Source: Leuctra nigra (taxonomy: Eukaryota > Arthropoda > Insecta > Plecoptera > Leuctridae). Taken from it: a DNA stretch of 64,000 nucleotides. Within the stretch, counting starts at the first letter, position 1; each line of letters begins with the position of its first letter. Position numbers and translations under genes: made by a program. The stretch covers positions 15,404,316 through 15,468,315 of the forward strand of contig OW203768.1 in the NCBI GenBank assembly GCA_934045905.1, given 5' to 3'. The notes under the pieces were generated by a model. That model had not been told where the DNA came from. It searched no databases and saw nothing but the letters and a program-made list of their open reading frames with translations. Positions 1-64,000 of the stretch are shown here, in pieces.

Positions 1-900
1 ATCGCCGTGAGAGATGATGCGGGCGACGATGCCGTGAGGTACAGGCGGATGCTGTCAAGGTTGTCGGCGAGACGGGTGCCGGGGGAGGCTGTGATTTGTG
101 GAGCTAGATGACTGATTAGAAGACTGAGAAGGAGAGTCTTATCAGGAACTTGGGAGAGACTGAGGAGGAGTTGGGGTGCTGAGATTTGTGGAGCTGAAGA
201 CTGATGTTAGTGGTGAGACGACGGGTATCCCTCTCAGAGACTTGGGAGGGACTGAGGAGACTGAGGAGGAGTTGGGGTGGTGTGATTTGTGGTGCTAGAA
301 GACTGATTAGAAGACTGAGACGGCGAGTCTTATCAAAGACTTGGGAGAGACTGAGGAGACTGAGGGGGAGTTGGGTGCTGTGATTTGTGGAGCTAGAAGA
401 GTCTTCTTATCAGAGACTTGGGATTGGGAGGGACTGAGGAGACTGAGGAGGAGTTGGGGTGGTGAGATATGTGGCGCTAAAGAATAGTGTTGGTGGTGAG
501 ACGACGAGTCTTCCTGTCAGAGTCTTGGGAGGGACTGAGGAGACTGAGGAGGATTTGGGAGCTGAAGACTAAAGTTAGTGGTGAGACGAAGAGACTTGGG
601 ATGGACTTGGGCGAGCCCGAGGAGGTCCCCAGGGACCAGAGAAGATAAGAAGGTACTTGGGCGCAGAGATAATTATATGCAGTGCAGGAAACTTGGCAAG
701 GTTTTCGGAGTAGATAAGGGAGAGGCTTGGGAGAGTCCTAGAAGAAGGCATGCTGGGAGAAAGAGCTGGAAGGACTATATTAATAGGTGCTAAGGTGAAA
801 GTGAGGAGGACTCAAGGGTGGCTTAGGAGAAGCCAAAATAGGGGCCAAGAGGGAATGTGTGGTCATTTCGGGAGGAACTGGGAGGAATCTTAGGAGTTGA
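1..900. repeat. degenerate minisatellite at window start
   Basis: Variable units of roughly 85-120 bp built from GACTTGGGAGGGACTGAGGA, GAGGAGTTGGGGTG, GATTTGTGGAGCTAG and AGAAGACTGATTAGAAGAC repeat from base 1 and decay after about 600. Strongly purine-biased on the + strand. It continues off the left edge. Confidence 0.8.
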
Positions 901-3660
901 ACTAAATGAGGAGGAGAGTTGAATCATGGTTGGGATAACTTGAGAAGTCCAGATAGAGCAGACAATATCGAATCTTAGGAGGGGTTGGAACTAATTTGGG
1001 GCGTGGGGATGTTTGTGGGAAGCCGTGGATAATTGAGAAGAATGTTGGATTAACGGTAAAAGTCGAATTCATGTTTGAAAGCGAAAACACATGGCGGAAA
1101 GTAGTTTTTGAAAGACGTTTCAACTCATTATTGAGACTATTGTAAAGAGTTTCACTTTTGATCAACCACGTACTTTGACGTGAAATTTGTTCTTTATGGC
1201 AATTCCAAATCTGAGATAAAAATCAAGTCACGAGTCTGCCGAATGTTGAATAATCAATTGCATTCGGAACCGAGCCAGACACATGAGAGTTTCGTCCTGA
1301 CTGAACGATAATGACGTGTAGTTGTAACTCCCCGTCGTGATCCGCGAAGTGCATTAAAATGTTGCAACTCACCTCGCGGATTCGTGTCGGCGGAATCGTC
1401 AACCCCGCCAATTACCCGACAGATTGAGACGAGAATGTTTCACGCTCCGACTCCTCGACACTCTGTCAAAACATCGTCGTCGGCGCGGACAATTTGCAGA
1501 CACCGGCCATTACCGGCAGCCATGTAGGGAGGATAATTGACAGTGTAGGGAGCTGCATCGTACTTATAGGTTGTTGACGTGGACACTTTGGGATGCATGA
1601 AAGGCCGTATTTTGGATGGAAACGACATAATAATATTCACATTTAGTAACTTGTTTTAGTAACAAGACACAAAAGGTGCTAGCTTCTAGGAAAACGAATG
1701 CGTTTTTACTATATTTTAATATGTCAAATTTTAATGTATGGTCGAGTTTTTTTTGCCTTCAGTGGGTTTTTGACAAAGTATTTTTAACATAACCTAAAAG
1801 TTGTTAAATGCATACTTCCCCAATATGAAGCCTTTTGAATGTATTCTGACGTCACTGAAATGCCAAAAAGGCTCCGTCAAACAGATTTGCCTCATTTTGA
1901 AGTGGGCTTCGGACATCTAAAATGCTGTAAACACTCGTAAATACACCAATATATGGTCCCTTTTTGTGTCGATTCTATTCATGGACCAAACTGTGAAGGC
2001 ATAAAATTTGTTTTGATTTTGACTCGGGAAACGCTACATTTGAGGATTCCATGCAAGCGGACACTCGTGTTTAATTGCATACTCCCCCCTCCCCCCGAAT
2101 CATTACAAGGAGGTTGTTTAAAAGCCAACTCGGCGCCTCCACCCCTGGGATGCGGGCTAATTGCATGACGCGGGTGTATCGCGGGTTGCCTGCCCGTGGC
2201 GTGGGGGCAATGGTGTGAAGCCAGCAGCTGTGTGGAGATATCACGACGAATATACCACACACTCGTCGCTGATGCAGGGGCGGGGGAGGGGTTGATTAAG
2301 ATCATACCCTTCGATATGCGTAACACGGTGTAGGGGGAGGAAGAAATTAGGTCAGAAGCAGAGTCGATGGTTGTTTAAAAAAATTAATTGAATGAATTGG
2401 AAAAATATTGCTTTTATAATATACCCTCACGATAATTATTAAGACTTCTTTGCTTTATTTTTTACGGTTTTTACTTTATAAGGATCGGTTACATGTCCTG
2501 ATAAAGTTAGCGTTACATTCTAAATTTGATTGAGTAAAAATCCCTCAAAAATTAAATTTAATCAAAATTGTTACGAAATTGTTCCTTTTTAGAGTAGATT
2601 TAACTCATTTTTGAGCGATTTTCACTCAATTATTATTTAGCGTGTAGGATTTATCGGTTGAAACCTTGGCGACAGCCAATGAAACAGCCATCTAGACTGC
2701 TAAAGTCCACTTTAAGCTAAAGTGAACTTTATCTTATCGGGACGTTGTACAACTATGAACTAACTAAGGCCCGGTTATAAACAGATAGGTATTTCATAAG
2801 TTGGGTTTCCATATACGAGCATTGCGTTTCTAGCTTGGCGCATACCTAAAACGCGTGCTAATTGGTTCGGAAGACATTTGCGATTTATTAACGCCAACTT
2901 CGCACTATAGAAAGACAACTTGACACTGTTTCTAACGCGTTTTACTGTGACAGGTTTTGAAACTATTATGAAGATGGATACAGTATCGATGGTTTATCAT
3001 CACTTATCACTGGCACCTGACTGGACCAACTGGCCATCATGTCACACATAGACAGCCAATTGAGCTGCTGGCTTACAAAACAATGAACACATTGTCTGTA
3101 GCTGACAATTACACACCTAGCAACGACTTATTCACAGTCATTGTCAGGGAACATCGTTTACTGCTACTTTATGTCTCGATGCATTGTTTTCATGATTGCC
3201 GTTTCAAAGTCTGAGTGAATTTTATACAGATCGTTCAGTGAATTCCTTGACGATTAATCAAACATTCTCTTTACAAATCACAGTGTATGTTTTAGTTTGA
3301 CCATGTTTGAAGAAACTGCCTGTGTTTATACAATATTCAAAGTAAATAAATGTTAGAAGACTCCTCGAAGTTTCAATGTAAAATAAATATTTTGACTAAT
3401 ACTTGTAAGTTGTAACTATCAAACAAAGGCCATTAAACTTTTATTATGTTTAAGTTTCAAAATATTTTAATAATAATAACATTTTTTAAATATTTTACTT
3501 TCATTTAAAATTATGTTACTGCACCTTTTAACAACGATTCCATGTTGTGTATATTTTTGGGGGCCCCCTCATAATATTTTTTTGTTAAACATCTGGAATC
3601 GACAGATATCTAAATCACTGTCTTGCGTTCAGCTAAACATGTATCTATGTAACAATCCCG
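900..3660. other. non-coding, no feature recognised
   Basis: AT-rich DNA with only short, unconvincing open frames. A GC-rich patch lies at 2090-2340 and one copy of a dispersed motif (CCCTTTTTGTGTCGATTCTA) at 1957. Confidence 0.5.
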
Positions 3661-3995
3661 ATTGCTCCCCCCCCCCCCCCCCCCCCCCCATCTGACGTAA
3701 CCTGTCCGCCACAATAACCGCCACCCGGGCCGCGGCGGGGGAGGGGGGGGGGAGATTGTCTGCACAACGAACAACATATCGCATCTAGAATTGTAATTCC
3801 GCATTCACACTGATATATACCCCGTGATAATCATTCTAAATTCTAATGGCGATATGCATTCGAAATGCTAATTAATTGCCCCCCCCCCCTCCCACCCCCG
3901 CTCGCTCCGGGCCGGAGTCATCCAAGCTGACTGGAATTGGAGTATCGGTTGAGAATGAAATTTGTAATTTCGTATGTAGAAATCTCCCCCACCCC
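3661..3995. repeat. cluster of poly-C / poly-G runs
   Basis: A C-run of more than 20 bases at about 3667-3689, G-runs at 3737-3752 and C-rich runs at 3880-3900 and 3985-3998 within AT-rich DNA. Similar runs recur at 14120, 20060, 23597, 34490, 34603, 37350, 55869, 63660 and 63888. Confidence 0.8.
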
Positions 3996-4524
3996 CTCCA
4001 ATCAAATTTCGTGTGATGCTATTTTAAATTCACTGTGTGTAATTAATTTTCTGTCATAATTGTTTCCGGAATATGTGAGCTTTTTGCTTTTGATTGTTTT
4101 GGTCAGCCATCTAAATGGGATATGATGGACATCTAACTTGATTGTGATAATATTTTCTATTTTTTCCCCCCTAAAAGTCCTAAATTCTGATTCAGAAGGT
4201 CCAGTGATTTTGTTCAAGTCAGCTTCGGAACGTCCTAAAATCCGTTTTCTCAAATTTTGGGAGTATAGGTTTTCTAAAACTATAAAAACCGTTGTTCGAA
4301 TTTATTTTTGAAATATGTTTCGATGCTCGAAAGTAGGTTACGAATTCTACAAAAACGCTTGTATTCACGAAATGAAATCGTCGCCTCGAATCGGTCCTCT
4401 CGGATGCTGCATCTCGTGTACTGATACCTCTTCGGTGGTCCCGCCCGTGGCTGCTGGACTGTTCTAATTACCATAATTGCGCCGCGGGTATTAATCTAAT
4501 TGATCAGTCCACAATGCGGACGTA

Positions 4525-5600
4525 ATCCCGAGTGCAATGCTTCTTCAGCCCCTTCACGTCCTGTAGAGTGCAGGACGCAGGTTGCATGCGGTGATCGTGC
4601 ATCAAGTGGAGTCACTCCGTCAGTGATATATGTTGCAATGATGCGCTTTACTCAACCTGCTGCGAGAGAATCCACAGCAATGCTTCTTCAGCACCCATCA
4701 CGTCCTGTAGAGTGCAGGACAGAGTGCAGGACGCAGGTTGCATGCGGTGATCGTGCATCAAGTGGAGTCACTCCGTCAGTGATATATGTTGCGTTGATGC
4801 GCTTTACTCAACCTGCTGCGAGAGAATCCACAGCAATGCTTCTTCAGCCCCTTCACGTCCTGTAGAGTGCAGGACGCAGGTTGCATGCGGTGATCGTGCA
4901 TCAAGTGGAGTCACTCCGTCAGTGATATATGTTGCAATGATGCGCTTTACTCAACCTGCTGCGAGAGAATCCACAGCAATGCTTCTTCAGCACCCATCAC
5001 GTCCTGTAGAGTGCAGGACAGAGTGCAGGACGCAGGTTCCATGCGGTGATCGTGCATCAAGTGGAGTCACTCCGTCAGTGATATATGTTGCAATGATGCG
5101 CTTTACTCAACCTGCTGAGAGAGAATCCACAGCAATGCTTCTTCAGCACCCATCACGTCCTGTAGAGTGCAGGACAGAGTGCAGGACGCAGGTTCCATGC
5201 GGTGATCGTGCATCAAGTGGAGTCACTCCGTCAGTGATATATGTTGCAATGATGCGCTTTACTCAACCTGCTGCGAGAGAATCCACAGCAATGCTTCTTC
5301 AGCACCCATCACGTCCTGTAGAGTGCAGGACAGAGTGCAGGACGCAGGTTCCATGCGGTGATCGTGCATCAAGTGGAGTCACTCCGTCAGTGATATATGT
5401 TGCGATGATGCGCTTTACTCAACCTGCTGCGAGAGAATCCACAGCAATGCTTCTTCAGCCCCTTCACGTCCTGTAGAGTGCAGGACGCAGGTTGCATGCG
5501 GTGATCGTGCATCAAGTGGAGTCACTCCGTCAGTGATATATGTTGCAATGATGCGCTTTACTCAACCTGCTGCGAGATAGAGGAGGAATCCACAGCAATG
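4525..5600. repeat. 144/157-bp satellite array
   Basis: About seven units. Each carries GTGCATCAAGTGGAGTCACT and CAACCTGCTGCGAGAGAATC. Two unit types alternate: a 157-bp form with a duplicated AGAGTGCAGGAC segment and CACCCATCACG, and a 144-bp form with CCCCTTCACG. The 13-bp difference breaks the frame at each short unit, so the open frames seen here are not a gene. Confidence 0.92.
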
Positions 5601-8600
5601 GGCTCCATGCCTTGGAGTACATTCAGTATTTGGAGTTTAGATGACATTTTAAGGCTAAATTTATGGAAAAAATGGTAAAAAGGCTCAGACATTCGGAGTT
5701 ACATTTCAAAATAGACTTTCGTAGCTTAAAATCTGTTAAAATCGTATAGAAATTTGTGTGGGGTTCTTTTTCTGTGTATGATTACCTACTGGAGGACAAT
5801 ATTCTTGAGATTCACGTTTTGAAACCATTTTACGTTTGCATTGTACAAAAGTTGAAAGAGTTGGCAACTATTGTTTGTTCACTTCAACTTTTTTACGTTC
5901 ATGTAAAAAAATTAACTTAAAAAAATATATTACTTTACTGTATTTAAGAAAGCTCGTTGGTTAAATTTGTATCACTTTTTTATACTCCAATCCGTGTATG
6001 ATCTGTAAGAATGTTTTAGATGTTAACATCATGATCTTGAACTATGTCTAGTCTTCCCTGCATGTCTAAGGGAATCTCCGACGAAACCGCTGCGAAAGAT
6101 CTCCCTAACTCATATCATCACCCTCCTCCCCCGCCTCTAGAGTGAGTCCGCCCAAAGTCACGCACCGCGCCACGCAAAAGAAACGCCGTCGCCGCGCGAC
6201 AAAGTTCCAGAACTCGACGCATTGAATAGTAATCTGCCGCGACGCCATCTGCGTGCGTCGCGACGCCGACGACGACGCCTAACTTGAGCCGGCGATCATC
6301 ATGGTTCTCTCGTTACGTCTACCGACGACCATCGCACGTAGCATTCATTCGCCTTGCCGCCTAGTTCGACCGGATCGGGTAGAAGCGCGGCTAATATCTT
6401 CAAATCGTCAAATTAGTGACACAAATTCATCTGAAATTACTTTATTTCCTTAATGTTTTTTTTTTTATTATTGTAGGCCCCAAAACGAATCCATAATCCC
6501 AATTTTAGATTATAAGCTAGGTTTAAGCGTTGGTTTCCTTCCATAATGTGAATTATTTCGCGCCTCCGACATTAGAATGTTTCTTGGCAACGTAACTATA
6601 AATAAAGAAGGCAGTGAAATTCAAATATTTCATGGAATATTTTCAATAAATAAATGTTCAATAAATTTTCAATCTACATAAAAAGGCTATTTTTCTTGGG
6701 AACAAAATATCCATTAGAAGCAGAAATGCTCAGCAATTTGCGTGTTGAACTTAAATGTTGACTTTTGTCAACTTCAAGTAAATGTATTCCAATAAATGGA
6801 GCATATTTATGGGGTGGTGCGGAATTACTATTTGACTTTTCTGCCTTCTTTATTTCTACTGTACCAAAATATTCAAGCTGAAGGCGCGATATAATTCAAT
6901 ACTTTAGGGAACATAATTCATGCTACAATATTTGGAACGTTTCTGTATTTTCAAAAGGTATTTTGAAGGGGGTTGGATGTAACGGCTGTGTCGCTATAGA
7001 CTTGATTCGACGAAGTACCAACCTCCTAAACGCGACGCGAGTAAATTCCCCCGAGCTGCAAACAATGGCGCGAGCACGGTGACAAATGTTTAGGCGCGTG
7101 ATTTATAGCTAATCTTTAATCGGTGTTCGATTATATGTGCTATGATTGAGGAGCCGATTTATGTCCAACTTCATTCTCGTTTTCGCTTTTTTTCGTGTCG
7201 ACGCACTATATTTCGTATGCCTGCTCCTAAAGACATTTTCTAAATGAGGGGGTTACTTTTCTATTTTCTGTTGTTAAGGTCAAGTTTGCAAGGTTGGTAT
7301 TATAATTGAGGTGGTAAATAATGAATATTTACTTGTTATGTGGATAACAGGCGGATGATTTAGTTATCAGAAGGCCAAAATCATTAATTCAAAATGTCAG
7401 ATCGAGTATACCTATTTGAATTTCACTGCACTGCCTTCTTTAACTTTGCTAGAACGTTCCTTACGTTGGAGTCGCAAATAATTCAAATTATTTCGATCAT
7501 GAGTTCAACTTTTAGAACGTTTATTTATGCGTCTTTCAGGCCCAGCATTGAACATGAGGTGACTTGGAAATCACAGTATAAAATAATGAATCTGTAGTTT
7601 TGAAACTTTTGCTGACAGTTACCGAATGATCTATGTACAATCGCCGTTTGATTTGTGACTGCATTTTCGAAACATGTTCGATGCACTGAACTCTATTATA
7701 AATGTAAAAATGCAGTGATTGAAGCAACCTCAATTCTGAAGACATTTATCATATAAAACGATGGAACAAAACGTGAATTTCAAAGCAACTTTCCCCGCGC
7801 TCCTGGCGCCCCTGCCGGCGACTTGCGTAACCAGATACCGAGATTCATTTGATAAGTTGACTTTACACAAAGTACACCTCGGTTTTCCATGAATTCTGTT
7901 TCACAAGAATGATAGAGTTGGCTATCAATTTATCAAGAGAAAGTGTTAAGGATAATGGATAATGGTTATTATTTGATGGGTTTTGGACAATGATACTGAT
8001 TAGTAACATATGGAGACATAAACATCATTCTTCATCGTGTCAACACCTTTGGATGTTGTTGAATTGATGAATATTATGATGTAATAAATAAATAAGTCAA
8101 TACAATAATATCGAAGAAAAGTATGAGCTGAAATATTGACAATTTTTGAACTTTCACAAGTCATCAAGTATACAATCATGTGCCACAGAAGGGGAAATGA
8201 ATCCACACAAAGTGCTCCAGGAGGGCCGTATTGCAAATTGTAAGCTTTTAGATTGATTGTTGAAGGTCTACTTCAAAGTCTGGAAAATTCGATTTTGAGG
8301 TTTTTGCCTTCCAAGCCTTTTCAGTAAAATCTATTCTCCTTCTGTCAGGATACAACATGTATTCGTTTTTATTTACAGAATTTGGTTTGAAAATACTGTA
8401 GTTATTTTTAATGCGTGCAAAGGAAACTTTTTATGAATCATAACTCGCGAAACTAATTATATCCTTTGTGTTCAATTGTTCTTTTTCTACTTCTTCCTCT
8501 GGATTTACCCGAGCATTTCCGTTGTTTTAGAATCCGACAAGAATTGTTCTTTTCATCCAAAGCCGATATAAAAGGAAACACGATTAAAAGTGTAATGAAA

Positions 8601-10435
8601 CGCTGGAGTATTTCTTTGCCGAACTCTTTGATGTTCGGTAACTTTGAGATCAGATGAAGCTGAGGTAGAAATATTTCCAGGAATTATAGGGACCTATTTA
8701 TACCCATATCATTGGAAATCTTTTTTTTAAGACAAAATATTGTGAAGTTTACCCGAGCCACAGCAAATTGTTTCGATACTACTCCAAAATTTATATGAAT
8801 AACATTTCTACAAAATTTGTTTCGTCCCATACGTTCTCGATAAATATGTTAAATTACAATAGTTCACAGATATTATTACGTTTAAAATATGTCTAAATCT
8901 AAGTTGATGATAGTATTGAGCCTGGACAACTTGCATAAATGTTGTTTTCCCTCCTTATATTCTTCAAGTTACACTGTTAGTGCTCTGTTTTCTAAGTCTT
9001 GATTCAAACCATTGCACCTTATTATATTCAGTCTCTCCCAAATCGTCATTATCTACAATCGTTAGAGCCAACTTCGGTATGACCAACTACATATTCGGTC
9101 TAGAATACGCCAGCGCCAACAGGAGTACTCAAAATCGTTTCGTCACCAACAAGTCAAAACCTTCTTGGCTGCAACAGTGTTGCTCGCAAATGCATGTCGT
9201 GGTGTGTGTGGGTAACACCGGTACCTGTACAACGACCCTCGCCATGCACTCAGGTACTCGGGAGAGACTTGGCAACGTGGCGCCAGCTGTCGCGTGCCAC
9301 GGCTAGCGCCAGGTGCTCGCCGTCTCGACCAATCAGAGTGCGGCGTCCGGGTTGCCGTTAACGTGGGGAACACCGACCATGTAGACGTGATGTGTGGAGA
9401 TGGTTCGTGGAGTTGTGGATGGGAAATCACGGGGTTGGGGATAGTACAGGTCCTTGGGGTTCGTCGGTTTCATTGCCCACTAATTATACATCTTTTTTCT
9501 AAAAAAAAATAAAAATAATTTGTAACTTATTTGAACATATATTTCTGACTTATATGTTTTACACTTTTCTTAAAATTTCCAACTTTTGCGATTATTCTTG
9601 TACGCTATCCCGATTCTGATTATTTTAGTTTATAACAACAAAAATGCACTGCACTATCCTCCCAAATCAACGCTTTCTCGTCTACTCCATATATATCAAT
9701 TTATATCAATTTATCAATCAAATTATATTTTAGTGTTTGGATGTCTAAAATCAATTTGTGATGGTTTTCATATTTTAATTTTACCTTGATTCGTTCTAAA
9801 AATATAATCTGGAACATTTTGCTTATTTTTTAATATCAGATAGTTGTGGTTTTTAGAACCGATGGCACAGAATGCCTTCGGCGAGGTTTCCGTGCTTCAT
9901 CATTCACCCAGAATCTCAGAATTATCTCGAAACACGATTTCATCGGTAGCTGGAGTCCGATACCAAAGATATGAAAACAGTTTCATCCAAGAACAGACGA
10001 AAACCCAAAGTGAAATAGAAAATTGAACAATATGCAAAGCTTTATTGTCATGTAAATCTGTGTATAGTATTAGCATTATTATATGGTGTTAGTGTTCATA
10101 AATGAAGAAAACTAAGGAAGCTTAAATTATTTAATAATCTTGACAAGACATTTGATTTTCGGACGTATGTCACAATGATCAATAAGAAAGCTAGAGAACA
10201 TGACCCGACATCCAACTCGCACCATGTTTAGACTTTAGAGTTGATATTATCTTCCCCGACGGATATTATGCTCGACATTCCTCTGAATGCGCTAACGAGT
10301 CTTCTCATCATGACAATGGCAACACGGATGCGGTGTTAATAACGTGTTGATTGTTGCCCTTTGTCTCGATGTGATGACGTAACTGTACTGGCGCCTCGAC
10401 TGTCTGAGATGGTCTGGGAAGAGGGACGTGTCAGC
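5600..10435. other. non-coding, AT-rich; two CpG-rich patches
   Basis: No convincing gene. CpG-rich patches at 6120-6380 and 9060-9400 could be promoters or exons of genes outside the window, but no splice-consistent protein emerged. A copy of the dispersed GTGTGGATTC motif is at 8185-8220 (- strand). Confidence 0.45.
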
Positions 10436-10439
10436 TGGA

Positions 10440-10605
10440 CCACTCTAGTTGTGATGGTGAGGAGGCGGTCGTGGACTATTAGTAGGGAACCTTCACAGCA
10501 TTTGTCTGTCTACTGAGGGAAACATCGAAGAATGAACGGTTGCAGGAATCGAATCCGGCCCTCCGAATTGCAAGTCCACTTTACCAACTTGCTCTCCGTT
10601 TTGTG
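10440..10605 (-). mobile_element. tRNA-derived SINE, diverged copy
   Basis: On the - strand: a tRNA-like head with GCCGGATTCGATTCCTGCA (B box), then TTTCCCTCAGTAGACAGACA and the CTACTAATAGTCCACGACCG body shared with the copy at 57230. The 3' part is lost. Confidence 0.65.
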
Positions 10606-11205
10606 CTATGATTGTACAAAAGTACAATGCATTTTGAGGTGTTTTACAATTTTGGCATACAAGTTTAATAAAATGATGGAAGTTGAAAAATATCGAAAGA
10701 TACAATTTTCTTTTTTCAAAGACATAATCTTATACTTCTTTATATTTTTTTATTGAAGTAGAACCATAACAATTGCTTGTCTACCGCTCTGTAACCAAGG
10801 ATTTCCTTATTGGGACGAGAAGAATACATTACTGCGATCTACCGTTCATTCTCAATACTATTTAAATTACCAAACCATTATTCAATGCATGCACAACATC
10901 TTCGATATCTAATATAAATGAATGCCCTTCATAAGTATACATAAGATTTTGAGGGGGTTTGCGTGCTCCATTTGTATTCAATATTAAACTCCACGTCTAT
11001 ACTCTCCCCTACTCCATTTTCATCCAATTATATACTTTTTTTTGTACAAATTCGTTACATCTCTCATATTCGAGCGTCAGGAATTGGCATATCTGTGCAG
11101 AGCCTCGCTGATTGGCCAGTGGATTATGTTCGGGAATAAATTGGCTGCCAGATCAGCGTAGGTCTGTGCCGGACGCTCTATAAGGCGCCCATATTTCACC
11201 ACCAC

Positions 11206-11420
11206 GTGTTTGTTGGGCGCCCCGTCAGTGACCATGCACGGGGGTTATTTATACCGAATATTCGTGTGCATGTTTTCATCCCCCTCCCCCCACACTCCCC
11301 CCCTCGGGGTGGTTTTGCCAACCTGTTGAATCGACGGAAAAGCTCCGGACTAATTTCCACTTTTTCCTCCCCCCCCCCCTCTTTCCTCCTCCCCCCTCTC
11401 GTGCTAGACTGCCGAGTTTA
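11206..11420. other. poly-C rich patch
   Basis: C-runs (11281-11302, 11370-11399) in an open but low-complexity stretch. No recognisable product. Confidence 0.4.
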
Positions 11421-11954
11421 TGGAAATATCTCGCGTTGGAAATCTGTTGTGCAAACTTTGGGCGCTTAGTTGGCCCCCTTTTTGTTGCTTCATTGTGTCT
11501 TGTAGCTGGGGGATAATGGGCTACTCAATAAAGTGTAGAGTGTGTAATTTTCTACCGTCGAGTTTTCCTCGGCGTTAGATTCGGTTGTTGTTTGCGTTTT
11601 CTTTTCATCGCATTAAACTAATTTCGAGCTCGAACGGTTTTCTATATGCTAGGCGCTCGTCGTCTTTGCGGAATTTGGCTGCGCATTTGAATCAATCGAA
11701 CGTTTTTTCCCCCGCGTCTTGACGCGGGTTTCTACACGAGGATGTCGCCAATTAGTTTTAAAAATTCGTAGTTTATTTTGAACGATCTCATAGTATAAAA
11801 AAATGTAAACATTAATTATAGTAGTAACTTCATAAAACCTTGAATTCTTGGAACTGTGAAGCTATTTTAGATATTTGTTAAATATTAGCTAAAATTAGTT
11901 TCTAAAATATTTTCGTGGCCAAGTCTTAGAATGAAATGATGTTTCAAACCTGTC

Positions 11955-12180
11955 TACAACTAGACCAATGACTGATGAATGATTATGATAATGATGATTG
12001 GGAGATTATGTAAATTGGGAAAATAGGAAGGTGGGAAGGAGGCGCAGTCATGTCTTTTTAGTATGGAACTTTTCCTTCTTTTTCCTCTCGACTCGGGGAA
12101 CCAAAAAATACTCGGCGGAGACCATAATCGTGTGAATCGAACCCGGGACCTACGGAAACCGTCGTCCTGAGCATTAAGAC
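11955..12180 (-). mobile_element. tRNA-derived SINE, diverged copy
   Basis: The - strand contains GTCCCGGGTTCGATTCACAC (B box), a worn middle, CGCCTCCTTCCCACCTTCC and the CCCAATCATCATTATC/ATTCATCAGTCATTGG 3' body typical of the family. It abuts the truncated foldback MITE at 12182. Confidence 0.6.
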
Positions 12181-12181
12181 G

Positions 12182-12471
12182 GAGTCTTCAGAACTGTTCA
12201 ATGAACATAATTTCATAGCTTTGGAATGGTTTATTATTTTTATTTTGTTCTACAGACGTTTAGGGCTATATTTTTACTAATTTTCAGGCACTAAACGTCT
12301 GTAGGACAGAATAAAACTAATAAACCATTCCAAGCTATGAAATTATTTTCATGGAACTGTTCAGAAGACGCGTACAAAGCCTTATTTTATTAACCTTTAC
12401 ATCGGTAAAAGATATTGATAAAAATCGATTAAAAAACTCTTCAAGGTCAATCTCACTACTCAGCCGTCTTA
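12182..12471. mobile_element. foldback MITE, family A, left end truncated
   Basis: Starts inside the left arm at GTCTTCAGAACTGTTCAATG and runs to the intact right end CTCACTACTCAGCCGTCTTA. The central inverted repeat ACTAAACGTCTGTAG is clear. The missing ~100 bp of the left arm may have been cut by the adjoining SINE. Confidence 0.8.
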
Positions 12472-12479
12472 AGGGTGAA

Positions 12480-15400
12480 AATCCCATTTAATATCACGCA
12501 ACTTGCCCCTTACTGTACAGTTGTCCATGTGAAGACGAATCAGAGTCGGAGAAGATTCGGTCAACTCCCAATGCTTAATCCAAGACACGAATCATTTGTT
12601 CCTGTACGTCCGATAATGCAGCCATTACTCGGCGGCTCAGTCGGCTGCGACGCCAGGGACAACCGACTACTAGACCGACCGAGATGCCGAGATTGAATTC
12701 TCTCGATTCTAATTGGCTCTGTCAGTCAAACAAATCGCTCGGAGCCGCTCTGTGCCGCTCGGCTTGTCTTGCTACATGATTCTCTCTCCTCTCTATCTGG
12801 GAGACGAGATTGTCTTGCCTTGGCTTGATGGACAGACTATTCACAGTCAACTGCGAAAGAGTAGAATCTTTAAGGCAGACCTAACTGAAGTAGAGAAAGG
12901 AATCGGTCGTTGCGATCTCATGTGACATTTTGATCACTCTTTTTATTCAATTTTTATTAAATTTCTGCTCTGTGCTGACATCTCTGGAGTGATTTACAAA
13001 TTAATCTACACTGTTAACTAAAAAATAGAAATTATTATAAAAAATATTTTGATAAATGATGAAAAAAAAAATGCCCATGAACAGTTTACATTAGATATAT
13101 TTATTTTTCATTTTCTGTCAAAAACAGAATTAATTACTACTGTATGTTTTGACTTTTGAAATACAAATTTATTTTCCATCTGTCGATGTTTATTCATTTT
13201 TATGTAAAACGAACGGTCCATTCTTCATATTCGACAATACGTGGAACTTCTAAAACGAATTTTCTTCAACGAGTATAACTTCAATTCTCTATGATATTAA
13301 AACAAATTTGTATATAATATAACCTTTATCCCTTATAAACAAACTTTATTAAAAAATATGTGGTAGTAAACTGCATTTAGATTGGAAACAGATTTACTGA
13401 CTCGGCTTCATTCCACTGTTTTTTCTTCCCCTCGTTCCCAAACATCTACTTCGGTTGCATCGTATACGATCTAGTCCGTGCAGCGCACTGGTATACAAAC
13501 AGTTTTTAATATCCTCACGAATATCAGACCTTGTTGTATACAAACCATATTGTAAACAAGACTAGAATAAATATTTCCACTAAAGAAATAAGAAATTTCA
13601 TATCGGGCCTAAATTTAACTGTTCTTTTTTCTCTCTTTCTCGCTCCCTAGACCGGAGACGACGCGAGATTCATGGAAAATTATGTTAGTTCTAACTAGAA
13701 AATAAATCACGTTCAAAGGCGTTCATATCAAGTAGATCGGAAGACGGAAACCGAAAAATTTAGGAGAAAATGTCATAAGTAATGCTATAACTATGTTATA
13801 TTACTGTACTTGACGTTTTTTTAATTTATATTATTATTTTTCAGTTTATTAAAAATATTTAATTCGATCCAATTTTTTTTTTTTTTAATTATTTGAATTC
13901 TTTAATTTTTAGTTCTGTTTGATTTTTTTTCTTTTATTCTTATGTGATAATTTGATTTCTTCTATTTTTTAACGTATTGTTTTTTATTTGTCCTCCACGA
14001 CTATGTATTTTGCAGCAAAATTAATCCAAGTTAATATCTTCCTTTATTAACGATTTTTTAGGACATTTGTTGGCCCGAGATTTTTCTCCCAAATAAATAA
14101 ATCCACACCCTTTATTTTCTCCCCCCCCCCCCCCCCCCGCCAGAAGCGGCCACCATTGATATAAGCTCCAAAAGCATCATCTCGAATCATCATCATCTTC
14201 CACATCACTCCTCTCCACCAATACATTTGCAAAACACTGTGCCATTAAAACCATTATAAAAAGTTATGAGCTATTTTGGTCTTCTTTCCTTTACGTGTGT
14301 ATTTATCTAAAATTTGCTCACTTATCGTAAACTTTACGAACAATTTTGTTTATATCAATGTTAATGTCCGTAGCAACCGTTGCCAAATTTTGAGATGGCA
14401 GCAATTTGCGTTGGTCGTGTTAAAATCTTGTGGAGTCATCGTTAATGCAAGGAAATAAAAGAAATTCTGCGTTTGTATAATCTAGATATTTAACTGATAT
14501 ATGAAACATGAAACTTTATGGGCCATATTCCAAAATATGATAACTCGCAGTTTGTTTTTCATCTTCGAAAGGAAATAATTGAACCAATTTTATTGGATTA
14601 TAAGAAAAAGCCGAGTTGATAAACGGCATTCCAAATGCATGTAAACACAGCTTTGAACACAGCTTTTCTTTCGGATTATCCATCAGTAAAGCGGAGTAAA
14701 AAATATAAATCGATTTTCCGGTGAAACCAACAGACCGATCTTTCTAGAAATCAGTAGGTATAAACGGACAGAATAGTAATTAATCTTTGTGAAATAATTG
14801 ACCTGGGATCCGTTATTTTTTGTAATAAAATCTTTTCCGGTGAAACCAAGAGACGTATCTTGCTAGAAATCAGTAGGTAAACGAACAGAATAGCAATGAA
14901 TATTTTGTGAAATAATCGGCCTGAATTGTTCCTTGTTTGACCTGAAACACGCAAAAACCATGAGTCTCAAATGAAGAACAGGTAAATATAGCATCTCTAG
15001 TTGAGAAAGTTTCGACAAAACCACCCCTAAAGTAAGAGTTTGAAGAAGTCTACGTCAAGGCGATGCTAATCATACGGATGTCGACGTAGAGAGAGTTTCT
15101 TCTCCCGCTTCTTCTCCAGGCGTTGAATAATTCTCTCGTCGATATCCGACGACGCCGACGCCGACGCTCGGCGCCGATGAATCTTTGATGAACCACTGAG
15201 CTAGATTTGATGGAACAGAGTATTTTATTGGCCTCGTGTTTGGAGGGAAGAGCGAGAGAGATGGGGAATCTTGCTTGGTCCATGGAGGCTGCGTAGGGAT
15301 GGAAGAATTCTTTACAACGTTTCATACATTTTTATTATTTTGAATCCTTGGGTTTTGTCCTTGTTCATACAAACATTACTTTTTCCACTATAAAATTTGA

Positions 15401-15790
15401 ATTACACTGTGGGCTATTTTATTATTATTAGATTTTAAAATTTTAGAGACTTGAGAAACAGTTTCCTAAAAAGGTCCTCTAGAATAGTATTTTTTTACGG
15501 TCCTAAATAATAAAGGTAATCCGGATTGGTTTAAATCAGTATGTAAATTTATTGCACTGTAACCTTGATGTAGATTTGCACTCTCCTTTGTCTTCCAAAT
15601 TGCTTTATTGTTCCGAAATGAATGCAGGACCGGGCATTATTTTCGCCTTGGACAGAAAATGGTCCATAAAAACGACAAGAAATGTGGACCCCACAATGTG
15701 CTTACACCTTGAAAAGCATTTGATGTAGAAAAATGCAGTTTTAAATTCCGTTTTTAATCTAAATTGACTGCATTATTTTTAGAATAATTT
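12480..15790. other. non-coding, no gene recognised
   Basis: AT-rich. A poly-C run lies at 14122-14138, and a direct-repeat pair at 14716-14770 / 14830-14890 (CGGTGAAACCAACAGACCGA / CGGTGAAACCAAGAGACGTA, each followed by CTAGAAATCAGTAGGTA) spaced ~113 bp. Nothing else supported. Confidence 0.5.
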
Positions 15791-15796
15791 ATTACT

Positions 15797-16115
15797 TGTT
15801 AATGATAGGGGTCTAAAATGTACAGCTTTCAACAGACTCTTTGGTGTGCAATTTTGATTCATACATACAAGTTAGACACACAAATTTTAAGAGAAATGCA
15901 CTAAATTACTATAATTTTTCAAAAAATAAAGATTCCAAATAAACTAAATTAAGACTGTCTATATTCCTACAAAATCTCATGTATACATTTAGTTTATTTG
16001 TAATCTTTTCTCTTTTTTGACATATTATAAGTTAGTGCATTTCTCTTAAATTTTTGTGTCGTAACTTCCATAGTTTGTAGACGGTGCAATTTGGCCCCCC
16101 ACCATTACCCGAATA
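15797..16115. mobile_element. long inverted-repeat MITE
   Basis: Left arm CACACAAATTTTAAGAGAAA / TGCACTAA ... AAATAAACTAAAT pairs with right arm ATTTAGTTTATTT ... TTAGTGCATTTCTCTTAAAT. Outer termini TTAATGATAGGGG and CCCCCCACCATTACC extend the pairing. No coding. Confidence 0.72.
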
Positions 16116-16441
16116 AAGTAGGCTTCAAACAATTTTGCTTGCACAATGTATTAATTATTAGTATTCCGCGTGTGAAAAGTTCTGAATGTTGGCAATGGAC
16201 GGGTTGACAACTATCTCGACGACGTTGTTGATAACATCTCTTGCTGGCTGCTCGTAGACTTGTAAGTTGGTTTACCTCAGAGAGAGCGGAGAGATATTGT
16301 TATGCTAAGCAATGTTATCTTTGGCAGAGACGGCCACTGGGGTGGTTGAAAAAACTACGCGGTTTATTTTTAAACCTCCCAGCCGATGATTTGACTAAAA
16401 CATGGCAATTATGCGTGCGTGAAATACCGTCCCGTGTATAG

Positions 16442-16553
16442 AGACACTACGGTCGGGGACAGGCAAAGATGAACCAGATTAACATGACCAGATATAGGCC
16501 AGCCTGTGCTAGAGCGGGTTCATCTTTGCCTGTCACCGACCGTATAAATTATA
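16442..16553. mobile_element. short hairpin element with 25-bp arms
   Basis: TACGGTCGGGGACAGGCAAA / GATGAACC at the left pairs with GGTTCATC / TTTGCCTGTCACCGACCGTA at the right, with a ~45-bp loop. It is a miniature foldback element or structured RNA locus. Confidence 0.7.
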
Positions 16554-16559
16554 TTTTTT

Positions 16560-18770
16560 ATATTTTTTCTATTTATTCATATTTCTATCTATATTTCTAT
16601 TTATTCTATTAATTCTGTATTTCTATTTCTGTCGTTCTGGTACGTTTCAAAATGTTCTCAGTGTTGCTTTAGTTGTATCAAGATTCAAGTTCTACCCAAA
16701 TTTTAATCCTCAATTACTACCATAATTTGAATGTATTTTTCCAAAATGTAATTCGTCATTATAATTTTTCATTTTTTTAACCTCTACCATGTGATTCGTC
16801 TCTTACCTAATGACGTTTCATTTAGGTACCTATAATTTTTCTCAGTTCTTTGGACAGTTGGATATGATGAAGGTCATTGGACTCTACCCTGATGAGTCGA
16901 CGTTCTGTACTTGCCACGATCTACATAAATTGGCTCCTATTCTTGGAGTATTTCCACGACAGCTTTTATATGATTGATGGGAACCGCACGCCTTTTGACA
17001 ACTTAAAACCCAATAAATAAATATATCGAGGTATATTTATTACAAACAATACTTTTACACACAAAAATCAACCGATGTGTCATGGCTTGACCCAAAGAGA
17101 AAACTCGCTTCCCAATTCTACCACCACGCGGCGCTGCAAATGCACTCCATTAAAGATCTCACAAATCCTCTTGTATCTAGTCATCTCGCTACTTCTACTT
17201 CTGCAACGGCGGGAAGATGAATGTCTAAATATCTCGATAATCTGCAGTAAAGTGGCGTCCCTGAAGGCGACGCTTTATTGACTTATTAATAGTTCTCTAG
17301 CCGGGAGAAAGCTGCCAATTCCCGCAGAGTTATTGGGGTATTTTTACATGCACTTGCGAGAGTGATGAAATGGATCGGGAGTTGGCTTTACGACACACGC
17401 TAATCGGAAGATAGAAGTTGCAATTCAATAGTTCAAATAAAGAACATTTTATTTTAAATATTCGGCTGCTAAGGGAAAAGAGATAGCAACATTTTCACCC
17501 TAATTTTGAGGTTGAGAAACAATGTAAAGCTAGTTTAAATTTTTAGGTTATGTGTGGCGGCCATTTTGGAAGAAATGTTTTATTACTTTCTATGAGTGAT
17601 TCTGTACTTAATTCCAAATGGTTTATGGTTTCAAATGGTATATTATGGTTTTTTCAATTCATTGGTTTATACTGTTTTAAGGTTATTACTAATTTATCAA
17701 CAAGAAACATTGTAATGAAAGTTATAATTTTGATGTTACGTGGAACTTACGTTTTGTGTTTCTCTTTGTTCTAGGTAAGTGGCAGTGGATGGACACTAAG
17801 GGCTGGACAAAGTGGAGGGAGAGTGAGTACTGAATGCATTGATTGACAGATTAACGCGGGCGACATTTTGGTCCCCCTGTGTGATAGGATAGTGTTGTTT
17901 AACTTGGTAACTATCGCGGCCAAATTCAAAACTGTTTTCGGTAAACCTGAACGACTTCGATTTAGATGCAAGGGGAAGGCAATGGGAAAAATAATACGCA
18001 TAAATTGTTCCAAATAGAAGTAGAAAACTTGAATATGAGCTTTTTGTTTCTAAGCGGACTTTTCGAATCTTAAAAGCCATTAATATGTGTATCTCAATAA
18101 ATGGAACCTTTTTGGGTAGATTCTATCCCCCTTTATCTATTGGTAGAAAGTCGATTAGGTTTAACGCAAGCGAAGAAAAAGTTGTACGAATTGGTTACAT
18201 AAATTAGTTTACTATAGTTGCGATTATTTATATTGTTTTATATTGTTTATTTATACTGATTTTTTTTTTAAATCTTATCAAATGGGCTTCTAATTATATT
18301 TGATGGTTTGTGGAAGTAGTTTGAATGAATCAGAATCGTTCTACTGGAACGATTTTCGCTCTATTTTCGAATACAAAAAGGAATGTTTACAAATAATGAT
18401 CTGGAAATGGATGAAAATCTGGCCGCAGCTCAAGAATCCGGGGCAATTCAAGTAGCAAATCGCGATCTGTCGAAATAAATTAACATGATAAAGCGAGGCT
18501 CTGCGTAGTTTGTGAATCGTTTTAATCATTGATTATATTCAAATGAAGAACGCAGTCGCCGTGATTGTCTTCGTGCGCCACTGGTCTCTGACGTGTGTTA
18601 GGCGACCTGGATGTAGACAGTCCGCCACTGGACGACACGACCTTACTTTTTAACTATTTTATTTTAAAGTTCATTAAAAAACAATTGCTTACGCCGTTGT
18701 CAATCGAGCTTCGTTTCAGTCGTAATTATCGTACTTTATGCTTTCAATTATGGACCATTCAATCAAAAAC
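16560..18770. other. non-coding, no gene recognised
   Basis: AT-rich with short open frames only. Contains a dispersed-motif copy (GGAACCTTTTTGGGTAGATT) at 18100. Confidence 0.5.
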
Positions 18771-18774
18771 GTCC

Positions 18775-18985
18775 TCTCAATAAACGATAGACGGCATTTG
18801 GAAGAAACGGATTGGCTGAAAAAGATTTGATGGAATCATCTGAGGAAGTTGATGATATCGTGCCATCTAACTCTATTAGTTAAGCTCTGATTTCATTGAT
18901 AATAACAAGGATTAACTGTCAATTGGAATCTAACTAGCAGCCAATCCGTTTCGTTCATAAACCGTTTTATGTTTTGTTGAGTGTA
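18775..18985. mobile_element. MITE family B, copy 1
   Basis: About 200 bp. Inner terminal repeats GAAACGGATTGGCTG and CAGCCAATCCGTTTC flank a body with AGATTTGATGGAATCATCTG and GAGCTCTGATTTCATTGATA-like sequence. The outer tips are worn (ACGGCATTTGG / ACCGTTTTATG). Confidence 0.75.
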
Positions 18986-18989
18986 TACT

Positions 18990-21785
18990 TTTAAGTATTT
19001 GAATGTCCGTGATGCAATGATGAATCATATTATTTCTTGAAATCTTCATGGCCAATCGAGCATTGTTTCTAACATAAAATATTGTCAACTTGAAATCCTT
19101 CATGCCACGTAGAAACAACCCCGAATAAGTCCGCCACTAGGCCACCCCCCAGGGACGCCCAGGGGGGGGGCGAAGAATCATCCCCCTTTATTAAATATTT
19201 ACACCGAGCTCCGCGATAGATCCTACTTAGCGAGGCGGCGTCTCGGCGCTCCATCTTCCGGGCGTCGTTTACTTGATGGCGTCGCTAACGTCTTCTTGTT
19301 CCTCTGTATCCGGCGACTCGCACTGGGAACTGATCAATTATTGGGGGCGACGGCGTCCTTTAGTTTTATTTGGACTGTTCTTTTTGAGACGTTCGCTTTT
19401 GTTTCTTTTTGAACAGTCAAACAGATTGATTTTGTGATTTCGTAACGTCTTCTATAAACTTCTCTATTTCAAGTTTTTAACAAGTTTATAGTGGAATGGA
19501 AGGACTATGAGACTCGTTTTTTTTGGATAAAATGTCACATTCTTAGTAACTAATATGGAACTGGGTATTTATAAAACAAAACTCAAACACCATTTTTTTA
19601 TGTGTTGTTCTACAAGACAAGTTGGCAGCATTTTTAGCATTTTTATGGAAAATATGACTTTTTACTATTATTTACCACGAGAAATGGAGGTCGAAATATA
19701 TCACAAGGAATGGAGCATGTTTATGTAGATTATATTGCCACAATCTCAGTAACTTTAGTTTCAATTTTACCCACAAAGTATCTTTATTGTAAATTTTTGT
19801 TTGAAAGAAATAAGAAATGACGCCATTGATTTGCTAATTAATTTAAATATTTTTTTTTGTATAGAAATGAACTTGTTTCAAAAAATCTTCAAGCTCATAG
19901 CACAAATCAAAATTACTTCCCTCTGAAATAACTCCAGTAATTCCGCTGGGTCAAGCCCTCGTGTAAAGTCGTGACTGGGGGGTGGCAATGTCACGCCACC
20001 CCCCACCACCCCCTCGTAAATCCCGAGACAAATCGTCCTTGTGAATGATCCGGTGGGGTTGGGGGGGGGGGGGGGGTGTTATTAAATTTCGTAATGGGTA
20101 GCTCGCCCCCTCGCCCTGGTCCCCCTCCATATAACCAGCGACAACAAAATTGATAAACTTCCCCCCTTCCACCCGTGTAGCCAGTCGCAATGTTCGCGGG
20201 GCCGGTCCACCCTTTTGGCGCGTATGTGGGGCAGTCGCCCCCCGGCCGCTTGCAGTTAGATATACACATGAAGTTGACAGCCAGATTGGTTGGTTGCCTG
20301 TTGGCCAGTTTCACGTGAAATGGTTTCATAATTCCAGTTACAAATTTGCGTTTTTTGTTGGTCTTGAACATTATTTATTTGAACAAAAAGTAAAATCTTT
20401 CGCACAACGAAGATGCTCAAGACAACTGGACAGTAGTTTTATTTGCATACTCAACTAGTTTTTAAAACGCAGAATGCTAATTCGTCTTATTTTCTTCACT
20501 TTATTACATAAAAAGGCTGTATTTTGAAAGGTATATGTAATTAAAATATTTTGTTTATTATACAAGATATATAAATACATATTAATAAACAAGCAGGGGA
20601 ATTAGAAAACACAAAAAAGCATGTATTTCAACACCAGCCAAATGTTTTGCACCTCAATAAATCTGCCTCTATTTATTATAAACGTTTTATTATATCGGGA
20701 AGTTCGTTGTAATATTATAAAAAGTTACTCAAGCAATATATAATTATATAATTATTGTCAGAATTTGGTTCTTGTTTCGAAGGGTCAGTATGCAGAGCAT
20801 CATCAAGGTGCCATCCACAAACCTTGAGTGTTCGTTTTAATTTTTTAAACCCCACCTTTGTGCACCGGTCGTCTTTTTAAAACTTCTTTCGGACGGAACG
20901 AACTGGTTCTTGTGCTCTGTTAGTTTGCCGATTGCCGCTAGATGGCAGTGCGATGTCGCGGCGCGCGCCGCCTGGCGGTGGCGAGTGGAACTACGTGATG
21001 AGCGGGTCAGTGACCCGTGGTCCTCGATGGTGTACGCGAGCACCGCATGTTGGTACTTAGGTTCATTGCGACACTAAGATGACATCTAGGAGGGTGGGAG
21101 TACTCTCGCACCAGATGGTGGACCGAAATTAGTATGATGATTATTCTATCGTGAAATTATCTGCTTTGGATGAGCAGCAAAGAAAAGTTCCCCAAACCAG
21201 AGTCACCAATAACAATTTGTCACTTTAAGTGGAATGACAGGAAATATCTTGAAAATATCACGCGGAATATAGGTTCGGCAATTAATCAAACAAGTTGTAT
21301 TCCATTTTACTTATTTTAAGCCTGAATTCCACATATCGATGTTTTGGAATCAGACTTCAAATTTCAGCACTGAATCGGTATAACTAAGCGAAAACATTAT
21401 TTTAAAGCATAAATTGAAGTTTATATGGGGGTAAAATCATGATACTTGCTGTTTTCCAATCTTGGTTCAAGTTTTGGTCTAGATTTCTAAAAAAAAGTTC
21501 CTGTAATTGAGCCCTAACATCTGTTCCTAATTGAGCCCACTGCATTATACCTGTCCCATACAACAACAATACCGCAGCGATAATCCTCATATATTCGCCT
21601 CTCATGCAGAATATGTCTTTTGAAACTCTTTCACTCCCTTGCGTTCCCGAGCTTGTACAGTTAGCCAGTAACACGTGAGTGACACATGGGGCTACCTGTA
21701 GCACACATTCCACGGCCTTCTGGGAATCCCTCACACGGTGCATGGCATGTGACAGTGAATGCGACACCTGACTGCACGGCAGACA
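18990..21785. other. non-coding; poly-C/G runs and a GC-rich patch
   Basis: C/G runs at 19145-19170 and 19995-20070. A GC-rich patch at 20930-21055 contains CCGCTAGATGGCAG and GCCTGGCGGTGGCG. No gene recognised. Confidence 0.45.
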
Positions 21786-21789
21786 TCCA

Positions 21790-21952
21790 GGCAGCGCTGG
21801 CCGGCTCGTTAGGGTGATATTATCAGAAAACCAGGCGGCGGTGGCCAGTGGCCGGCTCGTTATATCCTTGAGTGTTATATCAGACAACCAGGCGGCGGTG
21901 GCCAGTGGCCGGCTCGTTATATCAGACAACCAGGCGGCGGTGGCCAGTGGGG
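21790..21952. repeat. GC-rich minisatellite
   Basis: GGCCGGCTCGTTATATCAGA / CAACCAGGCGGCGGTGGCCAGT repeats about three and a half times with unit lengths near 43 and 63 bp. Confidence 0.85.
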
Positions 21953-22329
21953 TAGATCATGATATGTAACGGTATTTACTTGTCCCACGCGGGGAAAGTG
22001 TTACGAAAACAGTTAGTTCGTTAGACTGATATGGTGGAGGTGCCGTCTTGAACGTTATTCCATGTAAGGTTATTTCACCCTGAAATACACCATCAAATCG
22101 TAGTCATTTAGCTGAATTTTGAAAACGATGAAAATAGCTGTCATGATATTTATGATGTTAATAAATTATTTTTAATAGTTGCTGGGTGTCAATCTAATAA
22201 ATGGCTTGACTGCAGATTTCAAGGTCGAGTATTCTTACTTGGAATCGAGTGTACGTAGATTATCACATTTTTAAAGGGCCTTTAGTTTGGTGCTTTAGTT
22301 CCGTCGTTCTTCCTTGTGGTATCTACAGG

Positions 22330-22450
22330 CAGTTGAGCTAATGGCTGCGGATGAATAATTATATGATGAGATATGGTGATGTCTGCTGATGATGAACGAT
22401 GGGAAGTAGACGGTCGTGGCTTATGCCTGAGGGAAACCGTGAAAAGTTGT
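22330..22450 (-). mobile_element. tRNA-derived SINE fragment
   Basis: The - strand shows TTTCCCTCAGGCATAAGCCACGACCG and the ATTATTCATCCGCAGCCATTAG 3' body of the SINE family; the tRNA head is lacking. Confidence 0.55.
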
Positions 22451-22984
22451 AAAACACCGAGAAAATGAGTCTTTTTATCGTTCTCTAGTGGGTGGTTCAG
22501 ATTAATTGAATGTTATTTGATTGAAAGTGACTGCTTCTTGGAACTAAGAAACACGTCATCATGCCAGTTATCTTGACTGCAATTTGATATTACGCAAGCA
22601 ACGCAGCTAGAATGCATTGCAAGAAGTGCACTGTTTACTCATGTTATAGTGCATGAGCTATGATACACTCATGATCGAGAATCGATGATCCATATCCAAG
22701 AATAGAGCGAACGAAACTTCCAGCTATCAGCATTTCATACATAAAAGTATCAAAACACTGAAAATGTGTTTTCTTTACAAGTGGTTAGTCAGTAACTCTG
22801 TATACCTCAGAAGCAGAAGGCTCGATGTCCATCTTCTAGGTTTTGCGTCTCACTCTTTTAGACTCAAGAATTATTGAAATGTACTACTGGAGGTACATAA
22901 TTGATCTAGTATATATTCGATGTATCCCCATTGTTCCATCGATATGATAGATGGCAGTTCCCAAGAGCGCCGTGCCGTAAGTGA

Positions 22985-23160
22985 TGATGGACCCGTGCCG
23001 CGTGCCGTGCGAGACAACTGCCTCATTGTCGTGCACCGTTCCCGCACCCTCGTGCCCCGTGCCCGTGCCATCCCGCACCCTCGAGCCCCGTGCCCGTGCT
23101 CATCCCGCACCCTCGTGCCCCGTGCCCGTGCCGTGCCCCACCGTTCCCGTGCCACTGGGA
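22985..23160. repeat. GC-rich short tandem repeats
   Basis: CGTGCCCCGTGCCCGTGCC and TCCCGCACCCTCG are repeated in irregular order. Open in several frames on both strands; not interpreted as a gene. Confidence 0.8.
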
Positions 23161-23164
23161 ATGG

Positions 23165-24465
23165 GATGGATAAATAACACTGTTGATACGTTCAGTTGCC
23201 TTCACCTCCTTTTACACTCTTCTGTTGACAATTCAGCATTTGACTCTTCCTTCTGGAGACCATTCTTTAAAATTGTTTAGCGAATTACAGGAAAAAAATC
23301 ACAAAATCAGACTTTGGTTAAAATAATTGCCGCAAACTAATTGATCGTCTATCACTCATTAAGTTTAAAAAGTCAATTTGGAACAAAACCCTAAACCTTT
23401 TAGGTTTACTGGACTCAAGCAAGGATCATTTGAAGAAATTGAACCCAATTAATTATGATTTTTCTTTCCTCTTACTTGATATCGGCTCATCATTCACGGA
23501 CTCCATTGGTATCAACAACAAAACAACACCTAATTGAATATTTTCTTTATATCGATATTTCGCAAGGATGACAATGATGTGCAACCTTGACCATCCCCCC
23601 CCCCCCCCCCCCCTCTTCATCTTGGTCCGAAGGCTAGGTACAGAACGCCCAAGTTAAAACGCAACACCGTCCCGGGCTACTTGACAGATTTAGAATAGAT
23701 TTGTAATCGGGTTGTTATTTGTGAAGATGATTAGGAAGATAATAATGAAGGGTATGAAATATAATTATTATAACGACGAAGCGATCGTCTCCTCTCAACT
23801 CTTTTAGCTCGGTCTCTCATTTACTCCGGTTTCGTGCGATATAGGCTACACCGTTTCCCTGATCGAGCTGACATTTTGCGTAAAGAACACTTTTTTACGA
23901 TTTTTTTAAAAATGTCTCAATGAAGTTGACAATTGACAAGGTCATCATGATAATTTTATCATTTGTACAGATATTCAGCGAAATCGGGCAAAAATAGTGA
24001 TTGACTTTGGAATCTTATTTTCAAATCGAGATGCTGCACGCACCCGTGTTCGCTTATCAACGCGTTACACGACCATTTTCCCATCCTATCAGCCCATCTA
24101 ATGTGTTGCAATAAGTGGCAGGATATTGCTATCGCGGAATAAAAATAACTGCTTGTTTTGCTGGAATTGTGGAGAGTGTAAACACACCGAGCGGATGGAT
24201 GATTCTGAGGATGTGATTGTGGAATGTGGTCAGATAGATAGAGGCGTACCTAAACATGGAAGCAGGGAAATGACACCTTACCTTCCGGATCATTGCTTCC
24301 TTATACCGTTTATTGTAAACTGATACGAATTATTGACGACGAAATGGCAAAAGTAATTTTTTGTACTTTTTTAGCTTTTGTATTCTCAAAAGTTCACTTT
24401 ACACAAGATTAGTTGATTTTTGGGGGGAGCCTTTTTGTGTGGATTCTATGCCTCTTCTCTCGTGG
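23165..24465. other. non-coding, no gene recognised
   Basis: AT-rich, with a C-run at 23596-23613 and a dispersed-motif copy GAGCCTTTTTGTGTGGATTC at 24427. Confidence 0.45.
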
Positions 24466-24470
24466 GTGCC

Positions 24471-24677
24471 CACTTGACCAAAGTAAAAACGGTATTCGAA
24501 GAAACGGATTGGCTGATAAAGATTTGATGGCATCACCCGATGAAGTCTATGCTATTGCGGCGTCCTCTAACTCAAGTTAGGTGAGCTCTGATTTCATTGA
24601 TAATAAGAAGGATTGATTGTCAAGAACCTGGCCAGCAGTAGTTTCGTTCAAATACCGTTTTTACTTTGGCCAATTGT
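24471..24677. mobile_element. MITE family B, copy 2 (best preserved)
   Basis: Terminal inverted repeats: CACTTGACCAAAGTAAAAAC / GGTATTCGAAGAAACG on the left, and CGTTCAAATACC / GTTTTTACTTTGGCCAA on the right. The body has GGATTGGCTGATAAAGATTT and GTGAGCTCTGATTTCATTGA. Confidence 0.82.
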
Positions 24678-24679
24678 AC

Positions 24680-25858
24680 CAATGATTGTACATAATGAAA
24701 CAAAATTATATGCGAATTTTGTGATGATTTGTTGGTATTTCGAGCTCTTCTTGAATAACGAAGGAGGTTCTGCACTTTGATATGTATTTGGGTTTACCTA
24801 ATTATATTATGTACATTTTCAAAACTTTTGTCTTTCGAATGATTGTGTGCATTTTGTTGGAAAACGTCAGTCTTCATAATTCTCATTTTTCCATCCATAG
24901 ACTTCATTTTCTGATTTCACAATCTTCTGGACTACGAGATAATAGGAATATAATCATTTCCAAAAGGCTCAATTTCTTAGAATATTATACATACAGTCAA
25001 GTCAACTCGGAAACCGAATGGGTGACCGACCATTTTCTTCTACAAGAGAACTGTCTACAATTCTTCGACAACGTCAAGTGTAAAATATGTAGATTATTTT
25101 CTCCTTCTACAAATAGTAGTAATCGTTTCCATCATGTTTCTCGGCCACATATTTAAGTGTACACGTTGTCTAGAAGTGGTGAAGGAATGTTACATGACTT
25201 GGCCGCCCACTCGCAATCGTGTGTGTGTGTGTAAATCTATTGGCAGTGGCTGTACCTGGTGGGTTTGTAGAGATGCCAGACTGCTTGGTGCCTCTCTTCT
25301 TGCCTCGCCTAGTCGGGGTTGCCATCGCCACGGCACGGTTCTTGGCGACCGCCATGCTTTTGGCGCGGCTCGACTGCCACTTGCCAACATGACAGAATAT
25401 GTAACACACATTCAAATACAGTGTCGTACACTGACTAAAATATTTGCGATTTTTCTCTGTTAATCGAAAAATAGTGAGATGGTAGTAGAAAGTTTTGAAG
25501 GAATTGATATTTCGTGTCCCTGAAGCGAAGTGGACAAATATAAAATTCATTCCACATGTATTCATATTTTACTCCCTATCTAAAAAAATTGCAATTTTGT
25601 CTGTAAAACCGAAAAAGAGTTGGTATTTCCTGAACAGAAGTCTTTCAAAAATCTTAAATTATGTGTAAAAAGATGTCACATACACTACTTTTGCGTATAT
25701 TCTCCACATTGACACCAAAATATCCAACAATTTGTGTAGGTTTACTTATAAAAAGCTTTAAATCTTCCATCATTGTATTGGTAAATTGGCTGAAGATGTA
25801 GGCAATCGTACATGGTTGTCATATTTTTCTTCCAATATTCTCAAGTTCATTTTTCAAC
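24680..25858. other. non-coding upstream of da; one GC-rich patch
   Basis: A GC-rich patch at 25195-25395 has a weak open frame on the - strand (MAVAKNRAVAMATPTRRGKK with a possible CAG|GTACAG donor). It could be the first exon of a divergent transcript, but nothing confirms it. Confidence 0.3.
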
Positions 25859-25859
25859 G

Positions 25860-26283
25860 CTCCCACATGTAATGAACTCGTTAGTGAAAACCGCACGGTG
25901 TAGGGGAGTTCGTGTTTCCTATGTTGGTACCTTGTCTCCGCCGCGACCGACCTTCTACTTCTGTAGTAACTCAACTCTTCTACCAGCCAGCCGCTGGCAA
26001 GTCTCTCTCTTGTCACTCTTTGTGCTGCGAGCACAGACGACGTTCATCAGCCATTTAGTGCCAGTGCCTTCGCGACAACAGAACAACCCTCAGTGTCAGT
26101 GTTATAACATCTATCAGTTCAGTTCAAAACATTCGAACTATTCAAACGAAACGTTCCAAATTTTTGAAATCGTTCCATTTCAATTCGAATCGAGTTTGTT
26201 GATTTTGCATGGGTATGAAAGTGTAAACCTGTTTGGAACTTTCTTCTGTGGAACGACGCTCTGAGGCGTCGCGCGAGTGAACT
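25860..26283 (+). promoter_or_regulatory. da: putative da promoter / 5' UTR
   Basis: A GC-richer, CpG-containing block directly precedes the first da ATG in an otherwise AT-rich region. It holds insect initiator-like TCAGT strings (around 26090-26125) and a downstream AGACG-like string near 26035. An in-frame TGA at 26278-26280 closes the frame immediately upstream of the ATG at 26284. The transcription start was not mapped; this rests on composition and position only. Confidence 0.4.
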
Positions 26284-26412
26284 ATGCGACGTCAGGACAC
26301 TAGGATGCCGGGGTACGAACCCGCGGACTGTTACGCGGCGCAACAGCAACAGCAGATGCAACAGCAACAGTATTGGAAGTACAACAGAGCCGTCAGCGGG
26401 CAGGAAAGTGGG
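26284..26412 (+). CDS. da: da 5' coding exon (distal start)
   Basis: 43 codons starting at ATG 26284 (an in-frame ATG also at 26305), ending in a good donor GTATGT at phase 0. The peptide has a Gln-rich stretch ([15 protein letters not shown]) and ends SGQESG. Phase 0 lets it join either the internal acceptor of the 38223-38294 exon (CAG at 38265-38267) or the exon at 38882. The preceding in-frame stop sets the start. I do not recognise this N terminus from fly Da, and it lacks the AD1 helix, so it is either a lineage-specific start or an alternative first exon. Confidence 0.6.
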
Positions 26413-29400
26413 GTATGTCACGGATCTTTACAGAGTTCTTTATATAGCTAGTCTGAATGCAATTATAATCTTATGAAATGAATGCCTCGGGTATTTAAAT
26501 CGTGAATACGTGCTACAAAATGAGATGATTTATCGTATTTATTATTTACACAAGTGTATGCCAAGGATATTGATGAATAGTTCGTAATTGAATCTAATTT
26601 ATTCATTCATGCATGTGATGGACGTTTGATTAATGTCTAATTGACGATTTAACTTTCCGTTGTCTTGAGCTTGACCGAAGTGTGCGTTTCAATCGAACTT
26701 TCCTCGCCCGCCGTTTGACAACAATGGCGACCCGGACATTGTTGATGTTCTCCTGCTCGAAACTGTGATCTGTGATGCATTCGGCGGCCGAAATTCGTCC
26801 GACTCGTGTTATTTATAGCGCAGCTCGGTCCATCTTCTTCGGTGACGTCACGTTTTAAACTCTTCTTCAGCCTCTCTTCTCTCTCTCTCGCTGGCGGTCG
26901 CGATGTTTTATTTTCCTGCTCCTTGCATCCGGCCTACTGCCTATACGCTACCCTCGCCTCGCGCCTCTTGCCCGTGTTACAGCGACGACGAATTGTTATG
27001 TATTTCAAACAGTTTTTTTTGTTTTACGCGGTTTTTACGACGAGGTTCTGTTCGCTAATGGAGCTGGCGATTGATTATGAGCAGACGGGGACTTGCACGA
27101 GCGCGCCCTGTGTTGGGAAGAATATCGTGAGCGACGTGGATAATCATGAGGAACCACGCGCAGGATGGGTTCCGCCTGATCTCAAACTCGATGCTCATAG
27201 TCACAAAGCTCTTTGTGTTCGACTTCCAACATAATGATATTGGGAGAAGTAGAAGAATTAGTAGAGGAGTGATGGTGGATGTATAGGGGACAAATTTATG
27301 GCTTCCCTATCCATAACCTGTCATTGGCAGTCATGTCAATGTTGTTGACACTTTTTTGAAACGAGTTTAATTTTTCCCCTCCACTGAAACCAATTATATA
27401 TTTTTAATATTGCTTCCCGTCATTGTTCATCACGATTTTCGTTATTTGTCGTGTCATATCTGCCACCATTGGCATATTAAAGAGGTTGTCCTCCACAAGT
27501 TAACTTCCTCCTGACCGTCAACCTCCTCCACCCTGGTCATCGCCGTCATCGCCTGCGCCTCCAGACTCTTTGTTCCTGCAGGAGAGCGTGTCTTCCCGCC
27601 TCGCGTGACGTCACTGGGCCTGCTGCACAGTGTCTGTCGCGCGCTGGCACGGCGTTGACAGCTGATGTACAGACACTTCGCACAACCAGACGCTTCTCTT
27701 TTCTGTAGGTCAGTGAGCGGCATTGTCCTCCAGGCTGGCACGGCGTTGACGGCTGATGTACAGACACTTCGCACAACCAGACGCTTCCCTCTCTGTAGGT
27801 CAGTGAGCGGCATTGTCCTCCAGGCTGGCACGGCGTTGACGGCTGATGTACAGACACTTCGCACAACCAGACGCTTCCCTCTCTGTAGGTCAGTGAGCGG
27901 CATTGTCCTCCAGGCTGGCACGGCGTTGACGGCTGATGTACAGACACTTCGCACAACCAGACGCTTCCCTCTCTGTAGGTCATGAGCGGCATTGTCCCCC
28001 AGCTGTGTTTGCGTTCAACACTGCTGGACGTCGCTTGCTAGTGCAGCGTGCAGATTGTTTTCAAATGGAGATAACGTACGAAATGTTTTGTTTTTTGCCG
28101 TTGACGACGTCAGAAAAAATGGAATGTATTTATGTTCTTAGTCATCGTGTAACAATATTTTGACAGCTTTAATGAAGTACAGCAGCGTAGCGCATAGCAA
28201 ATAATATTTTCTTTGAAGATAACATTAATACAACATTGAATTTATAATATATCTGCAGCATTAGTCTTGTAATATTCAAAACTGTTGGGATTATTCTCAA
28301 GAGATTCCATTTCATCGAACGAATAGATCGATTCCTTCTTTTCCGATCTTTCTCATCATTTTGGTCACTATTTTAATGTAAAATTTTAATGTTTTTTTTT
28401 CACTATCCCTCGTTAATGTAATTGGTGTGAAACCTGCTGTGATGTTTATTTCGAGTTGAATTAATTCGCACGCGACTAGGCACTGCCTAGTCTGCACCCG
28501 CCGGTGTTGAATCATATCGCACGCGACTAGGCACTGCCTAGTCTGCACCCCCTGGACAGCGCACCCCTGAGTGTTCTCCACGACAACCTCCTCGGACAAA
28601 GATCGCCGTGTTCTCGCCACTTCCTGCCGTGAATCACGACGGTGTTGTATCATATCGCACGCGGCTAGGCACTGCCTAGTCTGCACCCGCCGGTGTTGTA
28701 TCATATCGCACGCGGCTAGGCACTGCCTAGTCTGCACCCCCTGGACAGCGCACCCCTGAGTGTTCTCCACGACAACCTCCTCGGACAAAGATCACCGTGT
28801 TCTCGCCACTCCCTGCCGTGAATCACGACGGTGTTGTATCATATCGCACGCGGCTAGGCACTGCCTAGTCTGCACCCCCTGAACTGCGCGCCCCTGAGTG
28901 TTCTCCACGACAACCTCCTCGGACAAAGATCGCCGTGTTCTCGCCACTTCCTGCCGTGAATCACGACGGTGTTGTATCATATCGCACGCGGCTAGGCACT
29001 GCCTAGTCTGCACTCCCTGGGCAGCGCACCCCTGAGTGTTCTCCACGACAACCTCCTCGGCCAAAGATCGCCGTGTTCTCGCCACTTCCTGCCGTGAATC
29101 ACGACGGTGTTGTATCATATCGCACGCGGCTAGGCACTGCCTAGTCTGCACCCCCTGGACAGCGCACCCCTGAGTGTTCTCCACGACAACCTCCTCGGAC
29201 AAAGATCGCCGTGTTCTCGCCACTTCCTGCCGTGAATCACGACGGTGTTGTATCATATCGCACGCGGCTAGGCACTGCCTAGTCTGCACCCGCCGGTGTT
29301 GTATCATATCGCACGCGGCTAGGCACTGCCTAGTCTGCACCCCCTGGACAGCGCACCCCTGAGTGTTCTCCACGACAACCTCCTCGGACAAAGATCGCCG

Positions 29401-32400
29401 TGTTCTCGCCACTTCCTGCCGTGAATCACGACGGTGTTGTATCATATCGCACGCGGCTAGGCACTGCCTAGTCTGCACCCGCCGGTGTTGTATCATATCG
29501 CACGCGGCTAGGCACTGCCTAGTCTGCACCCCCTGGACAGCGCACCCCTGAGTGTTCTCCACGACAACCTCCTCGGACAAAGATCGCCGTGTTCTCGCCA
29601 CTTCCTGCCGTGAATCACGACGGTGTTGTATCATATCGCACGCGGCTAGGCACTGCCTAGTCTGCACCCCCTGAACTGCGCGCCCCTGAGTGTTCTCCAC
29701 GACAACCTCCTCGGACAAAGATCGGCGTGTTCTCGCCACTTCCTGCCGTGATTCACGACGGTGGTGTATCATATCGCACGCGGCTAGGCACTGCCTAGTC
29801 TGCACTCCCTGGGCAGCGCACCCCTGAGTGTTCTCCACGACAACCTCCTCGGCCAAAGATCGCCGTGTTCTCGCCACTTCCTGCCGTGAATCACGACGGT
29901 GTTGTATCATATCGCACGCGGCTAGGCACTGCCTAGTCTGCACCCCCTGGACAGCGCACCCCTGAGTGTTCTCCACGACAACCTCCTCGGACAAAGATCG
30001 CCGTGTTCTCGCCACTTCCTGCCGTGAATCACGACGGTGTTGTATCATATCGCACGCGGCTAGGCACTGCCTAGTCTGCACCCCCTGGGCAGCGCACCCC
30101 TGAGTGTTCTCCACGACAACCTCATTGGCCAAAGATCGCCGTGTTCTCGCCACTTCCTGCCGTGAATCACGACGGTGTTGTATCATATCGCACGCGGCTA
30201 GGCACTGCCTAGTCTGCACCCCCTGGACAGCGCGCCCCTGAGTGTTCTCCACGACAACCTCCTCGGACAAAGATCGCCGTGTTCTCGCCACTTCCTGCCG
30301 TGAATCACGACGGCGATGTTGAATCAATCTTGACCGTGCGTCAATGTCGGTCGATGCAGTGCGGAATGCAAGGCTGCAGTTTACTTGCATTGGAATGAAA
30401 ATGCAGCAGAGACTCGTAATTTGTCTTTACTCAATCACAACAATAAAAATATTAATTAAGACGGCTGGGTAGTGAGTTTGACATTGAAGAGTTTTTTAAC
30501 CGATTTTTATCAATATCTTTTACCAATGTAATTGTTAACAAAATAAGGCTTTGTACGAACGTATTCAGAACTGTTCAATGAAAATAATTCCATAGCTTGT
30601 AATGGTTAATTAGATTTACTTTGTCCTACAGACGTTTAGTGCCCGAAAATTAGTAAAATTATGGCACTAAAAATCTGTTGGACAAAATAAAACTAAAAAC
30701 TTATTCCAAACTATGAAATTGTGTTCATTGAACTGTTCTGAATACTCGTACAAAGCCCTATTTTGTTAACAATTACATTGGTAAAAGATATTGATAAAAA
30801 TCGATTAAAAAAATAAAAACCTCTTCAAGGCCACGCTCACTACTCAGCCCTTTCAATTTTTCAATAATTTTTTTATAATGATTTTTTGTTGTATTTACTT
30901 TCATGATATTTACGATTGAGAAAACTTACCTTCATGTAAAATCTTGGCAAGATCTTGCAAATGCTTGGTAAGATGTTTCATCAGGGTAGTAAGAGAAGCA
31001 GATGGGTTGTATGATGGTGTTTTCTATCTAGTGGAGTGAGCAGCACGTTTGTATTGGGATCACGCACGGGCATTTGAATGCTACGACTTCACTCCATCAA
31101 TCCTGGAGAACTACTAGCAGACAGGGGCGTCCAGAAGTGGCGCTGGCGTCGCTAGGACGTCGTTGAGCCGAGGAAGGCGTCAGACTTGGATGCCGTCCCT
31201 CATACGTTCCCTTTGACATTATTTTTTCCAAGACATGCAGTATAATTTCTAGCTCTCACTTTTGTGAAATTTAGGTAGTTCATAGCTTTTAGTAAGTAGG
31301 GGTATTTTACGCGCACTTATTCGTCGAGATTTGTTTGAAATTTTCATGGGTTTTTACTTTTTATTATGTCATAAATGTCATGCTTTTCAAACATACGTTT
31401 AAGTGAAATTTCTCATCATGTTCATCCACATGACTACCTTACTACCATTTTATCAGTTGTCAGGTTTGGTTAGCCTCAGCAAGAAGTTATGTCTCTTTAT
31501 TACTAGAACAATAGTTTCATTGAATTTTGCAACTACCAACATTCTCAATCTGCAATTCATGCTCCATGTAAGGATTTAGATCATACAATCTCAGCAATTT
31601 ATGTAATTTGCAACTCAGTCGATAAACTGTCAAGTCTCGAAGAATCATAATTTGAAGCCCCTAACTGCCCCAACGACCACCTCCATCACCACCACAGCAT
31701 TTCATCTCTGGATGCACCCTCCCCCGAGATGCACCCTCCCCCCCCCCCCTACTTGTGATTTCCCCGCAGCTTCTCCGGCGATATTGGAAAAATGTGCTGA
31801 GTGTTTCACCCCCGCCCCCCGCCGCCCCAGCGGACGCCAAGGCGAAACAGTCTCGCTGTCTTGGTTGATATTCAGCGGGAGGTGGCGCGGATTCATCATG
31901 TCGACGTCGACGGTGGAGGCGGTGGACGTGGCCGTCGTCACAATATTTCTGTCCACTCGCAAGATATTGTTCGAGAACTGTTTTTTGACTTAGTGAACGG
32001 CGTGTGTTGTACGATGTTGACAAGATAATGCTGTTGTTCAAAATTCAAAAAAATAACTTTTCGAATTTCTTTTCTCATTTTGATTGCAGATATGCCGAAT
32101 CTAATTGCGCTCGCAGTTCTGAATCCATCATATTTATATTGCAGATTCCACAAATACGTGTAATTTATTATGAAAATGTCGTTGGTAAAAACTGTAATTT
32201 ATTGACTTCGAAATTGCTTCAAATCGATTGACACAAGTATTTTTTACGGGCTAGATTCGATGCCCCAAACCTTTTTTCAGGAGTTACTCTTACAAATGTA
32301 AAATCCCCCTTCCACTCCAAACGCGCCAATAAAGTGATGCCGGGATACGGTCGTAAATATTATCTGTACCACGAGAGAAGGGAATAGAATCTACATAAAT

Positions 32401-35400
32401 GTGCTCCATTTCTTGGGTTGAAACATACTTTTATGATGTCAAAGTCAACTGTGATCGATACGGCGGAGCTTTTTTAGAAATTAGAGCTGTAGAACGTGGA
32501 AATATCCCAGGGAATGGAGCCATTTTATGTAGTATATTTTGTTTCATTCCAGTAGTCACTTATACTTGAGTCGTCTGTTGGTCATGATATGTACGAGGGC
32601 GCTGAATAAGCGCTAGATAAAAGCGTAAATTTGGGATTCGCAAGTCTGTCGGCGATGTATACTGACAAAGCACGCCGCCTCGTTCTTACGTATCCAAGTC
32701 AAATTCTTCACGCGTCCGGCTGAGATCGTCTTACATTTTACCAGAGTGAGGGAAACCTGACACAGTACAACAATATTCTTCTGATCTACTCGTATATTAA
32801 ATATATACGCATGATCTAATCGTGAGAGGGCTGAGTAGTGAGCGTGGCCTTGAAGAGTTTTTAATCGATTTTTATTAATATCTTTTACCAATATAATTGT
32901 TAATATAATAAGGCTTTGTACGAGTCTTTAGAACAGATCAATGAAAATAATTTCATAGTTTTGATTGGGTTATTAGTTTTATTTCGTCCTATAGACGTTT
33001 AGTGCCATATTTTTACTAATTTTCTGGCACTAAACGTCTGTAGTTCAAAATAAAACTAATAAACCATTCCAAGCCATGAAAAATTATTTTCATTGAACTG
33101 TTCTGAAGACTCGACGTACATAGCCTTATTTTATCAACAATTTCAGTGGTAGAAGATATTGATCAAAATCAATTAAAAACTGTTCAAGGTCAAACTAAAC
33201 CAGAATTTGGGGTAAAATGACGGCCTCCAACATCTACGAAGGCATTGTCAATGGTAAAACAGAAGACATGCGACGTGTGTGCCAATCACTGTCTGTGCCT
33301 TGTAATCAGCCTGACACTGGGTACAAGTGTGGGGACTGGGACATGTGGATGAGCCCGCATATCCTCTGCCTGCACCTGGCTGCGCCGCCCTGCGCCGAGC
33401 CCCTATTACATCGGACATGATGCCTGCGCCGCGCATGTTACAGTGTCAATACACTCGAGCCTGTCGCCGCCGACATGCGAGTCCACATACTGATTCCAAG
33501 TCACTAAGTAATTATCAAGAACACGCGAAAAGATCACCCAGCTCGGTGAATTTCACCTTGATCATTCGGGTACTGAAGTAGGCAGCAAGCGATCTGTGGA
33601 TTGGATTTTATTTTAAAACCGTTATTTTACGAACACCTGAGTTATCTCAACTTGGAGACCAGAATCATTTCCATTGTTAGAATCATCTCTATTATTAGTT
33701 CCAGACTCCAGGTTGAGAGAACTAAGAATTTCATAAAATACTGGTTTTAAAAGTAAAATTACTTCACATATTTCCTGACTCCCTACTATACCTTATTGTA
33801 CACACTTTGACCGGACTAAATTCTGTTAAATATTGGCCATATTTAAAAATGATAGTTATAAATAAATATATTTTTTAAATGTTGAGTTTTATGATTCATA
33901 AACCCCCACCCACCTTCACCCGATTTTGTATTAAAATCACATTTTCTGTGAAAGACATCTTAAATTAAGTATTCGTTCAGCCAATTAAATACTAATAACA
34001 ATTTTAAAGAAATTTCATTATTCAACTTAAAAAAGTCGTCAAAAACATCTGCCTATGATAACAATGCAGGTACCTGTGTTAGTTCATCTTGAATCATGTT
34101 TGGAGGACTTCGCCAAACCAGAATCCCTGGCTCCTGATTCGCTCATCGCAGCCGAGTGTTCAGACGTTTTTAGAAGACGCAAAGTAAATAAAATAAAGCG
34201 TTATGGCAATTAAATACTAATCATATTTTTTATCAACCAAAAAAACCGAGCAACAACACCTATTCTGCGTAACCATGCAGGTAGCCTATGTGCCATGGCG
34301 CTATCTCTCCGTGTACTGGCGCCACCCCACAACAAGGTCACGTAACAGGTGCACGCTAGTAGTGGCGGTAAATCACAGCCCTGCCGCACTCCCTCCTCTT
34401 CCACCGCCCCCTAAGGCAGTGTCAACGATAGAAGAAGCCACTCTTATTGCGCCGCCCCCGCCGACCAGATGCAATCAAGTCGTTTCCCTGCAGGGGGGGG
34501 GGGGGGCTCGGTAGTGAAGGGTCTGTGCGGGGATAGTTACAACAATAGACAGCGAACGTTGTCGCTTTGTAACGTCAGTCCACCACAATAGGCGCGTGGT
34601 AGCCCCCCCCCCCCCCCCCCAATTGTTTAAATTCTAAAAAATCGCCCTGCGGGGCAAAAATAGAGTTATTTGTTGTAATTTGAGCAGCCACAGAATCCCA
34701 GAATTGATTTTAAACTGTTTATGTTTGATTTTAAAGATTCAAATATAAAGAAAGGTGTTTTGAAAACGACTAAAAACACTTAGCTCAAAAAACGTTTAGT
34801 TTTCAGACATCCAGTTTTCACTGTGCACAAGCGTCCTATCTAAGACGTTCTAGTAGGCTTCGAAAATATTCTCTATCTATGAAATATATCTGTACATCAG
34901 AGGTAGAAGGCCGGAAGTCTGTTTTCTCGATTTGCGGTGCATTCTTTTGTAATGATGTAATCGAGCTCTATCAATTGCCATTTGACTGATGTCAACAAAA
35001 ACTGTTATATTTAAGTCTAACACAATGACTCATGTCACCATTGCAAATATGTTTGGATGAACACAGAATTACTGGTTTTGAGCTCACCACAAGAATCATT
35101 GAAATGGACTTCCGCCCTTCTATCTTTAATGTACAGGTACAGACATTAATTTTAGATGAAGACACTATAGAATTGAAGCAACTCTTCGAAATAGATAACA
35201 CAACTTCGTACAACAATTGAATGCTATAGTTGCTGTTGAGGACGATGTCGGGACATGATATGTCTATGAAAAAACATATGGCTCCTCAAACCATGAAAGT
35301 GGCAGAGACGCACAAGATAAGCTTTGAGTTAGTTGTTGTCGAGGCGTGCGTCGTCAATGTGGATCTAGGAAGCTCTGGCTGAGTTGTTCTTCTCGAGTGA

Positions 35401-38400
35401 ATGTGGATCTAGGAAGCTCTGGCTGAGTTGTTCTTCTCGACGGATTTCCGGCGGAAGCGTCGAGTGACATTCCCGAGCAACCTAGCGATCTCAAAACATT
35501 CTGGACGTTGTTTCTCGTTCAATCATACGCGTGTGTTCGCCAACCATTATTATTAATTAAATGCATTATTAATTAAAGGTGCATGAATCGAACTATTTAG
35601 CATTGAGCCCGCTTGCCAAAATATTTTTTTCCAGTAGAATTAGAAGGTGCAAGCGGACTACAACCACACCTTGGCCGTATACAACAAAATCAGGTGTATT
35701 TATTTTTATTTTTAAGCAGTTAGGCAAAAGTGTATACCATCCAGACCAGCTGCTCTCGTGCGCTCGCTCGTTGTAATTTTTCTGGAAAAAAACATTTTGG
35801 TACGCGGGTTCAATGTCATAGTTCGGTGTAGGTACTATAATTTAATTAACTAATGCATAATTTACAGTCGGAAATCAGCTTTTGGCGTCTGTAAATTGTT
35901 ATGATATTTTATGTTTTTCAGGTTTGACATGCACTTTCTGGCTGCTTAAAATAAATACACCTGTTTTAGTTTTTAAGGCCAAGGTTACATGTTTCGTGTG
36001 TTAGTAGTTTTGAAGTTTGGCCCGGTATTACCAAAGTTAATCTGAACCGTTGGCGGCACAGCCAATCGGATAGGTAGTAGGTACGTCTGTCTAACTAAAA
36101 AATGGAACCAGTTGAATTTAATCAAAAGCTTAGTTAATTCGTCACAAATTAACTTTGGTAATACTGGGCCTAATGAAGCTATACATTAATTTTACACCCT
36201 TTTATTTAAAAAATTACCCTAATTATGTATTGACCGAAACACAAAATCGAACGCTGAGACGCTGCTTGACAAAAATGACGTGATTTCAGCGTTATTGGTT
36301 CGATTCGCGCAGCCGTCTTTACTGACTGACATTTCTCGTGGTGCTCAGACTTTTGTATTTCACGAAAATAAAGAGTTATCAAAGTGCAATATGACGTTTA
36401 GTCACTTTCTAAACTTAACGCATAGTTCAAAGTTCAATTAAAATTCAAGCAGGTTAACCTTTTTGATGTGAATTTGAATCATCTGTATGGTGTCTTTGCA
36501 AATGTGGTCTTTACGCAAACACGGCTAAGCGGAAGAAAACGCAAGCCGAGTGAAGTAACTTGAGTCCATGAGTTGTTTTGATGTCGATGAGTCATCTGCA
36601 TTGAATCAGGTGGCAGAATGTTGTGATGACCGGACACGGCTGACTGCACAGATCAGAGATTCATAACACCTTCTGTGGAAGATGCAAGTGTCAGCGTTAC
36701 GGGGCGAAGATCACACGACGTATAAGGTGATATTATGTACGTGATTACCGCCTAATCGTTACTGCATTATTCAAGCTGTACTTGACAGTATTGCCAGTTT
36801 CCCTTCCGCTATGATGAAGGATGTAGGATTTTTTTTTTTTTTTTGAAAGGTACAGAGAAAGAACGCTACAAGTCCATTTTTGGAGAAAAAAAATGTTTAA
36901 TTTGTAATCTTGCAGTGTTGTTTATGAGCTGTCAGAATATTCCCTCGGTTTTTAGAAAATATTGCTACAAAGTCTTGAAAAACGCATATATGAAATATCT
37001 ATATGTATATGGAAGTTTCAACATTTTAAATTGATTGCATTTTGTGTTAATTTGTCTATTCCGGTTCATTTTTAGGATAATTTGTCTATAAGTTTTCTTG
37101 ATATCTTGCCTAGTTTGACAGCTGGATTATTTAGCGTATTTGAATGGGATGAGCACATAGAATTTGCGATAATAATATCATCGTCGGTCAAAATTAACCA
37201 AATGACAGAGAAGCAAAATCATAAAATGTAATGAGCTAGGTAAAGCTTTAGCCAATATAAAACCTCCTTGGCTATAAGTGTGCAATCTTGATATTTGTCT
37301 CTGGTTCTGCGGAGCCTACTCTACTTGTGCGGTGGCGAGGGTGGGTCTGTGGGGGGGGGGGGGATGATCTTTGCTCCCTAGGGAAGCTGCTAGTCGTCAC
37401 AGTCGTCGTCGTTCTGCCGCGAGGGGCAGTCGCGTTGGAGCCGCGTGCGACGTTAACCGCGCGCCGACGGGATTATTTTCACAGATTCTTGACCAACATA
37501 GCTCGAGCCTATAGCTACGTGCACGCAATAGTAATGGCTGAAACTCGACACGAGGCCGAGTTATATTCATGTCCATGCCGCGTTTCAAGTGTTAGTTTTA
37601 CGGTTATTCTCTAAAAAATAGTGACGATATTTTCAAACGAGGTGATATTTCACGCGTTTTGAATGGTTGATGGTCTCGTTTTGTCTGGAATTTTGAGGCT
37701 TGTTCAACCAAATAGAAATGATTTTGAATTATATTGTTGCCCAAATACAAATATTAGAGACTTTGAAAGAAGAACGAAGAAAGTACGTGTAGTTTTGAAG
37801 CATGAATAAGTCTCCTTCTGTCGGCTCCTTCATCTTCCAAGTCAAGAACTTGCGACTGTGAACACTGACAATGATGCTCAGTTTTTTACAACTACTGCGC
37901 TGGCTGCATGCTCTGAAAGTTCTGCTTCGTCGAACTCGTATTGTAGTCTAAAGTTCTGCTGCGTGAAGCTCGTTGCTCTGAAAGTTCTGCTGCGTGAAGC
38001 TCGTTGCTCTGAAAGTTCTGCTAAGTGAAGCTCGTTGCTCTGAAAGTTCTGCTAAGTGAAGCTCGTTGCTCTGAATGTTCTGTTTGCTTTGAACTCGTAT
38101 TGGTTTAAAAGTTCTGCTGCGCTGAACTCGTATAGGTGTGAAAGTTCTACTTCGGAAAGCTCGTATTGTTGCGAAAGTTCTGCTGCGCTGAACTCGTACA
38201 GCTGCGGCGCGGATGCAGCGCGATGTTCTGCTACTACAAGTCACTGGTGTGCTCGCCGCCCCCGCAGCGGGGCTTCTACCCACCCCCGGCATATGTGAGT
38301 TGTCGCGCAGTGGACAAATACCAGTGTCGGCCAACATGATAGTTGATATAGTAAGATACCGTGCGGCGTGAAGAGAAGAGATTGTTGCGATTACAATAAT

Positions 38401-41400
38401 ACGACATCGAGAGAGAATGGGGAATGAGAAATCCAATATAAAAGTGCGATAATCCTGATCCAAAGTTTCGCGTTGTCTACTAAAACTACTAAATAATGTA
38501 CATCCCTTTTTGTGGCGTCATATCTAGATAAATGCTAGGCCGGCGAGCATATGCTCATGTATAAGGGCTACCCATGCCCTCCATTCTCGGGCGGCCTCCC
38601 TTCTCGGGCCGGCTCTCTCCCCGAATCGGGTCCCACCAGCCCGAACCCTCCCGCCCCCGGTCCGTCTCCGTTCCGGCCTGGCCTGGCCTTCCCACCAGTG
38701 CTGGACTCCCCCGGTCCGGGCCCCTCCCGAAGACCTCCATTTATGATCCACAAAATTGAAAAATAAATTGAAACGTGCGCAAAATGACCTCGTTGTTGAA
38801 TGTCATGTGTCAGGAGTGGGATGGACTTCATATGTATGTGATGTTGTTGATGTTGACGGGTTGTTTGTTTGTCTGTTGCAGTACGGCTCCGACGAGTTTG
38901 CGCAGGACTCGCCTCGCTACACGTCGCCCAAGACTGCCGGCATCTACGGCGACTCATACTACACAATAGGTGAGTACACACATCATCACATACTCGAGTA
39001 TCTTGTCCTTGTTCGCTCCTCTTTTCCGTAAGCGACGCGACTTAGCAGTGTCAAGTGTGTGCTCCAAGAGAAGGGAATCCTCGCCAAAGACGCATTTTTA
39101 GGATATTTATGCGTTTTGTTGACACAAGTCATCAGAAGAAGTCATTTTCAGGGAACCATTCAAGATTACATGGACACCTTTATACTCATATTTTTCCCAG
39201 AATATTGAGCCTTTTCTATACACTTGAAAAGAAATAATGAAAGTAATATAACTGGCACGAAACATTCGAAGAGATATACAGTTTGATTGAAACAAGAACC
39301 ATATTGTGCCAGCTTCTCGGCTTGATACTTGTCGATTGAGTTGCCTAGCAACTAGGTTCTCATTATCAAGTGAGATGCAATGTGAGCCTCCTGATTTCAA
39401 CCTACACTCAGCATATTCATCACAATCATCATTACTCTGTCATGTTACGCCCTCGTCGTCTTGTCGACATCTTCTGCTACAGCAGGCCTTGCATCATAGT
39501 ACCTTCTAGACCTCTAGGTAGCACTTGACATCCTTCCATGATCAACAATTACGAGCTTTATGCTGCAATTTTTTGTTACTTTTACGACACACTGTTTTCT
39601 ATAAACTTTTGCCTTTTAAATTCGTCTAAGCTCCTTCAGGGCTTGACCTTTTTTCTACTATTTGCCCATTGTCAAACCCATTCGATGGCCCCCGGTAGGT
39701 AGGTAGCTGTAGGTAGGTACCCGGAATAAGAGGTTATATACCTATTTTAATATTTTAAGTTAATTTCGATTTTTCTTTGTTTATTTGACTGATTTTACCT
39801 ACGTTTATTTGGCTTATATAAATACGATTATTAATTTTAAAATACATGTAGTCTGAATTACGAATATTTTTGCAAAGTTTTACATATCTTCTTTTATTTT
39901 GGCCAATAAAAATACGACTTTTAATGAAAACAATCTGAATTGTCTTAAAAATCGAATGAATACCCCACGAAATGGGTCCTATTTGTGTGGATTCCATCAC
40001 CTATCTCTCGTACAGGAACTAATTCTTGATTACCTTTGATTCGCCCCCGACTGGCCCCACTGTCAGTGACTGTCACAGTACCCTGCATGGCTGAGGATCT
40101 TGGGCTGATGCGAGATTCCAATAAGTCTGTTATTGTTGTTGACGCAGAAGTGAGACAAACACTTGACTTGTTTGTGTGCTGAGCTCTCGAATACCTCGCC
40201 TTAGCTGACGACATTGCTTGCATTCGATGCACAAGTTTATAGCTCTCTGCATTTAGCGTCCAATCAAGACCAGTAATATCTGCCCTAGCTTGTTTTTAGA
40301 CAAATGTATTTCGTTCTATGTTTCAACATTGAAGAAGAACAACGAGTGTTATGTAAAACCAAAGACTCATTTATGCTAAATCCATGTAATTTTTTTTTAA
40401 TGTATCAAAAATATAACACAATACAAATTCAAATAAACCACCAGATGGATAATTGATTGGTAATTAATCATTATTGTAAATAACAAAATACAATTCAAAT
40501 TGGACAATTTCAATCAGAATCCAATCGGATTTCTTTCGCTTGAAATTGAAATTTCCCAAATTGAATTGTGTCCAGGTAATATTTTGATGGTGTCAAGTGA
40601 GCGGATTATTATTGTTGTCAAAGGTATATGTTTGCTTCCCCCTAATTCTCAGTACGTATTGCACCCAAATGGCAAAAAAAAAATATTGGTGTGAGTTTCA
40701 ATCACTGTAATTTCCTGCTTGAGAATAAGTGTGATTTTTTTTCAATTGTCACAATGGAGAGACAATTATCTCATTGGAGATCCCTTTTAAGTCATCATAA
40801 CCATTTTGCTCTATGGACCACAATAATGACTTATTATTTGATCTTGAAGCGGCAAACCCTTCCATCCCTTCCCTAATGCAATGCCTTATGTCCACACATG
40901 AACCGATGTTGTAATATTATGAGTGGTTCTGACGATGGTTGTGTGTTTCAGATGGCGGTGCACAGGACCCGTGGCAGGGTGGTTCCTACGCCGGCTACAG
41001 TTCACCAGCTCACTTGCCACCCCCTCACCTGGCGCAATCCTTCCCTCCCCCCATGCACCTCGCCCACGAGCCCATGGTGAGTAACAAGCAATTCACACAC
41101 GACAAGATTTCATATGGATGGCTCCAGTATATCCTGCAATTTTAATAATTGTGTAAATACTTCTGTTATCTACTTCACATAATTTTTCTTGCAAAATGAA
41201 GTACCAGGGTAAACTGTTGACAAAGCTCCATGCAATACAGCTACGATGGATGGGCAGTAAATGTTTAGGGGATAATCAATTGATGCACTCCCCAAATCCA
41301 GTCTCCAATTCAATAATTCATTACATTTTTATTTGAGTAGTAAGTACCTATTACAAATTGCAAACTCATCAGTGGAAAATTAGGAAGGACAGTATCCCAC

Positions 41401-44400
41401 AAAGTATGGTAGTAGGCAATTTGTTTAGCCTTTGATTCTTCCATTTCTATAAACAGTAGAAGCATGTAGAAGGTGAGAACGCTTTGGAAGCAAATAATTT
41501 CTAAAATTGTCTCTGAATCGTGTGTATAACTTGTGTGTGTTTTCGCAGGGGTATGCGTCCATGTCCCCCGGCGGCCAGCAAGACCCCGCGCTGCCCAGCC
41601 TGCCACCCATGTCCAGCTTCCGAGGACCGGGCCCCGGGGGCCAGGTGCCTCCCACGAGTCCCGCCCTCTACCACAGTCCCGCGCTCTCACAGACACCTGG
41701 CGACACGCTCGGCAAAGCACTGGCGTCGGTAAGTTGCCAAAGATTACACACTTGCGGATGCATTTGAACATTATACCTACTGAAATGTTTTCAATCAAGT
41801 ATCCTTCAAATCTCATAACTCACCCATTTAATTAAATGTTAATAATTGTTTATTATACAATTCAAATAGGTATGTATAGATGGAGGCAATTGAATAATAC
41901 GAGAATCCCTACTTCAATTACATAGGAATGGTATAGTCTAGAAATCTCAAAATATAAAATTAATTCCTAATAATCTACCGGGGGATAATTTTTTTGTTCA
42001 TTCAAAAGGTTGTTTCCCTGCGAAGAATGTTTTCTTGACATTTGAAGAAAATGGCGTTTCAGCCATTTATAATGACCACGTTTTCCTTGAACTGTCATCA
42101 GTTTTCATATGAGCAAGTCAACTGGAACGAACCCTGGGTGTCTTGGTATATACCTACTGGAGAATTATTGATAATTAACCACAAGATAAAATTTAGTATA
42201 CTGACTGGAATAAAGACTGGTACTGATTATAAGTAACCAGAAAATTGTGTCTCTAATTAATTTTGTTAAACTATAGCTCTATAGGCCAACTCTCGATCAC
42301 GTTTCTCCCTGCCTCCGTCGCCGCACGACACTTGATGTTCTAATGGATTCTCTTGGTTGCCTCCCAGCAGATCTACCCGACCGACCAGAGCGTCAGCAGT
42401 TACAGTTCCAACCCCTCCACTCCCGTTAGTTCCCCGCCCCCGCTGACGGTGGGCGGAGCGCCGCAGCAGGGCGCGTGGCCCCCCGCGCACGCCGCCACCC
42501 CCGCGTCGCCGCACTTCGCGCCCGATCGGTCACTACACATGGTGAGTGCGCAGTTAGCCTATTTGTTGTGTGATTGTGTTGACTTTTAATTTTACGTGTG
42601 ATCGTGATGTCGAACTCCTTTCCTGTCAATGCAGATGACGTTGCATTCCAAAATGAACATCTTTTTAGCAAATTATTGTCAATCTGGGTTATTCACGTCG
42701 TCCTTAGTAGCTCTCCCCATGAATCCCAGAAAAATTGTATACATAACTAATGTTCCATCATCAGGGAAAGTATGTCGATTGTTAATTACGACAGTGAAGA
42801 AATGAAGGCCTAATACTGTACCCTGCGGTATACCAAGAGTTAATGGTAGAGATAAAGAGTTGATTCGGACTTATTTTACTCTTTTCTAAAAGACACTCGA
42901 AAAATATCACTAATCAGCATTTCAGCAGAATAGATTCCATAATTTTCTATGTTTATAAATAGCCATTGTGCTTTGGCTAGGTCCAAAATACTACCCACCA
43001 CACCTTCTATTTCCAATCCAATCTATATTTAAAATAGAATTAAAAACTAATTGAAATAGACAATGATATTTTGGCAATTTATTATTTTTTAACTTTTGTG
43101 TCTTTTCCTTGCATGTTACAAGTTAAGTTGTTTTTTACTTTGAATTTCGTCGCAGATTGCTCGCATGAAAACAAAGCTTTTGAAACCTGCACTCGTATAC
43201 ACACAGGATTTATGATTTTATTATTTTGTAAAACTCAATAAGTATTAAATTCAGTTCACTGCTTTTTAAATTGATCATTGAAACTGACTATCTGAAAACA
43301 TGATGTCAGTGGCATTGATACAGTTATTGAAGGCAGCGATGAATTTAATAAGTGGGTCCAAATCACAGGGTTACATCATCTGTTTACCAATTGTGGGGAA
43401 TATAATACACAACAAAATGCTTCCTTTCTTAGGAAATGTACATGCATTTTTACAACTTTCGTTGTCCAAAACCCACGTTAAGGTCAAGTAAACTTGATTG
43501 GTTGACCTTGGTGGTCTTTCATTGGGCTTTGACAACTTAAATTCTGTAAAATTACACTGGAGCAAGTTTGTGTGTATGCAATTCCTCAAACCTGGTAGAA
43601 CAGATATTACATTTTACCACATCTTGTATGATCTGGTGAATTTGGCCCCTGTCTTGAGTTCTTACACGACGGAATGAACGCATGGTGTGTAACGCTTGTT
43701 CCCCTGCCCCCGCAGAGCACGCAACCCGAGCAGCAGAGACTCGACGACGCCATCGGCTTCCTCAGAGAACAGGCCGTCGTAAGAACACCTCTTATTTATC
43801 ATTTCGTAGAACGTTACCGACCTCACACTGCATGCTTTCTCGATTGTTTTATTAGTTGCTTTAAATGTATGCAGCGACTGTTTGCCATTTTGCCTGAATA
43901 TAAGATTTGATGCTCTTCAGGAGCAAATTCTTGAGAGTTTGTCAGCAATGTTCTTTTCAACTGCCTAGATTACTAGTGACACTATATACCAACTCTAGTT
44001 ATAAAATCTTATGTGTCTAGTCATACAGGTCAAATTGTTTTCACTCTTGTCAAAGCATAGAGCTGAGAATGTTCTATCAATAACTAACTAATATTTGAGA
44101 CACAAAGTAAAACTTATAGAATCTTCATTTTCTTCAATTTTCTTGAAAAGATTGTATCCACGGAATTTACCTGGGGGTTTGCTTAATGTCTGATATCGAT
44201 TACCTAGCCTGATTCATTTAAGCCTATGTAGAGCACACTAACACAGTTTCTTCAAAAATTTAGAAAATTAAAAATGTACATGAAACTACTGACAAAGTTT
44301 GTGGAGGGGTTATTATAAATGTTTCTATAAATTAAGTCAAAACTCCCATGCGTCTATTTCTTCGCTATCTATAATATTGCTCTAGGCAACGTTGTAAGCC

Positions 44401-47400
44401 GCAATTGTTTGTCGCAGGGGACGCGCATGGAGGAGCGACTGGACGACGCGATCAACGTGTTGCGCAACCACGCCGAGCCGCAGACACATTCCAACGGCGC
44501 GCTGCTGGCGGCGTACGCGCACCACCAGCAGGTAGACCCGAGCCCGGGGCCGGCGTATCAGCCGCCCGGCTTGCAGGACACCGACGGACCCATCAAGATA
44601 GAGAGGCTGCCCACCGGAGCGAGTGAGTAGCAGCGCAATTTACACACACATCGCTAGAGAAAATATATTTATTCGTTAGGCCAAAAATGTAGTATTGATA
44701 TTAATCTGCATAAAGTCTAGTTTACCAGGTTCAATTTTTCATTCCATTCATTGAGCTAGAACCGGTTCTGTGTTCAATGCATTGAAGTCAACAATGAACT
44801 CACTGGTTATTTTGCTTCAATTTCGTGACTAAACGGTTACATTTGCAGATCCAAAAGATTGAACTTAATGAATTAATGTAATATTGAACCTTGTAACTAG
44901 GCTTAAAAAGATAATACAAATTGGTACAAATAGTATATAAAAATAAAATAATTGAAAGTTCCAAATGTATTACTTTTTGTAAGAGATACAAAATACCCAA
45001 ATGAACTGAGGCCCATTTGTTTTTTTAAGAAATATAAATTTTTAAACACGTATGGAAGTAAATGTTTTGCAAACAATATCCTGAAATGATGATTTCCAGC
45101 TTCATGCTCCCTTCCAAGGTCATCAGTGATTGCAAATCCTGCTGAAGCTAACTCTGAACCTTCCATGCGAATGGAATGTAGTGGTAAACATCTGCCCGCT
45201 TCTGGTTTCTCAGAGAAGCGGAAAGAGCCGACGGGCGGCGCAGCGGACACCAAGCCGAGCAGCTCGGAGTTGGCCAACAGCCAAGGCAGCACGACCAACA
45301 CGACGTCGGCGGCCAACAGCACGTCGGGGGCGAAGGCTTCCAAGAGATCGCGGAGATAGTAAGTCACTACGTCACCAACAATAGCAGCTGTCATGAGACC
45401 AATTCAAACCCAGACATTTGAGAATAGCAATATACAAACCCACTAGCTAGTTTGTTTTCATGTCTAACATTTTGCATTGTTATTCCATTAATAAATTAAA
45501 TATAAGACCGGCAGAAAACATTGCAAATTTCACAAATAAATTAACTGCTGCCCATTAATAATTATGGGTCTCTTTTCTGGTAATCCAAAAGCTTGGAAAA
45601 ATTTACATCTTGTTTCTCTATATAATTATTATTACTATGTTTGCTATTCACGGAGATAGGCTACCACAAAACACAACTTCTACATAACTTTGTACATCCA
45701 TTAAGATGGATAGGTTTTGTAAATTTTATTAGCAAAAATTTGATTGAATTGTGGCCAGCCGGTCTCCAGTAGTCCTGCGGCCCTAGTGTTGGTGGGAACA
45801 CCCACCCCCTGACCCATTAAATTGGAACCAGCGGATAGATGATTATTTATAAGGTAAATTAGCTTCATTTCAAAACCCCATAAAACGTGCCGTGCAGTTC
45901 AATGTTTTTGATTACCAGAACAAAAGAGACAAACGCTTGACACGTAATTTATTTAAATACTGACTTCATATATTCATATTGGATTTCTCATTGGAATCTA
46001 TATAGGAAGTAAAGTTCAAGAACATTTAACCTGTGAATATTTCCACTGTTCCAGTGTTTTGAACCAATATGCCTTTGGGGTACCTACTACCTAAATTTTA
46101 CATTAATTGAATACAATTCCATATCATTATTCATCTGGGGTCATTCACTCAGTCATTTTAGGTGCCTAGAATCATGCTTTATCTCTTCATAATTGAGTTT
46201 AAATGAAATGTAATATTTTTTAAAAATAATTCAGTGTAAAATATTGTCTAATACCTAGTTAAGTGTCTATTTCAGATTTAAAAGGATTGTTGCTTGGAAC
46301 TTTAAATTAATCAGTGCGATTTGCTCATACTGTAATGTCATGTCATAACTGCAAATGTCATAAGTGACATTTGCAGTAATACAAATGTCACTTATTAGTT
46401 GAGCCTCGACCTTGCACAATACTGAACATGCTAGCCAATAGCTCTGGTAGCTTAGTCTGACGCGTGTTTTGCAATTGTTGTTCGAGTGCCGACGAGGAGT
46501 CTGAGGATCCCGGCACGAAGGTCGTGCGCGAGAAGGAGCGACGCCAGGCGAACAACGTCCGAGAGAGGTGAGTGGCAAGCAGCGCGACCGAAGCCCCGTT
46601 CGCATCTCGACTTGGAGCGAGCCCAAACCAATCCGTGCACGTGGAACTGCGACTCAGATGCAAAATTATTCATTCTCTATATATTTTGACTCCTCTCTTA
46701 GTCTCTAATTTATATTTAATAAATTTAATATCATTTTGTTGTTTTGTAGACGTTTCGTGTCAACTTTTGTCTGTCAGAAACTAAATCAGTATTGTATCGA
46801 ATTGCCTTTGATTTTTGTTCAACTACTTGCAATGGTCCCTGAATACAGTGAAGATTCATATTCCTTAACCTAATTTCAAAAACGTTTCACAATAGATGCC
46901 AATGGAATTACTTGATTGTTTCCTCACAACAACATGAAATGTTGGGTATAATTATTTTTCTGATAGAGAGGTTATATTTTGCATCTGCGTCGACTGGTCT
47001 TTAGGATTTCAAACCAAATTCTCCTAGTTTAAAAGTAACATTACATCAGGCAGAGGAATACGGGGGCTGCCTTTCAGTACTCTGCGCTCTTTTCCTGCAT
47101 TCTAGGAATAATGAACAAATTATATTTGTACATCTTTTGTATCCTTGCTGAATGCTGGGCTGGATTGGTTGTGGTTTAACATTACTCCTTGGTTTTCTCT
47201 TATTTTGGTTAATAAATCTAATAAGATCGATTAATTGATCTTTCTGCTCATCACACTCATGTTTTGTTCAAATTTACCAAGTTGAATCGTAGTCACATCA
47301 CTAGAGAGTATGTCACAACTTGTTCGCGGTAAGAGCTGTCACGATCACTGTTGTCAGGAAATAGCTAGTGGGCTCAATCCCCGCTCGAGTCTGTACAACG

Positions 47401-50400
47401 AAAGTGATTCTTGACGTAATTTGTACGTGTCATTTTCCAAACTAAAATATACTCTGGAATATTTACTCTTACGATTCCTAAATTAAATTAATTTATAAAC
47501 TACGAACTTCAATACTCTTCTACATTTCTGTTATATTATTTCTTAACATGTGACGGAATAGAATAGTACATACCTACTAACAACGGTATATAGTAGGTAT
47601 AATTCTTTTCAGATTCCTAATATTATATTCGGACTGAAAAAAGTGCATATCGACTTTCGATCTTTTAAAACGATGTTCCTCTAGTTTTGCATAAGTTTGT
47701 AACAAAGCGGGAGACACATATCTCTAGTGGTGTGCTATAATTCGGCATGGACTACGCAACGAATGATCTACGCTCCGCGCGAACGACGGGCTTGAACGTT
47801 GCGTGTTTGCTCACCGAACCTGTCTTTAAAACATCATCTTCACATCACTAACATCGCTCTCCAGGACCAGGGTCTAATCAATTCCCTAGAAGTTGCATTC
47901 AAATTCCGACGGGATTTCTATCCTCGCTCGCTAACATTTTATAATGTTAATTTTTGCAAGTCGGTATTGTTATAGTCGGTATTGTTAAACTATTGTTATA
48001 GTTTATTGTATTGTTATTGACATTGTTATTGTCGGTATAGCCTTTTCAATAACGTGTCAGCAAGTGAAATTCAGAATCAATAGATTAATATTACAAGAAA
48101 AAATTAGAATTCATTCAGAGGAAATTCTGCTGCTTGTTCATTATTTAAATCTTTCGTTATCTTGTAAAAGTATTTAAAATGAATTTGAATGCAGCTGCAA
48201 TACATCAAAAACAAAAGCCTACCTATGGGTGCAGAGGGGTGGGTGAATTTAGAGGAGGCATATGGTTCAACACTGGCCCCACGCTTGCGCAACAACGATG
48301 ACTGACGTGTTGTTGTCTTGCTATTGTTGTTCGAGCGCGGATGACGAAGACGAAGACCCCCGGCGGAAAGCGGAACGGGAGAAGGAAAGGAGACAAGCAA
48401 ACAACGCGCGGGAGAGGTGAGCGAAACACGCAACAACGACGCAACGCGACGTCCCCCTCCCTCATTGTACCGGTGTTAACAACGCAGTTCCTTAGAGGGT
48501 GGTCAGGCGTGGTTAGCTACGCAAGATGTCTTCACATTCTTTCAGTTTATTTCTTCGGTTTCCGTTTCATGAGACTTCTTTTAACTTCATGTACAATTTT
48601 AATTTTGAACCTAGAAAATTTTTGACAAAATAAATAACATTCATACTTGCTGTAGTATGTAAACTATTAGTAAACTTTTCCACCATTTGCCTTTAAGAAA
48701 ACTTAAAAGTAAAAACTAAGGGATGAAACTGTAGATATTATCATGGATTAAAACTGCCGCTATATTCGTAGCAGCTGTTTAGACACTTTCTTGTCAACGT
48801 AATTTGTACGTCTACAGTTGCACAACTGTTGTACTAACCCCATCAAGTGATCACTGGCAAGAAGTGAGATGTATCATCCGCAAGCGATGATCGGAACGAA
48901 CGTAGCTAACCGACGCCAGTGCCGCTTTCTCTCCAAGAGTGTAGTTCATGTAACCAGGCTCGACAATGTCCTTGTTTCCTATCGCTGTTATAGGAACTGC
49001 ACTACCACCAGGAAACTGTCGACGTTAACAGTACCGGCTATGTCGCCAAGCATCATTCAGTTGTTGCCTTTTTCACATTACACTGTTTTTTTTTTAGAAT
49101 TATGTTATTGCTGCAAAGGAAAGTAATGCTATGTTTAATTCTAAGCAACTATACAGTTTCTGTTCTATTAATTCAAAATTTATGAGATTCAAAATTTTTA
49201 ATTTACAGTAGCAGTCAATGTGAATATTTGACATTGCATGCATTTGGAATATTTAGCAATAACGTACCTACATTGTTAGATGAATGCATAGATTGTAATT
49301 AATAGTACATTATCACCAGTGAATATTTGAATGATAAACTAAGCTATTGGTCCTGGGTTCGATCCCCAGCAAGGGAATGTGAAACTAGCAACAAGGCCAG
49401 CATTGTTAACGCCTGCCCGTTTTCTGTTTTCCCTTTCTAGGGTGCGGGTGAAAGACATAAATGAGGCATTCTTGGAACTCGGGCGAATGTGCATGGCGCA
49501 CCTAAATACCGAAAAACTCGAAACGAAATTAAACGTCCTCCACCAGGCGGTAGAAATAATAACCACCCTGGAGCAACAAGTGCGAGGTAGGCATGCAGCG
49601 ACGTGACACGAGCTATTCCGCTGTTGCAGGATCCGAATCCGAGACATCAACGAGGCGTTGAAGGAGCTCGGCCGGATGTGCATGACCCACCTCAAGACGG
49701 ACAAGCCGCAGACCAAGCTCGGCATTCTCAACATGGCCGTCGAGGTCATAATGAACCTCGAGCAGCAAGTCAGAGGTCAAGAGACTGCTTGTTCATCGTC
49801 TGTCAGCCTGACGTTATCACTGCTTGTCGGAATTTCATCTCGTTTAGCTTGAATCAGTATCTATTGAACACTTTGATCACTAAGCAACGCCATTTAACGA
49901 GTTGAAGGTATCAAGCAGCCATAACGGCAGGTTTTGTATTGTAATTTCACATGTTTGTTTGTACTGTCCAAATGGTAGAAAATTTCTGTTGTGACCCAAA
50001 ACTAAATGATGTATGCTGAAAGAAATGTATATAATATAATTGTATCACAGCAGCAAAGCTCAAAGATTGTTTTACCACCATTACAAAATTTAGAGCAAAA
50101 GTACCAATTTAATGAAATTACATGGAATGAAGTATTATTTAATGCATTCTGTATCCATATTAATATAGATTACTCGTAGACAAATAATATTTTTGGGAAT
50201 ACAAAAACTTCATTGCCATTTCTCAGATCTAAAATAAATATCTCGATAACTCTCATGTTATCAACTGTCGTGTTGTCAAAGTGTGAAGTCATGTACTGAC
50301 TTTTCCGCTTTTTCCACAGAACGCAACCTGAACCCGAAGGCGGCGTGTTTGAAGCGGAGAGAAGAAGAGAAAGCGGAAGACGGACCCAAGTTGGGCGGCC

Positions 50401-51432
50401 ATCACCTCGGCCATCCGGGCGCGCACATGAATCAAACTCCCTTCCCGATCATGCCGGTACGTTGATCATTCATAACAGATGTTGACATAGAATCATGGTT
50501 CGTTGGGCATGCAGAAAATTACACCAACTTACAGCTTGTAAAGAATGGTTTATTGTTGGTCCAATCTCATGTTTAGACGTCTCAACCAGGTTGAGTGTAG
50601 AATGTGTAAGTTGAGTGAACATACTTATTGATAATCAGTAAGAAAGGATTAAGTCAAATGACAGGGTGTTCAGGAATCAAGATAAAAATTGTAGGTAAGA
50701 CCTTAGATTTGTGGTCTCTGATCATTGTTCTGAAGAGTTGCAAATTCAATTGAGATGCTGGGTTTTTCTAGCAAACTTTTAGAGAATTTGGATGTATGAT
50801 GGGCTGTTTTTGAGCCCCAGTTTGGCTCGATATTTTTCATTTTGCATATTTCTACCTATTATAGTTTCAATTTGTGGGAAATATTTTTTTTTTTTATTGT
50901 CTGGGGCTTAACGTCGCACTTTTTTGCAGCGAGGCTAATGGCGACGGATGAATGATTATGATGATGATTGTGAAGAGTAGGTTAGGATGGAAGGTGGGAA
51001 GGAGGCGGTCGTGGCCTATTAGTAGAGTACCTTCCCAGCATTTGCCTATCGACTGAGGGAAAACCATTTTGGATGATCAAAATTAATAACTATCAAACTA
51101 TTGACCCTAAAATATATTTTTCTAACTTGAAGGTCTACCTGAAGATAAACGAGACCACTTACTTCCACTTCATTGTGTGGATTGAGCATTGAAACCCTTC
51201 AGAATTAGTCCTAATGAATCCTAAAAAGCAAAGATAAATTGTTTCTTTTCAAGGCTATCAAATTACAACAGCCTTCTACAGACTTCGAAACATTCACTTC
51301 ACTTGCACTGCATTGATGCGCAATCCAATCCACGTGTTACATATCAGTGGATCGAGACTCGAGAGCCAACTAATGTATGTGTTTTACTTCCAGGGCCCTC
51401 CGATGCAGCACAACCCATCACTACCACAGTAG
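26284..51432 (+). CDS. da: daughterless, class I bHLH E-protein (whole gene, spliced)
   Basis: Ubiquitous E-protein transcription factor; in insects Da dimerises with tissue-specific class II bHLH proteins and binds E-boxes in neurogenesis, sex determination and oogenesis (family knowledge). Exons with matching phase: 26284-26412 (5' start), 38223-38294 (internal ATG), 38882-38969, 40952-41076, 41549-41728, 42371-42541, 43716-43778 (cassette), 44418-44622, 45214-45358, 46487-46567 or 48336-48416, 49441-49586 or 49630-49775, 50320-50456, 51394-51432. From the internal ATG without the cassette the protein is 462 aa (483 with it). Domain order matches vertebrate HEB/TCF4 and fly Da: LPPMSSF and DTLGKALAS (AD2/loop-helix region), RLDDAI segment, KRSRRY, bHLH, then [18 protein letters not shown] directly after helix 2. 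The N-terminal AD1 helix of E-proteins was not seen. Identity is very secure; exon ends are inferred from splice consensus, not transcripts. Confidence 0.93.
27640..27992. repeat. 90-bp tandem repeat in first da intron
   Basis: About four near-identical 90-bp units; the string CATTGTCCTCCAGGCTGGCA recurs at 27721, 27811 and 27901. The first unit carries one extra base and the last is truncated. Because 90 is divisible by 3, both strands show open frames through the array, but there is no other sign of coding. Confidence 0.9.
28455..30315. repeat. 138-bp satellite array in first da intron
   Basis: About a dozen 138-bp units, some with an extra 51-bp partial copy, so the palindrome core occurs about 16 times. 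Each core contains the perfect 15-nt dyad CTAGGCACTGCCTAG. Units differ by few substitutions (for example ggacag, gaactg and gggcag variants), indicating recent amplification. Unit and insert lengths are multiples of 3, which leaves a 532-codon open frame on the - strand across the array. I regard that frame as a by-product because the + strand is also open for about 60 codons in several units. Confidence 0.93.
30459..30856. mobile_element. foldback MITE, family A (full copy)
   Basis: Roughly 400-bp element that is nearly one inverted repeat: the left end GGCTGGGTAGTGAG pairs with CTCACTACTCAGCC at the right end, and the interior (TTCAGAACTGTTCAATGAAA ... TTCATTGAACTGTTCTGAA) continues the pairing to a small central loop around ACGTTTAGTGCC. 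No coding capacity. Related copies lie at 12182-12471 and 32822-33196. Confidence 0.85.
30860..32240. other. first da intron, GC-rich patch 31655-31965
   Basis: C-rich and CpG-rich block (CGCCCCCCGCCGCCCCAGCG, GTCGACGTCGACGGTGGAGG) open on both strands without a recognisable product. Possibly an enhancer or a skipped exon; not supported further. Confidence 0.3.
32822..33196. mobile_element. foldback MITE, family A (right end worn)
   Basis: Same long-hairpin family as the copy at 30459. The left end GGGCTGAGTAGTGAGCGTGG is intact; the right end stops at CAAGGTCAAAC, where the terminal CTCACTACTCAGCC is lost. The central AAACGTCTGTAG/CTATAGACGTTT pairing is retained. Confidence 0.82.
33612..33762. 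mobile_element. short inverted-repeat element (~150 bp)
   Basis: Left arm TTTTAAAACCGTTATTTTACG ... CTCAACTTGGAGACC is the imperfect reverse complement of the right arm CTCCAGGTTGAGAGAAC ... CATAAAATACTGGTTTTAAAA. It is a hairpin-type MITE or remnant within the first da intron. Confidence 0.65.
35355..35442. repeat. 44-bp tandem duplication
   Basis: The segment beginning AATGTGGATCTAGGAAGC and ending GTTCTTCTCGA is present twice back to back with no visible mismatch, so the duplication is recent. Confidence 0.85.
36018..36174. mobile_element. inverted-repeat MITE (~155 bp)
   Basis: Termini GGCCCGGTATTACCAAAGTT and AACTTTGGTAATACTGGGCC are near-perfect reverse complements. No coding capacity. 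Lies in the first da intron. Confidence 0.8.
37285..37615. promoter_or_regulatory. CpG-rich patch, candidate promoter of the short da isoform
   Basis: GC-rich block (CGCGTTGGAGCCGCGTGCGA, CGCGCGCCGACGG) about 600 bp upstream of the internal ATG exon, preceded by a G-run near 37350. Position and composition fit an alternative promoter; no core motif was confirmed. Confidence 0.3.
37945..38205. repeat. 31-bp minisatellite upstream of the internal da start
   Basis: Repeats of a 31-bp unit (GCTCTGAAAGTTCTGCTGCG / TGAAGCTCGTT) run about five times, then decay into 33-34-bp relatives ending in GCTGCGCTGAACTCGTACAG. The array abuts the ATG exon at 38223, so it would lie in the promoter or 5' UTR of the short isoform. 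Confidence 0.85.
38223..38294 (+). CDS. da: da internal ATG exon (short-isoform start)
   Basis: 24 codons, [20 protein letters not shown] followed by PPAY, ending at a consensus donor GTGAGT in phase 0. The opening resembles, from memory, the MYCAY start of vertebrate TCF4-A and HEBAlt short isoforms, and GFYPPPAY joined to YGSDEF aligns with their VYAPSPNSDDF. The frame is open upstream, so a cryptic acceptor at CCCGCAG (ending 38267) could splice the distal exon in at codon 16 of this exon, also in phase 0. The exon may therefore serve both as first exon of a short form and as internal exon of a long form. Confidence 0.72.
38571..38755. other. GC-rich patch between da exons, nature unknown
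   Basis: A Pro/Gly/Arg-rich, GC-rich block in AT-rich intron sequence. It is open in several frames on both strands, which is what low-complexity GC DNA does. No convincing acceptor/donor pair was seen. It could be a skipped cassette exon or a regulatory CpG patch. Confidence 0.3.
38882..38969 (+). CDS. da: da exon (DSPRYTSPK)
   Basis: Acceptor TGTCTGTTGCAG, donor GTGAGT. Encodes [20 protein letters not shown] and onward to DSYYTI, then 1 nt (phase 1). Aligns with the NSDDFNRESPSYPSPK segment of vertebrate HEB/TCF4. The split codon G|AT with the next exon gives Asp. Confidence 0.88.
40952..41076 (+). CDS. da: da exon (DPWQGG, Pro-rich)
   Basis: Acceptor GTGTGTTTCAG, donor GTGAGT. The first codon is completed by the G of the previous exon (phase 1 in, phase 0 out). 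Encodes a Gly/Ser/Pro-rich stretch with [17 protein letters not shown] and HLAHEPM, corresponding to the low-complexity activation segment after DG..SDLW in vertebrate E-proteins. Confidence 0.87.
41549..41728 (+). CDS. da: da exon (LPPMSSF ... [10 protein letters not shown])
   Basis: 60 codons, acceptor GTTTTCGCAG, donor GTAAGT, phase 0 at both ends. Contains [10 protein letters not shown] and ends [10 protein letters not shown], both family signatures around activation domain 2. This ending is almost identical to the vertebrate GDALGKALAS. Confidence 0.92.
42371..42541 (+). CDS. da: da exon ([14 protein letters not shown]) with NAGNAG acceptor
   Basis: 57 codons, donor GTGAGT, phase 0 at both ends. 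The acceptor is a tandem CAGCAG (42365-42370); using the first AG would add one Gln before IYPTDQS. Using the second gives ALAS|IYPTDQS, matching the vertebrate ALASIYSPD junction. [13 protein letters not shown] is the AD2-adjacent signature. Ends RSLHM. Confidence 0.9.
43716..43778 (+). CDS. da: da 63-nt cassette exon repeating the RLDDAI motif
   Basis: Acceptor TGCCCCCGCAG, donor GTAAGA. 21 codons in phase 0/0, [20 protein letters not shown] then V. The core [13 protein letters not shown] parallels [14 protein letters not shown] of the next exon, so this looks like an exon duplication. It can be included or skipped without changing frame; skipping restores the usual family spacing ([16 protein letters not shown]). 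Confidence 0.78.
44418..44622 (+). CDS. da: da exon ([16 protein letters not shown])
   Basis: Acceptor TTGTCGCAG, donor GTGAGT, phase 0 in, 1 nt out. Encodes [20 protein letters not shown] at its start, matching [20 protein letters not shown] of vertebrate E-proteins, then a Gly/Pro-rich stretch and [10 protein letters not shown]. The IKIE tetrapeptide fits a psi-K-x-E sumoylation consensus (inference). Confidence 0.9.
45214..45358 (+). CDS. da: da exon (Ser/Thr/Asn-rich linker, KRSRRY)
   Basis: Acceptor GGTTTCTCAG, donor GTAAGT. The split codon A|AG gives Lys, producing KKRKEP at the junction (a likely nuclear localisation sequence), then a Ser/Thr/Asn-rich linker ending KASKRSRR and TA of a Tyr codon. 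KRSRRY just before the acidic segment is typical of insect Da. Sequence upstream of 45214 is open but AT-rich and preceded by no better acceptor. Confidence 0.85.
46348..46394 (+). promoter_or_regulatory. bistable hairpin upstream of alternative exon A1
   Basis: ACTGCAAATGTCA (46348-46360) pairs perfectly with TGACATTTGCAGT (46365-46377) around a TAAG loop. The same right arm, TAAGTGACATTTG (46361-46373), also pairs perfectly with CAAATGTCACTTA (46382-46394). The two 13-bp stems share bases and cannot form together. The structure ends 92 nt before exon A1 and could modulate its acceptor (inference); it may instead be a worn MITE tip. Confidence 0.5.
46487..46567 (+). CDS. da: da alternative exon A1: acidic segment plus basic region (NNVRER)
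   Basis: 81 nt; donor GTGAGT. Encodes, with the split Tyr codon, [20 protein letters not shown] then QANNVRER. It is homologous to A2 at 48336 (21 of 28 residues identical by hand alignment, same length, same phases). The usual NNARER basic motif has Val for Ala, a form common in class II proteins such as Twist. The acceptor AG is taken at 46485-46486; the nine bases before it (TTGTTCGAG) are also in frame and would read C-S-S, as in other insect Da proteins as I recall. Confidence 0.8.
48336..48416 (+). CDS. da: da alternative exon A2: acidic segment plus basic region (NNARER)
   Basis: 81 nt; donor GTGAGC. Encodes [20 protein letters not shown] then QANNARER, the orthodox Da/E-protein basic region. 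Preceded by the same TTGTTGTTCGAG string as A1. A1 plus A2 together would stay in frame but duplicate the basic region, so one of the two is expected per mRNA. It is the canonical copy by similarity to fly and vertebrate proteins. Confidence 0.88.
49441..49586 (+). CDS. da: da alternative exon B1: helix-loop-helix, variant form
   Basis: 146 nt; strong polypyrimidine acceptor (TTTTCCCTTTCTAG), weak donor GTAGGC. Encodes [20 protein letters not shown], loop [10 protein letters not shown] and helix 2 [19 protein letters not shown]. It is 32/49 identical to B2 by hand count. All scaffold residues of an E-protein HLH are present, with no stop or frame break, so it looks functional. Its codon third positions are more AT-rich than those of B2. 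The loop HLNTEK and LHQAV recall vertebrate E12 rather than fly Da (from memory). Phase 2 in, phase 1 out. Confidence 0.85.
49630..49775 (+). CDS. da: da alternative exon B2: helix-loop-helix, canonical form
   Basis: 146 nt; acceptor CCGCTGTTGCAG, weak donor GTCAAG. Encodes [20 protein letters not shown], loop [10 protein letters not shown] and helix 2 [19 protein letters not shown], nearly identical to Drosophila Da as I recall it. Only 43 nt separate it from B1. If B1 were spliced to B2, the frame would shift and reach TGA after 10 codons, so the pair must be mutually exclusive in productive mRNAs. Confidence 0.92.
50320..50456 (+). CDS. da: da exon: conserved post-HLH segment
   Basis: Acceptor TTTTTCCACAG, donor GTACGT, phase 1 in and 0 out. 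The split codon G|AA gives Glu. Encodes [20 protein letters not shown] then [12 protein letters not shown], the nearly invariant block right after helix 2 of E-proteins, followed by a His/Gly/Pro-rich tail. Confidence 0.93.
50888..51066 (-). mobile_element. tRNA-derived SINE, 5'-truncated
   Basis: Same family as the full copy at 57230. On the - strand it runs from CCCTCAGTCGATAGGCAAATG to GCGACGTTAAGCCCCAGACA and an A-rich tail (the T-run at 50884-50896 on +). The tRNA head is missing. Lies in the last da intron. Confidence 0.8.
51394..51432 (+). CDS. da: da terminal exon, coding part
   Basis: Acceptor TTTTACTTCCAG at 51382-51393, then [12 protein letters not shown] and TAG at 51430-51432. 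The short Pro/Gln tail differs from the GHM/GHL ends of vertebrate E-proteins. The 3' UTR follows to about 51780. Confidence 0.82.
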   Translation, partial: GPPMQHNPSLPQ

Positions 51433-51757
51433 CAGAGGCTCCCTTGGTGAGAGTGTGACGTGATGTACAGCCAGTGGCCGGCGCGTTGACAGTGTGCGAC
51501 ATACAGTGAAGTGAAGTGCACGGACCTCAGCCCAGAGGCAAACAGTGTCGCCTAACTGATGACTTTTAAACACAAACCGAGGCAGAGAGCGGCTTCGCCC
51601 TTCGGCGGCTTGCATTCCGACACCAGGACCTCGTTCCATAACTCAAATTCGTATGAAGCGAAATGATCCGGGTCCGATGTCGGTTGTTACGTATTGAAAT
51701 TAAATCTGCATTTTATATGTATTGGAAATATAATTGTACAAAAGTCTGAAGTAGTTC

Positions 51758-51763
51758 AATAAA
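51758..51763 (+). terminator. da polyadenylation signal
   Basis: Canonical AATAAA about 330 nt downstream of the da stop codon, followed by a T-rich stretch. Further A-rich hexamers occur near 53705, so a longer 3' UTR is possible. Confidence 0.55.
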
Positions 51764-51784
51764 TTTTTGACATTTGCCTAGAGA

Positions 51785-54453
51785 AAAATTCAGCCCAAAC
51801 GGGGATAAGTAAATCTGTCCGAACTGGAACTGGTGAGCGATGCAAGTCTCTGATAGTTGACAACCTTTCTTTGCCGTGGCTTGTAATGTTATTTTTTAAG
51901 AAATTGGAAGTTCGGAAAATCTACTAAGAAGATGTTTTTGTCAAGAGACCAGCACAAACCGCTAGGCCAGTACCGAAGCCGTCGAAAGTTGCCCAGTGTG
52001 GCCAATGCGACAGCCCGAACTATACACACAGTCTTGCCAACTTAATCTCGACTATGACGTTTTTGTAACGTTTTGCCGTGTAAGCAACAGTGATTTATAT
52101 TATTATAACGTAGAAAGCAATTCGGAAGCTTGACTTTGACATCACACGGAAACGTTGGAAGTGGTTTCTTATATTTTTATTGTGTACAGCTACTTTGTTT
52201 AGAAGTTTAGCCGAGAATAAGAGTGGATTGCTTCGGAAGAATGCTTCTCTGGATAATCAAATTAAAATTACTACACAGCTTACAATGGATTAGTTTAAAT
52301 GCGTAAGGAATGGTTTGGAGCAAAAATATTGTAGATCTAGTGTGTACACTTGGTCCGAGTAAAAACGGTATCCGGAAGAAACCGATTGGCTTATTATAAG
52401 ATTTGATGTCATCATCTGATGAAAGTCTATGCTATCATTTAAAACTGTAGGATGTGAGCACTGATTTCATTTTTAATAACAAGGATTGATTGTCATGGAA
52501 CTGACCAGTAGCCAATACTTTTCGATCAAATACCATTTTGACTTGGCCAAATGCATATGTATAGGGTTGAAACAAGTTAGTCTGAACAATTCTTCACAGT
52601 GATGAAGTATTCTGATTGATTTGCTTCAAAGTAAATTCTTCATAGACAGTGTAGTATTTTGCTCAAAACATTTAAAATGTAAATCATTATTCCAATTTTT
52701 TTTTTTATAAAATGACTAAAGCCAACAGCTATTTAACAAGTATTGGCTGTCAATGCCAATATATAAATGTGACTGATGCAAAGGCAATACTCTGTAAGCT
52801 TTGCACTATGGACTCTTGAGATCATAGAGAAGTGATGAATCATTTGCTCCCGAGAAGCATTCTTCCTCGAATAAGCGTATGTCACTCGATCAATTGCCAT
52901 GCTGTAAGTTAAATCACACCTTGGTTCCAACGACAACTATCCCCACTACGCCTAGACTTATTTGTTTATTATTAATTAACTGTACTTTAGGTAGCTACAT
53001 TTTAGCTAAAATTGTTTTTATAGTAACTATTTTACACAAAGCAGCAAGATTATTTTTAAGAATATTACTATTGTGTATTTCTTTTATTTGTCCTATTTAA
53101 TAGTAGGTATTGTGGATGCAATGTTGAACGCGTACTTATATTGAGAGTCAGTTCACCGATTTCTATGTTCAATGTTGCTCCAAGCTTTATCTTAGTTGAT
53201 TACGCCTCTTTTTACTATTATTTACTTGTAGAGCCGATGACATTTGATGTTAGTTTTTATTTAAGTTCTTTTGTCGTATGGTGTTACGGCGACCTTGACA
53301 ATACATGACACGAATTGTTGGTTATCGTTTGTCGATTTGATAGCTTTCATTTTTGAACTACTTGGATTATTTTTACACTAAGTTTAGCCCCACTCGTACC
53401 AACTACTGGCAGCAAAATGTATGATAATCATAGATCCTTTTATGAAAGGCTGGCTGTTCTGTACAACTTATAGGTACCTACTTAATTTACAAGGATTAAT
53501 GATGGCCACAGAAAGAAAAATCTACTACTTCCGGTTCAAAAAATCAGATTTCTAAATGAAAAAAATGACATTTTGTGCAAACGTGACAGCTTCTTGCATT
53601 AATAAAAAAATAACTAGCTCTTTGTATTGTAAAATATTATATCAATAATTATAATAATGTATTTTTATTCATTACTCTGTAATATTCCAAGAGATATGCT
53701 ATAAGAAATAAAACAAATAGAGTGCTCTTATTGTTACGAATGTGCAGTGTGAAAGTGACCAAAACTTTGGATGTTTTTACAAGAAATGGTTCATTATTTT
53801 CAATTGATTTGGCATCCTTTTCTGTTAGGTTCTAGATGCAAGTGAACGAACAAGTGATGATATTGCTCCATGCTGATTCGTCAGCTGTGGAAACTGTTTT
53901 TCAATATAAAAAACCAAATATGTCAAACTTCTGTTGCTGGTGGTTCTTTTGAATGGAAAAATATTTGAAATTACTCTGTGAAAAATTAATAAATGTGCCA
54001 TTTTTCCATAATTAGCTACCAAATTATTGTGTAGAAAAGAAACCTTGTTTTCCCGACATCCTTGAACAATCACTCCTTTAATGTGTTTGTTGACAGTATG
54101 TAGTTTAGTTCAATAATGCAATTTGCAGCCAAGCAGTTACGGTAACTTCCAAACCGTAAAGATATGCCAAGGAAAAAGCAAATTGTATCACCTACCTACT
54201 TTTCGTAGTAATGCAACTCTTGCCTGGTACGCCAACTTGTAGCAACTGCAGTATTTGCCGTAAGCATAGACATTCATTCTATGTTATTCTAAAGCTTTCG
54301 AGTTTCGTCAATGTTGAAGGCCTCACTTTTATACCATATTCTGGCTTAATTCTCTTTACGATCAGACCATGTCTAATATAAAATATGCCAACATAAGAAA
54401 CATATTGTACATACTGTGTCGGGTTTCCCTGCAATTTGGTAAAATGTAAGACC
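51785..54453. other. da downstream region, no gene recognised
   Basis: AT-rich with short frames. Contains MITE family B copy 3 and A/T-rich stretches near 53600-53720 with further polyadenylation-like hexamers. Confidence 0.5.
52347..52552. mobile_element. MITE family B, copy 3
   Basis: Left CACTTGGTCCGAGTAAAAAC / GGTATCCGGAAGAAACC and right ATCAAATACCATTTTGACTTGG are diverged terminal repeats. The body has AAGGATTGATTGTCATGGAA as in the other copies. Confidence 0.75.
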
Positions 54454-54461
54454 ATCTCAGC

Positions 54462-56086
54462 CAGGGGCGGATTAAACAGTTTGTCGCCCCTAGGCTATCA
54501 AGTATCGCTCCACTACTGTTCATAGTTTACACAACTGATATCGATGAGAGTGTGAAACACTGCAAAATACACAAATTTGCAGATGATACCCAGCTTCTAT
54601 ATACCTTTCGCCCTCAAGATCTAGCTGCAGCACAAGAGAAAATAAACGAAGATCTTCAGTCGATTGCTGCATGGAGTGAAAGTCAAGGACTCTCTTTAAA
54701 CACTTCGAAGACAATATCAATGATTATAGGGAACAAATGTCAACGGATCAAAATACTTAATAGTGAATTTAAACTACATATAAATGGTTCTATTATTCCC
54801 ACTTCAGAAAATGCAAGGAATTTAGGTTTGATAATGGACAGCCAAATGACTTACTCAGATCATATTCAGAAAGCAAATAGCAAAGCTTACGGCAAACTAC
54901 GAACAATGCAAAGATTTAAACAAATTCTGACAAGATCAACAAAGAGCAAGCTTGTTGAGGCACTTATAATATCTAATTTGAATTACTGTGACATCGTTTA
55001 CGGACCGTGTATTTCGAAGAAAGATGTAGGTCGTATTCAAAAAGTCCAGAATTCTTGTGCTAGGTTTGTATTCAATATTAATAGAAGACACCATATAAGT
55101 CCCTACATTCAAAAACTTCATTGGCTAAAGATGGAAGCGAGAAGAAGCCTACATTTAACATGCGCAACGCACAAGATATTGAAAAATGGGAGAGCCAAAG
55201 TATTTAAATGATAAGTTGAGAAAGCGTCATGATATTCACCTACGAGACACGCGGTCCAAAGATAAGCTAGACTTTGGAACTCATCGAAGTAAAAAATTCA
55301 AGAACTGTTTTTCCTATTCAGCCTCAGAAGCATACAACACAACAACAACAGAAGAGCAGACCCTAAGTTTAAAAGCTTTCAAGACGCTCGTTAAGGATAA
55401 ACTCGCTATCATTCAAGAAAAAGAATTCGTGAAGTAATGATATTGGAAGACAAGAATCAAGATTACATCCTGCTGAGAATGTTTTTTCAGTGGTTTTCCC
55501 TCAGCTAAAAAGCAAATGCTTGGATGTTCTTCCAATATTACCACTGATATTGAAGCACAATTTTAATGACTATTATGAATTAAGAAGAAGTAGGTAAACG
55601 GTGAAGAGGTGAAGCAGCTGAAGAGAAGAGATGGATGTATGGAAGATCAACGACTCGATTGTTGAATACAGACCAATTATGTACCTATTTTATGTGCTCA
55701 ATAAATAACATTATTGTTATTATTATTATTAATTCACACCTGATGTCAAACCCGCAAGAATGACGGCATTAGAAGAATACAGACGCCCCGCGCGAGGAAA
55801 TGGTGCCTTTTTCTATCCAAATCGCTGTAATACCTCAAGAGTCAAGTTAGGACTCTACCTCTTGCATGAGGGGGGGGGGGGGGGGGGGGGGGGAATCGCC
55901 ATATCCCCCATTCTATTCAAAGGACTGTTACCATATTTTCATATTACTTGGTACCTATTGATAGTTTGTTTATGATTTTATTTATTTTTTTATCGTAATT
56001 TGGCATTTATTTGACGCCGCGGCGCCCCCTGGAAGCTGGCGCCCATAGGCTATAGCCTAAGTAGCCTAATGGGTAATCCACCCCTG
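54462..56086. mobile_element. hAT-type element with nested LINE fragment
   Basis: Ends CAGGGGCGGATTAA and TAATCCACCCCTG are terminal inverted repeats. Perfect 8-bp target duplications ATCTCAGC flank it (54454-54461 and 56087-56094), which is the hAT hallmark. Subterminal CCTAGGCTAT/ATAGGCTATAGCCT repeats are present. The interior is mainly a LINE fragment (54500-55725) plus non-coding DNA with a G-run of about 26 at 55869. No transposase was seen, so it is non-autonomous. Confidence 0.85.
54500..55725 (+). pseudogene. jockey/CR1-type LINE reverse transcriptase, 3' fragment
   Basis: The frame from 54504 reads SIAPLLFIVYTTDIDESVKH then KIHKFADDTQLLYTF. FADD is the catalytic YxDD-type box of non-LTR reverse transcriptases, followed by the typical ISNLNYCDIVYGP and RIQKVQNSCARFVF C-terminal segments. 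A frameshift near 55190 moves the frame to EPKYLNDKLRKRHDIHLRDT and KKFKNCFSYSASEAYN, ending with TGA at 55438. The 3' end has TTATTATTATTA. The 5' part (endonuclease and palm N-terminal blocks) is missing. Inactive relic. Confidence 0.9.
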
Positions 56087-56094
56087 ATCTCAGC

Positions 56095-56925
56095 TGGCAC
56101 CGCGAAAAATTTGACCTTGATGCATTACATTCCACGAGACGAGCTTCATTATTGTGTATCGACAACAGAGTTCCAAATCCCAAACAAAGAAGCGTTTTTC
56201 CATGCGATAAGTAAAATTAATGGTAACTCTACTGTGTCGTTTTCATAAAGCTGGATTCTATGAGAGAAATGGGCCGAGGTTTTGCGTTTCTAAGTAATAA
56301 ATAAATAATTTAAATAAAGACATCTAGGTAATTAGACATATTTGATTGATCAGTATAGTACAAGCTTTGTAAGTAATGGCCAATAGGAACATGTTAGAAG
56401 AGGTACCTACCAATGAATGTTTTTAACACATAATATTATTATTATCACAACCTTTATTCTCATCCAGATGCATGGTGTTATACTTGTAAACAAAATTTCC
56501 CTAATTCTTCTTGCATAAATTATAGACATAACACATGATATCAAATAACACAATGCCAGTACAGTGAACAAATTTTGTTCATCAGTTCAGTTTCCCATAC
56601 TATCAGTGGAGTGGAGGATATGGAAAGCAACTTCTAAATGTCAGGGTACAACTGTTTACAGCCTCATTCTCAAAAGAATTTCCAGATTTATCGACGCAAG
56701 TGCACAGAGTACTGTATTCCGTCATAAAATTATTAGCACAATCAAGGTCTTGTGGTGTTGAGGACTGACATCTGCAAGCTACTTGTGGACGCACCTTCTT
56801 TTAAGCACACGGCTGTTAGTGAATCCAGTTTCCTATAATAAATACTAGCAACAATTCATTATATAGGTACAGCCGCCTCGTTATGTTCTGATAAAATCAG
56901 TCTTGCAAAACACCTTGTAAATTGT
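56095..56925. other. non-coding, no feature recognised
   Basis: AT-rich DNA between two repeat blocks, with no supported gene. Confidence 0.5.
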
Positions 56926-56929
56926 CTTG

Positions 56930-57745
56930 TATACAAATACAAATACAAATATTTGTATTTTAGCAGCCGATGTGAATTGATGACCGGGGCGAGGTTTTTC
57001 AGTGATTTGCAGTGGCTCTCCCACCAACTTGGGGAGCTCGCTGCGTAGAAGAGCGGTGACATCGGGGTCAGCTGTCTGAATGGCAGCGTGGCCGAGATGA
57101 TTAAATTGAATGCCTAGAAGAGGCATCTTCAAAATTCGTACGAAGTGTTTTGAGAGTGACTTGGGTGTGCTAATTGACTTTGGGAGGCCTTTGATTATTG
57201 TGATGCTATTGTTATTACTGCTGCTGGTGTTTTGTTTGTTTTTTTGCCTGGGGCTTAACGTCGCACTGTTTTGCAGCGAGACTAATGGCGACGGATGAAT
57301 GATTATGAGTATGATTGGGAGATGATGGTGAAGAGTAGACAGGGATGGAAGGACGGAAGGAGGCGGTCGTGGCCTATTGGTAGGGTACCTTCCCAGCATT
57401 TGCCTGTCGACTGAGGGAAAACCACGAAAAAACCCCAGTCAGGAAGGACGGCCGCGGGAATCGAACCCGGCCTCCGGAATACAAGCTCAGAGCGTTAACC
57501 ACTCAGCCAACCTGTTCCGTGCTGCTGGTGCTACTTGCGTGCCTTGGTGAAGAAGCCTGGTGCGCCACATTTATGGTCCTCGGAGTGTACGTTGGTTTCT
57601 TCCGACTCCCGACGACTACTCAGGCGTCTTCGGTGCCCGGAGGGGGCGGAGTAGCTGCACCCTCGACACCGTAGGGGGATGCACGGGATCACACATGGGG
57701 CTGGCCATCTCGCTGTCCGCTGTTTTGTTTTAGTAGAATTTCGGT
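56930..57745 (-). pseudogene. decayed retroelement ORF with ATTTGT-repeat tail
   Basis: Reading the - strand after removing the SINE at 57230-57519, one frame runs VVGSRKKPTYTPRTINVAHQ, then TSSSNNNSITIIKGLPKSIS, KMPLLGIQFNHLGHAAIQTA and ALLRSELPKLVGEPLQIT, ending in a (ATTTGT)n tail at 56940. An upstream ATG (MASPMCDPVHPPTVSRVQLL) is cut off by a stop and a frame change. The tail suggests a retroposed copy, perhaps of a LINE ORF1. I do not recognise the protein. Confidence 0.45.
57230..57519 (-). mobile_element. tRNA-derived SINE, full length, with 11-bp target duplication
   Basis: Reading the - strand: tRNA-like head GGTTGGCTGAGTGGTTAACG (A box) and GCCGGGTTCGATTCCCGCGG (B box), then CCGTCCTTCCTGACTGGGG, CCCTCAGTCGACAGGCAAAT, a body ending GCGACGTTAAGCCCCAGGC and an A-rich tail. 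Target duplications TGCTGCTGGTG at 57219-57229 and 57520-57530 are exact. Related truncated copies lie at 10440, 11955, 22330 and 50888. Confidence 0.9.
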
Positions 57746-57749
57746 AGAA

Positions 57750-58950
57750 TTGAATGTTGAAAGTGTTCACGAATTTATAATAGTTTACTATTATTGGGGT
57801 TCACTGAGCACTTACGCACTTGAAAATTCACACACTTGTTTACTGAGTTTACACTATTTTACTTACTATTTTATATTGTCGGACTCTATATTTTTAACTA
57901 CGTATTAAATTTAATTTTGAACGGAGCGCCAAAAATCAGGTCGCTTCTGATTTAGGGGTAGCTCCATTATTCCCCTTATGGCTAGTCCAAAGAATCCACC
58001 AGAGGTCAGTCGTGTTCCTTATTTTCTCGAATACATTCGTCCTAAGCGTTGTTTGCTTGTTATAATAACTATACTTTATGGAGCTTTGAATAATATTTTA
58101 TAACTTCATAATGTGAAGCAATTTTACAAATTTTGTTACACTACTTTCTATTTCAATGGTGTGTGCATTACCACTAACAAAACGTTGATCGTAACTCATG
58201 TTTAATTCTGTTGTGGACACTCTTACATATCTTGGCACCTAATGCCCACATTTTAAATAATTGTGCTAAGGCCCAGATTAACTATATTAATGATGTAAGT
58301 AATGAATAATAATCATTAAGACATTAACCGAGGACTTCATTTGATATTTCCATGGCAATAAATTCTTATTTGTTGTTGAGGGACTCTTAATCAAAGATTG
58401 GTAAACCATGTCCTAATAAATAACTAATTATTTAACTAATAACTAACTATATCTAATATTATTAACAATAGAACTGAGTTGTACAGTTACGTCAATGAAG
58501 GTCTGGTAGATGAAGGGCTTAGAGCTGGTGCATGAAGCAGCGAAGATCTCAAGGAATAACAGACGGCATACAGGAGTCCCCGTTGAGTGAAGTAGGGGGA
58601 AGCTGCGTCGAGAATTCGAGCAGAATGATCCACCTATAACATAAAATAAACCAAAGCTTTAAAGAAGTAAGGGAATGTATTAGAAACAGATACGTACTAA
58701 CTAAACAATTGGATAATGGTAGATGAATAACTCCACACAACTAAAATTTAAATTAAGGTCACTATGTGACCTTAAAAAAATCAGTTTGATTGGGATGAAA
58801 TTACTTATTAGCAATGAATTTATGTTGCAAAGCTTAGAACTGTAAACTCATAGTGCATCTGACTCGGCCCAAGACATCAGTATTTGTTAGGAGGTTACTT
58901 ACTTTAGCATCCACATGAAGGAATGAAGTGAAGTCCACTGCCAATCTTAG
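57750..58950. other. non-coding, no gene recognised
   Basis: AT-rich; short frames only. Confidence 0.45.
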
Positions 58951-59613
58951 CCCTGTTAAGAGCTGATGTTGAAGACTTGAAGTTGAAGAGTTGATGTTGA
59001 AGCCAGTACAGCAGTTAAAGAGCTGATGTTGAAGCCGAGCTGGTGTTGAAGCAGGGTATGTGATTTTTTTAATTTTTTTAATAAAAATAAAAAAATCGGA
59101 TTTATTTGATTTAAATTGATTTTAATTGATTTAAATCGATTTTTTTTATTAATTTGATTTAAATCAGATTTTTATTGATTAAAATCGGATTTATATTGAT
59201 TTAAATCACAAAAATAGTATATAAAAAAAATTGCAGAAGATGAATGAAATATTAGTGAAAGTACTTTATTAACATTGATTAATGTGATGTGATTATAGTA
59301 ATTAGTAATTACAAAATCTTAAAACTTCATCAACTTGGTTAGGAACTTTAGTAGTTTTCTATCGAATAAAACACAAAATAGTTCTTTGGCATTAATATGA
59401 ATCATATATTAGGAATCTATTTAAAATTCTATTAAGTCCATCATTCCATCAAGTTGATAAAGTAGTTTCGAAATGACGCGTCATTTTCAAATTCCTTTGA
59501 TATGGAAGATATAAAAAAACTTGATTTAAATCAACGATTTTAATTTAAAAAATCATTTGATTTAAATCTGATTTAAATCAATGATTTAAATCATTTAATT
59601 TAAATCATATATA

Positions 59614-61034
59614 CAGGGGTGTAGTCGGGCCAGGGCGCACCAGGGCGACGCCCTGGTACTACTTTTTGAGCTAGGGCGGCGCCCTGGCTCTCAGTTTACT
59701 AATAAGCCAGGGCAAAGCAACTTTTTTGTATAATCAAAATCAATGTTATAATAAAGACAATAAATATTCCAAATCATTTGGATAAAGAAATTGTACTTCA
59801 ATTTCTGTGGCGTAATTTTCCTACAAAATTAAATGATGCACTCCTCTGTTTTTATGCTCAGTTTCATATTAAATCTTCGTGAGAATATTAAAAAGAAAAA
59901 TCACTTTTTGAATTACTTTCTGAATTTTCTTTCAATAATGCCGCTGAGCTGTGCTTCTGAAAAAAAATTATGATTTACACTACTGTGTCCCTTCATTAAA
60001 TAGTAGTCAGAGACATTTTATTCATGTTAAAGAGAGAAGAAAATCAAAAAATTCGCTGCGCCGCGTTTTCCAGGTAAAATTTTTACCAACCCTTCAATAA
60101 ATATTAATCCAAGTCATTTTAATCATGTTTTAGAGAGAAGAATATTAAAAAATTCGCTGCGCGGCTTTTTTAAACTTGTGACAAAATTGAATGATTTTTA
60201 TTTTATTATTATTATTAAGTCTATATTCTCAACAGAGCCAGGCTCCACTAGTGAGAATGTAATATAGAGAAGGGAGGAGAGGAAACCCGGTACCGGCATG
60301 TAGCCTACTCCTGACGAAAGATACCAAGGGGACCAACGGCTTAACGTCCCTTCCGAAGGACGGTGTAACATTCACAGCATGAGCCTCCACAACCCACGCC
60401 GTCGAGAGACTGATAACAGGTGGAGGGAGGTCGTCACACTAACCCCCACACACCCCAGTCTCTCTGGCCCAACGGCAGCAACCTGGCAAGGCAGAGTTGA
60501 ATGGTCACCCATCCAACCGCTGACCGCACTCAATGTTGCTTAACCTCGGTGATCTAACGAGAACCGAGGTATCCAACACACCAGCCGTTGGGATTAAGGT
60601 TACTGTCATTCAATAAAATATTAAACGCACTTAGGTCATTTTAATCATGCGGTAGGAAGATGAAAATAAATATTTCGCTATGCGACTTTTTTCAAGGTAA
60701 AATTCTGACAAAATTCAAATGTTTTATACTATTTTGTTATTCTTCATATTATTATGCATCAAAAACAGTTTATACCTTTCATTGAGGGCTATACTTCGCA
60801 GCTGTTATGTTAAAGTTTGTGCGAAAATAAACTATTCAGATTTCTGTTTTCCTTCAATTATTTTCATACTCCAAAATCATTTTAAGCCATTCTTTGAGTG
60901 CTGACTTTCAAAAAATTCGCTGCGCGGCATTTTTCTGGGGGGCAAGCCCCCCAGACCCCCCTTTCGAGACGAAATGGATGTTCAAACCTGGCATAGACCG
61001 TCCTGGTACTATTATTTTTAGGACTACACCCCTG
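59614..61034. mobile_element. inner hAT-type element nested in the outer one
   Basis: Terminal repeats CAGGGGTGTAGTC and GACTACACCCCTG with exact 8-bp target duplications CATATATA (59606-59613, 61035-61042). Subterminal GCCAGGGCG/CGCCCTGG strings and four interior copies of AAAATTCGCTGCGC (near 60045, 60155, 60665 as a variant and 60913) are visible. Contains a 5S-derived SINE. No transposase. Confidence 0.88.
60195..60593 (-). mobile_element. 5S rRNA-derived SINE (SINE3 type)
   Basis: On the - strand, starting about 60593: CCAACGGCTGGTGTGTTGGA then TACCTCGGTTCTCGTTAGATC / ACCGAGGTTAAGCAACATTG / GCGGTTGGATGGGTGACC, clearly parallel to insect 5S rRNA (AACGACC..., CATCGGTTCTCGTCCGATCA, CGAAATTAAGCAGC, GATGGGGGACC). 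It contains the internal Pol III control region. The body has CCGTCCTTCGGAAGGGACGT / TAAGCCGTTGGTCCC and the 3' tail is (TAA)n at 60195-60206. Confidence 0.88.
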
Positions 61035-61562
61035 CATATATACCCTGTGTTGAAGCCAGTACAGCAGTTGAAGAGCTGATGTTGAAGCCAGTATGGCAGT
61101 TGAAGAGCTGATGTTGAAGCCGAGCTGGTGTTGAAGCCAGTACAGCAGTTGAAGAGCTGATGTTGAAGCCAGTACAGCAGTTGAAGAGCTGATGTTGAAG
61201 CCGAGCTGGTGTTGAAGCCAGTACAGCAGTTGAAGAGCTGATGTTGAAGCCAGTACAGCAGTTGAAGAGCTGATGTTGTAGCCGAGCTGGTGTTGAAGCC
61301 AGTACAGCAGTTGAAGAGCTGATGTTGAAGCCGAGCTGATGTTGAAGCCAGTACAGCAGTTGAAGAGCTGATGTTGAAGCCAGTATGGTTGAAGCGCCAC
61401 ATGTAGAGCACATGAACTCTAGTGTTTGTCACAGAAAAGTCAGCCTGAAACAACAATAAAATCATTACCATCAAATTAAATTTGATGTGAAGCTATATAA
61501 AACATTGAATGTGATAGAAGGAACATTAAGAAACATGTAGCAACACACCTCACCGGCAGTTA

Positions 61563-61836
61563 TCACTGGGGCAGAATCTGTAGTGCGCGCTCTCCCATAG
61601 CCGTGCAGTGCGCAAGTACCATTGTGCGCACCGCCCCCCTGTGCTCCTCTGGCAGCGTTCTCGCAGCAGCGATCAGCAGTCGACCGAACCAGACGTTCTG
61701 ACGGAACCGTGTCGCTGACTCGCTCATGAGGCGCAGCAGTTTCAATGTCGTGCGACGTTCCAGTGACTCGTTCAGGAGGGGAGTCAGTAGGGGGAGGTGC
61801 ACGCGATGGAGGGATGCTATGTCCTTGAGGGCAAGC
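61563..61836 (-). CDS. helical-repeat gene, terminal exon
   Basis: Completes TG|G (Trp), continues LALKDIASLHRVHLPLLTP, then RFRQNVWFGRLLIAAARTLP and ends ILPQ with TGA at 61565-61563. The minisatellite lies about 160 bp downstream. No AATAAA was found on this strand nearby. Confidence 0.7.
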
Positions 61837-63246
61837 CTGGAAACAGAAACCGTTTGTATCGACCATGAAAATACGAGTTAATTGATGGTCCATACGTTGC
61901 TTATGCGTAACAAACAAGGCAGTAAAGATTAACCAGAGAGCCTTATATTTGTTCAGTAAATAATACTTCTTGTTCTTGAACATCCTTCTGTACCAAAAAA
62001 AAACTTGGTTTCAAACTCACCAGCCGAGGGTGTTCTTGTCATCGTCGTCGTGCACCAGGCTGACCAGCTGCTCCAAGATGAGGGCGTAATGGATGTGGCT
62101 GGGGGCGGAGACTATGAGTCGTGGGAGGAGCTCCGAGCACGCGGTGCGAGGGAATGCGGAGACGTAGCTTGTGAGCGCGCACTCGAGGCAGCGTGAGACC
62201 ACGCCATTGATGTTCACAAGCTGCGGGTAATCAGTGATGTTAGTCAAACTCAGGCTGGATTAGAGATGTTAAATTACCAGTAGGTAGATAATTTAACATA
62301 ATGAATAGTAAAGTAGTAGGTAGGTACCTAATCACTATTCATCTCTAAATAAAATCTGTTATACGCTATGCAGCATCATTACCTATACATTTATAGGTAG
62401 TACTACAAAGAGCAACGTGATGTGGAACTTCAAAATGATGAAGTTTTGTTTTTTCCAATGATCACAAATTTAAAAGCTATGTACACCCAACAAATCATAA
62501 AACGATATTTGAACAAAACAGATTGGCAAAAGCTAAAGGTTACTCAAAAGCTAAAGCTGGTCAGGTTACTAGACAATCAATCCTTGTTATTGTCAATGAA
62601 ATCAGAGCTCACCTACTAGAGGTAGATGACGAGTTAGCATAGACTTCATCGGATGATGCCATCACATTTTTTTCAGGCAATCCATTTCTTTCAAACACCG
62701 TTTTATGATTGGTCGAGTGTACCTACCTACATTGATAATTTTAAGATCGTAAAATCGTATTCCCTTTACCTACATATTAAACAACCTACAAAAGAAATCC
62801 AAGCAAGTGCATTTTCCATAATTTATAATTAAAATAATGTCTTAATAAATACATTTTAGTCCCCCATCCTAAAATCTCCTTTAAACAATTTGTAGAAAGA
62901 TGCAAGACATTTTGCAGTCAATTCAAATAAAAGAATACGATGAAATCAAAATCAACAAGTTACAATAAAATAACTTGTCAACTAGAAAATAATTATTGAT
63001 CTAGGAATCTTTGTTTCCGTTGAGAGAATCATGAACATACCCTGGACTGCAGAAGCAGCGTAGCAACGTGCGAGACGAACTTGTCCTGATCGGTTGGTTG
63101 CAGTTGACACAACCGCTCAACGACTTTCCACATCATCTGTTCGCTCATCGCATCAAACATGCGAGCAAGCTCCTTTCTGCTCATCGCATTCGTCTCGGTG
63201 TACAAACTGCCGTTATCCAGTTTTTTAACCAAATCCGGCTCATTCT
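61563..63246 (-). CDS. C-terminal part of an unidentified helical-repeat protein (3 exons)
   Basis: Three exons in transcript order with consensus splice sites and matching phases: 63246-63041 (acceptor TTCTTGCAG, donor GTATGT, phase 0 out), 62220-62021 (acceptor ACCCGCAG, donor GTGAGT, phase 2 out) and 61836-61563 (acceptor GTTTCCAG, stop TGA). The ~226 residues include MFDAMSEQMMWKVVERLCQL, LVNINGVVSRCLECALTSYV, ELLPRLIVSAPSHIHYALIL, LHRVHLPLLTPLLNESLERR and HCTAMGERALQILPQ at the C terminus. Leu-rich amphipathic helices suggest HEAT/ARM-like repeats. A FANCE-like C-terminal domain crossed my mind but I cannot support it. The 5' exons lie beyond 63.95 kb or off the window; a hAT element sits in the intron. 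Confidence 0.72.
62021..62220 (-). CDS. helical-repeat gene, middle exon
   Basis: 200 nt. Starts LVNINGVVSRCLECAL, ends with the acidic run VHDDDDKNTLG and 2 nt of a Trp codon completed by the last exon. Confidence 0.72.
62250..63026. other. intron of the helical-repeat gene
   Basis: AT-rich intron sequence holding MITE family B copy 4; nothing else recognised. Confidence 0.5.
62481..62722. mobile_element. MITE family B, copy 4 (reverse orientation)
   Basis: ATAAAACGATATTTGAACAAA on the left and TTTCAAACACCGTTTTATGATTGG on the right are diverged terminal repeats. The body is the reverse complement of the other copies (AATCCTTGTTATTGTCAATG, AAATCAGAGCTCACCT). Confidence 0.72.
63041..63246 (-). 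CDS. helical-repeat gene, first visible exon
   Basis: 206 nt. Reads NEPDLVKKLDNGSLYTETNA, MSRKELARMFDAMSEQMMWK and VVERLCQLQPTDQDKFVSHV to LLLQSR at the donor GTATGT. The first codon is completed by 1 nt from an upstream exon. Confidence 0.72.
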
Positions 63247-63273
63247 CTGCAAGAACAAGTATTAAACATCAGT

Positions 63274-63936
63274 CAGGGGCGGATCTAGCCTCTTGTCATG
63301 GAGGGGGGGATTTTGGAAAATATGAAGAGGATCTAGTGGTATCCCCAGCCACGGGCGTCCGCAGAATTTTTTGCCAGGGGGCGGAGGTAATGCAAGGAAA
63401 ACAATTGTCCCACGGGCCAAGGGGGGTCCCTAGTTTTGGACACTTTGAATCAAATTTTGAGACATTATGAGGTGTATTTTGTTGAACAATTCATTATTTT
63501 TAAGCTTGGACACTTTGGGGTAGTGCCCCCACCTTACCCCGGCAGGGTATTTTTTGGGTTGTTGACACTTCGAAATTAATTTTCTGAGTTTTTTGTTTAG
63601 AAAATGAAACTATACGTAAATAACACCACCAAATTTGTATGCTATCCTGACATCCTTGCCCCCCCCCCCCCCAGTCACCCCTGTGGAAGCCCATGCTTTC
63701 ATCCGCCAAAGGCCTATCGCCGAAGGCAATTTTTTTCGAAATATTGAAAAAACATTTAGTTTTAAGGCACTTTTAGAGCAAAGATTAAACTTTGCCAAAA
63801 GACAAGCCATGATTACGATATTTTTGTAAATTTGACGAAATGAAAAATCAACCTGCTGATCTTAATAGAAGGTGGAGGAGGAATCATGGGGGGGGGGGGC
63901 GATCGCCCCTTCCGCCCCTCCTTGGATCCGCCCCTG
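63274..63936. mobile_element. hAT-type non-autonomous element, 663 bp
   Basis: Ends CAGGGGCGGATCTAG and GGATCCGCCCCTG. Exact 8-bp target duplications ACATCAGT at 63266-63273 and 63937-63944. The interior is G/C-run rich (GGAGGGGGGGATT, C-run at 63660, G-run at 63889) and non-coding. Lies 28 bp upstream of the first visible exon of the helical-repeat gene. Confidence 0.9.
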
Positions 63937-64000
63937 ACATCAGTGCAATGGTTAACAAAGCTGTGCCAGCCATGGGGGACTTAGATTTAATCTATGATGG

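Follow-up and report, generated by a model that had tools for sequence, protein, structure and literature searches.

The basic helix-loop-helix (bHLH) domain of the Leuctra daughterless (da) gene is probably built by a two-part splice switch, in which one exon is taken from each of two successive alternative pairs (A1 or A2, then B1 or B2). With two choices at each of two positions, up to four versions of the domain could come from one gene. A1 or A2 would supply the acidic stretch and the basic, DNA-contacting region, and B1 or B2 would supply the helix-loop-helix (HLH) dimerisation core, with one B exon per transcript. These exons lie in a 64-kb stretch of DNA, referred to here as the window, for which an initial annotation had proposed two alternative HLH exons. 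The switch now appears both more elaborate and older than that annotation held, as it takes in the A pair as well and the split between B1 and B2 predates insects.

Da is the shared partner of the proneural proteins and also acts in sex determination and in oogenesis. In flies it is known with a single HLH core, and work there generally treats the Da bHLH domain as fixed. If other arthropods also choose among cores and basic regions, splicing could regulate the partner choice and DNA binding of this hub protein, as it does for vertebrate E12/E47, and the fly results would then describe a reduced case.

The daughterless locus

The + strand of the window carries the 3' portion of daughterless, a gene for a class I bHLH protein (E-protein). 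Coding exons E0 to D were delimited by reading frame and AG/GT borders, and N-terminal exons were not found in the modelled part of the window. When three polyneopteran Da proteins (Anabrus, Bacillus and Periplaneta) were used in tblastn, the series from E0 to C was colinear with all three, and exon D matched two of the three, weakly for Anabrus and Periplaneta and with no match listed for Bacillus. Upstream of the alternative exons, tblastn and AG/GT borders together placed E0 (38882..38969), E1 (40952..41076), E2 (41549..41728, beginning LPPMSSFR), E3 (42371..42541), E5 (44418..44622) and E6 (45214..45358), which ends in KRSRRY at phase 2. Exon E4 (43716..43778) was considered together with E5 as a third alternative pair, at 43.7 and 44.4 kb, and this candidate was rejected because the Anabrus, Bacillus and Periplaneta proteins hold both exons in series. 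Downstream, the common exon C (50320..50456; tblastn, AG/GT borders) bears an E-protein-type tail, and the last coding exon D (51394..51432), delimited by AG/GT borders and weak tblastn matches, ends in a stop.

The closest Da proteins were polyneopteran, with Anabrus at 64% and Schistocerca at 62%, among the best 120 of 6498 matches. All four A-B isoforms scored above the Pfam HLH cut-off, and their best matches among solved structures were TCF3 and TCF4. Judged by its sequence, which combines the HLH, an E-protein-type basic region, the tail and the colinearity, the locus is an E-protein gene, daughterless. One protein search of the 536,196,549-base genome, in which the best candidates only were scored, found no second Da-like locus. 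Of the seven matches it gave, five fell at the Da locus (A1, A2, B1, B2 and C), and the other two, at different places in the genome, were weak (43% and 34% identity).

Other features of the window include a tandem array of 138/189-base units at 28466-30313 and further tandem arrays at 4534-5577, 27643-28002 and 61047-61385. A 253-aa open frame at 54450-55208, 3' of the last Da exon, resembles by eye a reverse transcriptase fragment (FADDTQLL).

Two twinned exons in the bHLH region

Exons B1 (49441..49586) and B2 (49630..49775) each encode an HLH core in 146 nt and are separated by a 43-nt spacer (49587..49629) that runs from the B1 donor to the B2 acceptor. The initial annotation had described two HLH exons 43 nt apart, and its coordinates and its lengths of 146, 43 and 146 nt proved exact, as did its count of 32 identical amino acids out of 49. 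Identity at the DNA level was 96 of 146 nt. The B2 core is identical to that of Anabrus, Bacillus and Periplaneta at 49 of 49 residues, and B1 is without the B2-type marks. The two exons have the features by which mutually exclusive pairs are recognised: they are neighbours of equal length, similar sequence and the same frame, with GT-AG borders. Against a Pfam HLH cut-off of 20.7 bits, the B1 isoforms scored 38.2 and 38.7 bits and the B2 isoforms 46.7 and 46.9 bits. The pair had also been described as two DNA-binding/dimerisation modules, which holds in that both HLH cores are complete but needs correcting for the basic region: B1 and B2 carry only its last residues, and the exon before them encodes most of it.

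Reading frame favours the use of a single B exon. Because the A exon stops in phase 2 and C starts in phase 1, the frame is recovered only when a single 146-nt exon lies between them. Both A+B1+C and A+B2+C are open, and A+C without any B exon is frame-shifted. The earlier claim that joining B1 to B2 breaks the frame was borne out, with A+B1+B2+C meeting a TGA 10 codons past B1, and retention of the 43-nt spacer also brings in an in-frame TGA. Joint inclusion of B1 and B2 is unproductive by sequence, as both joined forms stop early. Transcripts that include B1 and B2 together, or that keep the spacer, would be expected to end at these early stops and then to be destroyed by nonsense-mediated decay.

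The splice sites of the two B exons were compared with others of the gene. The B1 acceptor, with 18 of 20 pyrimidines, was the highest of the 12 acceptors examined (E0 left out), and the B2 acceptor had 12 of 20. The B2 donor, GTCAAG (49776-49781), deviates from the donor consensus GTRAGT and looks weak. Such a weak-looking donor may make use of the conserved B2 core dependent on regulation.

The 43-nt gap is itself probably too short for removal as an intron and could impose steric exclusion. For human exons, the text of Hatje et al. describes a donor-to-branch-point distance below 50 bp as a potential source of steric interference, with frame-breaking lengths as a safeguard (PMC5740500). A branch point anywhere within the spacer would lie less than 50 nt from the B1 donor. 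No match to the branch-point motif YKNAY was found in the spacer or in the last 27 nt of B1, so a steric exclusion of B1+B2 is an inference from the length of the gap. B1 is presumably used in mRNA, and to the exclusion of B2. Together with the frame logic, the gap offers a small natural system for testing whether mutually exclusive exons are kept apart by steric exclusion.

The exon upstream of B1 and B2 is also twinned, which the initial annotation had missed. This second pair was found by tblastn with a fly Da sequence as query, and self-comparison of the open frames in the window gave the same pair. A1 (46487..46567) and A2 (48336..48416) both encode an acidic and basic region in 81 nt and share the same phase, with identity at 20 of 27 residues and 51 of 81 nucleotides. 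A2 was also matched by tblastn, and A1 is 92.6% identical to the Anabrus segment over 27 aa. Among the positions at which they differ is NN-V/A-RER in the basic region. All four A-B combinations are open. Joint inclusion of A1 and A2 also keeps the frame and is by sequence neither prevented nor unproductive, and 26 of 113 listed Da models contain both types, so the choice between A1 and A2 is not strictly exclusive.

The 13 nt upstream of each A exon are identical (ATTGTTGTTCGAG; 46474-46486 and 48323-48335), with differing flanks. Both A acceptors end in GAG, which none of the other ten acceptors examined does. The same letters are possibly coding in other insects, as RRYCSSAD in Schistocerca P0234, RRYSSAD in Periplaneta P0236 and RRYAD in Anabrus P0233. 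This suggests candidate tandem acceptors, perhaps with unusual TG ends.

Both A types were found in other Da proteins when basic regions were typed by a single residue, V or I for the A1 type and A for the A2 type, in the 113 proteins newly listed among the best 120 of 6498 matches. The A1 type was present in 83 of the 113, alone in 57 and with A2 in 26; the remaining proteins had the A2 type alone (27 of 113) or neither (3 of 113). Compared over 21 residues, window A1 was closer to the A1 types (mean 18.8 vs 15.9), and window A2 was barely closer to the A2 types (17.3 vs 16.7). One model, Popillia japonica P0001, has the arrangement A1-HLH-A2-HLH with two identical B2-type cores; this could reflect a true local duplication or an error of the assembly or the model.

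Conservation, occurrence and age of the two cores

We compared the twinned exons with what the window offers by chance. On the + strand, the 64 kb contain 208 AG-N146-GT segments, of which 29 are open in the phase required; the - strand has 187, with 18 open. Setting B1 aside, the best match to B2 among the open segments was 5 of 49, against 32 of 49 for B1, and for the 20 of 27 shared by A1 and A2, other open AG..GT segments of the same length reached at most 5. No twins were found for the 8 other coding exons (D left out), the best match being 9 of 45 on the + strand.

Differences between the twins are concentrated at third codon positions (13/7/30 for B1 and B2, binomial p 1e-4; 5/5/20 for A1 and A2, p 2e-4). 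Silent sites are saturated in both pairs, with pS 0.84 and dN 0.23 for the B pair and a silent estimate above 1 and dN 0.17 for the A pair. The third-position bias could partly reflect constraint on B2 alone. When 50 changes were simulated from B2 at equal rates, none of 5000 runs kept 32 identities and the maximum was 27; the retained identity argues that B1 itself is also under constraint. An open frame was kept in 26% of 20000 simulated neutral runs, so the openness of B1 alone is weak evidence. The twinned exons are real and conserved, and look like functional alternatives.

Core types in other proteins were surveyed in three protein searches, with listed matches comprising the best 120 of 272, 120 of 628 and 120 of 6498, in a collection clustered at 90% identity. 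A B2-type core and no B1 was found in all 120 of the nearest proteins listed (best 120 of 6498; 113 plus 7, two records being nameless). Five polyneopterans among the listed proteins are identical to window B2, and Hermetia P0081, the one dipteran protein examined, has a B2-type core. Because of the 90% clustering, B1 isoforms, which differ at 17 of 459 residues, could be hidden. Several near-identical isoforms are nonetheless listed apart (P0073-P0076), so the absence of B1 carries some weight. B1 may have been lost in many insects, or database clustering may hide it.

This uniformity, which extends to Orthoptera, Phasmatodea and cockroach models, is what would be seen if B1 were a relic, once an alternative exon in an ancestor but now skipped by splicing, leaving B2 as the sole core used. 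Such a history would also agree with the greater divergence of B1 and its lower Pfam HLH score, and the neutral simulations allow for a frame that stays open by chance. Nevertheless, a relic is unlikely, as the B1 protein is conserved far beyond neutral change (0 of 5000 runs) and the exon keeps both splice borders intact and the most pyrimidine-rich acceptor tract of the 12 examined.

Crustacean E-protein models share a non-B2 core. Darwinula, an ostracod (P0002), and Amphibalanus, a barnacle (P0004), each have this core, with AF in helix 1, followed within the one model by a B2-type core with AL. Both are single protein models known from protein sequence alone, and the running together of the two cores is taken to be a prediction error. 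The four Daphnia magna isoform models (P0073-P0076), from one contig, hold the non-B2 core alone, with no Daphnia B2 core among the matches listed. Cores of the AF type occur in these Daphnia models and also in Artemia P0138, Limulus, Tachypleus, Tropilaelaps and the tardigrade Ramazzottius. Out of 49 residues, identity to window B1 and B2, respectively, was 36 and 33 for the first Darwinula core, 35 and 32 for Daphnia, 38 and 39 for Limulus, 32 and 35 for the first Amphibalanus core, and 30 and 34 for Artemia. Raw identity by itself does not sort the AF-type cores into B1 and B2, and a crustacean "B1" here means non-B2 plus position, without a supported B1 clade. A further protein, P0135 (639 aa; longest contig 2173 bases, transcript-like), has a non-B2 core that runs on into unrelated residues, as would happen if the intron after the core had been retained.

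The Daphnia models also bear on the idea that B1 serves as a regulated route to unproductive mRNA, with B1+B2 or a retained spacer leading to decay and so tuning Da dose. The early stops of both joined forms fit this scheme, but it seems quite improbable given that B1 alone gives an open protein, that its conservation as protein would be needless in a poison exon, and that the Daphnia isoforms carry the non-B2 core by itself.

To date the duplication, we built a tree of the cores (30 rows, 49 columns), in which 3 of 26 inner branches were starred and most other forks weakly supported. All 10 B2 rows formed one clade (100/99), with window B1 and the vertebrate rows outside it. The first Amphibalanus core paired with Ramazzottius (95/84), and the Amphibalanus B2 was placed beside Nasonia within the insects, where it is surely misplaced. 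Holding window B1 with the insect B2s, as a duplication within insects would require, was rejected (p-AU 0.0016), and a pair private to the window, with the Anabrus row identical to B2, was also rejected (p 0.027). A single clade of all pancrustacean AF-type cores was not rejected over these 49 columns (p 0.19). Given the B2 clade and the rejected insect-level duplication, the B1/B2 duplication took place before insects diverged from ostracods and barnacles. B1 is therefore no novelty of insects, as the presence of both core types in one ostracod and one barnacle model also indicates. A recent duplication private to this lineage, which the adjacency of B1 and B2 and the lack of B1 among the insect proteins listed might suggest, is least credible of all, with silent sites saturated and both placements rejected.

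Under the two-part switch, B2 is the strongly conserved core of the listed insects and B1 would derive from the older, non-B2 kind that crustaceans also kept. Choosing one core over the other would be expected to change the partners of Da and the strength of its pairing, as the choice of E12 or E47 does in vertebrates.

Relation to known splice switches

A literature search, mostly without subscription papers and supplements, found no description of alternative HLH exons in arthropod daughterless. The nearest known system is human TCF3, in which exons 18a and 18b yield E12 and E47; according to the text of two papers, these differ in dimerisation properties and their choice is influenced by HNRNPH1 (PMC12324280, PMC5852603). 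Exon 18b is given there as 224 or 227 nt (PMC12324280). A plus B in Leuctra measures 81+146 = 227 nt, as given for exon 18b, and probably corresponds to the same stretch of coding sequence. Human TCF3 has three mutually exclusive clusters, and such exons have often been gained and lost, as the text of Hatje et al. describes (PMC5740500).

TCF3 and Leuctra da thus seem alike in carrying the bHLH region of an E-protein as mutually exclusive exons, which in Leuctra is read from sequence. They differ in what was duplicated: vertebrate TCF3 repeats the basic region and HLH as one unit (P0003, P0121), whereas in Leuctra da an intron splits the region and each half is duplicated. The vertebrate unit appears from the text of PMC12324280 to be one exon. 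The analogy with E12/E47 drawn in the initial annotation is therefore apt for the resembling alternative HLH exons and breaks down over the duplicated unit, with basic region and HLH in separate exons in Leuctra da. The vertebrate rows cluster in our tree, weakly (63/69). B1/B2 and E12/E47 are likely separate in origin, although joining window B1 with vertebrate E12 was not rejected over 49 columns (p-AU 0.14).

A mollusc E protein, Pinctada imbricata P0137, has two tandem HLH cores after a single basic region. These cores group together in the tree (99/99), so they look like the product of a separate duplication.

In the butterfly Bicyclus anynana, two mutually exclusive da exons have been tied to seasonal form by RNA-seq, qPCR and PCR (PMC9218548), evidence that at least one insect makes use of a choice between da exons. 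These exons were new to annotation and the protein region that they encode is unstated in the text of that paper, which prevents matching them to A1/A2 or B1/B2.

Taken together, these systems allow a broader reading, which we offer tentatively and judge a little short of probable: that A1/A2 and B1/B2 are set separately to give four bHLH domains; that B1 is of ancestral type, already present when insects parted from ostracods and barnacles, retained since then, and apparently lost by many insects, including flies; and that exons for the HLH or bHLH of E-proteins probably underwent three or more duplications, in vertebrate TCF3, in a mollusc and in pancrustaceans. Repeated duplication of these exons would suggest recurrent selection for a hub partner under splice control.
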